Origin: Nitrospirota bacterium
GTDB lineage: Bacteria; JACPQY01
Reading direction: 5' to 3'
Assembly (NCBI GenBank): GCA_016180645.1
Contig: JACPAV010000003.1
Coordinates: forward strand, 268,389 to 332,388
DNA: 64,000 nt
A program made the position numbers and the translations under genes. Below are positions 1 to 64,000 of this stretch, piece after piece. The notes under the pieces were generated by a model. That model saw nothing but the letters and a program-made list of their open reading frames with translations. It was not told the DNA's origin and did not search any database. The first letter of the stretch is position 1, and every line of letters begins with the position of its first letter.

Positions 1-54
1 TTCCCGATTTTCGACAGTCGATTGTCGATTCTTTTGAAACATGTTCCTCATGAT
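1..54. other. Intergenic tail downstream of fusA
   Basis: The sequence holds a 6-bp inverted repeat TCGACA/TGTCGA at 11-16 and 23-28. On the minus strand no T-run follows it, so it is not a convincing intrinsic terminator. The next gene of the operon (often tuf or rpsJ) would lie outside the window. Confidence 0.35.
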
Positions 55-2217
55 TTAGTTCTTTGTTGGGGTAGTCTTCCCCCCGGTGAGTTTTTCGAGG
101 ACGCTCGCCGGCACTCGGGAATAATGGTCGAACTGCATGGTGTAGGTCCCACGCCCTTGCGTCAGGCTCCGGAGACCCGTGGCATAACCGAACATCTGTT
201 CGAGGGGCACATCCGCGCGGATGACGCGGATACCACCCCGGGGTTCGATTTCGCCGATTTTCCCGCGCCGCGTGTTGACGTCCCCGAGCACCTCGCCCAG
301 GAACGATTCGGGGACCACCACTTCAAGCTTCATGATGGGCTCGAGGAGGATCGGTCCGGCGGATTTCAAGGCGTCCTTGATCGCCATGCTCCCGGCAATC
401 TTGTAGGCTATTTCCGACGAATCGACCTCGTGATAGGAACCGTCGAGAATCGTCGCCTTTACATCCATTACGGGATATCCGCGGACCGGACCGGAATCCA
501 TGGCTTCGCGGATTCCCTTCTCGATAGCGGGCATGAACTCCCTTGGAATCGAGCCGCCCTTGATGGCATTTTCGAACTCGAACCCCTTGCCGGTTTCCTG
601 GGGATCGGCGCGGAGGACGACGTGCCCGTACTGGCCGCGACCGCCGGTCTGACGGATGTAGCGACCTTCGCCTTCGGCTGCCCGGGTAATCGTTTCCTTG
701 TAGGCCACCTGGGGCTTGCCGACATTGGCGGCCACTTTGAATTCACGGAGCATGCGATCGACGATGATTTCGAGATGGAGCTCTCCCATTCCGGCGATGA
801 TGAGCTGGCCGGTTTCGGGGTCCTGGCGCATCCGGAAGGACGGATCCTCCAGCGCCAGCCGTTGAAGGGAGACATCCATCCGGTCCTGATCCGCCTTGGT
901 CTTGGGTTCGATGGCCACCGAGATGACGGGTTCCGGAAAATCCATGGCCTCCAGAACGATCGGGTGATCTTCGTCCGAAAGGGTGTCGCCCGTGATGACG
1001 TCCTTGAGACCCCCAATGGCCACGATCTCGCCGGCCGACGCCTGCTTGATGTCTTCCACTTTATTGGCGTGCACTTTCAGCAGGCGTCCGACCCGCACTC
1101 TCCGATCCCTGCGGGGATTGAAGATATTCTGTCCCGCCTCCACCACACCGGAATAAATGCGCACATAGGTGAGTTGGCCCATGTGGGGGTCGGTCACAAT
1201 CTTGAAGGCGAGGGCCGCCATGGGGTCCTTCGCATCGGGCTTGCGCAGCTCTTTTTCCTTGGTATCCGGATTCGTGCCTTCGACCGGGGGCACATCGAAC
1301 GGCGACGGAAGGAAATGCACAACCGCATCCAAGAGCGGCTGGATGCCCTTGTTCTTGAAGGCGGAGCCGCAAAGGACGGGCACCGCATGGAGCTTGAGCG
1401 TGGCCGCCCGAAGCGCCTTCCGGATTTCCGCGACCCCGAACGGTTTCTTTTCAAGATAAAGATCCATGAAGACTTCGTCCGACTCGGCCAGCAGTTCGAG
1501 CATTCTTGTTCGCGCCGCACTCACCTGCGACTGGAGCTCGGCCGGCACCTCCTGCAGGGTATACTTGGCCCCGAGGGTTGTGGAATCCCAAGTCCATGCT
1601 TTCTCTTCGATAAGGTCCACCACGCCTAGGAATTCGCCTTCCTTCGTGAAATGCGGAAGCTGCACGGGGATCGGTGTCATGGATAGGCGCTCTTTCATCA
1701 TCGCCACCACTTGAGCGTAGTCGGCGCCGACGCGATCAAGCTTGTTGACAAAGGCGATGCGCGGCACTCCGTACTTGTCCGCCTGTCTCCAGACCGTTTC
1801 CGTCTGGGGCTCCACTCCGCCCACGCCGCAGAACACGGCAATGGCGCCGTCCAGAACCCTCAACGAGCGCTCGACCTCGATGGTGAAGTCCACGTGCCCA
1901 GGGGTGTCGATCAGGTTGATCCGATGGTTCTTCCAGTGGCAGGTGGTCGCCGCCGCCGTAATCGTGATGCCCCGTTCCTGCTCCTGCTCCATCCAATCCA
2001 TCTGGGTGTTGCCTTCATCCACATTCCCCAGTTTGTACGTTACGCCGGTGTAGTAGAGGACGCGTTCCGTGGTGGTCGTCTTCCCCGCGTCGATGTGCGC
2101 CATGATTCCGATGTTCCGGGAACGATCAAGCGCGGACGGGGAGGCCTCGGGTTTGGCCGGCACGGAAACCGGAGAGGCATTGACCGTAGAGGATTCCACC
2201 GTAGACGCTCCCAGCAT
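55..2217 (-). CDS. fusA: Elongation factor G
   Basis: This is the GTPase that translocates tRNA and mRNA on the ribosome. The 720 residues are full length. The G1 loop (AHIDAGKTT, about 40-48), G3 (DTPGHVD, about 104-110) and G4 (NKLD, about 158-161) are intact, and the later EF-G domains run to a normal C-terminus. It is the last gene of the rpsL-rpsG-fusA unit and begins 3 nt after the rpsG stop. Oddity: about 34 residues precede the first conserved RNIGI, where EF-G usually has about 8. The extra stretch is Ser/Thr/Pro/Ala-rich. No better in-frame start with a ribosome site is obvious, so the extension may be real or the start may be misplaced. Confidence 0.97.
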
Positions 2218-2220
2218 GAT

Positions 2221-2691
2221 CTACCAGCGGTAGTGCGCGAAAGCGCGGTTGGCCTCGGCCATCTTGTGCATCTCTTCCTTCTTCTTCATGGCCGATCCCT
2301 TCCCCTGGCAGGCTTCCATAATCTCACCCGCAAGTCGCTCCGTCATTGTCCGCTCGGGACGGTCCTGGGCGGTCCCGATCAGCCAGCGGAGCGCGAGCGC
2401 GAGGCGCCGCTCTGAGCGTACTTCCATCGGAACCTGGTAGGTGGCGCCCCCGACGCGCCGCGGCCGGACTTCCAAGATGGGTTTCAGATTCTCGACGGCC
2501 TTCTTGAAGGACTCCACCGCGTTTTCCTTGGTTTTCTTTTCCATGAGATCGAAACACTGGTAGACGATCCGTTCCGCGAGACGCTTCTTTCCCTGGATCA
2601 TGATGTAGTTCACAAACTTTCCCACCAAGTAGTCACCATGCTTGATGTCCGGTTCCGCTTCACGCCGCAAAGATTTTCCTTTTCGTGCCAT
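2221..2691 (-). CDS. rpsG: 30S ribosomal protein S7
   Basis: S7 nucleates assembly of the 30S head and contacts the mRNA exit region. The length of 156 residues is typical. The N-terminal MARKGKSLRREAEPD and the central RPRRVGGATYQVPMEV segment are family hallmarks. It sits between rpsL (18-nt gap) and fusA (3-nt gap), as in the classical str operon, so co-transcription is likely. In other bacteria S7 is the translational repressor of this operon; no such site was identified here. Confidence 0.97.
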   Translation of the reverse strand: MARKGKSLRREAEPDIKHGDYLVGKFVNYIMIQGKKRLAERIVYQCFDLMEKKTKENAVESFKKAVENLKPILEVRPRRVGGATYQVPMEVRSERRLALALRWLIGTAQDRPERTMTERLAGEIMEACQGKGSAMKKKEEMHKMAEANRAFAHYRW

Positions 2692-2709
2692 GGCTTGGGT
2701 GCTCCGGTC

Positions 2710-3081
2710 CTATTTCGGGGCTTTCGCGCCGTACTTCGATCGGCCGCGCTTGCGTTCTTGCACGCCCTGACAGTCCAGCACGCCGCGAACGATGTGATAC
2801 TTCACACCCGGCAGATCCTTCACGCGACCGCCACGCACGAGTACCACGGAGTGCTCCTGGAGGTTGTGTCCCTCCCCCGGGATGTAGGCGGTCACGACAA
2901 TACCGTTCGTCAGCCGCACGCGGGCCACCTTGCGTTGTGCAGAATTCGGCTTCTTGGGCGTCATGATGTAGACGCGAACGCAAACGCCCCGCTTTTGGGG
3001 GCAACCGCCCAAGGCTGCGGTTCTTCTCTTGCTCCGGACTCGGGTCCGCCCGAAGCGAATAAGTTGCTGGAAGGTCGGCAC
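2710..3081 (-). CDS. rpsL: 30S ribosomal protein S12
   Basis: S12 is the decoding-centre protein of the small subunit, 123 residues. The conserved [10 protein letters not shown] loop (site of streptomycin-resistance changes in other species) and the [12 protein letters not shown] loop are present. The start is GTG, preceded by GAGGA in the tail of rpoC. It begins only 6 nt after the rpoC stop, so the str operon is physically fused to rpoBC here. A C-terminal KAPK tail is normal. Confidence 0.97.
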
Positions 3082-3087
3082 GGTGGG

Positions 3088-6000
3088 CTATTCCTCCGCG
3101 ATCTTTTCCGGAACCGTTCCGAACGCCAGCGGGGGCTGAACGCCCGGTACTTCCATTGGAGGCTCTGCCGGCACTTCGGCCGGGGGTTCCATGGGAACAT
3201 CGATCTCCGTCTTGCGGTATTTCGGGAATCCCGTGCCCGCCGGAACGAGTCGGCCCACGATCACGTTCTCCTTCAGCCCGCGCAGGTAATCGACCTTTCC
3301 GCCGACCGCGGCATCGGTCAGAATCTTCGTCGTCTCTTGGAAGGAGGCGGCCGAGATGAAGCTGTCGGTTGAAAGCGACGCCCGGCTGATCCCCTGGAGG
3401 ATGTACTCCGCCGTGGCCGGCCGGCCCGCCTGCTTGATGATGCGGGCGTTCTCCTCCTCGAACAGGAACTTGTCCACCTCCTCGCCGACGTAGAACGTCG
3501 TGTCGCCGGGAGAAGTGATCTTAACCTTCCGGAGCATGAGGCGGACGATCAATTCGATATGCTTGTCGTTGATCTTGACACCCTGTGAGTCATACACGAG
3601 CTGAATTTCGTCCACGAGATACTTGGCGAGATCCTTGACCCCTCGAACGACCAGGAGGTCATGCGGGTTGGGTGTGCCGTCCATAAGCTGATCGCCGGCC
3701 TGGACGTAGTCGCCTTCATGCACGCAGATATGTTTGCCCCGCGGGATCTGATAGTTCTTGGCCTCGCCGCGGTCTGGTGTCACGATGACCGTCCGCTTGC
3801 CCTTGAGGTCTTTGCCAAACGAAACCACGCCGTTGATTTCGGTGATGACGGCCACCTCTTTGGGGCGTCGCGCTTCCAGAAGTTCGGAGACTCGCGGCAG
3901 ACCGCCGGTGATGTCCTTGGTCTTCGTGGTTTCGCGCGGGATCTTCGCGATCACGTCGCCCGACTCCACATGAGAACCTGCGTCCACCCCGATGTGGGAT
4001 CCTACCGGCAGGAAGTAGCTCGTATCCTTGCTGCCGGCGTCCTGCACGATAATCCTGGGCCGCAGATCGACGTTTTTGGCCGCGACAATGATCTTGTGTG
4101 AGAGACCGGTCGCCTCGTCCACCTGCTCGCGGAGCGAAATGCCGTCATGAATATCCTGATACACGACCTTGCCGGCCATGTCCGTCAGAATGACGCTGGA
4201 ATAGGGATCCCATTCCGCAATTCGCTGCCCTTTCTTTACCTTCTCTCCATCTTTGACGAGCAGGAACGCGCCGTAATTGACCGGGAACTTGTGGACAGCC
4301 CCGCCGACGCCGGTCACCTTCACATCGCCATTCCGGGTCATCGCCAGCCAGCGGTTTTCGCCTTTGAGGACGACGCGCAGCTTGTCGCCATAGGTCACGG
4401 CGCCATCCGTCGGGGATTCGATCGTGCTCTTCTCCACGTGCCGGGTGGCGGTGCCGCCGATGTGGAAGGTTCGCATGGTCAATTGCGTGCCCGGCTCGCC
4501 CACCGATTGCGCGGCCACGACTCCAACGGCCTCGCCCAAATGCACCAGGCGCCCCCGGGCGAGATCCCGCCCGTAGCACAGGGCGCAGATTCCGTGGCGG
4601 GTCTGGCAGGTCTGCGGAGACCTCACCATGACGTGCTCGACGGTTTCGCCCGCCTCGCTCAATTTCTCCACCCGGGCTTCGTCAATTTCTTCATTGGCAT
4701 GGACGATGACTTCGCCGGTGACGGAGTTGATGATGTCCGTCAGGGCCACGCGGCCCAAAGAGCGCTCGCTCCGGCGGGTTTTGACCTCCCCGCCTTGAAT
4801 CAAGTCCGTGACCTCGATGCCGTCCAGCGTGCCGCAGTCGTTTTCCGTCACGATGGAATCCTGGGCAACGTCCACCATGCGGCGGGTGAGGTAGCCCGCG
4901 GTGGCGGTCTTGAGGGCCGTGTCGGCCAACCCTTTGCGCGCCCCGTGGGTCGAGATGAAGTACTGGAGCATGCTGAGACCCTCGCGCAGGTTGCTCGTGA
5001 TGGGCGTCGGGATGATCTCGCCCGACGGTTTGGCCATCAGGCCTCGCACTCCGGCGAGTTGCCGCATCTGCTCTTCGCTGCCGCGGGCGCCCGAATCGAT
5101 CATCATAAAGAGAGGATTGAAGGCGAGCTGATGCTCCTTCTTTCCGTCTTTATTCGTGGCGTCCTCGTAGCTGATTTCACGCTTCATCTCCTCCGCGATC
5201 TGGTTCGTGATCCCGTTCCAGATGCTGATCAGCTTGTTGTATTTCTCGCCCTCGGTGATGACCCCTTCCCGGTATTGGTCTTCGGTCTCCTGGGCCTGTT
5301 CATTTCCAAACTCGATGAGCTTCTTCTTCTCGCTGGGAACAATCATGTCTTTCACGGCCACGGAAATTCCGGCCATGGTCGCGTGGTGGAACCCGAGGTC
5401 CTTCAGACGATCGCCCATGATCACGGTGGCCTTCAGCCCAACACGGCGATAGACCACATCCACCAGCCGGGCCAGTTCCTTCTTGGTCATCAGCTTGTTG
5501 ATGTCCTCGAAAGCCATCTCCTCCGGCACAACATCCGCCATGATGACGCGTCCCGGCGTGGTCTGAATCAACTTTCCCTTCACGCGCACCTTGACGCGGG
5601 CGTGGAGGTCCACGGCGCCGTTGTCGTACGCCTGCCGCGCTTCGGTGAGGTCCCCAAACGACATCCCTTCGCCCCTTGCGCCGACGCGCTCGCGGGTCAA
5701 GTAGTAGAGCCCCAGCACGATATCCTGCGTGGGGTTGATGATCGGTTTCCCGTGCGCCGGAGAAAGAATGTTGTTCGTGGACATGAGGAGAACGCGGGAC
5801 TCGGTCTGGGCCTCTACCGAGAGGGGAAGATGGACGGCCATCTGGTCGCCGTCGAAATCCGCGTTGAAGGCCGTGCACACCAGGGGATGGAGTTGAATGG
5901 CCTTTTGCTCCGTGAGAATGGGCTCGAACCCTTGCATGCTGAGCCTGTGCAGCGTGGGCGCGCGGTTGAGAAGGATCGGATGCTCGCGAACCACCTCATC

Positions 6001-7239
6001 GAGAATGTCCCAGACCACCGATTCTTCGCGCTCGACCATTTTCTTGGCGGCCTTGACGGTCGTGGCCAGGCCCCGGTCGATGAGGCGGCCGATGACGAAC
6101 GGCTTGAACAGCTCGAGGGCCATGATCTTCGGGAGGCCGCACTGGTGGAGGCGCAGCTCGGGGCCGACGACGATGACCGTTCGGCCGGAGAAATCGACGC
6201 GCTTGCCCAGCAGGTTCTGACGGAAACGGCCCTGCTTCCCTTTGATGAGATCCGAGAGGGACTTCAGCGGCCGCTTGTTGCGACCGTAGACCACGCGACC
6301 CCGGCGCCCGTTCTCGAACAGCGCATCCACCGCTTCCTGCAGCATGCGTTTCTCGTTGTTCAAGATCAGTTCGGGCGTGGCATCCAAGGCCATCAGCTTC
6401 TTGAGCCGGTTGTGCCGGTTGATGACACGACGATAGAGTTCGTTCAGATCGCTTGCCGCGAAGCGCCCGCCCTCCAGGGGAACGAGGGGCCGGAGATCGG
6501 GCGGAATGACGGGAACAACCCGCAGGATCATCCATTCCGGCTTCACACCGGAACGGAGGAAGGCGTCGACAACTTTAAGCCTCTTGAGAAGCTTTTTCCG
6601 CTTGGTTTCCGTCTGGGTCTCCGACATCTGCTTGCGGAGCGAGTCCGACAGTTTCTTCTGGTCCACATCCTTGAGCAGCCTCTCCACCGCCTCGGCGCCC
6701 ATCCCGGTCTCGAATTGTCCTCCGAATTTCTCCTTCGCCTCATAGTATTCGTCCCGTGTCAGAACCTGTCCCTTGTGGAGCGTCGTCTTCCGCGGATCGA
6801 GGACGATGTACGATTCGAAATAGAGAATCCGGTCGAGTTCCTTCGGGCTGAGATCGAGAATGGCACCGATGCGGGACGGGATGGAGTGCACGAACCAAAT
6901 GTGGGCCACGGGAGCGGCCAACTCGATGTGGCCCATGCGCTTCCGGCGGACGTCCGCCGAAATGACTTCCACGCCGCACCGATCGCACGTCAGGCCGCGA
7001 TGCTTCATCCGCTTGTACTTGCCGCACAGGCACTCGTAATCGCGCACCGGACCGAAAATCTTTGCGCAGAACAGGCCTTCCTTCTCCGGCTTGAAGGTCC
7101 GGTAGTTGATCGTCTCCGGCTTCTTGACCTCGCCGAAGGACCAGCTTCGGACTTGTTCGGGAGAGGCGAGGGAGACCTTGATGGCCCGGATGGTCTGCGG
7201 GTCCGTCGTCGGTTCAAACAGGTTGATCAGTTCGCGCAT
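3088..7239 (-). CDS. rpoC: RNA polymerase beta' subunit
   Basis: This is the catalytic half of RNA polymerase, 1383 residues. The N-terminal zinc ribbon has Cys at about 70, 72, 85 and 88. The metal-binding NADFDGDQM motif lies near residue 460. The second zinc site ([11 protein letters not shown]) is also present. It lies 19 nt after rpoB and 6 nt before rpsL. The C-terminal tail is Pro/Glu-rich ([17 protein letters not shown]), an acidic extension past the conserved core. No frameshift or missing motif was seen. Confidence 0.98.
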
Positions 7240-7258
7240 GCGTCACCTCCCGCCCGGT

Positions 7259-10200
7259 CTACGCTTCCTCGGACAAGAGCTCGATGTTGAGCCCGAGTCC
7301 TTGAAGTTCCTTGACGAGCACATTGAACGATTCCGGCATGCCGATATCGAACTCGGTCTGCCCCTTGACGATGGCCTGATAGACGCGGTTCCGCCCCGTG
7401 ACGTCATCCGATTTGACCGTCAAAAATTCCTGGAGGGTGTGGGCCGCGCCGTACGCTTCGAGGGCCCAGACTTCCATTTCACCCAAGCGCTGGCCGCCGA
7501 AATGGGCCTTCCCACCGAGCGGCTGCTGGGTCACCAGTGAGTAACCGCCGACGCTGCGGGCGTGGATCTTGTCGTCCACGAGGTGGTGAAGCTTCATCAT
7601 GTACATGATGCCGACGGTCACTTTCTGGGCGAAGGGTTCTCCCGTCCGGCCGTCGAACAGGGTCACCTGCCCTTCCACGGGAAGCCCCGAGCGCTTGAGA
7701 AGCGCCTCGATGTCCGCCTCCCCTGCTCCATCGAAGACCGGAGAGGCCAGGTGGATTCCGTCCTGCTCCCCGAGAGCAAATTCCATGATTTCCTTCTGGG
7801 TGGCTCCCTTGAGCCAATCACACACCTCCCGGTCCTCCTTGTGGATGTCCGCCAGGATGGCCCGGATGTCATCGACGGCCTTTTCCTCTCGCACGGCCGC
7901 TTCGATGCGCCTTCCGAGTTCGTGGGAGGCCCATCCGAGGTGGGTTTCCAGAATCTGTCCCACGTTCATTCGGGAGGGGACGCCGAGCGGGTTGAGCACG
8001 ATGTCGATGGAGGTCCCATCCTCCATGATCGGCATGTCTTCCACCGGCGCGATGATCGAGACGACACCCTTGTTCCCATGCCGTCCGGCCATCTTGTCCC
8101 CCACCGCCAGCTTGCGCTTCACGGCCACGTACACCTTGACCAGCTTGACCACGCCGGCCTGGAGTTCGTCGCCACTCCGTATCTTTTCAATTTTCTTGTC
8201 GAACGATGAATTGACGAGATCGAGCAGCTCGTACGAGCGTTCCAGGATCTGTTGAAGCTCCTCCTGTGATTCCTCCGAGCTCAGTTCGATCTTACCCAGC
8301 AGCTCAAACGGAACTTCGTCCAGGACCTTGTCCGAGATCTTCTCACCCTTGTTCACATAGACTTGGCGCTTCTTGGGGTTCTTCAACGCGTCTTTGGCCA
8401 CCTTGCCGACCAGCGACGGACGCACCTGGGACAGGGCGTTCTCCTGAATGATGCGGATTTCGTCCTGACGGTCCTGCTCCAGCTTGTTGATGTCGTCCTG
8501 CTCGATGGCCTGGGCGCGCAGATCCTTGCTCACGCCCTTGCGGGTGAAGACGCGCGCATCGATGACCGTGCCGTAGATGCCGGGCGGGACGGTGAGCGAC
8601 ATGTTTTTCACATCGCGCCCTTTTTCACCGAAGATCGCGCGCATGAGGCGTTCGTCGGAGGAAAGCTGGGTCTCGCTTTTCGGGGTGATCTTGCCGACCA
8701 GGATATCGCTCGGCTTCACTTCCGCGCCGATCCGGACGATGCCGCTCTCGTCGAGATTCTTGAGGAGTTCCTCGCCGACGTCCGGAATGTCCCGCGTGAT
8801 TTCCTCCGGCCCGAGCTTGGTATCCCGCGCCGCGCACTCGAACTCCTCGATGTGGATGGACGTGAAATGATCTTCGCGAACCATCCGCTCGCTGATCACG
8901 ATCGAGTCCTCAAAGTTGAATCCCCGCCACGGCATGAACGCCACGAGCGCGTTCTTGCCGAGCGCCAGATCGCCGCCTTCGGTGGCCATCCCGTCGGCTA
9001 CCACCTGGCCGGCCACGACCTTCTGGCCGTTCAGGACGATGGACTTCTGGTTGATGCAGGTGTTCTGGTTGCTCCTCTTGAACTTCGTGAGGTTATAAAT
9101 GTCCACACCCGAATCGTTGATGTCTTTCACCGGTTTCTTCGAGCGGATGACGATGCGGGAGGAATCGACGTATTCCACCACGCCGTCCCGTTTTGACATG
9201 ATGGTCGAGCCGGAGTCGCGGGCCACGATGGGTTCCATGCCCGTTCCGACCAACGGCGCTTCGGGCCGGATAAGCGGCACGGCCTGCCTTTGCATGTTGC
9301 ACCCCATGAGGGCCCGGTTGGCGTCGTCGTGCTCCAGAAAGGGGATGAGGCCGGCGCCCACGGAGATGAGTTGGTTGGGCGACACGTCCATGAAATGCAC
9401 TTCCTCCGGTTTGACGAAGGCAAACTCGCCCTTGCTGCGCGCGGTGATCAGATCGCTCGTAAACCGGCCGTGCTTGTCGAGCGGGTTATTCGCCTGCGAG
9501 ATGACGTATTGTTCCTCTTCCAGGGCGGTGAGGTACTTCACCTCCCCGGTCGTGCGGGAATCCTTGACCACCATGTACGGCGTCTCGAGGAAACCGAATT
9601 CGTTGGTCCGCGCGTACGTCGAGAGCGACACGATCAGTCCAATGTTCTGCCCTTCCGGCGTTTCGATCGGGCAGATGCGGCCGTAGTGGCTGGGATGCAC
9701 GTCGCGCACTTCGAAACCGGCGCGTTCGCGCGTGAGGCCGCCGGCGCCGAGGGCGCTCAGTCGACGCTTGTGGGTCACCTCGGAGAGAGGGTTCGTCTGA
9801 TCCATGAACTGCGAAAGCTGACCGGTGTAGTAGAACTCCCGGAGGCTGGCCATGACCGGCTTGATGTTGATGATGTCCCTCGGCATCAGCGTATCGATCT
9901 CCTGGCCGCTGCCGCTGAGGCGCTCCTTCACCGAGCGCGAGAGCCGCATGAGGCCCGACCGGAATTGGCCTTCGACCAGCTCGCCGACGCTTCGCACGCG
10001 GCGGTTTCCCAGGTGGTCCACATCATCCTCGCGTTCCGCGCCCATCTTGATCCGGATGAGGTGTTCCACCACTCCAAGGACGTCTTCCTTCCGGAGGGTC
10101 GTGTGTTCCACGGGCACATCCTGCCGCAGCCGCATGTTCAGCTTGTGCCGGCCCACGCGGGAGAGGTCGTAGCGCTCGGGGTTGAAAAACATATTGTGGA

Positions 10201-11344
10201 AGAAATCCATCGCGATTTCTTCGCTCGTCACGTCCGTGATCCGAAGTTTGCGATAAATGTCGATAATGGCCTCGCGATGGGTCTGAACCTTGTCGCTCGC
10301 GATGGTTTTTTGCATGGAGGGAATGGCCGCCATGCTGTCGACATAGATCACATGGAATTTCTCGACTCCGGCGGCGACGATCTCCTCGATTTTCTCCGAC
10401 GTCAGCGCCTCATTCGTCTTGGCAAGGGTTTCCTTGGTCTTCGGATTCAGGATCTCACGCGCGGTGATCCGATCCTTCAATTCCGACGCCGTCACCGGAA
10501 TCTCCATCTCTTCGAAATCCTTCTGTTTCTGAAGCTGAGGGTCGAAAAGCATCTTGACCTTGCGGCGGGCATTGGCCAGGTTTCGAGAGTCTTTGAGGTC
10601 GCCGAACATGCTCGCCCAGAACTGCTCGCGAATCTTGCGCACCAGCTTTTTTCCGTCCACCACGATCTCCTCGACGGGATAGAAGTGTTCGAGGAGGAAT
10701 TCCGCCGTAAATCCCAGGGCCTTTAGGAGAACCGTGGCGGGAATCTTCCGTCGACCGTCGATGCGGACGTACAGGATGTCGTTGGAATCAAACTCAAAAT
10801 CCAGCCAGGAGCCCCGGGAAGGGATCAGCCGGGCGATATACGTATTCTTGTCCCGGTCGAAAAGGCACCCCGGCGACCGGTGGAGCTGGTTGACCACCAC
10901 CCGTTCCACCCCATTGATAATGAAGGTTCCGCGATCGGTGATCAGGGGGATCTCGCCGAAATATATTTCGTCCTCCTTCACCACCCGCGTGCTCTTCTGC
11001 TTCGTCTCGGGGTCGAGATCATACAGCGCAAGGCGGAACGTGACCCGCATGGGCGAGGCGAAACTGGCGCCTTTGATCCGGCATTCGTCGATGTCGTACT
11101 TCGGTTCCAGCAGCTTGTACTTCACAAACTCGATGCTGGCCGTCCGCTCGTAGTTCTCAATCGGGAAGATGCTCTTGAAGGCTTTCTGGAGACCCACGTT
11201 GCGCCGCTTCTCCGGCTCCGTCGCCGCCTGCAGAAAATCCGCATAGGACTTCCGCTGGATCTCGATCAGATCCGGAATGTCGACGAGCGGCTTGATCCGC
11301 CCGAACGACCGACGATATCTTCTCCCCTTGAGCGCCGACGACAT
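7259..11344 (-). CDS. rpoB: RNA polymerase beta subunit
   Basis: This is the beta subunit, 1361 residues. The N-terminus ([15 protein letters not shown]) and the rifampicin-pocket neighbourhood ([20 protein letters not shown]) are canonical, as is the C-terminal domain ending in [10 protein letters not shown]. It follows rplL by 17 nt and precedes rpoC by 19 nt, the universal rplJL-rpoBC arrangement. The rifampicin-region residues read as wild type ([15 protein letters not shown]). Confidence 0.98.
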
Positions 11345-11361
11345 GCGTCCTCCCCGTGCCC

Positions 11362-11745
11362 TTACTGAAGTTCCACCGTCGCACCGACCTCCGACAGCTT
11401 CTTCTTGATCTCCTCAGATTCCGCCTTGTTCGCGCCCTCCTTGATGGCTTTCGGCGCGCTCTCGACGAACTCCTTCGCCTCCTTGAGTCCCAGCCCCGTG
11501 ATTTCGCGGACCACCTTGATCACCTGGAGCTTGTTGGCGCCCACGTTGGCCAGAACGACCTTGAAGTCGGTCTTCTCCTCCGCCTTGGCCGGGGCACCCG
11601 CACCGCCCATCGGTCCGGCCGCCATCATCGGCATCGCGGCAGTGACGCCCAGTTTTTCCTCGAGCTTCTTGATGAACTTTGAGAGTTCGATCACCGGCAT
11701 TTTCTCGATGTAGTTGATTACGTCTTCTTCATTCAACTCGGCCAT
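11362..11745 (-). CDS. rplL: 50S ribosomal protein L7/L12
   Basis: This is the stalk protein that recruits translational GTPases, 127 residues. It has an N-terminal dimerisation segment, an Ala/Gly-rich hinge (about 38-52) and a C-terminal domain with [20 protein letters not shown]. It is co-transcribed with rplJ (9-nt gap) and rpoB. Confidence 0.97.
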
Positions 11746-11754
11746 GGTTCCTCC

Positions 11755-12282
11755 TTAGGACGTCTGAGAATTTCGTTTCTGCTCCAGCGCTTTGAGAACG
11801 AGCACCAGTTTCAGCGGCACACCCTGAAGAACACTCAGAAGGTTCAAAAGGGGCGCCTTTATAACACCGACCATCTGTGAAAGCAATATTTCCCGACTCG
11901 GCAGAGCGGCGAGCACGTTCAGATCCTCCACGCTCGTCAGCCGATCGCCCACGAAAGCCCCCTTGATTTTGAACGGAGGACACTTCTTGCCGAAATCGAC
12001 GAGCGCCTTGGCCAATGGGACGGGGTCTCCAATAGCCACCGCCACCGCGGTTGATCCGCTCAGATGGGGCTGAAGCCCCTTGAACGGGGTATCCCCCAGC
12101 GCCTTTTCCAAGAGCGTGTTCTTCGCGACCTGGTATTTTCCATTCACCTTGCGGATGCGGCGACGCAGCTCGACCGCCTCGGCGACCTTCATCCCCTTAA
12201 ACTCAGCGAGGATGACCGCCTGGGCCGACGCGACCACGCCCTTGAAATCCTTGACGAACGTCTCTTTCTCCGTCTTGGTCAC
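11755..12282 (-). CDS. rplJ: 50S ribosomal protein L10
   Basis: L10 anchors the L7/L12 stalk to 23S rRNA and, in other bacteria, represses its own operon. The 175 residues begin with a GTG codon preceded by AGGTGG. The family segment NGKYQVAKNTLLEKAL and the C-terminal helix that binds L12 dimers are visible. A 64-nt gap upstream carries an AT-rich perfect palindrome (12303-12323) that separates it from rplA. Confidence 0.96.
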   Translation of the reverse strand: MTKTEKETFVKDFKGVVASAQAVILAEFKGMKVAEAVELRRRIRKVNGKYQVAKNTLLEKALGDTPFKGLQPHLSGSTAVAVAIGDPVPLAKALVDFGKKCPPFKIKGAFVGDRLTSVEDLNVLAALPSREILLSQMVGVIKAPLLNLLSVLQGVPLKLVLVLKALEQKRNSQTS

Positions 12283-12302
12283 GCCCCACCACCTTCCGTG
12301 AA

Positions 12303-12323
12303 TCTCAAATTTGAAATTTGAGA
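12303..12323. repeat. AT-rich perfect palindrome between rplA and rplJ
   Basis: Arms TCTCAAATTT and AAATTTGAGA (10 bp each) are separated by a single G, and related TTTGAGATCTC sequence follows. It lies in the rplA-rplJ spacer, where a leader for rplJL regulation could sit, but composition and style match the element at 38492-38515, so it looks like a dispersed micro-palindrome. Confidence 0.7.
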
Positions 12324-12346
12324 TTTGAGATCTCGCGAGAGCGGGG

Positions 12347-13042
12347 TCACGCCGCCACCTCCAGAACCGCCACTTTCACGGCAGGGCCCATCGTGGTCGA
12401 CACCGCCACGTTCCGGATGTAAATGCCTTTCACGCCGGACGGCTTTGCGCGCTGCACCGCTTCGAGGAGCGATTTGAAATTCTCCACCAATTTGTCTTTT
12501 CCGAAGGACGCCTTGCCGACCACCGCGTGCAGATTCCCCGCCTTGTCGACTTTGAACTCCACCTTGCCGGCCTTCAAATCCCGCACGGCCTTGCCCACGT
12601 CGAACGTCACCGTGCCCAGCTTGGGGTTCGGCATGAGGCCGCGAGGGCCGAGCACCTTTCCGAGTTTCCCGACTTTGGCCATGACATCGGGCGTGGCCAC
12701 GACTTTGTCGAACTCGAGCCAGCCCCCATTGATCTTTTCCACCAAATCATCGAGACCGATCACATCCGCCCCGGCCTCCTGCGCCTCCTTGGCCTTGTCG
12801 CCCGCCGCGAAGGCCAGAACGCGCACCGATCGACCCGTTCCATTCGGGAGTAGAGCGGTTCCACGCACCATCTGATCCGCGTGCCTCGGGTCCACGCCCA
12901 ATCGGAAAGCCACGTCCACGGTCTCATCGAACTTCACGAATTTCCTCTGGAGAATCATGTCGAAGGCGTCCGTCGCTTCGTAGCGCTTGTTGCGATCGAT
13001 CCCCTCCCGGGCCTTCTCGGTCCGCTTCCCGTGGTCAGCCAT
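12347..13042 (-). CDS. rplA: 50S ribosomal protein L1
   Basis: L1 forms the mobile L1 stalk that helps release deacylated tRNA. The 231 residues are full length, with the family segment [15 protein letters not shown] and a normal N-terminal [11 protein letters not shown]. Its ATG overlaps the rplK stop (TGATG), so the two are translationally coupled. In other bacteria L1 represses the rplKA mRNA. Confidence 0.97.
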
Positions 13043-13473
13043 CAGTTCCCCTCCACGGTAATGCCCATGCTTCTCGCCGTGCCCGCCACGGTGCGCATGG
13101 CGGACTCCACGCTGTCCGTGTTGAGGTCGGGCAGCTTCTTCTGCGCGATTTCCTTCACCTGGGCCATCGTAACCGTTCCCACTTTTTCGCGGCCCGGCTG
13201 GGCGGTTCCCTTAATAATGTTGGCAGCCTTCTTGAGAAGCTCCGAAACCGGCGGGACTTTCACAACGTAGGTGAAGCTGCGGTCCGAGTAGACCGTCACC
13301 TCCACCGGAAGAATCGTTCCCGACTCTTTCTGGGTCTTCGAGTTGAAGTCCTTCACGAACTCGCCGATGTTGACGCCGTGCTGGCCGAGGGCCGGACCGA
13401 CCGGTGGGGACGGGCTCGCCTGGCCGCCCGGGATCATCAGCTTGATTTTGCGCATCTCCTTCTTGGGAGCCAT
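13042..13473 (-). CDS. rplK: 50S ribosomal protein L11
   Basis: L11 belongs to the GTPase-associated centre (thiostrepton-binding region), 143 residues. The N-terminal [20 protein letters not shown] motif is diagnostic. Its ATG overlaps the nusG stop and its stop overlaps the rplA start, so nusG-rplK-rplA form one coupled unit. Confidence 0.97.
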
Positions 13474-14033
13474 CAGTCTCTCTCCACTTGGTCAATGTCC
13501 AGCTCGACCGGCGTGGGCCGGCCGAAAATGCTGAACGTCACTTTCACCGTCTTGTGGTCCACGTTGAGCTCGTCCACGATTCCCGAGAAACCGACGAACG
13601 GTCCGGCCGTGACGCGGACGTGATCGCCCTTCTCCAGCGTGGTGCCCGGCTTCATCTTCAGCGTGCCGTCTTCGATCTGTTTCGACAGATCCTCCACCTC
13701 GGAGTCCGGGATGATGGCCGGCGTCTTGTTCCCACCGACAAATCCCGTGACGCGCGGGGTGTTCCGCACCAGGTGCCAGGTCTTCTCGTTCAGGTCCATC
13801 TTCACGAGGATGTAGCCCGAAAAAACCGGCCGCTTGACCGTCTTGGGCTTGTTCCTCTTGGTTTCCGTGACTTCCTGTGAGGGGATCAGGATATTGTCGA
13901 AATACTCCTGGAGGCCACTCGCCTTCACCCGGTCCTCGAGACAGGACTTGGCCACGTTTTCATAGCCCGAGAGGGTGTGAACGAGATACCACTTCTTGTT
14001 CACAACCGCCTTGGTCACTTCCGCCTCACTCAA
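13473..14033 (-). CDS. nusG: Transcription antitermination factor NusG
   Basis: NusG binds RNA polymerase and links it to Rho or to the ribosome. The 186 residues contain the NGN domain ([13 protein letters not shown]) and a C-terminal KOW motif ([19 protein letters not shown]). The start is TTG with AGGTGG 5 nt upstream, and it overlaps the end of secE by 8 nt. An internal start is unlikely because the NGN domain begins about 13 residues in. Confidence 0.96.
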
Positions 14034-14343
14034 GGATCCACCTCATGACTCGGCTGAATACGGCATCGAGCGACGCCAGGATCACCATCACGGCGATGCA
14101 CGTCGCCACCACGACGGTTGTCGAAAGCATCACCTCTTTCCGCCCGGGCCAGGTGACGCTCTTCAGCTCGATGACGACCTCGCGGAAATACTGCGTGGAT
14201 TTTCGCACCGTCTCCATGATCCGGGCGGGGGAAAGAGACTGGGCCAGGGAGCCGATCTTGACCTTTTCAGCCAGACGCTCCCCGATGGGGGCCTTCTCTT
14301 CAACCTTGTCACCGCCTTCGTGAACAATCGTGTCCGCCATCAT
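14026..14343 (-). CDS. secE: Preprotein translocase subunit SecE
   Basis: SecE is the small clamp subunit of the SecYEG channel. I place the start at the first of two adjacent ATG codons, with AAGGA 6 nt upstream, giving 105 residues. A longer reading frame continues upstream but would run through the tRNA-Trp gene, so it is not coding. The C-terminal half has the conserved ELKSVTWPGRKEV amphipathic segment followed by one membrane helix. Position between tRNA-Trp and nusG is classical. Confidence 0.95.
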   Translation of the reverse strand: MMADTIVHEGGDKVEEKAPIGERLAEKVKIGSLAQSLSPARIMETVRKSTQYFREVVIELKSVTWPGRKEVMLSTTVVVATCIAVMVILASLDAVFSRVMRWILE

Positions 14344-14391
14344 CCTCAATCCTTGTGCTTCCCATCCACATCGACCGGTTCCAAGGTCGAG

Positions 14392-14465
14392 CAGGCCAGG
14401 AGGGATTCGAACCCCCAACCCGCGGTTTTGGAGACCGCTGCTCTGCCAGTTAGAGCTACTGGCCT
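14392..14465 (-). tRNA. tRNA-Trp (CCA)
   Basis: A cloverleaf can be drawn with acceptor arms AGGCCAG and CTGGCCT, anticodon loop CTCCAAA, T-loop TTCGAAT and discriminator G. The 3' CCA is not encoded. It lies between rpmG and secE, the usual place in this operon. Confidence 0.95.
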
Positions 14466-14516
14466 GTACGCAAGAGAATTCCATCCGCCGGTGCCAGAAC
14501 CGAGCATGAGCGCCCC

Positions 14517-14669
14517 TCAGACCTTCGTTTCCTTATGGTTGGTATGCTTCCTGCAAAACCGGCAGTACTTCTTGAACTGCAGTTTGTCCGGCGTGGTCGT
14601 CTTGTTCTTGGACGACGTATAGTTCCGGCGCTTGCAAACTTCACAGGCCAGCGACAGTAACGCGCGCAT
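14517..14669 (-). CDS. rpmG: 50S ribosomal protein L33
   Basis: This is a 50-residue zinc-binding L33. Translation of the minus strand gives two cysteine pairs, C9-x2-C12 and C36-x2-C39, the zinc-dependent (C+) form, with the family segment [11 protein letters not shown] and a Lys-rich end. The ATG is preceded by GAGGG with a 5-nt spacer. It lies between tRNA-Thr(GGT) and tRNA-Trp. In many bacteria tuf lies just upstream; here only about 57 nt separate rpmG from the tRNA. Confidence 0.95.
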
Positions 14670-14725
14670 TCGATCCCTCGCGATTCAGCGGCCGTCCGCC
14701 GGTGGACCTGCCGGCAGGCCCCAAG

Positions 14726-14798
14726 AGCCCACCAGCGGGATTGAACCGCTGACCTCACCCTTACCAAGGGTGTGCTCTACCAACTGAGCTAGGTGGGC
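14726..14798 (-). tRNA. tRNA-Thr (GGT)
   Basis: Acceptor arms GCCCACC and GGTGGGC, anticodon stem CACCC/GGGTG with loop TTGGTAA, and T-loop TTCAATC are visible. Base 73 reads T and no CCA is encoded. It is the fourth tRNA of the cluster. Confidence 0.95.
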
Positions 14799-14863
14799 GA
14801 CGCTAAGAGCCGATAGCCTCTCCATTCGTCGTCCCCGGAGCAGAGCGAAGGGGGCGACCCGAA

Positions 14864-14935
14864 AGCGGGCGATGGGAGTCGAACCCACGACCCTCTGCTT
14901 GGAAGGCAGATGTTCTACCCCTGAACTACGCCCGC
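14864..14935 (-). tRNA. tRNA-Gly (TCC)
   Basis: Acceptor arms GCGGGCG and CGCCCGC, anticodon loop CTTCCAA and T-loop TTCGACT give a 72-nt tRNA. CCA is not encoded. It is the third tRNA of the cluster. Confidence 0.95.
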
Positions 14936-15039
14936 AGGATCCCAAGCGATGAGCTATGAGCAATGAGGACAAAGCGGCCCGCGCTTGAATTCCTTGGTTC
15001 GACCTCATCGCTTTGACCTCATCGCTCATGCCGGATGGG

Positions 15040-15122
15040 TGGAGAGGGAGGGATTTGAACCCCCGAAGGCGTACGCCAACAGATTTACAGTCTGTCCCCG
15101 TTGGCCGCTTGGGTACCTCTCC
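15040..15122 (-). tRNA. tRNA-Tyr (GTA)
   Basis: This is an 83-nt class II tRNA with a long variable arm, acceptor arms GGAGAGG and CCTCTCC, anticodon GTA (CTGTAAA loop) and discriminator A as expected for Tyr. CCA is not encoded. Confidence 0.95.
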
Positions 15123-15251
15123 CTCATGTCGAGCGCAAACTTTTTCGTACATCCGCTTGTATCTTTCGCTTGATTCCTGATTCGAGGCGCAGGCTCGTCT
15201 ATGACCTTCCGGCTTCCGCCGAGCCCGCTGTCCGCTTGAAAACGGCAGACG

Positions 15252-15324
15252 GGCTGGCGGAGGGATTTGAACCCCCGACCTGCTGATTACAAGTCAGCCG
15301 CTCTACCACCTGAGCTACACCAGC
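15252..15324 (-). tRNA. tRNA-Thr (TGT)
   Basis: Acceptor arms GCTGGTG and CGCCAGC, anticodon stem GCTGA/TCAGC with loop CTTGTAA, and T-loop TTCAAAT are visible. It is the first gene after the promoter. Base 73 reads C and CCA is not encoded, so a CCA-adding enzyme must mature all five tRNAs here. Confidence 0.94.
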
Positions 15325-15410
15325 AAAAAAAATCATGAACGTATCCTGTCCCGCTCTAGCTTTCATTTTGCAGAGAAGGCCCTAGCAAAGACCTTGCCGT
15401 TTTTTTGGAC

Positions 15411-15438
15411 ATTCTAGTCAGAACCGCTGTTTTGTCAA
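15411..15438 (-). promoter_or_regulatory. Sigma70-type promoter of the tRNA / ribosomal block
   Basis: On the minus strand a TTGACA -35 box (15433-15438) and a TAGAAT -10 box (15411-15416) are 16 nt apart. Transcription would begin near 15404, about 80 nt before tRNA-Thr(TGT). It is the only near-consensus promoter I found ahead of the tRNA-rpmG-secE-nusG run. Confidence 0.75.
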
Positions 15439-15498
15439 CTGACCTTGGCCGGTGGCGGCGAAGGTCATCCGGTGCGAGTCGAAGCCGAGTTGAAAGGA

Positions 15499-15517
15499 CA
15501 CCCCCCGCCGGGGGGTG
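15499..15517 (-). terminator. GC hairpin after the queD-like gene
   Basis: A perfect 8-bp stem CACCCCCC/GGGGGGTG with loop GCC starts 6 nt after the stop of the PTPS gene. On the minus strand it is followed by TCCTTTC, a weak T-stretch, so termination is plausible but the signal is not canonical. It would insulate the downstream tRNA promoter. Confidence 0.5.
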
Positions 15518-15522
15518 ATCCC

Positions 15523-15930
15523 CTACGGAGTCCCCGAATAAGTCGCGAAGGAGTTCTCGGTTTCCCAGAGGCGGACGGTGCTCACGGGGTACTGCTGAGC
15601 ACTCACGAAATCGAAAATCAGCTTGGCCAGGTTCTCGGCCGTCGGATTCACGTCCATGGTAAAGTAGGGCTCGCCAAGGGCGGACAGGCTGGACACGAGC
15701 GGATCGTCCTTACGAAGAATCATCTTGTGGTCAAGTTCTCGATCGATCCATTCCTGAACCACCCGCTTGATGTCGCCGAAATCCACCACCATCCCCCGTT
15801 TATCCAGCTTGTCCGATGTCAGTTCGATTTCCACCCGGCCGTTGTGACCGTGCGGGTGCTTGCACTTCCCTTCATAATTCAAAAGACGGTGCCCGTAGCA
15901 GAAGTTGAGAATGCGGGTAACTCGAAACAT
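15523..15930 (-). CDS. queD: 6-pyruvoyl-tetrahydropterin synthase / QueD family
   Basis: This is a zinc enzyme of the PTPS fold. QueD members turn 7,8-dihydroneopterin triphosphate into 6-carboxy-tetrahydropterin for queuosine. The start I use (MFRVTR) has GGAGG 8 nt upstream and gives 135 residues; a longer frame overlaps the preceding gene. His14, His27 and His29 (CYGHRLL, HPHGHNG) fit the zinc ligands and Cys23 the catalytic Cys. The late TENSFATY segment is conserved. It starts 1 nt after the methyltransferase stop, in an operon with queC. True 6-PTPS activity, feeding the neighbouring pteridine-reductase-like SDR, is the alternative. Confidence 0.85.
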   Translation of the reverse strand: MFRVTRILNFCYGHRLLNYEGKCKHPHGHNGRVEIELTSDKLDKRGMVVDFGDIKRVVQEWIDRELDHKMILRKDDPLVSSLSALGEPYFTMDVNPTAENLAKLIFDFVSAQQYPVSTVRLWETENSFATYSGTP

Positions 15931-15931
15931 T

Positions 15932-16720
15932 TCAGGTGCCTCCGTTGCGTTTTCGAAGGTGTAAAACCCGGTAGCCATTTTTGAACCTGTCGGTGTTCCC
16001 CAGCTCGACCGATCCCCATCGCCCCGACGCCCGAAGGGCGCTCATAAGTCCCGCCAAGTCGGATTCCCTCACGATCCGGAGCCGCTCCCAAGCCCGGACC
16101 TGCCGCTTCTCTCCACCGGATTCGAGCGTCCAGTCATATCGGTAGATCCTGAACCCGTCTCCCGGATGACGCTCCTCCCGAATGCGCAAACCGGCGAGCG
16201 TGGAGCCTACGCGGTATCGCGCGGTCCCGCGCGGTGGAGTGTGGGGATGGGTTGTACCCACGTGCAGGTCAAACACAAAGAATCCTCCAGGGCGCAGGAG
16301 CGATCCCACCGCCGCACAGAGGGGAAGCATGCTTCCGAACAGGAAGTCCAGGAGTGCGCTGAGACCCAACATGTATGCCCCGTCGAATCGCCGCCCATTC
16401 GAACGAAGCTCCAGCACATTCCCCAACTGAAAACGTGCTCGGCGCGCGAGACCGGACTCGCGGGCCTTCCGGGTCGCCAGGTCCACCATTCGCCGCGATG
16501 CGTCGATTCCCGTGACATGGTGTCCTTTCCGGGCCAGCACCAGCGCATGCGAACCCGTTCCGCAGCACAGGTCGAGCAGGGTTGCTCCGCGGGAGGCTTG
16601 CGCGGGGCGGGCCGCTCGTTCGATGAAGCGGCATTCCGCGTCGTAATCGTGCCACGCGCTATCGGCATCATAGAGGGAGGCCAAGACTCCCTGATACTTA
16701 GCCGGCAAATCCACCGCCAT
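15932..16720 (-). CDS. SAM-dependent methyltransferase (class I)
   Basis: This is a 262-residue class I methyltransferase of unknown substrate. Motif I is clear (LLDLCCGTGSHALVLA), followed by an acidic motif II (VTGIDAS) and a LLRPGGFFVFDLH segment typical of small-molecule methyltransferases. The ATG overlaps the stop of the preceding SDR gene (TGATG), so a longer upstream reading frame is ignored. Lying between a pteridine-reductase-like SDR and a PTPS, it may act on a pterin or deazapurine, but that is inference from position only. Confidence 0.85.
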   Translation of the reverse strand: MAVDLPAKYQGVLASLYDADSAWHDYDAECRFIERAARPAQASRGATLLDLCCGTGSHALVLARKGHHVTGIDASRRMVDLATRKARESGLARRARFQLGNVLELRSNGRRFDGAYMLGLSALLDFLFGSMLPLCAAVGSLLRPGGFFVFDLHVGTTHPHTPPRGTARYRVGSTLAGLRIREERHPGDGFRIYRYDWTLESGGEKRQVRAWERLRIVRESDLAGLMSALRASGRWGSVELGNTDRFKNGYRVLHLRKRNGGT

Positions 16721-17454
16721 CAAGCCAGATGCCGGCCGCCATCGACGGGGATGACGGCCCCGGTGATGAAGTCCGACCCTTCTACAAGGAAGACGACCGT
16801 TCGCGCGATGTCTTCCGGCGACCCGATGCGCTTCAATGGCGTTGCGCGGATGATGGAACGTCGGATCTTGATTCCCCATTCATCAGGTAGGAGAACCGCA
16901 CCCGGGGCCACCGCATTCACTTGAATCTCAGGCGCCAGCTCCACGGCGAGGGCCCGCGTCAATCCCACCAGCGCCGCCTTCGAGGCGAAATAGGCGGTGT
17001 AGTTCCGGTAGGGCCGTGTCACATCGGAGTCGATAATGTTGATGATCTTGCCGCCGCGCCGTTGTTTCATCCCCTTTGCCGCTTGTTGGGACAGAAAAAA
17101 AGCGCCCCGCGCATTGACGTTCATGTGCTTCTCCCAATCCGCCTCCGTCGTGTTCTCCCAGGGCCGGGGCTCATAGACCGAAGCGCAATGGATGAGGACA
17201 GATAGTCCACCCAGCTCCCGCTCGGCTTGTTGCACCACCGCGCGCGCGCCGTCGATTCGAGCCAGATCGCCCCGGACGGCCGCGGACCGCGCTCCCATCG
17301 CGCGGATCTGCCGCACGGTGTCCATCGCGTCGTTCCGGGATGAGCGATAGTGCACGGCCACACTTGCGCCACGTTCTCCGAGCACGAGAGCAATCGCCCG
17401 GCCCACGCGGCGCGCCGCGCCCGTAACCAGAACGGAACGACCGCGCAAATCCAT
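16720..17454 (-). CDS. Short-chain dehydrogenase, pteridine-reductase-like
   Basis: This is a 244-residue NAD(P)-dependent SDR. The cofactor motif is TGAARRVGRAIA, in which Arg replaces the usual Gly at the sixth position. TGxxxRxG is the signature of pteridine reductases (PTR1/FolM) rather than FabG. The catalytic Tyr and Lys lie in YFASK. The start is set by the TGATG overlap with queC. The queC/PTPS context supports a reaction on a pterin substrate, for example dihydropterin reduction. FabG-like activity cannot be excluded. Confidence 0.82.
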   Translation of the reverse strand: MDLRGRSVLVTGAARRVGRAIALVLGERGASVAVHYRSSRNDAMDTVRQIRAMGARSAAVRGDLARIDGARAVVQQAERELGGLSVLIHCASVYEPRPWENTTEADWEKHMNVNARGAFFLSQQAAKGMKQRRGGKIINIIDSDVTRPYRNYTAYFASKAALVGLTRALAVELAPEIQVNAVAPGAVLLPDEWGIKIRRSIIRATPLKRIGSPEDIARTVVFLVEGSDFITGAVIPVDGGRHLA

Positions 17455-18068
17455 CAATCGCGCTCCAGTGGATCCGTCACACCGGCTCCATGGAACCCCG
17501 AATGACGCTCCCGGCAGGAGGAGCATTCCCGGCAGTGGGCGTCTCCGTCTCGAAGGCAGCTCCAGGTGAGTTCAAAGGGCACGCCCAGGTCGTTTCCCAT
17601 CCGCACGATCTGCGGTTTATCCATTGAAACGAAAGGCGTAATAATTCGGCAACGGTGGTTTCCGGAGCGAAGGGAAGCGGCCGCAATCAGGGTATTGAGG
17701 GATTCGAAGTACTCCGGACGGGCATCCGGGAAGGAATCCGCATCCGATCGGATGTGGCCGCCGTAGATCTCCGGTAAGGACCACTGCTCCGCCATCGACG
17801 CGGCGATGCCGTAGAACATCAGATTCCGGCGCGGGATGTAATTCGAGAAGGCTTCGTTCGGAGTTTCAACGAACGGGAGCGAGACGCGGTGGATCCGCTC
17901 AATGCCGGCCGATCGCGCAAGGGATTCCGCGGCCCGCCGTTCCGCGTTGAGGCGTGCCGGAAAGTCGAAATCCAGAACAACGGGCGTTCTCCCCTGCGCC
18001 TTCACCCAGGCCAGGAGAACGGCCGAATCCAAACCGCCTGAAAGCAGAACCAGGACTTCCGCGGCCAT
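17454..18068 (-). CDS. queC: 7-cyano-7-deazaguanine synthase (QueC)
   Basis: QueC is an ATP-dependent enzyme that converts 7-carboxy-7-deazaguanine to preQ0 for queuosine or 7-deazapurine DNA. The 204 residues open with the PP-loop SGGLDSAVLL and end with the zinc site C-x7-C-x2-C-x2-C (CLRDGDAHCRECSSC). The start is the ATG right before the PP-loop domain; a longer frame overlaps the divergent MFS gene. It leads the queC-SDR-methyltransferase-PTPS operon. QueE is not in the window, so the pathway is incomplete locally. Confidence 0.92.
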   Translation of the reverse strand: MAAEVLVLLSGGLDSAVLLAWVKAQGRTPVVLDFDFPARLNAERRAAESLARSAGIERIHRVSLPFVETPNEAFSNYIPRRNLMFYGIAASMAEQWSLPEIYGGHIRSDADSFPDARPEYFESLNTLIAAASLRSGNHRCRIITPFVSMDKPQIVRMGNDLGVPFELTWSCLRDGDAHCRECSSCRERHSGFHGAGVTDPLERD

Positions 18069-18171
18069 GATTCGCCGAAGGTACCAGACTTGCAGCGCGC
18101 GGACAACGCGGCGCCAAGGTCGGGCCGTCCACCTTGATGATGGGATCACCGCGTGGTACGTTTCTCCGCCC

Positions 18172-19353
18172 GTGGAGATCCTCAAGGACCGCTCGTTCCA
18201 ACTGGTCACCGCGAGCAATTTTTTCTTTCATCTGACCTTCACGGCCTTTTTTCTCCTGCCTTTGTACGTTCAGTCGCTCGGCGGCGACGAGGCCGAGATC
18301 GGCATTATCATGGGATCTTTCGGGCTGACGTCCATGTTCCTGATTCCGCTCGTGGGCAATCTACTGGATCGATACGGACGGAAGCCTTTCCTGTTGCTCG
18401 GCTGCATCTTGATGGCCGTTGTTTCCCTGGCCTTCGGACTGATTCGGGACTACGACCCGTTCCTGTTTGGCGCCCTCCGAGCCTTGCAAGGGGCCAGCTT
18501 CTCCTGCGCCTTCATTGCGGCCAACGCGCTCATCGTGGATTTCGCGGAGCCCTCCGAGCGCGCCCGCGCCATTGGATATTTCGGCGTCTTTACGCTCGTC
18601 ACGCACGCGATCGGGCCCATAATCGGCGAAGTTCTCCACGGAGTGATCGGCTATCGGTACGGTTTCCTTATTTCGACGGGCTGGAGCCTCGTGGGACTCC
18701 TTTTCGTGTTTCCGCTGCGAGAACCCGACCGGCCGGCCGAGGCCCGGGGCGGCGGCCATCCGCCTCGTGAATCGATCGGAATGCGGCTCCGGACGCCCCT
18801 GGCGACCGCCCTGCTGACAGGAGCCAGCTTCGTGGCCGTCCTCATCTTCGTGCCCGTACTGATGGAGACCCGGGGGTTGCGCCCCGTGAGCACTTTCTTC
18901 ATTGGATACACGGCCGCGGCCACGGCGATGAGGCTTTTCTGCGGCGGCCTGTCGGATCGATGGGGGCGGCGTCCGACCATCTCGCTTTTTCTCACCGTGT
19001 TCTGTCTGAGCACGCTGGTGCTGACGTTTGCGCCGAAAATGGAGCGCGGACTCTGGCCGCTGATCATTTTCGTTTCCCTGGCCTTCGGCGCGAGCCACGG
19101 CATGCTCTATCCCACTCTCAGCGCTCTGGTGGTGGACATGATGCAAGAGAACCAGAAGGGCCGCGCCGTCGCCTACTACAGTGGCGCGTTCAATGTGGGC
19201 GCAACGCTGGCGGCGTTTGCCCTGGGACCCGTGCTGAAGGCCTACGGCTACACCATCATGTTTGTGTGCTCCACGGCCGCCGCCTTGCTGGCTCTTCTGG
19301 TCTTTCACATCCCGACCACCGTCCCGGGGGCGAAACGAGCCGATGGAACTTGA
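18172..19353 (+). CDS. MFS transporter
   Basis: This is a major facilitator superfamily permease of about 393 residues and about 12 membrane helices. The loop 2-3 motif A (GNLLDRYGRKP) and its repeat in the second half (GGLSDRWGRRP) are both present. I choose the GTG at 18172, since the frame upstream overlaps queC and encodes no membrane segment. No ribosome site is evident there. Substrate unknown. It diverges from queC and overlaps the next gene. Confidence 0.85.
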   Translation: MEILKDRSFQLVTASNFFFHLTFTAFFLLPLYVQSLGGDEAEIGIIMGSFGLTSMFLIPLVGNLLDRYGRKPFLLLGCILMAVVSLAFGLIRDYDPFLFGALRALQGASFSCAFIAANALIVDFAEPSERARAIGYFGVFTLVTHAIGPIIGEVLHGVIGYRYGFLISTGWSLVGLLFVFPLREPDRPAEARGGGHPPRESIGMRLRTPLATALLTGASFVAVLIFVPVLMETRGLRPVSTFFIGYTAAATAMRLFCGGLSDRWGRRPTISLFLTVFCLSTLVLTFAPKMERGLWPLIIFVSLAFGASHGMLYPTLSALVVDMMQENQKGRAVAYYSGAFNVGATLAAFALGPVLKAYGYTIMFVCSTAAALLALLVFHIPTTVPGAKRADGT

Positions 19354-19867
19354 CGGCGGAGCGCGGATCGCGCTCGCGGTGCTGGGAGTCCTCTGCGGCA
19401 TGTTCGGCGAGATCGTGTTCACGGCCGTAGCCGATTTCATCTCGCCTTCCTTCATCAAGAGTTGGAACGCCCACGCGAGGGGGTCCATCACCCAGGAAGC
19501 GCCGGCTTGGAGGGAGAAGCGGGATCGCCGGCTGACCGGCTACACCTTTCTTTGGATGATTCCCGTCTACGCGACAGGGACCCTTCTCTATGCTCCGGTG
19601 CACAACGCGATGGACTCATGGCCGACCCTGGTTCGAGTCGTTATCACGGCTTCGTATTTCTATGCTCTCGAATTCGGATTCGGCCTTCTCTTCAAAGGCC
19701 TCCTGGGCCGATGCCCGTGGGACTATTCCTACTCGCGGTGGTCATTCCTCGGCGTCATACGATGGGACTACGCCCCCTCCTGGCTGGCGCTCGCTTTTGG
19801 CATCGACCACTTCTGGCCCAAGATTCTTCAGGCCGCCCGCGTGCTCTCCCCCATCCTCTGGCCCTGA
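19343..19867 (+). CDS. Small polytopic membrane protein (CmpB-like)
   Basis: This is a 174-residue integral membrane protein with about four hydrophobic helices. The start ATG lies inside the last codons of the MFS gene, so the two are coupled. The CPWDYSYSRW motif followed by a GVIRWDYAP segment resembles the WDYS signature of the putative ABC-transporter type IV (CmpB) family. That assignment is from memory of the motif and is tentative. Function unknown. Confidence 0.7.
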   Translation: MELDGGARIALAVLGVLCGMFGEIVFTAVADFISPSFIKSWNAHARGSITQEAPAWREKRDRRLTGYTFLWMIPVYATGTLLYAPVHNAMDSWPTLVRVVITASYFYALEFGFGLLFKGLLGRCPWDYSYSRWSFLGVIRWDYAPSWLALAFGIDHFWPKILQAARVLSPILWP

Positions 19868-19959
19868 ATCGGTCGCCCGATCTCTTCGTTGACCTGACGA
19901 GTAGAGCGATATGCGTTACCTCGGCCGCCAAGCCTACGAGCCCCCCCCTTCTGATCCGG
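19868..19959. other. Convergent intergenic region
   Basis: This is the 92-nt gap between convergent genes. A short hairpin ATCGG/CCGAT (19868-19881) is present without a T-run. It marks the left border of the defence island. Confidence 0.4.
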
Positions 19960-20724
19960 TTACCTAATATGAAGCCAACCCATGTATTTTCTTAAGTGTT
20001 GCAACGCCTCCCCCAACGTTGGTGCGGGCGAATCTCCCCGGGAAAGACTAACCACGGTGGGAACGCCCATCGTGGAGAACGGCTCGTCACGTACTTCCGG
20101 AAAGGCTCTCGAGAGGTGCTTAAAAGTCGCCTTCTCCATCTGAGCCGGATATTGTTTCTTCAGTTCATCTACCATCGCGTTAATGTGGGAATAGACAATG
20201 TCGCCGTAGGCCAGCGCCTCATCACTCGTGGGAATATAGCCTTTGTGGACGACTGCATTTCGAAATTCTCGCCATGTACGCGTCTGAGCCTTCGAGGCCC
20301 CCGACAGCTCCGGCTTCACATCTTCAATCGTCGCAGCAGCCGCTCGATTCTCCATCATGTAGACAAAGAGATAGGCCCCGAATTGCCTTTCCGATTGATT
20401 GACAACCCACTTCCAAGTCTGGTCGTATGTCTCATCCACAATGTTGTTCTTGATGGAGATCACTCGCGTGTAATATTCGTAGAACCTCTCCAGCGCCGAG
20501 GCCATGCTTGTTACGGCCTCTCGGGGATAGCCGTCCAGGAGAGCCATCGCCCCGATCTCGAATAGGACCTCAAACTTCTGCTGTTGCAGAGCCGTGACAC
20601 TCCTATGGCCTCTCCCGCAGACCACAATGAACAACCCATCGTCCCTCATTTCGGCCGCCATAACCTCCGGGTCTGCTTGGAAGTTTTCACGCATGCATTG
20701 CATGCACGAGATCCGTAGTCTCAT
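19960..20724 (-). CDS. HEPN-motif protein with N-terminal Cys pair
   Basis: This is a 254-residue protein with no clear full-length family. The N-terminus carries C7-x2-C10 and later C36-G-R-G-H40, a plausible zinc knuckle. Further on is R155-N-A-V-V-H160, an Rx4H motif with Asn after Arg, the catalytic signature of HEPN ribonucleases, flanked by helical segments as in that fold. The ATG is preceded by GGAGGG. It closes the defence island, 74 nt after the PLD-helicase gene and on the same strand. A toxin or RNase effector role is inferred; a non-catalytic HEPN is possible. Confidence 0.65.
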   Translation of the reverse strand: MRLRISCMQCMRENFQADPEVMAAEMRDDGLFIVVCGRGHRSVTALQQQKFEVLFEIGAMALLDGYPREAVTSMASALERFYEYYTRVISIKNNIVDETYDQTWKWVVNQSERQFGAYLFVYMMENRAAAATIEDVKPELSGASKAQTRTWREFRNAVVHKGYIPTSDEALAYGDIVYSHINAMVDELKKQYPAQMEKATFKHLSRAFPEVRDEPFSTMGVPTVVSLSRGDSPAPTLGEALQHLRKYMGWLHIR

Positions 20725-20798
20725 CTGCCCTCCAACTCCCTATCCCCGCGATCCAATGCGAAGTTGCGGTGCCTACGGTGTGCCAAGGACCACCTCCT

Positions 20799-23700
20799 CT
20801 ACCCGCCGGACATGAAGTCAAAGCAGACCAAGCGCAGGCTCTCACGGCTGAGCTGCGTGGGCTTGCGGTTTGAACCTCCGGCCCCCACGCCCCCGGCGGC
20901 CCCATACTTCCCCATGAGATCCTCTATCACTCCAACCAATCCCCTCACGTCCTTTCCCCTTTGGAAGGCCTTGTGGGCGGACCGCAACTCCGCCACCTGG
21001 ACGCCCAGCAAGGGCCGACTCAGGAATCGGATCACTTCGATCGTGCGCTTCCGATCCAGGTCTGGGTGGTTCGCATAGCCTTGAAGAATGGTCGCCAGAG
21101 TTTGCTGGATGGGATCCACTGAGCGCGGCGCAGACTGTAGTGCCTTCTGTTCTTCTAGGGACCTGAGAATGCTCTCGATGATCCTCTCCTGGATTTCGAA
21201 GACATTCTTGAACATGCTCGGCTCGACCACCCGTGGGGTGTCGCGGTCACAGGCGATCAGATTCCCGATAATGTACCTGTTATCCAGAATGTCATCCGTT
21301 TTCGAATCGTAGTACTTCCAGAAATTCATGACACCCGATCCCGGAACGTCCGCCTGGAAAAAGAAGAAGATCCCCTTGGCTCCCGCCTTTACGAGGCCGG
21401 AGTGGATACCATCCGGGATCGAATCCAGCATTTCCTTCCCGCCGGCCCCGATGACCCCCCTCAACTGTTGGAGCAGGAATTCGCTGCTTGCCAGTTCCGC
21501 GAATTGTTCCTCCTCCTCCATGACGGCGCCATCTTCCTCGCTGATCCGCCGAAGGGTGTTGAAATTCCGGGGATGAACGGTTTCGCCAAGAACGCTGGCA
21601 TCTAAGAACCCCGCCCGATCAATGTCGGCGATTTTTCTGCTCAGTCGCTCGACCAATCCGAGCAGGCGATCCAATCCGGCGTCCGGAAACATGTTGTAGA
21701 TCCAGAGAACGTCGAAATCGCTCCCAATGCGATCAATCCGACCCGCTCGCTGGACCATCCTGGTCGGGTTCCAATGGAGGTCGTAGTTGATGAGATGCCC
21801 ACAGTCCTGGAGATTCTGCCCCTCGGAGAGCACGTCCGTTGAAACAAGGATATGAATTTCCCGATCCGTGCCGATCCAGTCGGGCCTGTCGTTTGCCTTG
21901 GGGGCGAATCCCTGGACGATTCGGAGCCGCTCCTTGGGGTCGGCTCCGCTGTCCATCCGGCGGATGCTCACGCCTCCGAGTGATTTCCGGAACGCCTCGG
22001 CGGCGGGATTCTCGGGGTGCCCCAAGTGGCGATACAGGTATCGTGCCGTGTCCTTGTAATGGGTGAAGATCAGGACTCTCTTCCCGAGAAAATCCGTGGA
22101 GAGCAGATCCTTGAGCCGTGAAAGCTTGGCATCGGCCTCGGGTTTGATGTCCTTGATGCGGAGCCAGATGTCGTTAAGGATTTCAACGTCGTGTTGAACG
22201 GCCCTGTGGAGCTTTCGGAGGTCGTAGAGATTCGGATCGACCGTCCCAACAGATTCAAGAACCTTGCGCGCCTCCTCATTGGCGTCAATTTCCTCCGCCC
22301 GCGATAGCGGCGTCGCATCGTCCTCCTCTTCCTCGCTCGCCACGTATCTCATCGCCTTCTCGAAGTCTGAGCTTCTGATCAGACGGCCGCCCAGGATGTA
22401 TTCCTCGAACGTCTTCAGGAATGAGAGGGCGCGGCGGACGCTGATTCGAAATGCCTCAACGCTCGACTCGAACCTCTTGAGATAACGGCTCTTGAAAATG
22501 CCGACGAGCGCCTCCTCACGGCCTGCTTCCATCTCGTCCACCTGCACCCCCTCCTTCTTGTAGTCCTCCAAGTTGTAGGGGGCGAGTTTCAACTTGTCGA
22601 TCCCCGAGACAATGCCCTCATAGATACCGGCATAGGTGCGTTCCAAGTCGTAGCGGACGGTCTTCAGTTTTCGCTCCGGGAAATGAATCTTTTTCCCGCG
22701 GATCGTGGCCTCCGGGTAGGCTTTCCGAATGTGCGGACGGGTTCGGCGGATGACCGCTTCTTCCAGGAGGTTGTAGAGCGCAAACGTGGCGCTGTTTGCT
22801 CGTGATTCCCGCCTGGCCCGGAGGAAATACTTGTGCAGGTCTCCGATTCCGCAGGCCGCGAAATAGCTGCGATCACCCTTCGTGACGAGGCAGAATTGAT
22901 TGTACAGGTCCAGCAGGTCATTGCTGATCGGCGTGGCCGTCAGCAGGATGATCTTCTTGGGCATGCCGTCCCGGCCCCTGCCCCCGTTGGTGCCGATAAT
23001 CCTCTCGAGGCTTCCATACCGTTGGGCCGTGCGATTTCGGAAATTGTGGGATTCGTCCACCAGGAGGACGTCGGCATCGCCGAAGGGAGACGGGTCGAAC
23101 TCCTCCCGTCCCAACTCTTCCTGGGAGACAACCGTCGCCGAGATGCTGGCTTCCCGCAGCTCACGCTCCCACATGTCGCGCAGGCTTGCCGGGCAGATGA
23201 CCAGCGCCTTCTGGCGCATGTGGTAGGCGAAGTCTTCGAGGAGCTTCTTTCCGATCCACGTTTTCCCGAGGCCGACGGAGTCCGCGACCATGACTCCGTG
23301 GTAAATCCCAAGGATCTTGCGGGCTTTCTTGACTGCGTCCTCTTGGAATTCCGCCAACTCTACCGCTGAGCGCATGCCAGTCAGCGGGGCGTCTTCCAGT
23401 TCATCCTTGAAATATTCGTAGAGCGCCTTGAGGTAGACTTGGTAAGGCGTGTATTCCTTCTGACCGAATTTCGACGCGTCGAGCAGGTCGATGAGATCGT
23501 GCTTGAAATCCCGCGCGTCCTCCCATTGTCGGTCGTACCATTGTTCCAGCTCAATGATGGCGCGGGCACCCACCTCGCTCTTGAGGAGCTGCCTGTTCTC
23601 TACGGTGATTCTCTCGCTCGGCTTCGCGTCGGAGAGCCAGGCGACGGATCGGGCGGCCTCAGTATCCTCAGCCTCTGTCTTTTCCAGAAGAACTTTGTGC

Positions 23701-24203
23701 GCGAGATTCAGTTCCCGGTTTGACGTAAGGCCGGGCACGGTGAAGTTGGAGGACCCGACGATGGCCACGATGGGCCGAAAGCGATCAAACAGCATCTGCT
23801 GCCCCGGTCGGTCCGAGTAGAACAGCCAACATTTGGCGTGGAGAAATCCCTCATCGTGGAGACGCACCAAGACCGATTCACGGCGTAGGTAGGCGATCAG
23901 GTCCTCGACAAGGCTTAGGGTCCTTTCCTCAAAGGGGAGGGCTTCAAGGTCCTTGCGAATCAGGCCCCGAATCGCCGCCGGATCGGGCCGGAGGCCAATC
24001 TGTTCCCCTGTGGTCGGTTCAGAGCCAAGCAGGAGTCGAAGATTGCCAAGCCCGGACAGGCCCTCTTTCACCAGGCCGAAGCCGCCGACCGTGAAATAGG
24101 CCGAGGCCACATCGAGGGATCGGCCCTTGTGCGCTTCGAGAAGCGCCTTGAGGACACCCTGCAAATGGTGTGTTTGATTGTCGATGACATAGGGTATTTT
24201 CAT
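20799..24203 (-). CDS. PLD-nuclease / SNF2-family helicase fusion
   Basis: This is a 1134-residue protein. Residues 1-170 form a phospholipase D-like domain with one HxK motif (H122-A-K124) and a following GSSN (150-153). A SNF2-type helicase core follows: Walker A (DSVGLGKT, 308-315), DESH (383-386), LLTATPISN, and the C-terminal lobe with STDVLSEGQNLQ and QRAGRIDRIG. The start has GAGGG upstream and lies 8 nt after the AbiEii-like gene. PLD-SNF2 proteins usually belong to restriction-type defence; here the partner methylase is 4.2 kb upstream. A single HKD motif implies dimerisation for cleavage. Confidence 0.9.
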   Translation of the reverse strand: MKIPYVIDNQTHHLQGVLKALLEAHKGRSLDVASAYFTVGGFGLVKEGLSGLGNLRLLLGSEPTTGEQIGLRPDPAAIRGLIRKDLEALPFEERTLSLVEDLIAYLRRESVLVRLHDEGFLHAKCWLFYSDRPGQQMLFDRFRPIVAIVGSSNFTVPGLTSNRELNLAHKVLLEKTEAEDTEAARSVAWLSDAKPSERITVENRQLLKSEVGARAIIELEQWYDRQWEDARDFKHDLIDLLDASKFGQKEYTPYQVYLKALYEYFKDELEDAPLTGMRSAVELAEFQEDAVKKARKILGIYHGVMVADSVGLGKTWIGKKLLEDFAYHMRQKALVICPASLRDMWERELREASISATVVSQEELGREEFDPSPFGDADVLLVDESHNFRNRTAQRYGSLERIIGTNGGRGRDGMPKKIILLTATPISNDLLDLYNQFCLVTKGDRSYFAACGIGDLHKYFLRARRESRANSATFALYNLLEEAVIRRTRPHIRKAYPEATIRGKKIHFPERKLKTVRYDLERTYAGIYEGIVSGIDKLKLAPYNLEDYKKEGVQVDEMEAGREEALVGIFKSRYLKRFESSVEAFRISVRRALSFLKTFEEYILGGRLIRSSDFEKAMRYVASEEEEDDATPLSRAEEIDANEEARKVLESVGTVDPNLYDLRKLHRAVQHDVEILNDIWLRIKDIKPEADAKLSRLKDLLSTDFLGKRVLIFTHYKDTARYLYRHLGHPENPAAEAFRKSLGGVSIRRMDSGADPKERLRIVQGFAPKANDRPDWIGTDREIHILVSTDVLSEGQNLQDCGHLINYDLHWNPTRMVQRAGRIDRIGSDFDVLWIYNMFPDAGLDRLLGLVERLSRKIADIDRAGFLDASVLGETVHPRNFNTLRRISEEDGAVMEEEEQFAELASSEFLLQQLRGVIGAGGKEMLDSIPDGIHSGLVKAGAKGIFFFFQADVPGSGVMNFWKYYDSKTDDILDNRYIIGNLIACDRDTPRVVEPSMFKNVFEIQERIIESILRSLEEQKALQSAPRSVDPIQQTLATILQGYANHPDLDRKRTIEVIRFLSRPLLGVQVAELRSAHKAFQRGKDVRGLVGVIEDLMGKYGAAGGVGAGGSNRKPTQLSRESLRLVCFDFMSGG

Positions 24204-24211
24204 CACGACCC

Positions 24212-25627
24212 TCAATGTTTCGTGTCGACAAGATAACCCGATCGGCCCGAGCACCGGTAGCCATTTTTGTCTTTGTGGGGGTTTAGACGTCCGTTATTCT
24301 TCGTTCGACTGAACTTCTTCCCGCAGTAGGAACATTCAAACACGTAGGTGGGTCTCCCCCGTCCCCGTGCACTCGAAGACCGAATTCGAGCGCCTGAGCC
24401 GCTGCCCTCTGTGGACCGTTGGGCCGTCGGAGGCGTGAGGAAGGGACCGGAAGCGGTCAGCTCAACCGCATACCTGGGCACGAACGGAATTTGCGTCACG
24501 GTTGCTCCCTGAATCCGATCCACGCGATAGGATCTGGATTCTCCTGTTTGGTGCTTGACAGCGTAGAGAAGGAAACGACCGTCCTTGGTTCGCCGCAACG
24601 AATAAGGCTCGATGAGCCGTCGGCTGCCTTGGTATCCAAGCTCTACGCAGAGCCGGTTCGCTGCTGCGAAACGAATCGTCTCAAGCGGAACCGGTGAGTG
24701 CCAAGCCTGTGCCATGGCGGGCGGGCGCCATGGCTCGTCAATCTCGGTGACGGTGATCGGGAACGCAGGCAGTTCCTTCTTCTGTGCGCTGCCTTGCATC
24801 CATTCGAGAACCCCGGGCAGTTCCTGCCAAAACTGCTCGAAGGGCGGGAGGGTTGGCAACTGGTGTTTGAGCATGCTTTCCCAATCCGCTTGCAACTCCC
24901 GGAGGCCGGGGTGATTCGTGAGATCCACCATTGTCGGAACGGAGAAACCTTTGAAGGCGCACTTCTTCTCAAGGGCATCCATCAGGAGGTGACGGTCCGG
25001 CGCGGCTCCATTGTACCGATGCAGGTGGATGACATCGTAGAGGTCTCGCGGCCTCAGCCGATCCCTCAGCGCCCGCAACTTCTCCGCGAATACCTCCTCG
25101 AATCGATAGCAGAGTATTTCGATTCCGCCGCCCGGTCCGTCCGAATACGGATGGTGCACGGGACGCTTCGCCGCCTCCAGCACGACCACTTCATCGGCCG
25201 TCAAATCGAGCCTGATCCGCGGCAGATCGCCGCGCATCCCCAAGGGGCCTCTGAATCCGAGCCGCCCTTGTGCCGACTGACCGCCCCTGGGATTCGTGTA
25301 GATATCGAAGCGGTGCGCATCGGCAGGCAGCTCTATGCCGGTCGCCTCATAAGTCCATGTAGCGACTTCGGCAAACGTTTTCGAAAGGAATTCCTCCTTC
25401 AGGTGATCCGGATCTCTCAAGGTGAAATCCAGGTCTTCCGAGAAACGGTACGTCTCGAAAAAGCATTTCTTGAGACATGTGCCTCCCTTGAAGATCCAGC
25501 TTGAGCCAAGTGCATGGTGGTGCGCGATGCCCGCCAATAACCAACCCAGGACATAGTCCTTCTCAACGATGTTCGGGGCGAGCCCGAATTCTCTCGCGAG
25601 GTCCATGATTTCTTGCTTGTCGATCAC
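24212..25627 (-). CDS. AbiEii-type nucleotidyltransferase fused to WYL and zinc-finger domains
   Basis: This is a 471-residue protein. Residues 1 to about 290 are an AbiEii/AbiGii nucleotidyltransferase, with KGGT (47-50) and RFSEDLDF (61-68) as the metal and nucleotide site. Residues about 314-378 look like a WYL ligand-sensing domain (LETIRFAAANRL, IEPYSLRR, YAVKH). A basic linker leads to a C-terminal zinc finger with C432-x2-C435, H451 and C459. I use GTG at 25627, which overlaps the upstream stop as GTGA and gives the usual IDKQEIMDLAREFG start; a TTG further upstream is less likely. AbiEii toxins are about 300 residues, so the tail is an unusual addition. Confidence 0.85.
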   Translation of the reverse strand: MIDKQEIMDLAREFGLAPNIVEKDYVLGWLLAGIAHHHALGSSWIFKGGTCLKKCFFETYRFSEDLDFTLRDPDHLKEEFLSKTFAEVATWTYEATGIELPADAHRFDIYTNPRGGQSAQGRLGFRGPLGMRGDLPRIRLDLTADEVVVLEAAKRPVHHPYSDGPGGGIEILCYRFEEVFAEKLRALRDRLRPRDLYDVIHLHRYNGAAPDRHLLMDALEKKCAFKGFSVPTMVDLTNHPGLRELQADWESMLKHQLPTLPPFEQFWQELPGVLEWMQGSAQKKELPAFPITVTEIDEPWRPPAMAQAWHSPVPLETIRFAAANRLCVELGYQGSRRLIEPYSLRRTKDGRFLLYAVKHQTGESRSYRVDRIQGATVTQIPFVPRYAVELTASGPFLTPPTAQRSTEGSGSGARIRSSSARGRGRPTYVFECSYCGKKFSRTKNNGRLNPHKDKNGYRCSGRSGYLVDTKH

Positions 25628-26463
25628 TCCGGTTTTTCCCTTGGCCAACTTTCAGGCACCCACAGACGCCATCTGGTGATGAGCCGTTTGCCCCGAACCG
25701 CCGGGTCAAGTTGGGCGTTGCCCGTGGGCATCTTCGCCCTGCACATCTTGAGGGATTCCTTTTCGTCGGGCGCGTACCGCTCCAACAGGTAGCCGAGGCG
25801 TTTGAACACCGCACCGTTACCGAGTCGAATCGCGTAATCAATGATCCGGTTCATGTCCCTGCTCCTTAATCTCAGGTAGCTTGAGAACATGTCCGCCATG
25901 GAGCGAATTCCGCCTCCGACCTTGGGATCATCCAGCATGTCGAGAATCGTCCGCGCTTCATCTGATACGAACACCTTGACTTGCCCCCGCCAAACCGGCT
26001 TCAGCCCGAAGAGGACACCTTCAGGCACAGTCTTCAGCAGAAATGGTGTGCCTTTCAGCACCGGATTTCGTATTCGCGGACGTCGGGTTGTCATGACGAC
26101 GACCGCCCGGAAAATCTGTTCCGTCAGCCCCCAATGGGCTGCCGCGCTCCACCCGCCGATGTAGCAAGGAGAATAGAGTTTCTCGGCGATCAGCCAAGGA
26201 TCTTCGAGGGGAACATCGGCCGTCCTGGATTCGAGCGGTACGGGGACATAGAGCCCACGGCGAACCCGCGAGAGCCACCCCTTCTTGGCCCAGCGGGACA
26301 GCAGCTTCGCCGCTGCGGTCGAACTGAATCCAAGCGCTCGGCTGGCCTCTTTTAGAGACACAGCTCCCTTGGAGGTCCGGAGGACCTCGGCTAGTCTTTG
26401 CCTATCGAGCCTCCCGAGTCCACCCACTTCACCCTTGGCCAGTGCAGTATATCCTAAGCGCAT
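25624..26463 (-). CDS. AbiEi-like antitoxin / transcriptional regulator
   Basis: This is a 279-residue protein. The N-terminal winged helix (SLKEASRALGFSSTAAAKLL, then a RVRRGLYVPVP wing) is the DNA-binding half of the AbiEi family, followed by the conserved YIGGWSAAAHWGLTEQ segment and a C-terminal antitoxin region. Its stop overlaps the start of the AbiEii-type gene as GTGA, the normal antitoxin-toxin order. It has its own near-consensus promoter, whose predicted +1 coincides with the ATG, so the mRNA would be leaderless. Autoregulation through the promoter is expected from the family. Confidence 0.87.
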   Translation of the reverse strand: MRLGYTALAKGEVGGLGRLDRQRLAEVLRTSKGAVSLKEASRALGFSSTAAAKLLSRWAKKGWLSRVRRGLYVPVPLESRTADVPLEDPWLIAEKLYSPCYIGGWSAAAHWGLTEQIFRAVVVMTTRRPRIRNPVLKGTPFLLKTVPEGVLFGLKPVWRGQVKVFVSDEARTILDMLDDPKVGGGIRSMADMFSSYLRLRSRDMNRIIDYAIRLGNGAVFKRLGYLLERYAPDEKESLKMCRAKMPTGNAQLDPAVRGKRLITRWRLWVPESWPREKPE

Positions 26464-26469
26464 TTATTC

Positions 26470-26498
26470 ATACTAGAGGTGAATAGCTGCTCTGTCAA
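26470..26498 (-). promoter_or_regulatory. Promoter of the AbiE-like module (leaderless)
   Basis: TTGACA (26493-26498) and TAGTAT (26470-26475) are separated by exactly 17 nt. Only 6 nt lie between the -10 box and the ATG at 26463, so transcription would start on the initiation codon. The promoter sits just after the helicase remnant, giving the AbiE-PLD-helicase genes expression independent of the upstream methylase. Confidence 0.75.
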
Positions 26499-26548
26499 TA
26501 TACTCACTTTTTCCGCCTATCCGTTGGCAGCGAGAATGGGGAGCGACC

Positions 26549-26626
26549 TCAAACGAGTTTTGGTGGCTGCTGCCTGCCCGGTTCTTCGGAGAGCGTCTGA
26601 TTGTCGATGACGTACGGGATATTCAT
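26549..26626 (-). pseudogene. Remnant of a second PLD-helicase start
   Basis: An ATG here overlaps the stop of the membrane-protein gene as ATGA and opens with MNIPYVIDNQT, nearly identical to the start of the intact PLD-helicase (MKIPYVIDNQT) 2.4 kb downstream. After 11 codons the similarity ends, and the frame stops after 25 codons. Many codons differ synonymously between the two (AAA ATA CCC TAT against AAT ATC CCG TAC), so this is the tail-less start of a divergent homologue, not a recent duplication. Confidence 0.75.
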
Positions 26627-28374
26627 TGGAAAATGAATAGGGCGATCACGCCGCGCGCTATTGAATCACTATCCTCAATTTGGCGATCGAAGCTCAGCAT
26701 CTCCGAGACGAATTTGCTCATCCCCTGAATGTCATAATGCTCGCCACGCGCGGCCAAAGTATTGAATATGTAGCTCACCCCTGCCCGAGTCGAATTGTCG
26801 GCCCAGCTCAATTCTCTACTCTCAAGAGCAAATCCGCCGAACACGAAAATGTGCTTCATTGTGTAGTCGAGCATTGTGGGGAAGGCTTCGTCTTGAAGAA
26901 GCTGCGGCCGTGAATGCAATAGCTGGTACAAGTCAGTGGCCAGCCAACGCGCGAGTTGGCCAGCTTGCCGGGAGCAGGAAGGAACAGCCTCGCTCGGAAG
27001 CCGGTCGATACATTCCCGCACGGCTTCGCGCATCAGACCCGTAAGGAAGCTGGTGATTTCAAACGGTTTGAGCACGAGTATGCGCATCCATAACTCAATC
27101 AGCGCACCAAGCGAAACGAGGGCGTAGGCTGGCTGGTCTCTACGCTTTTCGAGGGCGAGGTCCAATAGCCTGTTCCCTGTCCACATTGCGCTTCGAAACG
27201 CCTCTGGGTTTCCGGAACGATGCAACCGACGTCTCAAGCTCGCGAAGCGTTTGGCTACACCATCTGGACTCTCCACCAACATCGCAACTGTCATGATTTG
27301 CCCGAAGCTCGTGACGAATAGATCCGTAATGCCCGCATAAGTGGAAGCGATCCACCGTTCCAAAAAGCTGTCAATGTCGTCGTGGAGGTAGTGGATTGCC
27401 GATACCGCCTCCTTCAGATCATCCTCGTTTTGAGGTCGCACAGGTATCAATTGGCGCAGCCTCTCAGCGAGGTGGATCATGGTTATTCCAACCTGATTCG
27501 GTATGCGCTCGTGCGCAAGGGCACGACCCGCCTCCGCAAGCGCGAAAACACGTTTGGATGCGATGCCGATTTGGTCCGGCCTCTTCATCATCTGAGCCAG
27601 CTTCTTCCCGATCAATCCAATACATTCCGAGAAACTGATCAGGTAGCGCATTTGGACGAAAAAGAACGCACGTTCTTCCAGCCATGCTGCCGCAGCCATC
27701 GGATCTTCATCGCACTCGAAAAGCTTGGCATTACAACCAAAGCCCAAAAGACCCATTGCCGTGGACCACATCTCGTGTTCTTCGCTTTGAATGTGAATCT
27801 GGATGAGTACCTCGATGTATATGTTGACGGCAACTCGGTCTCGCACTCCTTCCCATGTACGCGTCTCAAGTTCTCTCAGACCCACCGTAAAACACTCGTC
27901 TACCAGCGCCTCCTCCGATTGCCGAATCCAAAATGATAGCTGTTGGTAGAGGGCGTCGGTGTCGGGATGGAGCAACAGTTTTCGACGGTTTTCCGCGGGC
28001 GGTAATCGAACCTCCAAGACCCGCCTCCATGCTCGCCGCATTATTTCGTGTGGTGTAACCATTCGGATCATGGCCCATAAACAGCCCGCGAAACAGCCCG
28101 CGTAGACAACACCCGCGAGGAGGACTGAGTCGATCATGTCCTGAGGAAACCATCCTAAGAATAGGCCGCTGCTTAGAACGATCGGCGATGCTGAGAACAC
28201 GGCAAGGGTGATCAGCAGCCATTTTCCTTGTCTTGCCCAAAAGTCCCTATCGGCGAGAATCCTGATGCTATCGAGGCGTCCTCCCCATACAAGCTGAAGG
28301 ATTGCGACGGCAAGGCCGCCAAATGTTGCAAGTGCCAGGCCGAGATATCGTAGGGCCTCCGCAGGATTATCCAT
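26623..28374 (-). CDS. Membrane protein of unknown function, defence island
   Basis: This is a 583-residue protein with no recognised family. The first about 110 residues carry three hydrophobic helices (around 8-30, 52-75 and 83-105); the remainder is a soluble, mostly helical domain with several Trp/Arg-rich stretches and no obvious catalytic motif. Base composition is visibly more AT-rich than its flanks. It lies between the methylase gene (60-nt gap) and a helicase remnant coupled to it by ATGA, so it probably belonged to a methylase-membrane protein-helicase operon. A membrane-bound sensor or effector is conceivable but unsupported by motifs. Confidence 0.75.
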   Translation of the reverse strand: MDNPAEALRYLGLALATFGGLAVAILQLVWGGRLDSIRILADRDFWARQGKWLLITLAVFSASPIVLSSGLFLGWFPQDMIDSVLLAGVVYAGCFAGCLWAMIRMVTPHEIMRRAWRRVLEVRLPPAENRRKLLLHPDTDALYQQLSFWIRQSEEALVDECFTVGLRELETRTWEGVRDRVAVNIYIEVLIQIHIQSEEHEMWSTAMGLLGFGCNAKLFECDEDPMAAAAWLEERAFFFVQMRYLISFSECIGLIGKKLAQMMKRPDQIGIASKRVFALAEAGRALAHERIPNQVGITMIHLAERLRQLIPVRPQNEDDLKEAVSAIHYLHDDIDSFLERWIASTYAGITDLFVTSFGQIMTVAMLVESPDGVAKRFASLRRRLHRSGNPEAFRSAMWTGNRLLDLALEKRRDQPAYALVSLGALIELWMRILVLKPFEITSFLTGLMREAVRECIDRLPSEAVPSCSRQAGQLARWLATDLYQLLHSRPQLLQDEAFPTMLDYTMKHIFVFGGFALESRELSWADNSTRAGVSYIFNTLAARGEHYDIQGMSKFVSEMLSFDRQIEDSDSIARGVIALFIFQ

Positions 28375-28434
28375 GACCCCGCATTCTCAAGACCGTATTC
28401 GAAATCCTACCATGCTCGGTGTGTACACTTGCCT

Positions 28435-31400
28435 TCACTTTGATCCTTCCACGATGGCGATTTCGCCATCGGTGAGGCCGTAGAGGCGACAAACAGTCCG
28501 ATCAATCTCCCTCTCGATTTCCTTCGCATCTCGCTTCTTTTCGGATACTTCGGCTACCAGCCCTGCCAACCTTTCGCGGTCCCGCTCTGGGAAGGCAGGA
28601 ATCGGTATTTCACCAACGTATGTGGATCGCAGTTCGTAAGCCCCGCCTTCGAGCTTGGCGGCGACCTTGTCGAGGAACCACCACGCAACTCGCGAATTAA
28701 GGACCGCCAGAAGGGTCAAATCCCCGGAAGGTACGATCCAGGTCTTGTCGTTGGACAGGAAGGGCTTCGACGTGAAAGCGAATTGCTGATAGGTTGCGAT
28801 GACTTGGTATCGAATCGTCGGCCTCCCGAATTCGGCGTAGTAGTCGATGCTGTCCTGGATTTCGTACCATTTGTATGAACCCGGCTTTCTGCCGCCCGGC
28901 ACCCCAGGCGTAAGGCGTTTCTTGAACGGGAGAAGGTGCTCCTTGACTGCCGGGTAGCTGTTGATGTCAATCCCGCGCCTCGTAAAGATCAAGTACAACC
29001 CCGCCCATTCGACGCGCCAGCGTTTGATGTCACGGCCCCGCAGGAAAGGCTTGATGATCTGATCGCTCTTGGGATCCGCGGCAATCAACTTCTGACGCTT
29101 CGCCCCGTCGATCACGAACGCCTCGTTGTAGCCGGTCTTGATGCCATAGTAGAATTTGTCCCCGATCACCTCCCGCAACGGCCTCCCGCCCGCCCGAATC
29201 TTCTCCAAGAGTTTCAGCACTTCCGGCCTCTGGAGGGTCCATCCCTCGTCACGAAGAGTCCGAATGAGGATGGGCACCCCCCGCGTCTCGACCGTTTCCT
29301 TCACGTTTTCGGCCTCTCCCATCGTTTCCACGGAAAGCGTTTTCACTTGATGGCCTTCCACTGGATTTTCTTTCTGGGCGATTAGAACCAATGGGTACGC
29401 CGTCGCCTCCGGGAAGAGCGGCAGATCCCGGAAATCGATGATCTTTTCGACGGACTGCTTCTTCAGATATTTTCGCAAAGCTTCTCCGTAGCCGGCCCTC
29501 AAATACTTGTTGGAGGTGATCATTCCAAACCGCCCTCCCACCCGGCACAGGCCAAGACCCCGAGAGTAGAAATACACATAGACGTCCGCAACTCCGGAGT
29601 AAACATCCTTGTAGCAGACTTCATAAAACGGTTTGTCCTGTCCCAGCCCTTCCTGCCGGACGTACGGTGGATTTCCGACTACGGCGTCGAATCCGGCGCC
29701 TTCCAAACGCTCGATGGTCTGCTGGGTCCCCGGGCGCGGGCCATAGAAGACCTCCGGGAACTCGATCTCCCAATGGAAGAACCGCTTTTCCTCAGAGGCC
29801 CGCAACGCAGCCTCCAGGAGTTTCTTGTTTTCAGGGGACAGCTTCGCCTTGTCGGGCTTCAGGGACCACTCCGGCGCCGTCCGGTCCCGAAGGAACTCCT
29901 CGACTCGATTGTGAACGACCTTCTTCTTTCCCTTTCCTGACGCAACCGGTTCATTCCCGAACCACTGGCTCGCGTACGCGTCGAACAACCTCTTGAAGGG
30001 CGCAAGATACTCTACGGCCAGATTGTATTGCTTACGAGACTCTCGCGTCTGAGCGGATGTGACATCCGGCAGCGCACCCACTTGAATCATGGCCCCGGCA
30101 GCGGCCTTGACGCCTGCGAACTGGGTGCCGCCCAGCAGATTCAACTGGCCCTTCTGGACGTCCTGGAGGTCTTTTTCAGAAACACCGATCAGCGAGTTCC
30201 CGCAACGGAGGTGATGGTCCAGGAACGACAGCGGAGCGCCAAGCGTGAAACAGTCGAGCCAGAGGGAAACCTTGGCCAATTCGACCGCCATGGGGTTGAG
30301 GTCCACTCCGTAAATGCACCGTTTCAGGACGTGCCGTTTCAGCAGATTCACGTCCGTAAGCCGCCCCCGGTCGATCGAGATGCCCCGTTCATCCATCTCG
30401 GAAAAGATCGTATTGCGCATCCGCTCCAGATAGGCGGCGACGGGATTCCACGGGAAGGCATTCAGAAAATCGAGTGTTTTGTCCGTGATGAAGTCCACGG
30501 CCTCCACAAGGAAATGTCCGGAGCCCATCGCGGGGTCGAGTACCTTGATATTGAAAAGCTCGTCCACCAGTTCTTGCCCAACGAGATCTGCCTTGCTCGC
30601 CGGCTCAGGCTTGATGCCTTGCTTCCCCAGGGCCTCCTGTTTCTTAAAGAAGGCTTGTCGCGCCTGCTGGGCTTCGCGGAGTTTCGGCCGCATGGCCTCG
30701 AATTTCTCCTTGAAAACGGGACCGATGGCGTGTTCGACGATGTATTTCACGATGTAGTCCGGCGTGTAGTAGGACCCCGTAGCCTTCCGTTCCCGTTTGT
30801 TATTCTCAAGGTAGGACTGCCCCTTCCTGACAATGCGTTCCTGTTTCTCGGCCTTCTCCTTCGCGTTGGCATCCAGTTCCTCGAAGGGAACATAGAATTC
30901 CCGGTTCTTTTCTTTGACGATCGCGAGTTTCTCGCCGGCAATCCGAAGCTTGAATTCCAGCAGACCCTCATAAATCGAACCGAGTTGGCGGACGCCGAGC
31001 GACTTGTAGTCGATGAATACAAGCTCAAGCAGCTTCGGATCGGCATCCCTCGACAGGCGGTCCAGCGCGGGGGCGAGGAACGCATCCGCCACTTTGGCGG
31101 TGTTGAGGAATCGTGCGGACTGGGCTTCCGGCGTTTCGTCGTCCTTGTCGGGCTTCGTCAGGAACAGGCCGCCGTTGTACATCGGGACATTCATTGCGGG
31201 TTCGCCCTCGTCCACGACCCTGAACAATCTCAGCAGACGATCGTACAGACCATAGGAATCCTGCCTGAAGGCTTTTCCCAGGTTCTTCGCGGATTCGTCC
31301 TCAATCTTTCCGCCTGACTCGGCGATCTCCTTCTTGAGCTTCGTCAGGCTGGATTCGAAGTATCCTCTGACTTCTCTGACCGGCAACAAATCTCTCGCCT

Positions 31401-32868
31401 CCGCATAGAGAAGGAAAAGAATCCGGTACAGAGGCGTGAGCGTCCCCTGAAAAATCCGGTCGAGCGTCTCTTCGGTGAACGCGGACTTGGGGTCGACCTG
31501 TTCGCGAATGGAATGGATGAATCCGGATGCCAAATGCGGAAAGACATCCTCAAATACCCGTGTCTTTAGCCGCTCTCCCAGTTCTTTCGCGTACTCCTCG
31601 CTTTCGACCACAAGACGGTCCAGGAGGGATAGGTGAACCTTCTTCCCCTCGCGTTCCATTTCCTGCTTCTCGAATGCGGATCGACGGAAGACCGCCCAGA
31701 AATACCTGAACGAATCCGCGAAATCGCCGGATCGAGGACCCGACTCGGCCAGCACCTCATCGAGGTCGATCTCGTAGTAGTTGGTCGCCCTTGAATGCGT
31801 TTTCTGGGAATAGAGCCGCCAAAGCTTCCCGTTCGTCACGATGACCCACGGCGACTCCCCCTCTTCAAGCAAGCTCACGACGACGGCGCCTGGATTCTCT
31901 TCGGGGGTCTCCTTGTCGCGCCTGTCATCCTTACCGTCCAGCGATCTCGCCCACGGATAGACGAGGCATCCCGCGAGAAGAGTCTTCGGATCGTCTGGAG
32001 AATGGAGGCGATAGTCCGCCTCTGAAACCGGGCTTCCGGAGCGCTTTCCCTCGGCGCACTTGAAGCCCAGGGCATCCAAGACCGGCACCACAAGCTCCTT
32101 CCGTAGAACCGACTCGCTCTTATTGACGAACCGGTCGGCCGCACCCTGGTAGAGAGTTCGCAGGCGCAGATAGACCGGTTTCGGATCCTCTTTCCATGCG
32201 GAAGACAAGTCGGGCAGCCGTTTGAGGAGGTAGTAGTCGGAGAAGATCGCACGGTTGTTGAAATGGTCCTCCGACCAGTCCGCGGTGGCGTAGGCTCCGA
32301 GGAGCTTGTCGTATTGGGCGAAGGCGTCGCTCTCCGTCCACGTGAAGCGTCGGAGGACTCTGAGATGAACCCTCTCGGGCTTTAGCCGATCAACCGTAAG
32401 AATCCTTGGGCGGATGCCCACCTGTTTCTGGCCGATTCCGGCGGGTTCCTGCGTGTCCGGTGGGAGGTATTTTTCCAGGATAACGAAATCGAGCCGTTCA
32501 TAGTCGCTCGTCAAAACCAGCAGGTAGTTCCCGGCCCTGTTGCGGAAGGCGCGGGCCAGCGTACGCGTGTGGGAGATATTGACACTTGACAGTTCGAGCA
32601 GATACACCTGAAACAGACCACCCTCCTGACTTGCGATCAGTTCGATGTTCTTGATCGGCCGTGTGGCTCCCTCCGCGGTAATTCCCAAATTCGCAGCGGT
32701 CTGTTTTGTCCGACCCGAGGTATCGTAGCCAAGCCTGGTGAAGAGCGCGGCTACTGCATCCGGGGATGATAGCGGCTGAACGTCGTGGTGGGTCAGTTCA
32801 AGGTCAAGAACGAGTTTCGACGCTTCATTCACGCCTTGAAATATCGGCCAGTTCGACCGCTGGGTCAA
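28435..32868 (-). CDS. Eco57I-type DNA adenine methyltransferase with N-terminal restriction-like region
   Basis: This is a 1477-residue protein. The first half has a region (about 290-390) ending in WVIVTNGKLWRLYSQ that resembles the N-terminal nuclease part of type I/IIG enzymes, though I see no certain PD-(D/E)xK triad. The methylase core has motif I DPAMGSGHF (about 778) and motif IV NPPYVRQ (about 1067), so it should methylate adenine N6. The C-terminal part contains a target-recognition-like segment (LYLIFTRRGIDINSYP). The start is a weak TTG; GTG 12 codons in, preceded by AAGG, is an alternative. It is probably the modification arm of the island. Confidence 0.88.
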   Translation of the reverse strand: MTQRSNWPIFQGVNEASKLVLDLELTHHDVQPLSSPDAVAALFTRLGYDTSGRTKQTAANLGITAEGATRPIKNIELIASQEGGLFQVYLLELSSVNISHTRTLARAFRNRAGNYLLVLTSDYERLDFVILEKYLPPDTQEPAGIGQKQVGIRPRILTVDRLKPERVHLRVLRRFTWTESDAFAQYDKLLGAYATADWSEDHFNNRAIFSDYYLLKRLPDLSSAWKEDPKPVYLRLRTLYQGAADRFVNKSESVLRKELVVPVLDALGFKCAEGKRSGSPVSEADYRLHSPDDPKTLLAGCLVYPWARSLDGKDDRRDKETPEENPGAVVVSLLEEGESPWVIVTNGKLWRLYSQKTHSRATNYYEIDLDEVLAESGPRSGDFADSFRYFWAVFRRSAFEKQEMEREGKKVHLSLLDRLVVESEEYAKELGERLKTRVFEDVFPHLASGFIHSIREQVDPKSAFTEETLDRIFQGTLTPLYRILFLLYAEARDLLPVREVRGYFESSLTKLKKEIAESGGKIEDESAKNLGKAFRQDSYGLYDRLLRLFRVVDEGEPAMNVPMYNGGLFLTKPDKDDETPEAQSARFLNTAKVADAFLAPALDRLSRDADPKLLELVFIDYKSLGVRQLGSIYEGLLEFKLRIAGEKLAIVKEKNREFYVPFEELDANAKEKAEKQERIVRKGQSYLENNKRERKATGSYYTPDYIVKYIVEHAIGPVFKEKFEAMRPKLREAQQARQAFFKKQEALGKQGIKPEPASKADLVGQELVDELFNIKVLDPAMGSGHFLVEAVDFITDKTLDFLNAFPWNPVAAYLERMRNTIFSEMDERGISIDRGRLTDVNLLKRHVLKRCIYGVDLNPMAVELAKVSLWLDCFTLGAPLSFLDHHLRCGNSLIGVSEKDLQDVQKGQLNLLGGTQFAGVKAAAGAMIQVGALPDVTSAQTRESRKQYNLAVEYLAPFKRLFDAYASQWFGNEPVASGKGKKKVVHNRVEEFLRDRTAPEWSLKPDKAKLSPENKKLLEAALRASEEKRFFHWEIEFPEVFYGPRPGTQQTIERLEGAGFDAVVGNPPYVRQEGLGQDKPFYEVCYKDVYSGVADVYVYFYSRGLGLCRVGGRFGMITSNKYLRAGYGEALRKYLKKQSVEKIIDFRDLPLFPEATAYPLVLIAQKENPVEGHQVKTLSVETMGEAENVKETVETRGVPILIRTLRDEGWTLQRPEVLKLLEKIRAGGRPLREVIGDKFYYGIKTGYNEAFVIDGAKRQKLIAADPKSDQIIKPFLRGRDIKRWRVEWAGLYLIFTRRGIDINSYPAVKEHLLPFKKRLTPGVPGGRKPGSYKWYEIQDSIDYYAEFGRPTIRYQVIATYQQFAFTSKPFLSNDKTWIVPSGDLTLLAVLNSRVAWWFLDKVAAKLEGGAYELRSTYVGEIPIPAFPERDRERLAGLVAEVSEKKRDAKEIEREIDRTVCRLYGLTDGEIAIVEGSK

Positions 32869-33169
32869 CTCGCACGGTCAGGAAAGAGAACCCCGGCACT
32901 CTTACCCCAAGAAATGCCGGTCCTCCGGGGTCCAGTGGGCTACCTGACGATTTCCAGCAAACGCATCACCTTGGATCGCCCCGCTTGGTGGCATCCGGCC
33001 GGTCGCGGGACGGCCAAGCCCTCCTGGCGCCGCCCTGCAAGGTGGTGACGAGAACTGCCATATGCATCACCATCAGAGCCGGGGTCGCCCCATCGAAGAT
33101 GTTCGGGGCTAGGTGCCGGCCATCGCCGGTGGGGGGTTGGCAACCCCTCAGGTGGCGATTGTCGGGCGG
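32869..33169. other. 301-nt gap upstream of the methylase
   Basis: I find no gene with a credible family. The open frames on either strand are short and have the composition of non-coding GC-rich DNA. A promoter for the methylase would be expected here, but no consensus pair stands out. Confidence 0.5.
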
Positions 33170-33709
33170 TCAGCCGGTGAAGGAAGGCGCGGGACGGTCG
33201 CGTTCGAGGATGAAGTAGTTGGTGAAGAGCCAAGCCGGGCCGATGGCGATGCGGGCCTGGCCGAGGTAGAGATCGGCGTTTTTCGGCTCCACTTGGACCA
33301 CGAAGTCGCGGATGAATTTCGTGACGTCCGCCGCCGGATTGCCCCCGCTTCCGTAGTCAAGGAAAAGGGAGTCGGCCTTCGGGGATTTCTCTCCCGCCTC
33401 CGATCCATCGCGCACGAGGTAAAACCCAAACCTCTTGGGATGATCGTCCGAGGGTTTGCAGACCCATGGATCCTCCGGCCGGCTCTGGCGGACCGGAATG
33501 TTGTATCCGAAGGGCGCCTTCTTACCTGCCTGCTCCTTGAGAAAGAACCCTTTCTTGAATTTCTGGAATCCGAGGATCCTGGCGAACATCGGCGGATTGA
33601 AGCCGCGGAACTCAAAACCCACCCATCGATCGAAGGAGGGCTTGCTCCCCGCCTCGAAAACCCGGTCCAACTCTTCGCGGCTCCTCCGCCTCAGTTCGTT
33701 CAGGTTCAT
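33170..33709 (-). CDS. Hypothetical protein
   Basis: This is a 179-residue, soluble-looking protein that I do not recognise. The ATG at 33709 has AGGAGG 8 nt upstream; a GTG two codons earlier is the alternative. The sequence is rich in aromatic and basic residues (FDRWVGFEFRGFNPPMF, FLKEQAGKKAPFGYN) and ends in a Pro-rich tail. It starts 12 nt after the response-regulator gene on the same strand, so it is likely the last gene of that operon. No signal peptide or membrane helix is apparent. Confidence 0.7.
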   Translation of the reverse strand: MNLNELRRRSREELDRVFEAGSKPSFDRWVGFEFRGFNPPMFARILGFQKFKKGFFLKEQAGKKAPFGYNIPVRQSRPEDPWVCKPSDDHPKRFGFYLVRDGSEAGEKSPKADSLFLDYGSGGNPAADVTKFIRDFVVQVEPKNADLYLGQARIAIGPAWLFTNYFILERDRPAPSFTG

Positions 33710-33721
33710 CGCCACCCCCTC

Positions 33722-35080
33722 CTAGCTCTGGATTCCGTGCTGGCGCATTTTGTACATGAGTGTTCTCACGCTGATCTCCAGGAGCTTCGATGCACGGCTC
33801 TTATTCCCGCGGGTCATCTTGAGCGCCTTGGCGATCAGATCCTTTTCCAATATCTCCGTCGCGATCTTCAGCGACACCGTTTCCCGGATTTCCGTGATGT
33901 CCTTGTCCGGATTGTAGTCGCGAATGGCCGGTGGAAGGTGCTGCGGCCCCACGATCTTCTGCTCCGACAGCACCAGCGCGCGCTCGATCGAGTTCTCCAG
34001 CTCGCGCACGTTTCCCGGCCAGTGGTACTTCTGGAGAAATTCCATCGCCTGCGAGCTCACCTGTTTCTGCTTGTCGTTCGCCAGATGGGCGTACTTCTCC
34101 AAGAAATGATTCACGAGCATCGGGATGTCTTCTTTTCTCTCCCGCAGGGGGGGCAGTGTGAGCGGAATAACATTGAGCCGGTAGAACAGATCCTGTCGAA
34201 ATCGGCCCTTCGACACATCCTCCAGCAGGACTCTCGCTGTGGCCGCGATGACACGCACGTCCACGTGAACGGGTTGGGTATCGCCCACGCGGCGGATCTC
34301 GCCTTCCTGGAGCGCCCGGAGCAACTTGACCTGAAGGTATAGAGGGATTTCTCCCACTTCATCGAGAAACAGCGTGCCTCCATGGGCCTCTTCGAACAGA
34401 CCGTTTTTCGACTTCCCCGCCCCGGTGAATGCCCCTTTGACGTAGCCGAACAGTTCGCTCTCAAGCAGCGTTTCCGGGATCGCTCCGCAGTTCACGGCCA
34501 CGAATGGGCGCCCCGCTCTTTCGCCCGAGTAATGGATCGCCCGGGCCACCAGTTCCTTGCCCGTGCCGCTTTCGCCGTGGAGGAGAACCGTGCTCTTGTA
34601 GTCCGCCACCTTCTTGATCACGTCGAACACCTTCTGCATTTCCGGGTTCTTCGAGACGATGTTCTGGAATCCCGACTTTGCCTTGGGGTCCGGTTTGGCC
34701 CACGGCAGATCGCGTTTGAGGCGCTCGCGCTCCTCCGCCTTTTTCAAGACGAGCACCAACTCCTCCGGGCGGAACGGCTTGGACAGGTAGTCGTAGGCGC
34801 CGTTCCGCATGGCATCGAGGGCCAGATCGTTGTTCCCGTACGCGGTCGTGATGATCACGGTCGTCTGGTATCCCTTCTCGCGGACGCGTTTGAGGAAGTC
34901 CATGCCGTCTTCCTGCGGCATGCGGAGATCGCAGAGCGTGAAATCGAACGTTTCCTCCTCCAACTGGCCGATGGCTTCCTTGACGGAGCCCGCCACCTTG
35001 ACCCGATATCCCTGGGGCGTGAGCGCCTCCTGGATGAGGGTCCGATAGTTGGATTCATCATCTACGACGAGAATCTTCAT
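33722..35080 (-). CDS. Sigma54-dependent response regulator (NtrC family)
   Basis: This is a 452-residue activator of sigma54 promoters. The receiver domain (1-120) has the phospho-acceptor D51 ([11 protein letters not shown]). The AAA+ domain has GESGTGKE and the sigma54-contact loop GAFTGA, followed by R-finger and sensor regions. The C-terminus is a Fis-type helix-turn-helix ([20 protein letters not shown]). It starts 10 nt after the histidine kinase gene, so the two form a cognate pair. Their target genes are not evident; the co-operonic prepilin peptidase would fit control of type IV pili, as with PilSR, but that is inference. Confidence 0.93.
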
Positions 35081-35090
35081 GGTGAAATTC

Positions 35091-36170
35091 CTATGCTTTC
35101 ATCAATCGCAGGTGGAACGTGCTTCCCTTCCGGAGCTCGCTCGTCGCCCAGATCGCTCCCTGCATCTGTTCCATCAGCCGCCTGCAGATGGCCAAGCCGA
35201 GGCCCGTTCCCTGAGCACCCGGCTTGGTAGTGTAGAAGGGCTGGAAGATGGCGTCAAGGTTGGATTCGGGGATGCCGGTGCCCGTGTCGGTCACCTTGAG
35301 GACGCGACTTTCCCCTTCCTCGCTCAGCGCGATTCGGAGCGCGCCGCCATGAGGCATGGCATCGGCGGCATTGAAGAAGACGTTCATCAGGACCTGCTTG
35401 AGCCGCTGGGAATCGGCCAGCACGGACGACCGCGGGCCGGAAAGCGACACATCCCACGTGATGCCTCGGAAAGCCTTCTGCCCTTGCACGAGATCGCGCG
35501 TATCGGAGACGAGTTTGCGCAGGTCCGTCTTCACCATCCGCGGCGCCGCGGGCCGCGCGAAATCGAGAAGCTGGGCAATGAGATCTTTGATGCGGTTGGC
35601 CTCGGACAGAATTTTCTCCCGGTAGTCGCGCGTTTTCCCCTCGCGCGGCAGCAGTTCGGCGAATCCGATGATGATGCCGATCGGATTGCCCACCTCGTGG
35701 GCCAGGCCGGAGGCCAGCCGCCCCGTGATGGCCAGCCGCTCCGCGCGCGCCAATTCACCGTAGAGCCGCTTCAACTCTTCCGCTGCGCGCTCCGATTCGA
35801 GTGCGATGTCTTTCTCTTCCAGTGCCTCCCTACTGAATCGATCCACCAGGGCCCGGATATTGTTTTCGATCCGGGCGGCGTCCTCGGAAATCAGCCGATC
35901 GGAATCTCCCCCTGCATCGCGCACACCTGCGGTCCCGAATGCCTGAACGGCCCACCGGCGGGCCAGGAGAACACCCGCCACGGCCACGAGGAAGAGATTG
36001 AGAAGCCCGTACATGAGAAAGATCCGGGCGACTCTGTACAATTCCGCGGGGGGGGCGAGACCTCGCAGCCGCGCGGCCATGAACACCGCGCCGGACGTCA
36101 GAGCGACCCAAAGCACGAGGCAGAAAACAACGATGAGCCCGAGCAGGAGGTGCAGGCGCGCGGGCTTCAC
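35091..36170 (-). CDS. Membrane sensor histidine kinase
   Basis: This is a 359-residue kinase. Two N-terminal membrane helices (about 5-30 and 45-70) have almost no periplasmic loop. A helical linker follows, then the HisKA box (GRLASGLAHEVGNPIG) and the HATPase domain with the N-box (NVFFNAADAMPHGG), DTGTGIPE and TGLGLAICRR. There is no PAS domain. I place the start at GTG 36170, which overlaps the prepilin peptidase stop as GTGA and has GGAGG upstream. The lack of an input domain suggests sensing through the membrane helices, as in PilS-like kinases. Confidence 0.9.
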   Translation of the reverse strand: MKPARLHLLLGLIVVFCLVLWVALTSGAVFMAARLRGLAPPAELYRVARIFLMYGLLNLFLVAVAGVLLARRWAVQAFGTAGVRDAGGDSDRLISEDAARIENNIRALVDRFSREALEEKDIALESERAAEELKRLYGELARAERLAITGRLASGLAHEVGNPIGIIIGFAELLPREGKTRDYREKILSEANRIKDLIAQLLDFARPAAPRMVKTDLRKLVSDTRDLVQGQKAFRGITWDVSLSGPRSSVLADSQRLKQVLMNVFFNAADAMPHGGALRIALSEEGESRVLKVTDTGTGIPESNLDAIFQPFYTTKPGAQGTGLGLAICRRLMEQMQGAIWATSELRKGSTFHLRLMKA

Positions 36171-36952
36171 AATCCTCCCCTCCAAGGAAACAGGAATTCA
36201 TTGAACACGTCCCCGAAGAATAGGTAGGTCAGCGCCCCCAGGGCGAGAAACGGCCCGAAGGGAATGGCCGTTTTTCGGTCGGCCTTTTTCAGTATCATCA
36301 GGGCCACACCGACCAGCGATCCCATGAGGGCCCCCACGAACAGGGTCGGGAGCACGCCCTTCCACCCGAAGAAGGCCCCAATCATGGCCAGGAGCTTGAC
36401 ATCCCCTCCCCCGAGTCCCTCGCGCTTCGCCACTTTCGCGTATCCAAACGCCACCGCGAAGAGGAGACCCGACCCGAAGAGCGCGCCGATCACCGCGCTC
36501 TGCCAGCCGACGTCCGTCTGGACGAAGGACGATGTGAGCAGGAAGACAATCGTTCCCCCCAGGCTGATTCGGTCGGGGATGATCTGGAAGTCGACATCGA
36601 TAAACGTCACCACAATAAGGGAGCAGGCGAAAACGAAATGGAGGAGAGTCGTCGACGACAGGCCGTTTTGCGCAAAGAGGCCGGCCGCGAGAAGGCCCGC
36701 CATCGCCTCAACGATCGGGTAACGGACGGGGATGTGGCGGCCGCATCGACGGCACTGCCCGCGGAGCCACAACCAGCCCAGCACCGGTACATTGTCGTAG
36801 GCGGGGATGGCCAGATGGCATCCCGGACAAAAGGACCCCGGCCAGACGATGGAAAGCCCCCGCGGAATTCGATAGATGCACACGTTTAGAAAGCTGCCGA
36901 CGAAGAGGCCGAAGACGCCGGCGACCGCCTGCATCACGGGCGGTGAGGTCAC
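36167..36952 (-). CDS. pilD: Type IV prepilin peptidase / leader peptidase
   Basis: This is a membrane aspartyl protease that cleaves and N-methylates type IV pilins and type II secretion pseudopilins, 261 residues. The N-terminal domain has two CxxC pairs (CPGCHLAIPAYDNVPVLGW and CRRCGRHIPVRYPIVE). The catalytic aspartates are in IDVDFQIIPD and the GGGDVKLL (GxGD) motif. The start is GTG 36952, coupled to the ABC permease stop as GTGA with AAGGA upstream; a much longer frame is an artefact over the permease gene. It is followed by the kinase/regulator pair. Confidence 0.92.
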   Translation of the reverse strand: MTSPPVMQAVAGVFGLFVGSFLNVCIYRIPRGLSIVWPGSFCPGCHLAIPAYDNVPVLGWLWLRGQCRRCGRHIPVRYPIVEAMAGLLAAGLFAQNGLSSTTLLHFVFACSLIVVTFIDVDFQIIPDRISLGGTIVFLLTSSFVQTDVGWQSAVIGALFGSGLLFAVAFGYAKVAKREGLGGGDVKLLAMIGAFFGWKGVLPTLFVGALMGSLVGVALMILKKADRKTAIPFGPFLALGALTYLFFGDVFNEFLFPWRGGL

Positions 36953-37731
36953 TTCAGATCCTTCTTCGAGAACACCAGCGAGGCGAGCCAGACGAAAATG
37001 GATGCATAAGCCAGGCTGTACAGAAATGCGAAGGCGGTTTCCCGGGGGCCCATCAGGCCCAGGTGCGAGATGACATCGGAGCGGGCGTTCAGTTTCTCCA
37101 AATCCGGAAACACACGATACGCCGCATCCACCACGGTCTTCATCCACAGGTCTCTTGAAGGCAGGGACTCGGCGATCTGACGCACCTCGCCGATGGTGTG
37201 GCCGATCACATACAAGAAAACGGTCAGCAGGCCGCTCAGGATCGGCGTGGACACCATCGTGAAAAACAGGGCCGCCGAGGCGACCAGACCGATCTGGAAA
37301 CAGATGAAGGGAACGGCCTTGAGGACCCCCCAGCGAAAGGTGTTTTCGACAAGGACGTTGACGCCTACGGTGATGATCGCCGTGACACAGGACAACGCCG
37401 ACGCGGCGAGCACGGCGGCCGCATACTTGCCGACGACGAAGGCCCACCGGGGCATCGGCTTGGTCACCGCCACGTAGATGGTTCTTCGTTCCATCTCACG
37501 AGACATGCTTCCAATAATCAGAATCACGGCCAGAAAGACTCCGAGAAGTTCGGCCCCGGCCAGTCCCGCATCCAAGACGATCTTGGATTCCGCGCCAAAT
37601 GTTGCGGTTCCCAGCGCCATGCCGAGACCCAGAAGGAGGAGCGCGAATACGAAAAGCCCGTAGAAGAAACGGTCCTTGACGATCTCCCGAAGATTGTAGC
37701 GAACGACGGCAGCGATCTGACGAAGGATCAC
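36949..37731 (-). CDS. ABC-2 type transporter permease
   Basis: This is a 260-residue permease with about six membrane helices and a large loop between helices 5 and 6. It begins with a typical VRYNLREIVKDRFFYGLF segment, and a short cytoplasmic SREMERRTIYVAVTKPMPR region matches ABC-2 permeases of the Gld/Cox type. Its start overlaps the ATPase stop as GTGA, so the two make one exporter. Substrate unknown. Confidence 0.88.
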   Translation of the reverse strand: MILRQIAAVVRYNLREIVKDRFFYGLFVFALLLLGLGMALGTATFGAESKIVLDAGLAGAELLGVFLAVILIIGSMSREMERRTIYVAVTKPMPRWAFVVGKYAAAVLAASALSCVTAIITVGVNVLVENTFRWGVLKAVPFICFQIGLVASAALFFTMVSTPILSGLLTVFLYVIGHTIGEVRQIAESLPSRDLWMKTVVDAAYRVFPDLEKLNARSDVISHLGLMGPRETAFAFLYSLAYASIFVWLASLVFSKKDLK

Positions 37732-38531
37732 CCCAATCCTCCCGCCGAGCGGAGTTCCTGAACCAGAATCTTCTCCAGATTCACCTTGCCGCCCTCCCGA
37801 AGGTCCACCACTTTCCTCAGTTCTCCCCCGATGAGGAGCATCGCGCGATCACACAGCACTTCGACATCATGCAGAATGTGCGTTGAAAAGAAGATGGTCC
37901 GGCCTTCCTTTCTCAGATCCATGAGAAGGTCGCGAACAAACACCCGACCCAAGGGGTCCAAACCCGTCATCGGCTCGTCCAGGATGACCACCTCGGCCGA
38001 CGGCAGAAGGGCCTGGGCCAGTCCGATGCGCTGGAGCATTCCGCGCGAATACTTGGAGAGAGCCAGGCCCTCCCGCCCTTTCAGGCCGACGCGTTCGATG
38101 AGGGCCGGCACTCGGATTTTCAAGTCCGGCGCCGGGAGGCCGTACAGCCCCCCCATGTAGCGGAGAAACTGTTCGCCCGTCAGCGCCTGATAGAAATACG
38201 GTTGTTCGGGAAGGAAACCCACGCGCCGCAGCACATCGATACTCCCAAAGGGTCGGCCGAGAATCGTCCCCCCCCCGGATGTCGGTCGGACCAGCCCGAG
38301 GAGAATCTTGATGGCCGTCGTCTTTCCCGCTCCGTTCGGTCCGATGCATCCGATAATTTCTCCTCGGTGGACATCCAAGTTGAAATTCCGGAGTGCGGTG
38401 ACTTTTCTCTGGAAGAAGCCGACCTTGTAGGTTTTCGAAACCGATTGGAATTGGATGACGGGTGGGACCACCCCGCCGCCCGTTTGGGATTTGAAATCTG
38501 AGATCTGAGATTTCAGAGGAGGTGGGGCCAC
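37728..38531 (-). CDS. ABC transporter ATP-binding protein
   Basis: This is a 267-residue ATPase partner of the permease. It has Walker [10 protein letters not shown], signature YSRGMLQRI (LSGGQ replaced by YSRGM, as in exporter ATPases), Walker B VVILDEP and the H-loop STHIL. The annotated GTG start follows the upstream stop by 2 nt. The first about 25 residues are encoded by an AT-rich palindrome plus linker ([14 protein letters not shown]), so the native protein may begin further in at [11 protein letters not shown]. Confidence 0.88.
38492..38515. repeat. AT-rich palindrome in the 5' end of the ABC ATPase gene
   Basis: Arms TGAAATCT and AGATTTCA (8 bp) flank GAGATCTG. It resembles the element at 12303-12323. 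It lies inside the N-terminal codons of the ATPase gene as annotated. Confidence 0.6.
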
Positions 38532-38533
38532 GG

Positions 38534-39388
38534 TCAGTCCTTCAACCGAGTGTTCCGAACGTGGTGTTCGGAATCCAGGAAATACTTCCCTTCCAGCGGG
38601 TCCGGAGGGATCTCGGTCAAGATCCCTGCCTTCACCATTTCATCCAGGTTCTCCGGCCACCGCCTCCGCTCCGACTTGAACCGATTGACCCGTTTCTGAA
38701 GTTCTTCCATGTTCAACCTCGACCCATACTCTTTCATTTTCCGGGAGATTTCCTCTTTTTTCTGGGGATCCCTGGTATCGCTCCACGCCACGGCCAGATA
38801 GTCCAGCGCCATGCTCATGAATTCCTCGTTCTGGTAGACCTTTTCCGCAAGGCCGACGAAGAATTGAGGGGCATTCGGGAGCAGCGTTCCTCGCAGGAGG
38901 GCGTCGGCGGCAGGTTTGAATTCCTTCAGAAAGAAGAAGTGATTGAAGCTGAGGTAGTACCAGAGCTTCCAATTACCAGGGTGGTGCCGCAGGCCGTCCC
39001 ACATGAGTTTGATCCCCTCACGGGCGTCCTTCTTGTCCCAGCCGAGCACCACACCGCCAAAGTAGTAGGCCTCTACGAGCCAAGGATCGAATCCCGTGGT
39101 CGTTCGAAGGTACCCATCCATGGGGGCAATGCGCTCCAAGAACTTTTTCTCGTCACGGCGGACAGCCAGCACGTTCCCGTAGAAGTTGATCGTTTTCACC
39201 CACCACCAATCGCCTGCGAGCGACGCGAAACCGCCCGTCAGTACGCGGCTCGTCCGCACCGCCGGGAAATCCTCGGCCGCCAGCCTCGCTTTCTCACGGG
39301 CCTGATCCAGCGCCCCGGACGATTGCCACACGATGGCGCCCGCGCCCACGAGAAAAAGCGCCGAAAAGAGAGCCTTGAAAACACGCAT
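38534..39388 (-). CDS. Exported tetratricopeptide-like protein
   Basis: This is a 284-residue protein with an N-terminal signal anchor (FKALFSALFLVGAGAIVW) and a helical, aromatic-rich body (WWWVKTINFYGNVL, GNWKLWYYLSFNHFFFL) that looks like degenerate TPR units. I use the ATG at 39388, because a TATAAT box overlaps the alternative ATG at 39403. It leads the ABC-transporter operon, 2 nt before the ATPase. A role as an accessory to that exporter is possible; no known family was recognised. Confidence 0.75.
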   Translation of the reverse strand: MRVFKALFSALFLVGAGAIVWQSSGALDQAREKARLAAEDFPAVRTSRVLTGGFASLAGDWWWVKTINFYGNVLAVRRDEKKFLERIAPMDGYLRTTTGFDPWLVEAYYFGGVVLGWDKKDAREGIKLMWDGLRHHPGNWKLWYYLSFNHFFFLKEFKPAADALLRGTLLPNAPQFFVGLAEKVYQNEEFMSMALDYLAVAWSDTRDPQKKEEISRKMKEYGSRLNMEELQKRVNRFKSERRRWPENLDEMVKAGILTEIPPDPLEGKYFLDSEHHVRNTRLKD

Positions 39389-39401
39389 GCCCGTAGGGGG
39401 C

Positions 39402-39407
39402 ATTATA
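39402..39407 (-). promoter_or_regulatory. Candidate -10 box for the TPR-ABC-pilD operon
   Basis: A perfect TATAAT lies here on the minus strand. The predicted start of transcription falls about 7 nt before the ATG at 39388. The -35 region is poor (TTTCCT at 18 nt). Confidence 0.4.
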
Positions 39408-39450
39408 GGAACGGCACAAGGGAAAAGGAAACGAAGATCGCGGGACGCGA

Positions 39451-40413
39451 TCAGGACCGATTCAATTGGCGGAGATCATTCTCCACCATCATCCGAACCA
39501 TTTCCTCAAAGGACACGTTCGGTTTCCAGCCGAGCTTCTCCCGCGCCCGCGAGGCATCGCCGATGAGATGGTCCACATCCGCCGGTCGGAACAGCTTGGG
39601 GTCCTGCACCACGTGTTTCTTCCAATCCAGGCCCACCGAAGAGAAGGCAATCTCCACGAACTCCTGCACGCTCCGCGACCGGCCCGTAGCCACCACAAAG
39701 TCCGAAGGACCAGGCTGCTGGAGCATCCTCCACATGGCGTCCACATAGTCGCCGGCAAAACCCCAATCGCGCTTCGCCTCCAGATTTCCCAGGGGCAGCT
39801 TCTCGGCCAGACCGAGCTTGATCTTTGCGACCATGTTCGTAATTTTCCTCGTGACGAACTCGATACCCCGCCGCGGCGACTCATGATTGAACAGAATACC
39901 GGACGAGGCAAAGAGATTGTAGCTCTCCCGGTAGTTGACCGTGATCCAGTGCGCATAGACTTTCGCGATTCCGTACGGACTGCGCGGATAGAAACTGGTG
40001 GTTTCCCTTTGGGGAACTTCCTTCGTGTTGCCGAACATCTCGCTCGAGGACGCCTGATAAAATTTCGTATCGGGCTTCATTCGTCGGATCGCCTCAAGCA
40101 CGCGAACCGGCCCCAGCCCCGTGATCTCCGCCGTCAGGACCGGCTGGTTGAAAGAGGTCGGTACAAAGGACTGCGAACCCAGATTGTATACTTCGTCCGG
40201 TTTGTGGTTCCGAACCGCCTCGTCCAGAGAACTCTGGTCGGTCAGATCGCCCTGGACCAGCTCCAGCTTGTCCATAAAGTGCTGGATGCGATCGAATTTC
40301 TCCGTACTGGTCCGCCGGACCATGCCGAAGACCTTGTAGCCTTTCTCGAGGAGCAGTTCCGCGAGATAGGAACCGTCCTGTCCGGTAATGCCGGTGATCA
40401 AGGCTCGTTTCAC
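39451..40413 (-). CDS. gmd: GDP-mannose 4,6-dehydratase
   Basis: This enzyme converts GDP-mannose to GDP-4-dehydro-6-deoxymannose, the first step to GDP-fucose, rhamnose and related surface sugars. The 320 residues show an extended-SDR fold: NAD(P) motif [13 protein letters not shown], catalytic Tyr/Lys in YGIAK, and the NHESPRRG substrate loop diagnostic of Gmd. I use GTG 40413 with GGAGG 7 nt upstream; an upstream ATG lacks a ribosome site. It stands alone, without a partner reductase in the window. Confidence 0.93.
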
Positions 40414-40512
40414 CTCCCATCCTCCCTTCCGGAACGGACGTTCCATACAAGGCAGGCGGCTTGGGCGCTGTATTGATTCTTCACCGGCGATTACTCTTGA
40501 AAATGGCGGGGG

Positions 40513-41700
40513 CTACTCGAGCATCTCAACGGTCAGGGCGATTCCCTCACCGCCGCCGATGCAGAGGCTGGCCAATCCTCGCTTGAGCTTCCGGTCCTTC
40601 AGCGCGTGCAGCAGGGTGGACAGGATTCGTGACCCGCTGGCTCCAATCGGATGGCCGAGGGCCACGGCGCCGCCGTTGACATTCACCCGATCCAGCTTCA
40701 GACCGAGCTGCTTCGCGGCGACAATGGTCACCACGGCGAACGCTTCATTGATTTCGAATAGGTCAATGTCATCCAAATTCAGCCCGCTCCGTTTGATCGC
40801 GCTCTGGATGGCGGGAACCGGCGCCGTGGTGAACCACTTGGGCTCCTGCGCGGCGTACCCCCAATTGACGATCCGGGCCGTGGGCTTCAGCCCCAGCTCC
40901 TTGACCTTCTCTTGGGTGGCCAGGATCACAGCCGCGCCCCCATCGTTGATGCTGGAGGCGTTCCCGGCGGTCACGGTCCCGTTTTCCTGGAAGGCCGGAC
41001 GAAGGGTCCCCAATTTCTTGACGTCCCCCCGGAAGGGTTCTTCATCCGTATCCACGACGAGGGTTTCCTTTCGGCTCTTGATCTCGACCGGCACGATCTC
41101 GGCCTTGAATTTTCCGCCTTCCGAGGCCTTCTGGGCCCGCGTGTAGGATTCGGCGGCGAACTTGTCCTGCTCCTCGCGCGATACTTCATACTTGGCGCTG
41201 CACGCTTCCGCGCAGGTGCCCATATGGACGTTGTTGTACGGATCCCACAGTCCATCGGAAATCATCGAATCCAAAACCTGACCGTGGCCCATTCGGAAAC
41301 CGGAACGCCCCTCCTTCATCAGATAAGGCGCCTGCGTCATGCTCTCCATGCCGCCGGCCACGGCGAGATCCACCTCGCCCATCATCATGGAACGGGTCGC
41401 CAAGATGACCGCTTCAAGCCCTGAGCCGCAGACTTTGTTGATCGTCAAGGCCGGAACAGAGTCCGGGATTCCGGCCCCCAGCGCGGCCTGCCGGGCCGGG
41501 GCTTGACCCTCGCCCGCCTGGAGCACATTGCCCATGACGCAGAATTTCACGTCCGAGGGTTTCACGCCTCCGCGCTCGAGCGCGGCTTTGATGGCGGTAC
41601 TCCCCAGCTTTGGTGCGGAGACCGCCGCCAATTTCCCCTGAAAACTTCCGATCGGTGTTCTTGCAGACGAGACGATATAAACTTCAGTGTTGGTTGCCAT
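40513..41700 (-). CDS. Acetyl-CoA acetyltransferase (thiolase)
   Basis: This is a 395-residue thiolase. The acylated Cys is C91 (NKVCGSGLEAV), and the second-site residues lie in GGAVALGHPIGASG (His) and SLCIGGGEGIALT (Cys). The length and the MESMTQAP segment fit the biosynthetic acetyl-CoA acetyltransferase class. It is monocistronic. The CoA-transferase pair 2.6 kb away on the other strand suggests ketone-body or acetoacetate metabolism (acetoacetyl-CoA to two acetyl-CoA). Confidence 0.94.
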   Translation of the reverse strand: MATNTEVYIVSSARTPIGSFQGKLAAVSAPKLGSTAIKAALERGGVKPSDVKFCVMGNVLQAGEGQAPARQAALGAGIPDSVPALTINKVCGSGLEAVILATRSMMMGEVDLAVAGGMESMTQAPYLMKEGRSGFRMGHGQVLDSMISDGLWDPYNNVHMGTCAEACSAKYEVSREEQDKFAAESYTRAQKASEGGKFKAEIVPVEIKSRKETLVVDTDEEPFRGDVKKLGTLRPAFQENGTVTAGNASSINDGGAAVILATQEKVKELGLKPTARIVNWGYAAQEPKWFTTAPVPAIQSAIKRSGLNLDDIDLFEINEAFAVVTIVAAKQLGLKLDRVNVNGGAVALGHPIGASGSRILSTLLHALKDRKLKRGLASLCIGGGEGIALTVEMLE

Positions 41701-41874
41701 GACTTGGGGTTAACAAATCACCCTCTCGATGTCAACCGGATGACCGCCCCCCTTCCACTCCGCTCCAGGGACGATGAGCCGAAGGGTCATAGGGTCTTTG
41801 CATCGGCGAACCGGGCCGCGCCGCATTAGGAAAAAACCCTTGAAATAGTTTCTCGGAAGCGTCATGAGGGGCGG

Positions 41875-43851
41875 ATGAACATCTTGAAATCGTTCTTTCT
41901 CCGCCGAGTGCGAGTCTTGCCGGTGCTGGCCGTCTCCCTTCTCGGGAATTCCATCCCGCGGGCTCACGCTTCCGATGCCGCCTGGTTTCAGCTCCAGCCT
42001 GATCTCGAAACCCCCAAGTACGATGGCGTGCAATTCTCCGGATCCCACTATCTCACCATGCGCGATGGTGTGAAGATCGCTTACGATCTCTACCTGCCGA
42101 AAGGCATCCAAGCCGGAGACCGGGTGCCGGCCCTGCTCTGGCAGACCCGATACCTGAGATCCGTTCAACCCCGTTGGCTCACCCGTCTGATTTTCGGCAA
42201 CCAGCCCTATGACCACACCGGCCTCTACGGCAAGATTCGTAATTGGTTCGTCCCCCGAGGCTACGCGTGGATGGACACGGACGTTCGCGGCACCGGGGCT
42301 TCCACCGGTCACGGGATCTGCCCGTATTCCCCGGATGAGATTAAAGACGGGGCGGAAGTCGTCGACTGGATCGTGGCTCAACCCTGGTCGAACGGCCGCG
42401 TGGGATCTCTCGGGGTTTCCTATCCGGGGTCCGCATCCGAGATGCTCCTCATCAATCGACATCCGGCGGTCAAAGCCATCGCGCCCCTGTATGCGATGTT
42501 CGATGCCTACACAGACATCGCCTTCCCCGGGGGCATCCACGCCGTGCGTTTCACCGAGGATTGGCACCATGTCAACATCTCGTTGGACCAAAACACCCCG
42601 GAAGCCATCGCGGGTGCCTGGGTCAAGCTCTTCATCACGGGTGTCTCGCCCGCCATGGAAGACCCGGACAAGTCGATGCTCCGACAGGCCCTTCGGGATC
42701 ACGAGCAAAATTACAACATCCATCGCCAGGCTCTTGGAATCACGTTTCGCGACGACGTGTCGCCGGACGACCCGCGTCCCGGAGGAACGGGAACCGAAAT
42801 TCTGGCCGGCCATCCTCTCGATCCTTCCGGCAGCATCGGGTTGTTCAGCCCGCACAACTACAGGCAGGACATCGAGTCCTCCGGCGCCGCGATCTACGGT
42901 TACACCGGCTGGTTCGACGGGGCGTACACGCACTCCGCCATCAAACGCTTCTTGAACGTCCATACTCCGGGCAGCCGGATGATCATCGGTCCGTGGGGAC
43001 ACGGCGGCGGATGGCAATTCAACCCCTACACCGGATCACGAAAGACATCCTTCAGCCACAACGCAGAACTGCTCCGATTCTTCGACCGGTATCTGAAGGA
43101 CACCCCGACCGGCATCGATGACGAACCTCCGGTGCATTACTTCACCCTGGTGGAAGAGAAGTGGAAGGCGACGGATCGCTGGCCTCCTCCGTCAACTCCT
43201 CACGTTCTCTATTTCAGGGAGAACCACGCGCTCGTAGAAGAACCGCCCGCAGAGGCCGACGCACACGATGAGTATCGGGTCGATCCCACCCACGGAACCG
43301 GGCCGGCGTCCCGGTTCCGAGTCCAGACCCTTCCGGATGCCCCTGTGGCCTATCCCGATCGCAAGGAGCAAGACCGCAAACTTCTTGTCTACCAGTCCGC
43401 GCCGTTGGGTGAGGACGTGGAAGTGACCGGCCACCCCATTGTTACGCTATACGTTGACTCCACTAAGCCGGACGGTTCTTTCTTTGTGTACTTGGAGGAC
43501 GTCGATCCAGAGGGAAATGTAGCCTACGTAACCGAAGGCGAACTTCGTGCCATCCACCGCAAGTTGAGCAGCGGGAAGCCCCCCTATGCGACGGTCGTGC
43601 CCTATCGCACATTCAAGCGTGCGGACGCCATGCCGCTGGCGCCTGGAGAGGTGGCCGAATTGAAGTTCGACATCCTTCCGACTTCGTATATATTTCAGAA
43701 GGGCCACTCCATCCGGCTCGCCCTCGCCGGCGCGGACCTCAGTCACTTCGGTCCGCTCCCCGGATCCCCTCCAACCCTCCGGGTGCACCGAAGCACCCGA
43801 TTTCCGTCCTACATCGAACTCCCGGTTAAGAAGATCGACCCGTTGGATTGA
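41875..43851 (+). CDS. CocE/NonD-family exported hydrolase (Xaa-Pro peptidase S15 type)
   Basis: This is a 658-residue serine hydrolase. A signal peptide (about 1-32, cleavage after RAHA) directs export. The nucleophile is S182 in GVSYPG, the Asp is in TGWFDGAY and the His in IIGPWGHGG, the usual catalytic triad. A C-terminal jelly-roll domain (galactose-binding-like, from about 400) is typical of X-Pro dipeptidyl-peptidase and cocaine-esterase relatives. Substrate unknown; an ester or peptide hydrolase of the periplasm is likely. Confidence 0.9.
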   Translation: MNILKSFFLRRVRVLPVLAVSLLGNSIPRAHASDAAWFQLQPDLETPKYDGVQFSGSHYLTMRDGVKIAYDLYLPKGIQAGDRVPALLWQTRYLRSVQPRWLTRLIFGNQPYDHTGLYGKIRNWFVPRGYAWMDTDVRGTGASTGHGICPYSPDEIKDGAEVVDWIVAQPWSNGRVGSLGVSYPGSASEMLLINRHPAVKAIAPLYAMFDAYTDIAFPGGIHAVRFTEDWHHVNISLDQNTPEAIAGAWVKLFITGVSPAMEDPDKSMLRQALRDHEQNYNIHRQALGITFRDDVSPDDPRPGGTGTEILAGHPLDPSGSIGLFSPHNYRQDIESSGAAIYGYTGWFDGAYTHSAIKRFLNVHTPGSRMIIGPWGHGGGWQFNPYTGSRKTSFSHNAELLRFFDRYLKDTPTGIDDEPPVHYFTLVEEKWKATDRWPPPSTPHVLYFRENHALVEEPPAEADAHDEYRVDPTHGTGPASRFRVQTLPDAPVAYPDRKEQDRKLLVYQSAPLGEDVEVTGHPIVTLYVDSTKPDGSFFVYLEDVDPEGNVAYVTEGELRAIHRKLSSGKPPYATVVPYRTFKRADAMPLAPGEVAELKFDILPTSYIFQKGHSIRLALAGADLSHFGPLPGSPPTLRVHRSTRFPSYIELPVKKIDPLD

Positions 43852-43859
43852 GGTGAACC

Positions 43860-44144
43860 ATGTGGAATCTCAATGACGTCAAACAGATTGAGTACAAATC
43901 AGACTATTCTTTCCTGATCGTTTTTGATGACGGCACCAGTGCTGTCATCGATTTCTCGGGGTACCTGCAACGTGGACCCATTTTTGCCCCACTCAAGGAT
44001 CGCGACTTCTTCCGGCAGGCAAGAATCGAAGGCGGCACTATCGCCTGGCCCAACGGGGCGGACATTGCCCCTGAAACCCTGTACGAGAAGTGCGAACAAG
44101 TTGCTGCGCTCGCGGGAAATAGCGCGCCGAAGCGCGCCAAATGA
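43860..44144 (+). CDS. DUF2442-family protein
   Basis: This is a 94-residue protein of the DUF2442 type (N-terminal [19 protein letters not shown], then DFSGYL and [16 protein letters not shown]). Members are small, soluble and often paired with DUF4160, in possible toxin-antitoxin modules. Here no DUF4160 partner is adjacent; it follows the CocE-like gene by 8 nt and may simply share its transcript. Function unknown. Confidence 0.85.
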
Positions 44145-44288
44145 AGCCCGTCCGTAGGCACCGCGGGGACCTCTATCCGTCGAGGATCGATCTGACGGTG
44201 GTTTCTCCCACTTCCAGGCGAAACGTGGAAAAAACCTTGACGGCGGTTATTTGAAAGCCGCGGGCAGTTGGGCTAGGCTACGCCCCGC

Positions 44289-44990
44289 ATGAACAAGGTT
44301 TACAAGAACGCGGATGAGGCCATCTTCGACGTCAAGGACGGCGCGACGATCATGGCCGGCGGATTCGGCCTCTGCGGGATCCCCGAGAACCTCATCGAGG
44401 CCGTGCGCAAGAAGGGGATCAAGAACCTCACCTGCATCAGCAATAATGCGGGCGTGGACAATTTTGGGCTGGGCATCCTGCTCGGCACGCGGCAGATCAA
44501 GAAAATGGTGTCGAGCTACGTGGGCGAGAATGAAATATTCGAGAAGCAATATCTGGATGGCTCGCTTCTTTTCGACATCACCCCGCAGGGCACACTTGCC
44601 GAGCGGATTCGGGCCGCCGGCGCGGGGCTGGGCGGGTTCTACTCGCCGACATCCGCCGGAACCGAGCTGGCGAAAGGCAAGGAAACGCGCGTGATCAATG
44701 GCAAGACATACGTTTTCGAGGAGCCGCTCCACGCCGACTTCGCCTTCGTGAAAGCGTGGAAGGGCGACACCTTCGGAAACCTCGTCTATCGGCTGACCGC
44801 GCAGAATTTCAATCCCCTCATGGCCATGGCCGCCAAGATCACGATCGCGGAGGTGGAGGATCTCGTCGAGCCGGGGCAACTCGATCCGAACTTCATCCAC
44901 ACGCCCGGAATTTTCGTGAAACGAATTTTCAAGGGCGGGAAATTTGAAAAGCGGATCGAGCGAAGAACCGTGAGGAAACGAGGGGCCTGA
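44289..44990 (+). CDS. scoA: 3-oxoacid CoA-transferase subunit A
   Basis: This is the alpha subunit, 233 residues, of a family I CoA-transferase that moves CoA from succinyl-CoA (or another donor) to acetoacetate. The GGFGLCGIPENL motif near the start and the VISNNAG-type segment (ISNNAGVDNFGLG) are conserved. The TGATG overlap with the next gene shows coupling. Confidence 0.93.
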   Translation: MNKVYKNADEAIFDVKDGATIMAGGFGLCGIPENLIEAVRKKGIKNLTCISNNAGVDNFGLGILLGTRQIKKMVSSYVGENEIFEKQYLDGSLLFDITPQGTLAERIRAAGAGLGGFYSPTSAGTELAKGKETRVINGKTYVFEEPLHADFAFVKAWKGDTFGNLVYRLTAQNFNPLMAMAAKITIAEVEDLVEPGQLDPNFIHTPGIFVKRIFKGGKFEKRIERRTVRKRGA

Positions 44991-45646
44991 TGGCGATGAC
45001 GCGCGACCAGATGGCCAAGAGGGCCGGGATGGAACTTCAGAACGGGATGTACGTGAACCTCGGCATCGGCATGCCGACGCTCGTTTCAAACTACATTCCT
45101 GCCGGCGTGACCGTGTTTCTCCATTCTGAAAACGGCCTACTCGGCATCGGCCCCTACCCCTATGAGGGCGACGAAGATGCGGATCTGATCAATGCCGGGA
45201 AGGAAACCGTGACGATGCTTCCCGGTTCCGCGATCTGCGATCACGCGACAAGTTTTGCCATGATCCGCGGCGGCCACATCGACATGTGCATCCTGGGCGC
45301 GCTCGAAATCTCGGAGAAAGGCGACATCGCCAACTGGATGGTCCCCGGCAGCATGGTCAAGGGTCCCGGCGGTTCGATGGACCTTCTCTCGGGCGCCAAG
45401 AAAGTCATCGCGCTCATGACGCATGCCACGAAAGACGGGAAACCGAAAATTCTGAAAGCCTGCAAGCTCCCCCTCGGCGGCCGAGAATCGGTGGACATGA
45501 TTATCACGGATCTCTGCGTCATGGAGATCACGGATTCCGGGCTCGTGCTCAAGGAGACTGCCCCCGGCGTAACGGTCGATCAGATTAAGAAGGCCACCGA
45601 ACCCCCGTTCAAGACCGCGCCGGACCTGACAGAAATTCGGCTGTAG
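44990..45646 (+). CDS. scoB: 3-oxoacid CoA-transferase subunit B
   Basis: This is the beta subunit, 218 residues, carrying the catalytic Glu (E47 in SENGLLG) that forms the CoA thioester. The N-terminal NGMYVNLGIGMPT and GGMGGAMDL-like region (GPGGSMDLLSGAKK) are family features. It forms a heterotetramer with the preceding product. The nearby thiolase supports ketone-body use or synthesis. Confidence 0.93.
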   Translation: MAMTRDQMAKRAGMELQNGMYVNLGIGMPTLVSNYIPAGVTVFLHSENGLLGIGPYPYEGDEDADLINAGKETVTMLPGSAICDHATSFAMIRGGHIDMCILGALEISEKGDIANWMVPGSMVKGPGGSMDLLSGAKKVIALMTHATKDGKPKILKACKLPLGGRESVDMIITDLCVMEITDSGLVLKETAPGVTVDQIKKATEPPFKTAPDLTEIRL

Positions 45647-45796
45647 CGAGCGTTTCGGAAATCTCCTTGGGGTGCCGGTGGCCGCACCTGTGCCAATTCG
45701 AAACTTGATTTCCAGCCTTCAACCTTCCGAGGCGTCAACTGTCATGAGGACCCCGGAGGCGCGCAGATGCCGGAGACGGACGAATCTGGACGCAGA

Positions 45797-46168
45797 TCAG
45801 GTACCGCGAACGATGGTACAAACCTTTCCAAACAGGAACAGGATGTTCATGACTTCTCGGTCGACTGAGATGACCTGAGTGATTTCGCCGTCTTCCATCG
45901 CTTCACGGACACCGCCGTCACCGATCGCCACGAGGCCGAAAATATTCATCGTGCAGGCCGATCCTCTCTTCATCTTGCCGGCGGCCGAGCCGTTGGTGGC
46001 CACCACGGGTTCCGTGTAGATGGAGACCGCAGCAACACCTGTCGGGGTAAACATCCCTGTTGTTGCCACGCAGCCCGAGAAAGCTCCCGTCAGTAGCGTT
46101 ACCAGCATGGCCCCAAATGCGATTCTCCGCGCCGCGCCAATACGAGAATGCCTGCCGTACACATTCAT
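45797..46168 (-). CDS. TRL-like lipoprotein
   Basis: This is a 123-residue exported lipoprotein. The N-terminal signal ends in a lipobox at C33 (LTGAFSGC). The body matches TRL-like proteins (TNGSAAGKMKRGSACTMNIF and GDGGVREAMEDG). The start has GGAGG just upstream; an ATG 18 nt earlier is the alternative. A good promoter precedes it. Function of the family is unknown. Confidence 0.85.
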   Translation of the reverse strand: MNVYGRHSRIGAARRIAFGAMLVTLLTGAFSGCVATTGMFTPTGVAAVSIYTEPVVATNGSAAGKMKRGSACTMNIFGLVAIGDGGVREAMEDGEITQVISVDREVMNILFLFGKVCTIVRGT

Positions 46169-46241
46169 TTTCGCCTCCTTCAGCACTTGGCTGGTTGCAT
46201 GCCGACTGCTCGTAATTTGGGATATAGACCCATTGGAGGCA

Positions 46242-46271
46242 CTTATATTAGACTATATGATGTATTGTCAA
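46242..46271 (-). promoter_or_regulatory. Promoter of the TRL-like gene
   Basis: TTGACA (46266-46271) is followed by AT-rich sequence with TATAAG (46242-46247, 18-nt spacer) or TAATAT (15 nt) as the -10. It lies about 70 nt before the ATG. Confidence 0.6.
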
Positions 46272-46293
46272 GAACATTCTGGCATTTACTCTA

Positions 46294-46321
46294 TTGTTCC
46301 CAGCCTTGCTTAGCTTATTTT
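46294..46321 (+). promoter_or_regulatory. Candidate promoter of the XRE regulator
   Basis: TTGTTC (46294-46299) and TATTTT (46316-46321) are 16 nt apart. Only 7 nt separate the -10 from the ATG, giving an almost leaderless mRNA. Confidence 0.45.
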
Positions 46322-46328
46322 CTGTGCC

Positions 46329-46670
46329 ATGCGAAACGCAGGCACATTCTTGCAACAGGTTGGAAGGCGCATCCGGGAACTCCGAAAACGGAGGAAGTTG
46401 AGCCAGGAGAAGTTGGCGGAGTTGGCCGGGATACATCCCACCCACATGAATCGAATCGAGGCCGGAAGAATCAACATGACCGCGGCCGTTCTCCAGGGGA
46501 TCGGGAAATCGCTGGGTGTTTCAGTTGCGGAGCTGGTTGACGTTGGAGCGGAGCAGGGGGCCGCGGAGGACGACCGGATTCAAAGCTTAGCGAGACGGAT
46601 CAAGCAGTTGAAAACGGAGCGGAAGAAGATCGTATACGACGTTCTCGAAGTGCTGGTACGAACCGGATAG
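46329..46670 (+). CDS. XRE-family DNA-binding regulator
   Basis: This is a 113-residue Cro/C1-type regulator. The helix-turn-helix (LSQEKLAELAGIHPTHMNRIEAG) lies at about 24-46, and a C-terminal helical tail (about 75-110) probably dimerises. Its target is unknown; it sits between the divergent TRL-like gene and the convergent BrnTA operon. Confidence 0.88.
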   Translation: MRNAGTFLQQVGRRIRELRKRRKLSQEKLAELAGIHPTHMNRIEAGRINMTAAVLQGIGKSLGVSVAELVDVGAEQGAAEDDRIQSLARRIKQLKTERKKIVYDVLEVLVRTG

Positions 46671-46752
46671 TCACCGAGAGTTTCCCACCCCACCCCCCCC
46701 TTGCCGGTAGGGTTTGAGGGCGTTCAATCCGCAATCGAAGGCGGGGGGGGCT

Positions 46753-47001
46753 TCAATACTCGTCCACGTGTTCGGAGACGATGATCTTGAGCATCGTCTG
46801 ATAACCGATACCCCGCCTTTGCCCCTTCACCCGCAATTTCTTGATGATGGCCGGGTCGAGGAGAATAGAGGTTGGCATCCGACGAGATTTGGGGCGAACG
46901 ACCGCGGCCGATCCGGAGGAAGCGATATTCCTGCCCAGGTCCCGCCGCTCAAACTCGCGAACCTGCGCGTCGTTCGAAGTTCGACTCGATGCTTGTCTCA
47001 T
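46753..47001 (-). CDS. brnA: BrnA-like antitoxin
   Basis: This is an 82-residue CopG/RHH-type antitoxin. The C-terminal half (MPTSILLDPAIIKKLRVKGQ, then GIGYQTMLKIIV) is the ribbon-helix-helix and dimer region. The ATG has AGGAGG 5 nt upstream, inside the tail of brnT. It would bind BrnT and the operon operator. Confidence 0.85.
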   Translation of the reverse strand: MRQASSRTSNDAQVREFERRDLGRNIASSGSAAVVRPKSRRMPTSILLDPAIIKKLRVKGQRRGIGYQTMLKIIVSEHVDEY

Positions 47002-47320
47002 AAAGCCTCCTTTCGTTCCTTCGCATGGGCCTGCACGAAATCGGCCGGAGTTTGTTCTCGCGCCGGGTGAAGATCAACGCCAGCCGCCGGCCGGAATCCG
47101 TTTGACCGAGCACCAGCCCGCGCCATTCCGCATGAGTCGGATCAACAATCTTCCCGGCGAACAGGTACGCCTCCTGTCTGAAAATGGACTCGATTTCTTC
47201 CGACGTCACCCCATGTTTCAGGTTTTTCATTCGATTGCCTTCGTCCCAATCGACCTCCCCCGGCATCCCCGCAAGATCTTCCAGCCAGCGGGCCGCCTCA
47301 CCGTCCGGCTCAAACTTCAC
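46949..47320 (-). CDS. brnT: BrnT-like toxin (DUF497 RNase)
   Basis: This is a 123-residue BrnT-type RNase toxin. The core VDWDEGNRMKNLKHGVTSEE and the RPISCRPMRRNERRLYE end are the family signature; the catalytic residues lie in the HGV and Arg-rich regions. A GTG at 47320 coincides with the predicted +1, so I take it as the start; an ATG at 47266 would give 105 residues, closer to the usual about 93. It overlaps brnA by 53 nt. Confidence 0.85.
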   Translation of the reverse strand: MKFEPDGEAARWLEDLAGMPGEVDWDEGNRMKNLKHGVTSEEIESIFRQEAYLFAGKIVDPTHAEWRGLVLGQTDSGRRLALIFTRRENKLRPISCRPMRRNERRLYETSIESNFERRAGSRV

Positions 47321-47326
47321 CGGGTA

Positions 47327-47355
47327 AGTATAGCTATTAAATAGCTATGCGTCAA
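47327..47355 (-). promoter_or_regulatory. BrnTA promoter with palindromic operator
   Basis: TTGACG (47350-47355) and TATACT (47327-47332) are 17 nt apart. The spacer and edges hold a perfect 9-bp inverted repeat ATAGCTATT-a-AATAGCTAT (47330-47348), positioned to be covered by an RHH repressor. Only 6 nt lie between the -10 and the GTG start. Confidence 0.8.
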
Positions 47356-47452
47356 CTTGCGCCTTCGCAACCTCGATCCGTACCCAAGGCATTTGGGAAC
47401 AAGGGATTGAGATACGATCGAGCGGAGGCGAGGAGCCGAGAGGCAGACGCGG

Positions 47453-47556
47453 TCAAGCTCTCAGCCGTCAGCTTTCAGCCATCAGGCGGAAAAGAGCCTT
47501 GCCCAAAAGGTTTCAATCTTGAAGCTGAACGCTGACTGCTGATCGCTGAAAGCTTT
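47453..47556. repeat. Degenerate GCTGA-type micro-repeat tract
   Basis: The tract contains repeated CTGAxxGCTGA and CAGCxxTCAGC units (GCTGACTGCTGATCGCTGAAAG and its complement), separated by short unique sequence. Similar tracts occur at 56163-56195, 57200-57235 and 61540-61585. It is non-coding here. Confidence 0.6.
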
Positions 47557-47557
47557 C

Positions 47558-48322
47558 CTAGAACTTCAGCGTCTGACCCTGCCCCATGATGCTGAGCGTC
47601 GGAATCTGAAGATCGTTCAATTCCCGCTCCATCTCGGGGAGGTTGGGGGACTTGATGTGGGTGATGAGGTGCTTCACGTCCGACCGGGCCAGTTTCTCCA
47701 ACTCTTTCCCGGCCATGGAAGGGGTGAGATGACCGCTGATCCGCGCCAGCTCGGCCATCTTGTTCGGGAATGAAGATTCAAGGATGACGGCTTTCAAGTG
47801 TTTCTCCTTGGCGAGTCCCGTCCAAACGTTGGTCAGCGGGCCCGTGTCGCCTGAGAAGAAGAATGAAGATTTCCCGTTCGAAACCAGAAACCCCACGGCC
47901 GCGATGGTGTGATTCACCTCGAACGCGGTCACGGTCAGATCGCCGAACTTGGTGGGTTCCTCCACGTGGATGGGCTTCAACATCATGATGGGCTTCTCGA
48001 TGCTCGGGATGATGGTGAAATCGGGCCAGATGGCGTTGTTCAGCAGGTGCGCCTTGAGTTCATGGAGCACTTGCGGAATCGAAACGACCACCAGCGGCTT
48101 GGTCCTTCGGCCGATCAGGTTGTCGGCCAAAAGCGACAGATCCCGAACGTGATCGAGGTGGGGGTGCGAGATGAACACGTAGTCCACGCCCATCTGCTGC
48201 TCCAGCGTGAGCACGGAGGTCACCGTGCCGGCATCCACCAGCGCGGAGTTGTTCACCAGATAGCCCGTCAGCCGGTAGCCGGGAAGCTCCGAGCCGTAGC
48301 AGCCGAGGGCTTTGAGATCCAT
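47558..48322 (-). CDS. Class II cyclic-AMP phosphodiesterase (metallo-beta-lactamase fold)
   Basis: This is a 254-residue metallohydrolase. The metal-binding motif SHPHLDHV and later FSGDTGP and SPNLP segments match class II cAMP phosphodiesterases (PDEase_II). I use the ATG at 48322; the frame continues upstream only as antisense of the cyclase gene. It begins 11 nt after the adenylate cyclase stop, so synthesis and breakdown of cAMP appear to be co-transcribed. Confidence 0.88.
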   Translation of the reverse strand: MDLKALGCYGSELPGYRLTGYLVNNSALVDAGTVTSVLTLEQQMGVDYVFISHPHLDHVRDLSLLADNLIGRRTKPLVVVSIPQVLHELKAHLLNNAIWPDFTIIPSIEKPIMMLKPIHVEEPTKFGDLTVTAFEVNHTIAAVGFLVSNGKSSFFFSGDTGPLTNVWTGLAKEKHLKAVILESSFPNKMAELARISGHLTPSMAGKELEKLARSDVKHLITHIKSPNLPEMERELNDLQIPTLSIMGQGQTLKF

Positions 48323-48333
48323 TCGAGGTTCGC

Positions 48334-50571
48334 CTATTTCGTGGTGAACACGTAAACGCCGTCCCAGGGGTCCGGCGGCGGCTGTTTCATGAGATCCTGG
48401 GATCTCTGGATATAGATGGTGGACGGCTTGTCCTCCGGCCGGTCTTTCAGGACCCGCTCGAAGGACTTGATCGCGTCTTCGAACTGTTGGGCGCGGTAGA
48501 GACCCAGAGCCTTCTGGAACTCCCCGATGAAGTCGAAGGTATGGGTCGCCCCGTCCTTCTTGCTCAGGAGTTCGTAGATCCGAATGGGTTCTTTTTTGCC
48601 TTTCACCCTCACGAAGTCGAGTTCCCGGTAGATGTAGTTGTCCTTCACCTGGGCGTAGGTCGATTCGCTGATGATGATCTGCGTGCCGTAATTCTTGTTC
48701 GTTCCTTCCAGGCGGGACCCGAGGTTCACGGCGTCGCCCATCACGGTGTAATTGAACCGCGTGTTCGATCCCATGTTTCCCACGCTCATCGGTCCCGTGT
48801 TTAACCCGATTCCGATGTTGATCTTCGGCAGGCCTTCCTTCTCCCACTGCGCCTGGAGTTCCCGGAGCTTCTGCAACATTTCGAGTGCGGTATCGCAGGC
48901 CTTCGCCGCATGGTCGGGATAGTGGATCGGAGCTCCGTAGAAGGCCATGATCGCGTCGCCCATGTATTTGTCCAGCGTGCCGGAATGTTTGAACAGGATG
49001 TCCGTCATGGGCGAGAGGTAGACGTTCAAGAGGTGCACGAGGGCCTCTGGAGTGAGTTTCTCCGAGATGCTGGTGAAATCCCGCACGTCTGAGAACAGCA
49101 CCGTCATCTCCAAGCGTTCGCCGCCCAATTTCAGCATGTCCGGGTTCTCGGTCACTTTGCTGACGACCGCCGGATCGAGATACGATTGGAAGGCGCCCTT
49201 GATCTTCTTCTTTTCCTTCTCTTCGCTGACGTACCGGTAGACGGTGACGCCGAGGAAGACGATGACCATGCAGCCCATCGGGTAGGCCATGGAGATCCAG
49301 TAGCCTTGGCGGATGAAGACCTGGACGATGGCGATGTAGTAGGCCGTCAGAAGCGGAATCAGGATGACGAAGCCCCAGACGGCGGAGAGTCGCACGAGGA
49401 TATTTCCGAGCACGAGGCCCGCGAGGACGATCACGCCCATGTCCATCAGGCGGTACCAGTGCGGCCGTTTCAAGTAATCGTTGTGAAGAATGTTGGAGAT
49501 GACGTTGAGGTGGACCTCCGTGCCGGGGAATTTTTCGTCCAAGGGCGTCACGCGCAAGTCGTACAGACCGGTGGCCGTGGCGCCGACGATGACGGCCTTG
49601 CCTTCCACGTCCTCGCGCTTGACGCGATCCGCCACGATATCGGCGATGCTCATGTGATCGAAACTCTCCGCTTTGCCGACGTAGTTGATGAGCATGCGGC
49701 CCTCGGGGTCGACGGGGATCGTGTGCAGGGGCTCCAGCGTCCCTTTCTTATAGAGGTGCACCTTCGCCAGACCCGACTCGTCCATCTCAAGTCCGAGCGT
49801 GGCATCCATGAGCACACCCGCCATCTGGAGTCCCAGCGAGGGATAGTATTCGTCCCCCGCCCGCGCCACGAGGGTGTACCAGCGGAGCTTCCCGTCCTCA
49901 ATGTCGTTGTCCATGTTGAAATGGCCGAAGAAGCGTGAGTTCTGAGAAAACAACTTGAGATTGGGAACCACGCCCTCGTAGGCGATTCCGGACTGTTTGG
50001 GTGAGCCTTGTTTGACGAGAAGCGTGGGGATGCGCGAGGCGGCCATCATGTCGAGGCTTTCTTTGAACTCGGCGGGATCCTGCGGAGATTCGGCGTCGAA
50101 GAAGTAGCCGAGCACGACGTTTTCGTATTTCTTCAGAGTGTCGGCCAGGATCACGTCGCGGTCCGCTTCCTTGGCTTTTCGGATCAGGAAGGGATCGGAA
50201 AAATACGGAACGAATTCATCGAGGATTTTGCTGGACGAATCGCGCTCGGCCCAGATCATGTCGAGCCCGATGACTTTTGCCCCGAGGGCTTCGAGTTTGT
50301 CGATCACCTGGGCCATCTTGTTCCGCGGCCAGGGGAAACGACCGATCTCTTTCAAGCTCTGTTCGTCGATAGCTGCGAGAACGGCCTCGTGGCCCACATC
50401 CACTTTCTTGCGCTGCTTGAGCCGCGTGTCGTAGGTGAGGAGTTCGAGCCTTTCGAAGAGGCCGACCTGGAAGATGTAAGCGATCAAGATCCCCAGGGTG
50501 ATCATGAAGCTGACCCTGAAACCGGTGAGCTTCAAGACGTGCGCTTTGGCGAAATCAACCAATTTCTTCAT
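48334..50571 (-). CDS. CHASE2-domain adenylate/guanylate cyclase
   Basis: This is a 745-residue membrane cyclase. One N-terminal helix, a periplasmic CHASE2 sensor domain (about 40-330), three further helices (about 370-440) and a cytoplasmic class III cyclase domain (about 500-680) are visible. Metal and substrate residues lie in FSDVRDFTSISE and DKYMGDAIMAFYG. A short TPR-like C-terminus follows. A perfect CRP-type palindrome lies 68 nt upstream. Confidence 0.92.
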   Translation of the reverse strand: MKKLVDFAKAHVLKLTGFRVSFMITLGILIAYIFQVGLFERLELLTYDTRLKQRKKVDVGHEAVLAAIDEQSLKEIGRFPWPRNKMAQVIDKLEALGAKVIGLDMIWAERDSSSKILDEFVPYFSDPFLIRKAKEADRDVILADTLKKYENVVLGYFFDAESPQDPAEFKESLDMMAASRIPTLLVKQGSPKQSGIAYEGVVPNLKLFSQNSRFFGHFNMDNDIEDGKLRWYTLVARAGDEYYPSLGLQMAGVLMDATLGLEMDESGLAKVHLYKKGTLEPLHTIPVDPEGRMLINYVGKAESFDHMSIADIVADRVKREDVEGKAVIVGATATGLYDLRVTPLDEKFPGTEVHLNVISNILHNDYLKRPHWYRLMDMGVIVLAGLVLGNILVRLSAVWGFVILIPLLTAYYIAIVQVFIRQGYWISMAYPMGCMVIVFLGVTVYRYVSEEKEKKKIKGAFQSYLDPAVVSKVTENPDMLKLGGERLEMTVLFSDVRDFTSISEKLTPEALVHLLNVYLSPMTDILFKHSGTLDKYMGDAIMAFYGAPIHYPDHAAKACDTALEMLQKLRELQAQWEKEGLPKINIGIGLNTGPMSVGNMGSNTRFNYTVMGDAVNLGSRLEGTNKNYGTQIIISESTYAQVKDNYIYRELDFVRVKGKKEPIRIYELLSKKDGATHTFDFIGEFQKALGLYRAQQFEDAIKSFERVLKDRPEDKPSTIYIQRSQDLMKQPPPDPWDGVYVFTTK

Positions 50572-50582
50572 TAATCGGCCAT

Positions 50583-50604
50583 TTTATAGGACCCCTGTTT
50601 TTTT
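50583..50604 (-). promoter_or_regulatory. Candidate promoter of the cyclase operon
   Basis: TATAAA at 50583-50588 serves as -10, and TTTACA about 15 nt upstream as -35. Spacing is short and no ribosome site precedes the ATG at 50571. Confidence 0.4.
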
Positions 50605-50638
50605 GTAAATGGCATGTAAACACCTGAGAAATCGCAAT

Positions 50639-50654
50639 TGTGATGTATATCACA
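50639..50654. promoter_or_regulatory. CRP-type binding site
   Basis: This is a perfect TGTGA-N6-TCACA palindrome (TGTGATGTATATCACA), the consensus for the cAMP receptor protein. It is centred about 70 nt upstream of the likely transcription start of the cyclase, a class I activator position; it could equally repress. Confidence 0.75.
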
Positions 50655-50662
50655 ATGCGGAC

Positions 50663-50677
50663 GCCACGCGACGTGGC
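50663..50677 (-). terminator. Weak hairpin after the NapC-like cytochrome gene
   Basis: A GCCACG/CGTGGC stem with loop CGA is present, without a T-run on the minus strand. It is a poor but possible terminator for the respiratory cluster. Confidence 0.3.
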
Positions 50678-50761
50678 ACCTAGAAGAAGCCAGGCGGCAG
50701 ACTTGGAAGGCGCGGGACGAGCCGGGCGACTCCGAGTGTCAAGGGCGCTGGTGGAGACCCA

Positions 50762-51544
50762 CTACTCGTGGCACTCCAGGCAGGGTGGCTCTTCCATGTC
50801 GATCAGCTCGCCGTGTTCGGTCTTGTTCGAGTGGCACTGGCGGCAGACCATGCCCTTGGGGAGATGCTCGTCCACCTTGTGGGTCTCCTTGTACTCCAGA
50901 TGGCAGCCGCCGCAATCGCTCCGAACGAGATGTTCGTACAAGGGAGGCTTGATCGAATCCTCGGGATGGCAGGTTTCGCACGTTTCTTTGGTCTGCTCGT
51001 GGCAGCCGTTGCCCATGCAGGCGGTCATCTTCGGGCGGTTCGTCGGCTCGGCCTCATGATCGTGCGTGATGGTGTAGTGACAGTCGGGACAGCGCATCTC
51101 CTCGAGCTTGATGTGGAGCTCGTGGTTCATTTTGATGTGCTTCTCGTTGTGCTCGTATTTGAGTTCTTTCTTGTTCGGGATGTCCTTGTGACAGCGGAGA
51201 CAGTTGTCGTTCAGCCGCTCCGTTCGCGAGGCGAAGACCATGTGGTCGTCCGCATCAGCCATCTGCCAGGGAAATTTCGGCAGGTGCATGGCGTGGCACT
51301 CGACGCAACGCACTTCCGAGTACGGTGGATGGACCTTGGACGTACCGCCGACAAAAGAGGTTTCTCCCGTGGAGTGGCAGCTCAGGCAGTTGTGCGGGCT
51401 GCGCGCGTATTTCGCGAGCCCCCAACCGGAGGTGAGCGCGAAAACGGCTCCCGCCCCCAGGAAGATCGCGAGGTTCCTGATCGTCAGGGGAGGAATGTGG
51501 AGCGTCTTCACGCGACCGATCAGCGATTGGATTCGACGGCCCAT
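50762..51544 (-). CDS. Membrane-anchored multihaem cytochrome c (NapC/NirT-like)
   Basis: This is a 260-residue cytochrome with one N-terminal membrane anchor (about 20-42) and eight CxxCH motifs (CLSCH, CVECH, CLRCH, CPDCH, CETCH, CGGCH, CRQCH, CLECH) plus one CMGNGCH (CX4CH). It should carry electrons between quinol or the molybdoenzyme and periplasmic partners. The ATG follows the molybdoenzyme stop by 5 nt; a GTG at 51553 (GTGA overlap) is an alternative. It is the last gene of the cluster. Confidence 0.9.
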   Translation of the reverse strand: MGRRIQSLIGRVKTLHIPPLTIRNLAIFLGAGAVFALTSGWGLAKYARSPHNCLSCHSTGETSFVGGTSKVHPPYSEVRCVECHAMHLPKFPWQMADADDHMVFASRTERLNDNCLRCHKDIPNKKELKYEHNEKHIKMNHELHIKLEEMRCPDCHYTITHDHEAEPTNRPKMTACMGNGCHEQTKETCETCHPEDSIKPPLYEHLVRSDCGGCHLEYKETHKVDEHLPKGMVCRQCHSNKTEHGELIDMEEPPCLECHE

Positions 51545-51549
51545 GGCGC

Positions 51550-53910
51550 TCACTCGAAGAAGAACAGGTATTTTTCCACGAAGCCCGGCTTCGGCCTGGA
51601 AGCCACTTTCAGGACGGATACCACGGTGTCCTGCCAGGCGACGCCCCCTCCGGCGCGGTCGGTTTTGGCCGCCACTAGCGGCTTCACGTGAACTCCATTC
51701 CCTTCCTTCTCCCACCACACCAGCTTCGTTTCGGGGTTCGCGCTCTTGAACGCCTTGGCCCGTGCCACGTGGCCATACCCCCAGTGGCCGCAATTGTCCG
51801 ATATGGCGATGACGCGGGGGTGGATGCCCTGGACCAGGAGGACTTCGCCCCGGACGATGCCCGTCCGGGAAATCACCTCCAGCACGTCGCCGCTCTCCAG
51901 ACCCAACTCCTCGCCGGTGGACCGGTTGATGAGGATCGGGTTGCGGTGAACGATCTCGGAGAGCTTGAGCGAGCCCGCGGTGTGGTAATGGGTGTGGACG
52001 TTCCACTGGAAGTTTGTCAGGGCGAACTGGCTCGGTCGCATCTCCGCATACTCCGGCACCGGCTCATAGGTCGGCATGGGATTGAGTCCCATTTTCTCCA
52101 GCCGCGCGGAGTGGATTTCGAATTTTCCTGAGGGCGTGTCGAAGCCGCCTTTCCGATATTTCTGGTAGTCCGGTTTGGCGTCGGGATCTCTCCAGAATCC
52201 CTTCTTCACCAGGTATTCCAGGCCGCCCGCCTTTTCCAATCCGGCGATTCCGGCCACCTGCGCGTAGAGGTAGTCCTCGGGATCGAAGTAGAAATATTTC
52301 GTCATGGGGCCATCCAGCAGCGTCGCCAACTCGATCAGGATATCCATGACCGGCTTGGACTCGCCCAGCGGTTTGACCACCGGCTGCCGAAGGCTGACGA
52401 ACGGCACCATTTCCATGGACGGCGGCGATTCCAGTTCCCATCGTTCGAGGTAGGTGGACGCAGGGAGAACGACGTCGGCCAACGCCGCGGTCTCCGTCAT
52501 GTGGCTGTCGATGGCCACATGGAAGGGGATCTTGATTTCGTTCTTGAAAAGGGCATCCACGGCTTCCGTGTGGGGCGCCTCGTACAGGGGGTTTCCCATG
52601 TAGGTGAACCACACGCCGATTTGCGGTTTCTCCATCTCCGCCAGCTTTTCGAAGAGACCATAGGTCGATTCCCGGCCCGTCTGGGAATTAAGGAAGGCGC
52701 TCGCTGCGGCGGGTTTCGGCGGAACGGGCTCGGGATCGCGGAAGGCGTAGCTCCGCGGGAGGCAGAAGCCGCCGAGGGCGTCGATGCGGCCGGTGACCGC
52801 GTTGAGGAGCATGATGCAACGCTCATTCTGCACGCCGTTGACGTGCTTGCTGACGCCTCCGGAAGAGATCGTGGTGGCGTACCGGCTCCGGGCGAATTCG
52901 AGGGCGATGCGGACGATGTCCGCCGCTGCGACGCCGCTTTCCTGCTCGGCCCGCTCGGGGGTGTACGGCGCGAGGTGCTTCCGGAGCCGGTCCGGCGCCA
53001 CGTTGGTCCAGTTTCTCAGAAAGGCTTCATCGTGGAGGTTCTCCCGCATGATGACGTGGGCCATCGCCAGCGCGATCAATCCGTCCGTGCCGGGGAACGG
53101 CGCAAACCATTCATCGCTCCGGCCGGCGGTCTGGCTGCATCGCACGTCGAAGCTGACGAGCTTGGCGCCGTAATGCACCTGGGAATGCCGGATCTTCGTC
53201 TGCCTTCCTTCGGTCAGCCGCTGGACGAAACTCGTGCGCAGATAGTGCGCTTCGTACGGATTGGCGCCGAAGTTGAGAATGTACTCGGTGTTGACCACGT
53301 CGGACACCTCAACAGGCGCTCCCCATGTGGCCTCCTGCGCCAGACGCTTGTTCTGGTTCGTCAGACCCACGTGAACGAGCGCGTTCGGGGAGCCGAAGGC
53401 ACGGGCAAATCGTTCGGTGAACTTCTGCGTCGTAATGTCCCGGCTGCTGTACAAGAAAAACTTTTCGGGTGTCTTCGCCTCCCACAGAGCGCGGAGTTTC
53501 CCGCCGACCAGTTTGTGGGCCTCGTCCCAGGAGATCTGTTTCCATTGGCCCTCGCCCCGCTTTCCGGTGCGGACCATCGGATGAAGGATCCGTTCAGGAT
53601 CGTAGAGGATGTCTTTGGCCGCGTGACCCTTGGCGCACATGCGGCCGCGCGAGTTGGGGTGATTGGGATTTCCTCCGACCTTGGCCAGCGCTCCGTCCGT
53701 CGCATACCCGATGATCCCGCACCGCGCATAGCAGTTCAGGCACGTGCTGTGGATGTTCCGGTGCGCGCGGCGCGTCGTCCGCGTGACGCTCCTCCCCCCC
53801 ATCTGGAGCTCCATGGGGAGGGTGGCCTTGGGAAGCAGCGTTCCGGCGGCCGCGATGCCCGCCGCCGCGCCCGTAGTCATGAGGAACTGCCTTCGGTGGA
53901 GTTTTCTCAT
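51550..53910 (-). CDS. Tat-exported molybdopterin oxidoreductase, catalytic subunit
   Basis: This is a 786-residue bis-MGD enzyme of the PsrA/PhsA/TtrA type. A Tat signal (RRQFLMTTGAAAG) precedes the [4Fe-4S] site C57-x2-C60-x3-C64-x27-C92. Where PsrA relatives have the Mo ligand Cys (HSSxC), this protein has HVGLTNQN (H180, T184), so neither Cys, Ser nor Sec is in place. The C-terminal domain contains HTHYHTAGSL and the molybdopterin-dinucleotide domain. Start: ATG 1 nt after the NrfD gene stop. Substrate unknown. Confidence 0.9.
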   Translation of the reverse strand: MRKLHRRQFLMTTGAAAGIAAAGTLLPKATLPMELQMGGRSVTRTTRRAHRNIHSTCLNCYARCGIIGYATDGALAKVGGNPNHPNSRGRMCAKGHAAKDILYDPERILHPMVRTGKRGEGQWKQISWDEAHKLVGGKLRALWEAKTPEKFFLYSSRDITTQKFTERFARAFGSPNALVHVGLTNQNKRLAQEATWGAPVEVSDVVNTEYILNFGANPYEAHYLRTSFVQRLTEGRQTKIRHSQVHYGAKLVSFDVRCSQTAGRSDEWFAPFPGTDGLIALAMAHVIMRENLHDEAFLRNWTNVAPDRLRKHLAPYTPERAEQESGVAAADIVRIALEFARSRYATTISSGGVSKHVNGVQNERCIMLLNAVTGRIDALGGFCLPRSYAFRDPEPVPPKPAAASAFLNSQTGRESTYGLFEKLAEMEKPQIGVWFTYMGNPLYEAPHTEAVDALFKNEIKIPFHVAIDSHMTETAALADVVLPASTYLERWELESPPSMEMVPFVSLRQPVVKPLGESKPVMDILIELATLLDGPMTKYFYFDPEDYLYAQVAGIAGLEKAGGLEYLVKKGFWRDPDAKPDYQKYRKGGFDTPSGKFEIHSARLEKMGLNPMPTYEPVPEYAEMRPSQFALTNFQWNVHTHYHTAGSLKLSEIVHRNPILINRSTGEELGLESGDVLEVISRTGIVRGEVLLVQGIHPRVIAISDNCGHWGYGHVARAKAFKSANPETKLVWWEKEGNGVHVKPLVAAKTDRAGGGVAWQDTVVSVLKVASRPKPGFVEKYLFFFE

Positions 53911-53911
53911 G

Positions 53912-54826
53912 TCAGTGCAGGGGTATGCTTTGACCGGCATAGACCACCGTGAGTCGCATCGCGTAAATTCCGAGGAGGACGAGAACCGAAGCCACATTCG
54001 CGGAGGCGAGCGAACCCCGAAACGGCTTCACAAAGATCAGAATCAGGGGAATCAGACTCCCAAGGAACACCTCCACGCCCAGGAACAGGAACGTGAACTT
54101 CCCGTGGAGGAGGAGCTGAGCCACGTAGTACTCCTCCGCCTTGGAGGTCAGGAGGACCAGGATGTCGTTGGAAATCAGGAAGAGGTCCACGATGATCACC
54201 GCACCGAGGAATTTCACCAGATTCAGGATCAGCCCCTTCTCGACCTCCGTTTCCTTGGGATCGCGTTTCTTGGCCGCCCAGCGGTTGTAGATCGAGGCAG
54301 CCACAACCATGAGCGCGAAGCCGGAGACCATGGCGGAGACGAGGAAGAGCGTCGGCATGAGCGCCGTGCTCCACAGGGGCCGGCCTTTTCCAAGGGCGAG
54401 AATGAATCCCGTGTAGCCGTGCACACACACTGCGAGCGGGATGCCAATGATGCCGATGAGCTTGGCCGCCTTCTGCCTCCCCGTGAAGAGCGCCCACGCG
54501 TAAAGCGTTGCATTGAGTGGATAGGAAGTCAGGAGGAAAGTGCCGTAGGTGATGGGGGACGTCATATGGAGATAGACGAAGAGGTACCAGAACCGCGTCG
54601 GCTGCTCGAGATCGATGACAAGGAAAAGAGGGGCGATGACGAGGGCCAACGGCGCCATGATGGAGCCGATCTTTGCGAGAGCCTTGTACTCGGTGCGGCC
54701 GCCGAGGACGGCGATAACGGAGATGACGAACGATCCGGCGGAGATGCCCGTGAGGTAGAAGTAGGTGGCGATTTCCTTCCCCAGGGGGATGACGTGCGGG
54801 GTGTTGAAAAGCGTTTGTGCTTCCAC
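53912..54826 (-). CDS. NrfD/PsrC-like membrane subunit
   Basis: This is a 304-residue polytopic membrane protein with about eight helices, starting at a GTG preceded by GGAGGAGGA. It is the quinol-interacting membrane anchor of the PsrABC/NrfD type (LGKEIATYFYLTGISAGSFV). It lies 1 nt after the ferredoxin gene. Confidence 0.9.
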   Translation of the reverse strand: MEAQTLFNTPHVIPLGKEIATYFYLTGISAGSFVISVIAVLGGRTEYKALAKIGSIMAPLALVIAPLFLVIDLEQPTRFWYLFVYLHMTSPITYGTFLLTSYPLNATLYAWALFTGRQKAAKLIGIIGIPLAVCVHGYTGFILALGKGRPLWSTALMPTLFLVSAMVSGFALMVVAASIYNRWAAKKRDPKETEVEKGLILNLVKFLGAVIIVDLFLISNDILVLLTSKAEEYYVAQLLLHGKFTFLFLGVEVFLGSLIPLILIFVKPFRGSLASANVASVLVLLGIYAMRLTVVYAGQSIPLH

Positions 54827-54827
54827 C

Positions 54828-55535
54828 CTATTCCTCCTCCCAGCCTTTGAGAGGATCGGCGGCGTCCAGATCAAGGCCGATGTAAAACACCCGGGGGTTC
54901 GTACCCATTTCCGGTTTGAGCACGCTGACCGGTTCCGTGGCCAGGATTTGGGAGATCTCGCTGTTTGGATCGTTCATGTCCCCGAAGATCCGGGCTCGAC
55001 CGATGCACGTTTCCACACAGGCCGGCACAAGCCCCGCATCCACCCGATGGTCGCAGAACGTGCATTTCTGCACGTATTTCTTGAGGGGATTCACGTATCG
55101 CACGTCGTATGGGCACGAGGCCATGCAGTACTTGCAGCCGATGCACCGGTGCTGGTCGATCATCACGATCCCATCCTCCCGTTGCCAGGTCGCTTCAACG
55201 GGGCAGTTGGCCAGACAGATCGGTTTCTCGCAGTTATTGCAAAGGATGGGGACGAACGAGCGGGAGACATGCGGGTACTTCCCTTTTTCGACGACCTTCA
55301 CCCATGTGCGGAATACGCCTGGCGGGACGTCGTTCTCCTCCTTGCAGGCCACCGTGCAGGACTGGCAGCCGATGCAGCGGCGGAGGTCGATGACCATCGC
55401 GTAGCGCTTCCTGCCTGCCTTTCCCGCGGCCGGACCTTTGGCGCCCTCGTGACCGACCCGGTGGGCGAGCCCTTCGCGGCCCGCAGACGCAGCCGTTCCG
55501 GGCAGTCCGCCAGCCTCTTTCTCCTTCGCAGCCAT
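54828..55535 (-). CDS. Four-cluster ferredoxin subunit (PsrB/NrfC-like)
   Basis: This is a 235-residue iron-sulfur protein. Four Cys groups (CIGCQSCTVAC, CNNCEKPICLANC, CIGCKYCMASC, CTFC plus CVETC) would hold four [4Fe-4S] clusters and pass electrons between the NrfD subunit and the molybdoenzyme. The first about 45 residues are an Ala/Gly/Lys-rich extension with no Tat signal, so export probably depends on the catalytic subunit. Confidence 0.92.
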   Translation of the reverse strand: MAAKEKEAGGLPGTAASAGREGLAHRVGHEGAKGPAAGKAGRKRYAMVIDLRRCIGCQSCTVACKEENDVPPGVFRTWVKVVEKGKYPHVSRSFVPILCNNCEKPICLANCPVEATWQREDGIVMIDQHRCIGCKYCMASCPYDVRYVNPLKKYVQKCTFCDHRVDAGLVPACVETCIGRARIFGDMNDPNSEISQILATEPVSVLKPEMGTNPRVFYIGLDLDAADPLKGWEEE

Positions 55536-55587
55536 ATTGACAGCCCTTCGGGATGTTCCGGGAAACGGTTCCCGGGCCCTTCAGCCG

Positions 55588-56025
55588 CTATTTCTCGTCT
55601 TCTTCTTCTTCTTCCTCGGCTGCGCCGGCGCCCTCTTCCTCGGGCGTGACAGCGACCTTGGTCTTCCGAGCTGCCAGCCACTCGGTGAGGGTCTTCAGCT
55701 CTTCGTCCGTGCCCTTGAATTTCTTCTTGTGGCCGACCTTCTTGGATTTATCGAAATGCGACTCGATCTTCACTTCCTTCTTCAGCCATTTGGTGAAGAA
55801 CGCGGCGTCTTGTTCCGCTCCGACGTTGGAGAGATCCGGCCCCTTCTTGGCCTTGCCGGTTTTCTTGCTGATTTTTTTCTCGATGGCTTCCGCCTTGACC
55901 AAGTGGCAGTCGTTACACTTCTTCTCCAGGAAGATGTCTTTTCCTGAAGCGGCGAACGTCGCCGAAGGCAGCGCCGCCGCCAGGAACGGCGCCACGACGA
56001 ACAGCGAAACAAGCCTGCGCATCAT
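55588..56025 (-). CDS. Monohaem cytochrome c with acidic tail
   Basis: This is a 145-residue periplasmic cytochrome. A signal peptide (about 1-26) precedes CNDCH (37-41). The central region is Lys-rich and the C-terminus is a run of Glu residues (AAEEEEEEDEK). Strong opposite charge patches suggest protein-protein docking. It precedes the FeS/NrfD/Mo genes and follows the gap with repeats. Confidence 0.85.
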   Translation of the reverse strand: MMRRLVSLFVVAPFLAAALPSATFAASGKDIFLEKKCNDCHLVKAEAIEKKISKKTGKAKKGPDLSNVGAEQDAAFFTKWLKKEVKIESHFDKSKKVGHKKKFKGTDEELKTLTEWLAARKTKVAVTPEEEGAGAAEEEEEEDEK

Positions 56026-56381
56026 CGGGATTCCTCCTTTTCCAAATAGGCGTCCGGTCGGACGACCTCGGTATTTATGGGTGTCTCCACTCAGATCACC
56101 TTTCTGCGGGAGGGTAACAACCGTTCCCGGTGTCGCCCATGACCACGGTCAACACTTGTAAGCGTTCAGCCATCAGCCGTCAGCAATCAGCTTCAGGATC
56201 CGGAATCAGGGGACCGGCCGTCTCTCGTCCTCTTCCTCTTCCTGCGGCCCAAGCGGATGGCCGAGAGCTTAGAGCGTCTAACAGAATGCGTAGGGGAGGG
56301 TCTTCAGACCCTCCCGACAAGAGGGAGCATCTGAAGATGCTCCCCTACGAATCGGCATTCTGTTAGAGGCTCCTAGGAAAC
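56026..56381. other. 356-nt gap with repeats inside the respiratory cluster
   Basis: This gap separates the cyt b/Rieske part from the molybdoenzyme part. It holds a GCTGA micro-repeat tract (56163-56195) and a composite palindromic element (56278-56366). No gene is visible. Confidence 0.7.
56278..56366. repeat. Composite palindromic repeat element, copy 1
   Basis: Outer 12-bp inverted repeats CTAACAGAATGC (56278-56289) and GCATTCTGTTAG (56355-56366) enclose two 22-bp palindromes: GGGAGGGTCT-TC-AGACCCTCCC (56294-56315) and GGGAGCATCT-GA-AGATGCTCCC (56323-56344), joined by a short GACAAGA linker. A second, expanded copy lies at the right end of the window. Confidence 0.85.
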
Positions 56382-57239
56382 TCAGTCCTTCGGGTCCTCG
56401 AGATACTTCCGTTTGCGATGGATGACGAAGGCCCCGATCAAGAGGAACACGGTGAAGAATCCGCCTGCGATTTGGCGACGCTTCAGGACATCCTCCTGCT
56501 CTCCAATCCGGGTCGCCAGGATCCGCGCATCTTTCGTGACGGTCTCCGCAATCTCGATGACCCGGTCGAGGTCCAGGATGTGGCTGAGGTGATGGAACAC
56601 GTTCCGCTGGGCGAAATGGGCCTGCTGGAGGGATCGCACGTCCCACCCTTCCGACCTCAACACGGCGATCCGATTTTCGAGTTCGACGAGCCGCGCCTCC
56701 GCATCGGTCATGGCCACCTTGATCCGCTTCGAGCGCTCATACTTGTGGCACTCGGAGCAGGTGTCTTCGTTGATCAGATCCAGGTTGGCCTTCTTGATCC
56801 TGTGCGCCTCGTGGCAGGTGATACAGACCGGACGCTTCTCCTTCTTCGTCAGCCAGTGTTTGCTTTTGACGTAGTTCTCCTGGATGGCCACGTGGCATTT
56901 GCCGCATACCGCGGGCACATCGTCGTCCGCCGGCGCGCCGATGAACTCCGACTCCTCCTCATCGTGCGCGTCCTCTTCCTCGGAGGCGGCCGGATTGCCC
57001 CCGTGGCAATCGTTGCACGCAATGGAGTTTTCGTGGTGGATGCTTTCGCGCCACTCCTTGGGCGGAATCGCAAGATCCTCGTTTTCCTCCTCCTGCTCGA
57101 GGTGGCATTTGACGCACTGGTTTTCGGGCGGAATATCCTCCGCCCACGCGGTCGCAACGAACGCCGCCGGGAGAAGGATCAGCGCCCCCAAGGCCCTTCG
57201 GAGCTGAAAGCTGATCGCTGACGGCCGATCGCTCCTCAT
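56382..57239 (-). CDS. Pentahaem cytochrome c with C-terminal membrane anchor
   Basis: This is a 285-residue protein. A signal peptide is followed by five CxxCH motifs (CVKCH, CNDCH, CGKCH, CITCH, CSECH). A helical stretch (about 175-240) leads to one C-terminal helix (about 255-272) and a basic end. Its ATG overlaps the cytochrome b stop as ATGA. It could replace cytochrome c1 as electron acceptor of the Rieske/cyt b complex. The N-terminal codons contain GCTGA-type micro-repeats. Confidence 0.88.
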   Translation of the reverse strand: MRSDRPSAISFQLRRALGALILLPAAFVATAWAEDIPPENQCVKCHLEQEEENEDLAIPPKEWRESIHHENSIACNDCHGGNPAASEEEDAHDEEESEFIGAPADDDVPAVCGKCHVAIQENYVKSKHWLTKKEKRPVCITCHEAHRIKKANLDLINEDTCSECHKYERSKRIKVAMTDAEARLVELENRIAVLRSEGWDVRSLQQAHFAQRNVFHHLSHILDLDRVIEIAETVTKDARILATRIGEQEDVLKRRQIAGGFFTVFLLIGAFVIHRKRKYLEDPKD

Positions 57240-58291
57240 GACAGATGCCCCCAGACCGTCAGGCCGACGAACGAAGCCAGCCCGGCGAAAACGGCAGCGA
57301 GGAACAGCGGACGCTTCAGCGGCCGCCTTTCCGGATTACGGTCGATAAACGGAAGGAGCAGGATCGCAAGTCCGGCCAGTCCCTGCGCGGCCACTCCCAG
57401 GAACTCATTGGGAATGATTTTGAGCATCTGGTAGTTCGCCAGGAAGTACCATTCCGGCTTGATGTGGGGCGGCGTAAATAGGGGATCGGCCGGCTCCATG
57501 GCATCCGGCGGGAAGCTGATCTGCGGGGTGAAGAAAACGCCGAAGAAGAGCAACGCAAGAAAGAAGTAGACCACGCGGAGGTCTTCCAGCGCGAAATGAG
57601 GGAAGAACGGAACCTTCTTCACCTGGTCCTTGGGAATGCCCGGCGGGGCGGAAATCCCGGCGCGCCGCATAAAGAAGAGGTGGGCGGCCACGATCATCGC
57701 GAAGAGCGGCGGGAGAACCGAAACGTGGAGCGCGTAGAAACGGCCGAGAGTCATCTGATCGACGCGGTCCCCCCCGCGGATCCATCGGACGATATCGTCG
57801 CCGATCACGGGCACCGATCCGGCGGAGTTCGTCGCTACTGTCGTCGCCCAGTACGAAAGCTGACTCCACGGCAGGAGGTAGCCCGAGAGGCAGGCCATGA
57901 GGCCCAATCCGAACAGGACCACGCCGCTGATCCACTGGATCTCGCGCGGTTTCTTGTAGGAGCCCATGATGAGGGTGCTCAGCATGTGGAGCATGAGGAC
58001 GAGGATGAAGAGATTCGCGGCGATCGCGTGCGTTCTCCGGATGAGCCATCCGAACGAGATCTTGCCGGTGATATTCATGACGCTCTCGAACGCGAGCGAC
58101 GTGTGGGGGATGTAGTACGCGAGCAGGAGAATCCCGGTGGCGAACTGAATGCCCAGCACGGTGAGGAGGACGGCCCCCATGGAGTACCAGACGCTGAGGT
58201 TCGCCGGAACCATGTAGCCCGTGAGATGAGTCTCGATGAGTTCCCGGTATTGAACGCGCTCTTCAAGCCAGTCGAGGATCTTTTTCACCAT
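57236..58291 (-). CDS. Cytochrome b of a bc-type complex
   Basis: This is a 351-residue polytopic protein combining the b6-like and subunit IV-like parts. Haem ligands H88/H102 and H189/H204 are present; the second pair has 14 residues between, as in b6f-type proteins. The Qo-site PEWY motif is at about 279-282. It starts 4 nt after the Rieske gene. Confidence 0.92.
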   Translation of the reverse strand: MVKKILDWLEERVQYRELIETHLTGYMVPANLSVWYSMGAVLLTVLGIQFATGILLLAYYIPHTSLAFESVMNITGKISFGWLIRRTHAIAANLFILVLMLHMLSTLIMGSYKKPREIQWISGVVLFGLGLMACLSGYLLPWSQLSYWATTVATNSAGSVPVIGDDIVRWIRGGDRVDQMTLGRFYALHVSVLPPLFAMIVAAHLFFMRRAGISAPPGIPKDQVKKVPFFPHFALEDLRVVYFFLALLFFGVFFTPQISFPPDAMEPADPLFTPPHIKPEWYFLANYQMLKIIPNEFLGVAAQGLAGLAILLLPFIDRNPERRPLKRPLFLAAVFAGLASFVGLTVWGHLS

Positions 58292-58295
58292 GACG

Positions 58296-58727
58296 TCACG
58301 CCTCGAACAACCGGACCGAGTCTTCCACGACTTCCACGCGGTAGCGTGTGAGGCCGCGGGGCGGCGGTCCGGAGATTCGGTTTCCGTTGCTGTCAAACTT
58401 TGCGGCGTGACAAGGACACAGGATCTTGCCTTCGGCCTTCTGCCAGCGGACGATGCAGCCGAGGTGGGGGCAGACGGCGCTGAAGCCCCTCCACTCGCCT
58501 CCGTGATGGACGACGAGCGTCGGTTCGCCGAAGGCCAGTCCGGTTCGCGCCCCTTCCCGCACAACCTCCTCCGCCCGGATGGGTTCACCGTCCAGGTTGG
58601 TGAGGGTGTTGTCACCCTTCGCCGAGGGTTTGGGAAAGAAGTACGCGGCCACCGGAGCGACGAATGCAAGACCCGTGATCCAGCCCACGGCTTGAGTCAA
58701 GGTGTCGAAAAACCCTCTTCGGGTCAT
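58296..58727 (-). CDS. Rieske iron-sulfur protein
   Basis: This is a 143-residue protein. The N-terminus is a membrane anchor preceded by TRRGFFDTL (Tat-like). The [2Fe-2S] ligands are C86-P-H88-LG-C91 and C104-P-C106-H107. It is the high-potential acceptor of quinol oxidation in the bc-type complex encoded with the following gene. Confidence 0.93.
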   Translation of the reverse strand: MTRRGFFDTLTQAVGWITGLAFVAPVAAYFFPKPSAKGDNTLTNLDGEPIRAEEVVREGARTGLAFGEPTLVVHHGGEWRGFSAVCPHLGCIVRWQKAEGKILCPCHAAKFDSNGNRISGPPPRGLTRYRVEVVEDSVRLFEA

Positions 58728-58736
58728 ATTTCCTCC

Positions 58737-59966
58737 TTACCTGGGGGTTCGACGGCGGAAGGCCATCCAGCCCACAAACAGCATCAGCACAGCCGCCGCA
58801 GCCATCAAGATGGTTTTCCCCGGGAGCTGCTTTTTCGCCGGCACATGGAACTTGTCCCGCGCCATGGCGAATTGCATCGCGGAATGGTTCCCGGGGAGCT
58901 GCGGATGGAATTCGTAGGTCAGGACGGCCTCCACGGAGAAGGGGCCGGGCGGCACGGTTTCATTGAACTGAAAGGTCTCACGGCGGGTTTCCTGCGGGCG
59001 GACGCGATTGTCGCTGATCACCTTCACGGAATTGAGAAACATATCCGTGATGCTTTCGTTTGGAATTTCGGCGCCGGAACGATCCGCCAGAATTCGCCGA
59101 TACACCAGATCCCGCGCGCCCAGAAGCCGGCCTTTCTCATCCACCAAGCGGGCGGTCAGGACCAACTTGCGCGCCGGGAGGCCCGTCGGTATGGCGTGTC
59201 CGGATTCGCTGTTGGTCACATAGACGATCGCTTCCAGTCCCTGACCTTTTCTTTCAGCGAGCACGGAGATTTTCGCGGCATTTCCGACCCGGATCTGGGA
59301 GTGCCCTCCCATCACGGAATGCGAAGTGACGGTCTTGGTGCTGGGCGCCACATCGCGGTCGACGATGGTGAACCGGATGTCCTCCGGCATGTGGCAATTC
59401 TGGCATGCCGTGCCCGATCCGGGGTACGGGCCGGTGCTCCACTCTTCATAGGTATTCATGACGTGGAGGCCGTGGGCATTGATCACTTCGTGACAGCCGC
59501 CGCAAAACTCACCCTTCTTGTGCAGAGGGGAAAAGGCGTTCTTGTGACCTTTCTCCGTAAGCTCGCTCGGCTGGAATGGACCCCACTTCGTATCTCCCGG
59601 CTGGACCTTGTACCGTTGGAGGCCGGGCCCCATCGGCAGGAGATCCGTGACAGAGTGGCAGAAATCGCAGGTAACTCCCTCGCGTGCCACCGGATCCGAA
59701 AGTTTGTCGTCCCCGGTGATTTGGGTGATCGGGGCGTGGCAGGAGAGGCAGTAGCGTCGATCCTCCGGCCGGGTAACCGTGTCGAAGCTCGCGCGGAAGA
59801 CCGGATCTTCGAGCGAGAGGGCGTGCATGGAGTCCTTCCATTCGGAATAGATCCCCGAATGGCATTCGCCGCATTTCTTGGCGCTCTCGAAGCGGTTGGC
59901 AGCCCACGCAGACGACGAGGCCATTTCAGAAAGAAGCAGAGCGACAGGGAGGAAGGCGATTCTCAC
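58737..59966 (-). CDS. Pentahaem cytochrome c, membrane-anchored
   Basis: This is a 409-residue protein. It has a signal peptide (about 1-22) and five CxxCH motifs (CGECH, CLSCH, CDFCH, CGGCH, CQNCH), then a large beta-rich region (about 210-370) and one C-terminal helix with a basic end. The haem part resembles the cytochrome c554/multihaem family. It sits next to the Rieske gene, so it may serve as the electron acceptor of the complex. Confidence 0.88.
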   Translation of the reverse strand: MRIAFLPVALLLSEMASSSAWAANRFESAKKCGECHSGIYSEWKDSMHALSLEDPVFRASFDTVTRPEDRRYCLSCHAPITQITGDDKLSDPVAREGVTCDFCHSVTDLLPMGPGLQRYKVQPGDTKWGPFQPSELTEKGHKNAFSPLHKKGEFCGGCHEVINAHGLHVMNTYEEWSTGPYPGSGTACQNCHMPEDIRFTIVDRDVAPSTKTVTSHSVMGGHSQIRVGNAAKISVLAERKGQGLEAIVYVTNSESGHAIPTGLPARKLVLTARLVDEKGRLLGARDLVYRRILADRSGAEIPNESITDMFLNSVKVISDNRVRPQETRRETFQFNETVPPGPFSVEAVLTYEFHPQLPGNHSAMQFAMARDKFHVPAKKQLPGKTILMAAAAVLMLFVGWMAFRRRTPR

Positions 59967-59978
59967 GCGACGAGCGGC

Positions 59979-60446
59979 TTAGTTGTTCGCGGCCCCTTGC
60001 TGCACCCAGGCTTGCACGATGGCGGCTTTGTCGGCGCCAAGGGCCGCTCCGCCGATGTGACCGTCGCCTCCCGTACCTTTCTTGATGAGCTTGCTGTCCG
60101 CCGGAGAATCGACATTCACGAGGGCTTTGATCCCGGCGTAGTCGTTCGCAGCCACTCCGGTTACCTTGTATGAGCCGATGCCGGCCGCATGGCAATTGCA
60201 ACTCGCTTGGAGCACCGGAAGAACGTCCTTGGAAAAGCTGTACTCCGTTCCGCCTGCTCCACCGCCCGCGCCGCCGCCGGTGTCGCCGGTCCCACCGCCT
60301 CCACCGCCGGATACGGCCCCGGCCTCTTCAGCGCGGCTGAAGGGGTCGCCGCACGAAGAGAGGGTGAGGAGTGAGGCGCAAGCCGTGAGCAGCAGGAAAG
60401 AAAACAGGATCGATCGAAGACCTGGAAAATTGCCGCGCATAGCCAC
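59979..60446 (-). CDS. Lipoprotein with a CXCH haem-like motif
   Basis: This is a 155-residue lipoprotein. It has a lipobox at C32 (LTLSSC), a Gly-rich linker (about 47-67), then LPVLQASCNCH, where the haem site reads C83-N-C85-H86, one residue short of CxxCH. The rest resembles PSD1/Cyt c-type domains of lipoproteins. Whether haem is bound is open. Confidence 0.75.
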   Translation of the reverse strand: MAMRGNFPGLRSILFSFLLLTACASLLTLSSCGDPFSRAEEAGAVSGGGGGGTGDTGGGAGGGAGGTEYSFSKDVLPVLQASCNCHAAGIGSYKVTGVAANDYAGIKALVNVDSPADSKLIKKGTGGDGHIGGAALGADKAAIVQAWVQQGAANN

Positions 60447-60452
60447 CTCCGA

Positions 60453-61592
60453 CTAGAATTCGATGACCGCCGCGAGGCGGACCAGATCGTTGGGTTGCTC
60501 GTTCGCCGCTTCGAGGTTGACGAAATACTCGATTCCCGTCGACAGGATCTTGTAGTCCCACCACAGGCCGACGTTGTGGCTGACCATGTCCTTCTCGTCT
60601 TTGCGGTCCTTGTCGAAGTAGAACCCTTCGATGTTGTCGAGCGAGACGAAGCCGGTGCGATATCGACAGCGCAGATCCCATGGGAGCTTGTAGTCCACCT
60701 GGAGGTAATCGCCGAAGTGATAGTAGGAGGTGATGGTGGAGTCACCTTCGACTCGCTCACTGCCCCGCACATACGCCTTGATGAAACCCGCCTTGAGGGA
60801 GAGGTTGCTAAGCGGTCCCACGGGGAGGAATCCGTATGCCGCCGCGGCGTCCAAGCCCACCAGGAACAGGCCGCTGTCGCTGAAGTACTGGTTCCAATAG
60901 AACGATCCCCACACGCTGTATTTCCCGGCGCCCAGGCGCAACCGGTCTCCCGCCCCCGCTTGCCCGGAATTTTCCGTCGTCTTGCTGATATCCACCATCT
61001 CGTTCAGTTTCCCCTCGGGACCCGGCACGACGTAGAACTCGTTGTCGATTCGGAGGCCGGGCCTGTCGGTGATGGGGTACAGGAAAGACCCGCCGTAGGT
61101 GGTCCAAAGGAAGGGGACCAGTTTCTGATCGAACCCCGTGAGCCCGCCGTAGGCGCGGTGAAAGAGCGGATCGGCGCCGAACGGCATGAAGATCTTTCCG
61201 AACTTCAGCAGCCGGTTCTTTCCCAGTTTGACGCCCACTTCGAAGAACTTAAAATCGACGATTTCCGCGGAAAAAGAGAATGGCTCGTCCTTCTTCCTCC
61301 GGCTCAGGAAAACGAAATGATGGTAATTCTTGAAGTAATCTTTGCCCTCTTCGGGGTTGCCCGTGAACTTCTCCTTCTCATAGGTGAGATCGAAGCGACC
61401 GTTGATCATGAATCCGGAGAGCTGAATTCCCGGCGCCGGCTTCCCGCTTTCGGATTCCGATTCCTCGGCCGCCAGCACCCACATGGGCATCAGGACCACC
61501 ATGAGCGCCGTCGCCAGGAACAATCCGAGCCAAACCAGGATTGAGCTGACCGCTGAATGCTGAGCGCTGACCGCTCCGCTCTCACTTTGCAT
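60453..61592 (-). CDS. Outer-membrane beta-barrel protein
   Basis: This is a 379-residue exported protein. After a signal peptide (about to residue 45) the sequence alternates polar and aromatic residues in many strands and ends in LVRLAAVIEF, with a terminal Phe typical of barrel insertion. It is predicted to be an outer-membrane porin-like protein. Co-localised cytochromes suggest a porin-cytochrome conduit (MtrB-like role), but sequence similarity to MtrB is not claimed. The start is placed at the ATG at 61592; upstream codons overlap the c7-like gene. Confidence 0.8.
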   Translation of the reverse strand: MQSESGAVSAQHSAVSSILVWLGLFLATALMVVLMPMWVLAAEESESESGKPAPGIQLSGFMINGRFDLTYEKEKFTGNPEEGKDYFKNYHHFVFLSRRKKDEPFSFSAEIVDFKFFEVGVKLGKNRLLKFGKIFMPFGADPLFHRAYGGLTGFDQKLVPFLWTTYGGSFLYPITDRPGLRIDNEFYVVPGPEGKLNEMVDISKTTENSGQAGAGDRLRLGAGKYSVWGSFYWNQYFSDSGLFLVGLDAAAAYGFLPVGPLSNLSLKAGFIKAYVRGSERVEGDSTITSYYHFGDYLQVDYKLPWDLRCRYRTGFVSLDNIEGFYFDKDRKDEKDMVSHNVGLWWDYKILSTGIEYFVNLEAANEQPNDLVRLAAVIEF

Positions 61593-61932
61593 GGCACACC
61601 TCGCAATCGACCTCTTCATCCTCCGGGTAGAAGGCGACATCACCGTTGTGGCACGCGCCGCAGTACTTGCCGGCGTCTATGTCTTCATGCGTCATGCCCA
61701 CCTTCTTCTGCATCGAGAAGAGTGAGGCATGGCAAGCATAGCACTTGAACTCCTCCTGGTGCTTCCAGTGAGGAAACTTGGCGACCTCTTCGTCGGCTTC
61801 CTCGACGCGCGTCATCGTGATCCACGCGGGATTGGCCACGAGCAACTTCCCGCCCCCAAGAACGGCGCCCGCGACGATCCCAACGGACATCAGGAATAAA
61901 ATCTTTCTTCGGTCATGGTCGGATTTCATCAT
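61582..61932 (-). CDS. Triheme c7-like cytochrome, membrane-anchored
   Basis: This is a 116-residue protein. One N-terminal helix follows a basic start, and three CxxCH motifs (CYACH, CGACH, CEVCH) plus extra His residues resemble c7/c3-type cytochromes. The start follows GGAGG closely (two adjacent ATGs). It overlaps the barrel gene by 11 nt. Confidence 0.85.
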   Translation of the reverse strand: MMKSDHDRRKILFLMSVGIVAGAVLGGGKLLVANPAWITMTRVEEADEEVAKFPHWKHQEEFKCYACHASLFSMQKKVGMTHEDIDAGKYCGACHNGDVAFYPEDEEVDCEVCHAK

Positions 61933-62001
61933 GCCTCCAAACTTAACCAAACGCGCTTCTTGCGATATGACGGAGGTCAATTTTAATCCCGGCGCCTCTC
62001 A

Positions 62002-62433
62002 TCAGTTCCCGCACGCTCCCAGGGAGATCCACGCGCTTACGATCCGATATTCACCGGAAGATTCGGCCAGGATTGCGCCGCCTCCGTGGGACGTCTGACC
62101 GGAAGCCTTCATGAGAAGGTAGCTCTCCGTCGGCTTCCCGGGAGTGACGAGTCCTTTTACCATGGAGTAGTCGCCCGTTGCATCCGTGGCCAAAACAAAT
62201 GCAGTCGCCCCCCCCGGCAGGCCCGGAGCGTGGCAGCCGGCGCACCTCGACCGCAGCAGGGGGTACACTTCATTCGAGAAATTGCTCTCCTCCTGGCACG
62301 TCGGAGGGGGCGAGTCCTCCTCTGTGCTTCCTCGATCGGAGAGTCCGCAGCCTGGAATCGTGAGCAGTGAGCCGCAAGTCGCGAGCCGAAAGACTGCGAA
62401 AAGGAAAGTGCGCCTCGCGGTGTCGATTCCCAT
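62002..62433 (-). CDS. Monohaem cytochrome lipoprotein
   Basis: This is a 143-residue protein with a lipobox at C29 (LTIPGC) and one CAGCH haem motif (64-68). It is the first gene of the respiratory cluster. The N-terminal RRTF could also be read as Tat-like, but the lipobox is the stronger signal. Confidence 0.82.
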   Translation of the reverse strand: MGIDTARRTFLFAVFRLATCGSLLTIPGCGLSDRGSTEEDSPPPTCQEESNFSNEVYPLLRSRCAGCHAPGLPGGATAFVLATDATGDYSMVKGLVTPGKPTESYLLMKASGQTSHGGGAILAESSGEYRIVSAWISLGACGN

Positions 62434-62592
62434 CAGAATCCTTCAAACGCGAGGTTAGCGCACGCCGTGAGCCTCGTCCACTCCGATCGATCGCGCCGCG
62501 GCATGTGAGACTTCAACCGTTTGGATCAGATCGCCGGACGGGGCCGATTTGTTTCGCTCTCAACCCGCTGGTAGCATGAGCAATGGGAAATC

Positions 62593-63543
62593 ATGAGGAT
62601 TCCGAAGGGATGCCGCGTATGGGCGCCGGCCATGCTCATGTTTGCCTGCGCGGGGGGCAAGGACGGCATAGCGCCGGATAGCTCCAATCGACCGGGTGTT
62701 GATTCCGCGTCTTCCGCTTCGTCCTTGGCTTTCGCGCGCTTGGTTGCGCACTCCTCCGAAGCCACAGTAGGCGAAGAATACCGAACGCGAAACGTATCCG
62801 GAATGGTGGAAATCTTCAGCGGCGACAAACTCCGCAGCGACATCCTCGGAGGGGTTGCGCAGGCCAGTGGGCGCTCGGAAATCCCGCTGGTCACCGTGCA
62901 TGTGGCCGGCACTTTGCCGGCGGAGTTTGCGGATGCGCTGTCGGCGGGGCTTGGAGGGCAACCACGGGATTATCAATACGGCCTCACTCTCGTTTTTCCA
63001 GCCATTCCGTTCGACTGGGCGGAGGTTCGCGATCACCCCGCCCTTCAGCCGCTATTTCCCTATCCCCCGTACGGGGTTACCCGGGTTGAAGTGGCCCGGG
63101 TGGAGCCGGATTCGGAGCGTCCGATGTTTTCCGGGTCGGTCTCCCTTTCGTTCAATGAGCTGATCCTCGATGCGGAGCTCGTGGCGCCCCTGCTCCCTCC
63201 TTGCGGTCCGCAACCAGCGGCCAATGGCTACCCCGGAGGCTTCCCGATCTACTGCGAACCGTACGAAGGGCGGCTTTGGGGATTGCGTGGCCGGCCATGC
63301 GGGAGCAGTGAGGACTGCACGCTGGGCCCCCCGGCACCCTGCTCAGGTTGCAGTCAGCCCTTCAGCCGGACCTTCCTCGACGAAGCGTGGGCCCTCTACG
63401 CCCAAACCGCTTTCTGCCCCCATATATGTCCTATGTTGATTGCGCCATGTCCCGAAAATCCAACGGCTGTTTGCGAGGAAGGTTACTGTCGCATCAAAGC
63501 GGAGAGAGAGAGCGGGTTGCCGCAAGTGGCCGTGTCGAAATAA
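62593..63543 (+). CDS. Cys-rich exported lipoprotein, unknown
   Basis: This is a 316-residue protein with a lipobox-like MLMFACAGG (C19). The body is unrecognised; the C-terminal third has about a dozen Cys (CGSSEDCTLGPPAPCSGC, CPHICPM), suggesting disulfides or metal. It diverges from the respiratory cluster with 159 nt between them. No catalytic motif was seen. Confidence 0.7.
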   Translation: MRIPKGCRVWAPAMLMFACAGGKDGIAPDSSNRPGVDSASSASSLAFARLVAHSSEATVGEEYRTRNVSGMVEIFSGDKLRSDILGGVAQASGRSEIPLVTVHVAGTLPAEFADALSAGLGGQPRDYQYGLTLVFPAIPFDWAEVRDHPALQPLFPYPPYGVTRVEVARVEPDSERPMFSGSVSLSFNELILDAELVAPLLPPCGPQPAANGYPGGFPIYCEPYEGRLWGLRGRPCGSSEDCTLGPPAPCSGCSQPFSRTFLDEAWALYAQTAFCPHICPMLIAPCPENPTAVCEEGYCRIKAERESGLPQVAVSK

Positions 63544-63563
63544 GTGGATGAGTTTCTGTTTCT

Positions 63564-63687
63564 GTCATTCCCGTGAAAACGGGAATCCAGACTGGATGCC
63601 CGCCCCTTGCCACGGAGGGCATGGGGCCATGATATGTCGCCGCGCCCAGGACGGCGCGGCATGGACCATGGCCTGCGCGGGCATGAC
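63564..63687. repeat. REP-like palindromic repeat
   Basis: Stem ATTCCCGT/ACGGGAAT with GAAA loop (63567-63586) is followed by GAATCCAG-type sequence, and a GGGCATGACG end completes the pattern of the dispersed GTCATTCCCG repeats of many GC-rich genomes. Confidence 0.7.
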
Positions 63688-63729
63688 GACCGGATGGAAA
63701 TTCCATCAGTTGTTTCGACACGATTCCTC

Positions 63730-63834
63730 AGCTCGACTTTTGCCATTTTTCCATGCTGTGTGAACATCGCTCAGAATCTCGCTCGGATGGGAAGGTATCT
63801 TCAGACACCGCTCAAGAACGGCAAAAGTCGAGCT
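63730..63834. repeat. Small element with 15-bp terminal inverted repeats
   Basis: AGCTCGACTTTTGCC (63730-63744) and GGCAAAAGTCGAGCT (63820-63834) are perfect inverted repeats around 75 nt. It is too small to code for a transposase. Confidence 0.65.
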
Positions 63835-63835
63835 T

Positions 63836-64000
63836 AGAGCCTCTGACGGAATGCCGATTCGTAGGGGAGCATCTTCAGATGCTCCCTCTTGTCCTTGCCT
63901 CTTCGTAGGGGAGCATCTTCAGATGCTCCCTCTTGTCGGGAGGGTCTGAAGACCCTCCCCTACTTGCTCCCTCTTGTCGGGAGGGTCTGAAGACCCTCCC
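63836..64000. repeat. Composite palindromic repeat element, copy 2 (expanded)
   Basis: Two copies of GGGAGCATCT-TC-AGATGCTCCC (63865-63886, 63909-63930) and two of GGGAGGGTCT-GA-AGACCCTCCC (63938-63959, 63979-64000), linked by TCTTGTC, continue past the window. The left end (AGCCTCTGACGGAATGCCGATTC) matches the outer repeat of copy 1. Confidence 0.85.

Follow-up and report, generated by a model that had tools for sequence, protein, structure and literature searches.

The window, a stretch of 64,000 nucleotides from the genome of a bacterium that is uncultured and belongs to a rare phylum, harbors 13 open reading frames at positions 50762 to 62433 (g01 to g13), all on the minus strand, to which every gene coordinate below refers. 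With refined starts, neighboring genes overlap by 4 to 11 bases or lie 1 to 12 bases apart, except for three larger gaps of 69 bases (g01/g02), 52 bases (g09/g10), and 356 bases (g08/g09, positions 56026 to 56381). This agrees with a first-pass annotation of the DNA, which had described 13 genes on one strand, mostly overlapping or a few bases apart. The largest gap contains a nested palindromic repeat (positions 56272 to 56372, no strand assigned; inverted repeats of 30 and 18 nucleotides), and a second copy of its core is found at positions 63938 to 63962. Matches to Pfam and NCBIfam families (Rieske, cytochrome b N- and C-terminal domains, NrfD, Fer4_11, and molybdopterin oxidoreductase) confirm the Rieske/cytochrome b and molybdoenzyme/ferredoxin/NrfD genes proposed in that annotation. 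Its count of 23 CxxCH motifs is also reproduced (g01, 1; g02, 3; g05, 5; g08, 5; g09, 1; g13, 8), and the two nonstandard heme-like motifs that it reported are CNCH in g04 (CxCH) and CMGNGCH in g13 (CX4CH). Because both recur as CACH and CMGSGCH in a second genus (G001, a metagenome-assembled genome from the same family), they are not sequencing slips. The figure of seven heme proteins is correct if g04 is counted and incorrect otherwise. Elsewhere, the genome encodes two heme-copper oxidases and a separate ACIII-like locus (L009).

The genes g01 to g04 form a putative outer membrane module. The g01 product (positions 62002 to 62433) is a predicted monoheme lipoprotein, judged by eye from one CxxCH motif and a lipobox-like signal; it had no Pfam match, and a homolog adjoins the barrel gene in L053. 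g02 (positions 61582 to 61932; PF14522, 48 bits) encodes a triheme c7-type cytochrome, membrane-anchored or periplasmic, whose pairing with the barrel is also seen in L007 (the G001 cluster), L051, and L052. The barrel itself, g03 (positions 60453 to 61592), had no Pfam match to an E value of 0.1, two of its homologs had none to 0.01, and a PDB sequence search returned no match to g03. An AF2 model of the barrel alone, of modest confidence (pLDDT 66, pTM 0.67), predicts a 16-stranded porin closest to OprO/OprP (VIA Z 23.6 for OprO and 23.3, 284 residues aligned, 14 to 16% identity); as other 16-stranded porins score Z 20 to 22, the likeness to OprO/OprP is at the fold level only. g04 (positions 59979 to 60440) encodes a predicted lipoprotein with CxCH instead of CxxCH, the motif being CNCH here, CACH in G001, and CSGCH in a paralog of the same genome (L010).

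The g05 product (positions 58737 to 59966) is a pentaheme cytochrome of the ExtKL/c552 (sPHC) family with a C-terminal anchor, as assigned by fold and profile. Its model matches 5ze8 with a VIA Z of 27.3 over 323 aligned residues, displaying the c552 fold with an Ig-like C-terminal domain, and its profile matches 5ze8 (E value, 1.7e-36) and MccSep 9wt8 (E value, 1.8e-13); the NCBIfam ExtKL score of 65.7 bits is under the cut-off of 250. Members of the family adjoin quinol-oxidizing complexes in about fifteen loci: Rieske/cytochrome b genes in ten (this locus, L007, L055 to L058, L147, and L149 to L151), ACIII-like CISM genes in L010, L146, L152, and L155, and both types in L145. These adjacencies make g05 the likely acceptor of quinol-derived electrons. 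In L150, g05 is present twice next to Rieske/cytochrome b, FeS, and NrfD genes, and a molybdoenzyme gene is absent.

The first-pass annotation had raised the possibility of an outer membrane electron conduit made of the barrel and cytochromes. In all sampled lineages (L007 and L051 to L053), the barrel does adjoin c-type cytochromes, two predicted lipoproteins are present here, and g05 falls in the same family as ExtKL, which has a relationship to the nanowires formed by extracellular cytochromes (PMC11976967). However, a 16-stranded OprP-like barrel is narrow for a multiheme wire, the lipoproteins are only monoheme or CxCH types, and no MtrA-like decaheme protein is encoded in the cluster. 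In other phyla the barrel is accompanied only by small c-type cytochromes, with no quinone module. A porin-cytochrome conduit for extracellular electron transfer is thus very unlikely, and one of the Mtr type was set aside on strand number and the missing decaheme partner. Judging from the model, g03, too small for an Mtr-type barrel, is more likely a substrate channel.

Downstream lies a b6f-like module. g06 (positions 58296 to 58727; PF00355, 46.5 bits) encodes a PetC-like Rieske protein carrying, as CPHLGC and CPCH, the 2Fe-2S motifs that a b6f-like complex requires. g07 (positions 57236 to 58291; PF00033, PF13631, and PF00032) encodes a cytochrome b in which b6 and subunit IV are fused. 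Both pairs of b-heme histidines and the PEWY motif of the quinol site align, and the helix D histidines have 14 residues between them, as in b6. At the position of the heme ci cysteine (Cys35), g07 and its G001 ortholog have Ser, and L046, L047, and L055 to L057 have Cys. No Pfam match to a cytochrome f or c1 subunit was found in the cluster, which has instead the pentaheme cytochrome g08 (positions 56382 to 57239; PF14522 and PF09699; transmembrane helix at residues 256 to 274) and the monoheme cytochrome g09 (positions 55588 to 56025; PF00034, 25 bits). A g08-type gene follows the cytochrome b gene in L007, L046, L047, L055 to L057, and L149, and g08 likely takes the place of cytochrome f/c1. 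Paralogs of g09 are present in the same genome (C12 and C40), and two are found in G001.

The remaining genes encode a CISM module. g10 (positions 54828 to 55535; PF13247, 91 bits) is a four-cluster ferredoxin subunit resembling PsrB/TtrB/DsrO, with TtrB as the top NCBIfam match and the DsrO cut-off passed (209.1 versus 200). g11 (positions 53912 to 54826; PF03916, 151 bits) is an NrfD/PsrC membrane subunit of 304 residues with about eight transmembrane helices by hydropathy. g12 (positions 51550 to 53910) is a Tat-exported catalytic-type subunit, whose best match among solved structures is PsrA (2vpw; E value, 1.6e-61). g13 (positions 50762 to 51544) is an NrfH-like multiheme cytochrome with an N-terminal transmembrane anchor, eight CxxCH motifs, and one CX4CH motif; it matches TIGR03153 (NrfH) weakly and had no match in a PDB sequence search. 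Wherever the extent of the contig allows this to be seen, relatives of g12 adjoin a multiheme gene, and forms related to g13, shorter or longer than it, are found beside them. The description of the module as PsrABC-like therefore stands for the A, B, and C subunits, the FS0 cysteines, and the NrfD anchor, and does not extend to the Mo-ligating Cys or the multiheme neighbor.

In active-site alignments, g12 retains the cysteines of FS0 (4Fe-4S), and the Mo-ligating Cys is replaced by Thr184. The site is Thr or Gly throughout the g12 clade (n = 9), with Gly in seven of the eight relatives of g12. Among 82 columns conserved in Cys-type enzymes, g12 retains 76, compared with 47 to 48 in the ACIII-like paralogs of the same genome. 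No TorD gene lies beside g12. In one of the nine clade loci, the ligand-less L105, a TorD-like chaperone gene is situated between the g12 and g13 relatives, compared with seven of nine loci outside the clade (Cys-type relatives), a trend only, with L106 and L048 being cut at contig ends. TorD thus does not mark all Cys-type relatives, a proposal that we dropped. We likewise dropped the notion that a ligand-less g12 must be cofactor-free, in view of the 76 retained columns, the TorD gene of L105, and that of L109, a member of the Cys-type sister group with Gly at the ligand site. A protein ligand to Mo is also lacking in arsenite oxidase. From its sequence, g12 probably holds bis-MGD with the metal not ligated by the protein; with the Mo ligand missing, it could also, as in QrcB or ActB, lack the cofactor altogether. 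The clade provides a clear test of whether a CISM subunit with an intact pocket and no ligand catalyzes or only conducts.

The same gene order was found in other genomes, and the cluster is not a one-off. In G001, which belongs to another genus, 12 of the 13 genes have orthologs (49 to 83% identity) in identical order, including across the 56.0-to-56.4-kb gap; g01 is absent, one monoheme gene is additional, and the corresponding gap lacks the palindromic repeat. This conservation indicates that the arrangement is not due to chance. In a second small phylum (the phyla of most relatives being assigned only through small phylum-level searches), Rieske/cytochrome b, multiheme, FeS, NrfD, molybdoenzyme, and multiheme genes form one series with no barrel gene. 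The join between the Rieske/cytochrome b and CISM genes is present in three of its genomes (L046, L047, and L106, the contig of L106 ending at g12). Seven genomes of the phylum around G366 yielded no new match to the barrel. We considered that two or three independent operons (g01 to g09 and g10 to g13, with a barrel unit serving something else) might adjoin by accident. The 356-base gap with its palindromic repeat would fit this, as would the occurrence of every module alone in other genomes (the g02-g03 pair, g05 to g08, and g10 to g13). However, in G001 the gene order carries on through the gap, without the split envisaged in the first-pass annotation, and the modules are joined again in a different phylum, making accidental adjacency quite unlikely. 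With the parts recurring elsewhere as separate modules, the cluster is better viewed as put together from modules than as a pair of unrelated operons, and the single set proposed earlier is supported by these comparisons: the genes behave as one inherited set. Since modules occur alone elsewhere, co-location need not mean one complex.

Based on gene content, synteny, family membership, the active-site substitution, and the predicted folds, we give about even odds (roughly 0.5) to a single co-inherited, quinone-linked periplasmic respiratory system of three modules, akin to the Geobacter ext system plus a CISM-multiheme module. The b6f-like complex of the first module (g05 to g09) would oxidize menaquinol, the presumed quinone, and, with the direction of flow assumed here, electrons would pass through the anchored pentaheme g08 and the monoheme g09 to the pentaheme g05. 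The NrfD/four-cluster FeS/molybdoenzyme-type/nine-heme complex of the second (g10 to g13) would be another link between the quinone pool and periplasmic cytochromes. In the third (g01 to g04), the OprP-like 16-stranded porin would admit a small, probably anionic, substrate for chemistry presumably taking place in the periplasm, or release a product, while the triheme g02 and the lipoproteins g01 and g04 may hand on electrons near the outer membrane. More tentatively, and with rather low probability, g12 may represent an undescribed CISM clade with a ligand-free Mo/W-bis-MGD and a multiheme cytochrome, coupled here to a b6f-like complex in a one-operon, energy-conserving circuit from periplasm to quinone to periplasm.

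A different possibility is that g10 to g13 feed menaquinone as Qrc does and that the Rieske/cytochrome b complex drains it, all in one operon. Such an arrangement would involve no pair of competing quinol oxidases, and both the ligand-free Mo of arsenite oxidase and the two heme-copper oxidases of the genome speak for it. The parts of QrcABCD (membrane-anchored multiheme, molybdoenzyme-like, FeS, and NrfD proteins) are all present, and Qrc delivers electrons to menaquinone (PMC6303296). However, QrcB is cofactor-less and QrcD is of the 10-transmembrane-helix type (PMC6303296), whereas g12 retains the FS0 cysteines and most conserved columns and g11 is of the short type. Scores are far below the equivalog cut-offs (QrcB, 171.7 versus 440; QrcD, 29.6 versus 570). 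Moreover, clusters with two quinol-oxidizing complexes are known (Caldithrix nap; PMC5317091), and L150 combines Rieske/cytochrome b with FeS/NrfD genes without a donor enzyme. We regard this arrangement as possible but unlikely.

The three-module system that we favor has close partial precedents in Geobacter ext, Caldithrix nap, and Qrc. The literature searched yielded no account of a cluster with all of these parts, in agreement with the first-pass annotation, and the combination of parts and the molybdoenzyme without a metal-holding Cys look undescribed. PsrABC/PhsABC share the Tat-exported catalytic-type subunit, the four-cluster FeS subunit, and the NrfD subunit of about eight helices; the g12 clade differs in its Thr/Gly, its multiheme partner, and the rarity of TorD (1/9). 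Alternative complex III is not matched, g12 and g10 being separate (no ActB fusion) and NrfD single instead of double, nor is the Mtr/Pio conduit, with its barrel of about 26 strands and decaheme partner. g05 shares its fold and five CxxCH motifs with the pentaheme cytochrome c552 from Thermochromatium tepidum (5ze8) and with the sPHC family (PMC11976967), but it has a C-terminal transmembrane anchor and adjoins a bc-type complex. Rieske and cytochrome b genes accompany multiheme cytochromes in Methanoperedens (PMC4683180) and in Caldithrix, where they lie within a molybdoenzyme (Nap) cluster (PMC5317091), whereas in the present cluster they are combined with a porin and a CISM module of the NrfD type. 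Geobacter extHIJKLMNOPQS, a selenite/tellurite reduction cluster (PMC5877670, PMC6148476), shares a porin-like barrel, an ExtKL-type pentaheme cytochrome, Rieske and cytochrome b proteins, and multiheme cytochromes. ExtI is reportedly weakly similar to phosphate-selective porins (PMC5877670), so that it, as described there, and g03, by its model, are both OprP-like. Unlike the present cluster, Geobacter ext has no molybdoenzyme/FeS/NrfD module, and the present cluster lacks the rhodanese, the 12-heme ExtM, and the 10-heme ExtN and does not reach the ExtP equivalog cut-off (187.9 versus 290). The cluster ties the little-understood ext system to a wider group and shows that poorly known phyla have repeatedly brought together ExtKL-family pentaheme cytochromes, quinol oxidation of the bc type, and quinone chemistry of the NrfD type.

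Re-reading of the cluster genes with refined starts bore out the 13 one-strand genes, 23 CxxCH motifs, and two non-standard motifs of the first-pass annotation. All genes, from g01 (62002-62433) through g13 (50762-51544), lie on the minus strand at the end of a 332-kb contig in a 4.7-Mb, 97% complete genome. No Pfam family was found for g01, the barrel protein g03, or g04 (59979-60440); g02 has a c7-type domain, g05 a c554-like N terminus, g06 a Rieske domain, and g07 fused N and C parts of cytochrome b, while g08 and g13 are multihaem, g09 monohaem, g10 Fer4, g11 NrfD, and g12 a molybdopterin oxidoreductase. Six proteins together encode the CxxCH motifs, with CxCH in g04 and CX4CH in g13. The g04 motif is CNCH here and CACH in a family member of another genus (L007, 10173-10526); an own-genome paralog (L010) has CSGCH at the matching site, one residue longer, and the shortening is common to both genera. 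By eye, the next gene downstream, on the same strand, encodes a CHASE2-like adenylate cyclase (48334-50571).

The phylum was sampled with two genomes, the second being the other-genus one (contig JACPQY010000040.1, deposited under 'Nitrospirae bacterium NC_groundwater_665'). It carries g13 to g05, an extra g09-like gene, and g04 to g02 with order and strand unchanged, at 49 to 83% identity. As this run is continuous over the g08-to-g09/g10 join, the join was kept, and homologous clusters do not always split at the 56.0-56.4 kb gap, the case that the first-pass annotation named as refuting a single system. The 356-b gap contains a nested palindrome (56272-56372) that the corresponding gap of the other-genus genome lacks; because its 25-b core recurs exactly at the contig end (63938-63962), the contig probably broke at a palindromic repeat family.

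Among solved structures, g12 matches PsrA best (2vpw; E 1.6e-61), but it has Thr184 where PsrA (SLC) and ArrA (SVC) have the Mo-ligating Cys. All nine members of the g12 clade have Thr or Gly there and keep all four FS0 cysteines. Of nine loci from outside this clade, seven have Cys at the ligand site, and every one carries Asp or Ser as its third FS0 residue. A TorD-like gene is adjacent in seven of nine outside loci versus one of nine clade loci; one Cys-type sister-group enzyme (L109, 7848-10313) has Gly at the ligand position and an adjacent TorD gene nonetheless. Cys-type enzymes share 82 conserved columns; g12 retains 76 of them and the genome's alternative complex III (ACIII)-like proteins 47 to 48. 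In published work, NrfD subunits of ~8 TM helices accompany true Mo enzymes, and those of 10 TM helices cofactor-less partners (PMC6303296); hydropathy groups g11 (304 residues) with the former. On sequence, the balance favours a g12 site that is ligand-free yet cofactor-bearing. We found no published description of a CISM clade that lacks the ligand and has a multihaem partner. By eye, SPFH/prohibitin-like genes lie inside two CISM operons of different genomes (L049, 6683-7675; L010, 8572-9477). The own genome also has five large (~1000-aa) PF00384 enzymes within 35 kb (C24, 21600-56027; L064, L066, L068, L076, and L078) adjoining a COX1 gene (18585-20000), and contig C47 of the other-genus genome has a similar array.

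The g05 model (AlphaFold2, 16 sequences; pLDDT 80, pTM 0.76) aligns over 323 residues with the Thermochromatium tepidum pentahaem cytochrome c552 (5ze8; Z 27.3), and profiles match 5ze8 (E 1.7e-36) and selenoprotein MccSep (9wt8; E 1.8e-13). A study of cable bacteria places ExtKL and c552-like proteins in one pentahaem family, kin of archaeal cytochrome nanowires (PMC11976967); g05 shares this family, but its score of 65.7, below the ExtKL cut-off of 250, does not make it an ExtKL ortholog on this measure. Own-genome g05 paralogs adjoin an ACIII-like operon with the g04 paralog (C40, L010) and a g09 paralog (C12, L157), and, from such neighbours across the sampled loci, g05-family genes track several types of quinol-oxidising complex.

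Cytochrome b g07 has two His pairs, PEWY, fused subunit IV, and, as in b6, 14 residues between its helix D ligands. The haem-ci cysteine position is Ser in g07 and its other-genus counterpart and Cys in most relatives.

The g03 model (five sequences; pLDDT 66, pTM 0.67) has 16 strands, and OprO (Z 23.6) and OprP (Z 23.3) rank first on re-alignment, ahead of other 16-strand porins (20 to 22), a likeness at fold level only. The pore is a candidate route for small anions; an Mtr-type wire through this OprO/OprP-like barrel, the outer-membrane electron conduit of the first-pass annotation, is unlikely.

Among up to 386 genomes, the modules recur in several combinations. In each of G188 and G043, from a phylum of four genomes, a single run comprises Rieske, b6, subunit IV, an anchored 9-haem cytochrome, FeS, NrfD, and relatives of g12 and g13, the latter hexahaem, with additional 11- and 16-haem cytochromes and no barrel; a G386 run of this type reaches g12, where the contig ends. 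G188, which also has L046, has a second such gathering (L145, contig C18), in which CISM, g05, and Rieske/cytochrome b are joined by ACIII-like genes and by cytochromes with 4 and 5 haems. Genes g05-g06-g07 occur without the CISM module both with g08 (L055-L057, L147, and L149) and with g08 undetected (L058 and L151), and g10-g13 occur without Rieske/cytochrome b (L048, L049, L050, and L105). L150 has Rieske, b6, IV, FeS, NrfD, and two g05 copies and no molybdoenzyme. The barrel is accompanied by trihaem g02 alone in L051 and L052 and by two lipoproteins, one monohaem and one hexahaem, in L053. By eye, the g10-g13-type complex of L050 (4549-16639) is preceded by acyl-CoA dehydrogenase and EtfAB-like genes and followed by a 651-aa gene resembling a membrane FeS oxidoreductase, hinting at fatty-acid oxidation that is linked to quinone.

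The cluster is a real, conserved, modular respiratory gene set. Beyond its observed composition, order, conservation, folds, and substitution, we propose that g06/g07 would oxidise menaquinol by a Q-cycle and pass electrons via g08/g09 into g05; g10-g13 may form a second quinone-periplasm link, either draining or feeding the quinone pool and sharing cytochromes through g13, and porin g03 would serve a small anion.

Our literature search found no description of this gene combination. The idea of such coupling has precedents: two quinol-oxidising complexes serve one molybdoenzyme within the Caldithrix nap cluster (PMC5317091), and coupling of Rieske/cytochrome b to nitrate reductase has been described (PMC4683180). 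Here the place of cytochrome f is probably taken by g08, a pentahaem protein with a C-terminal anchor. In the Geobacter ext cluster, ExtI has been likened to phosphate-selective porins (PMC5877670).
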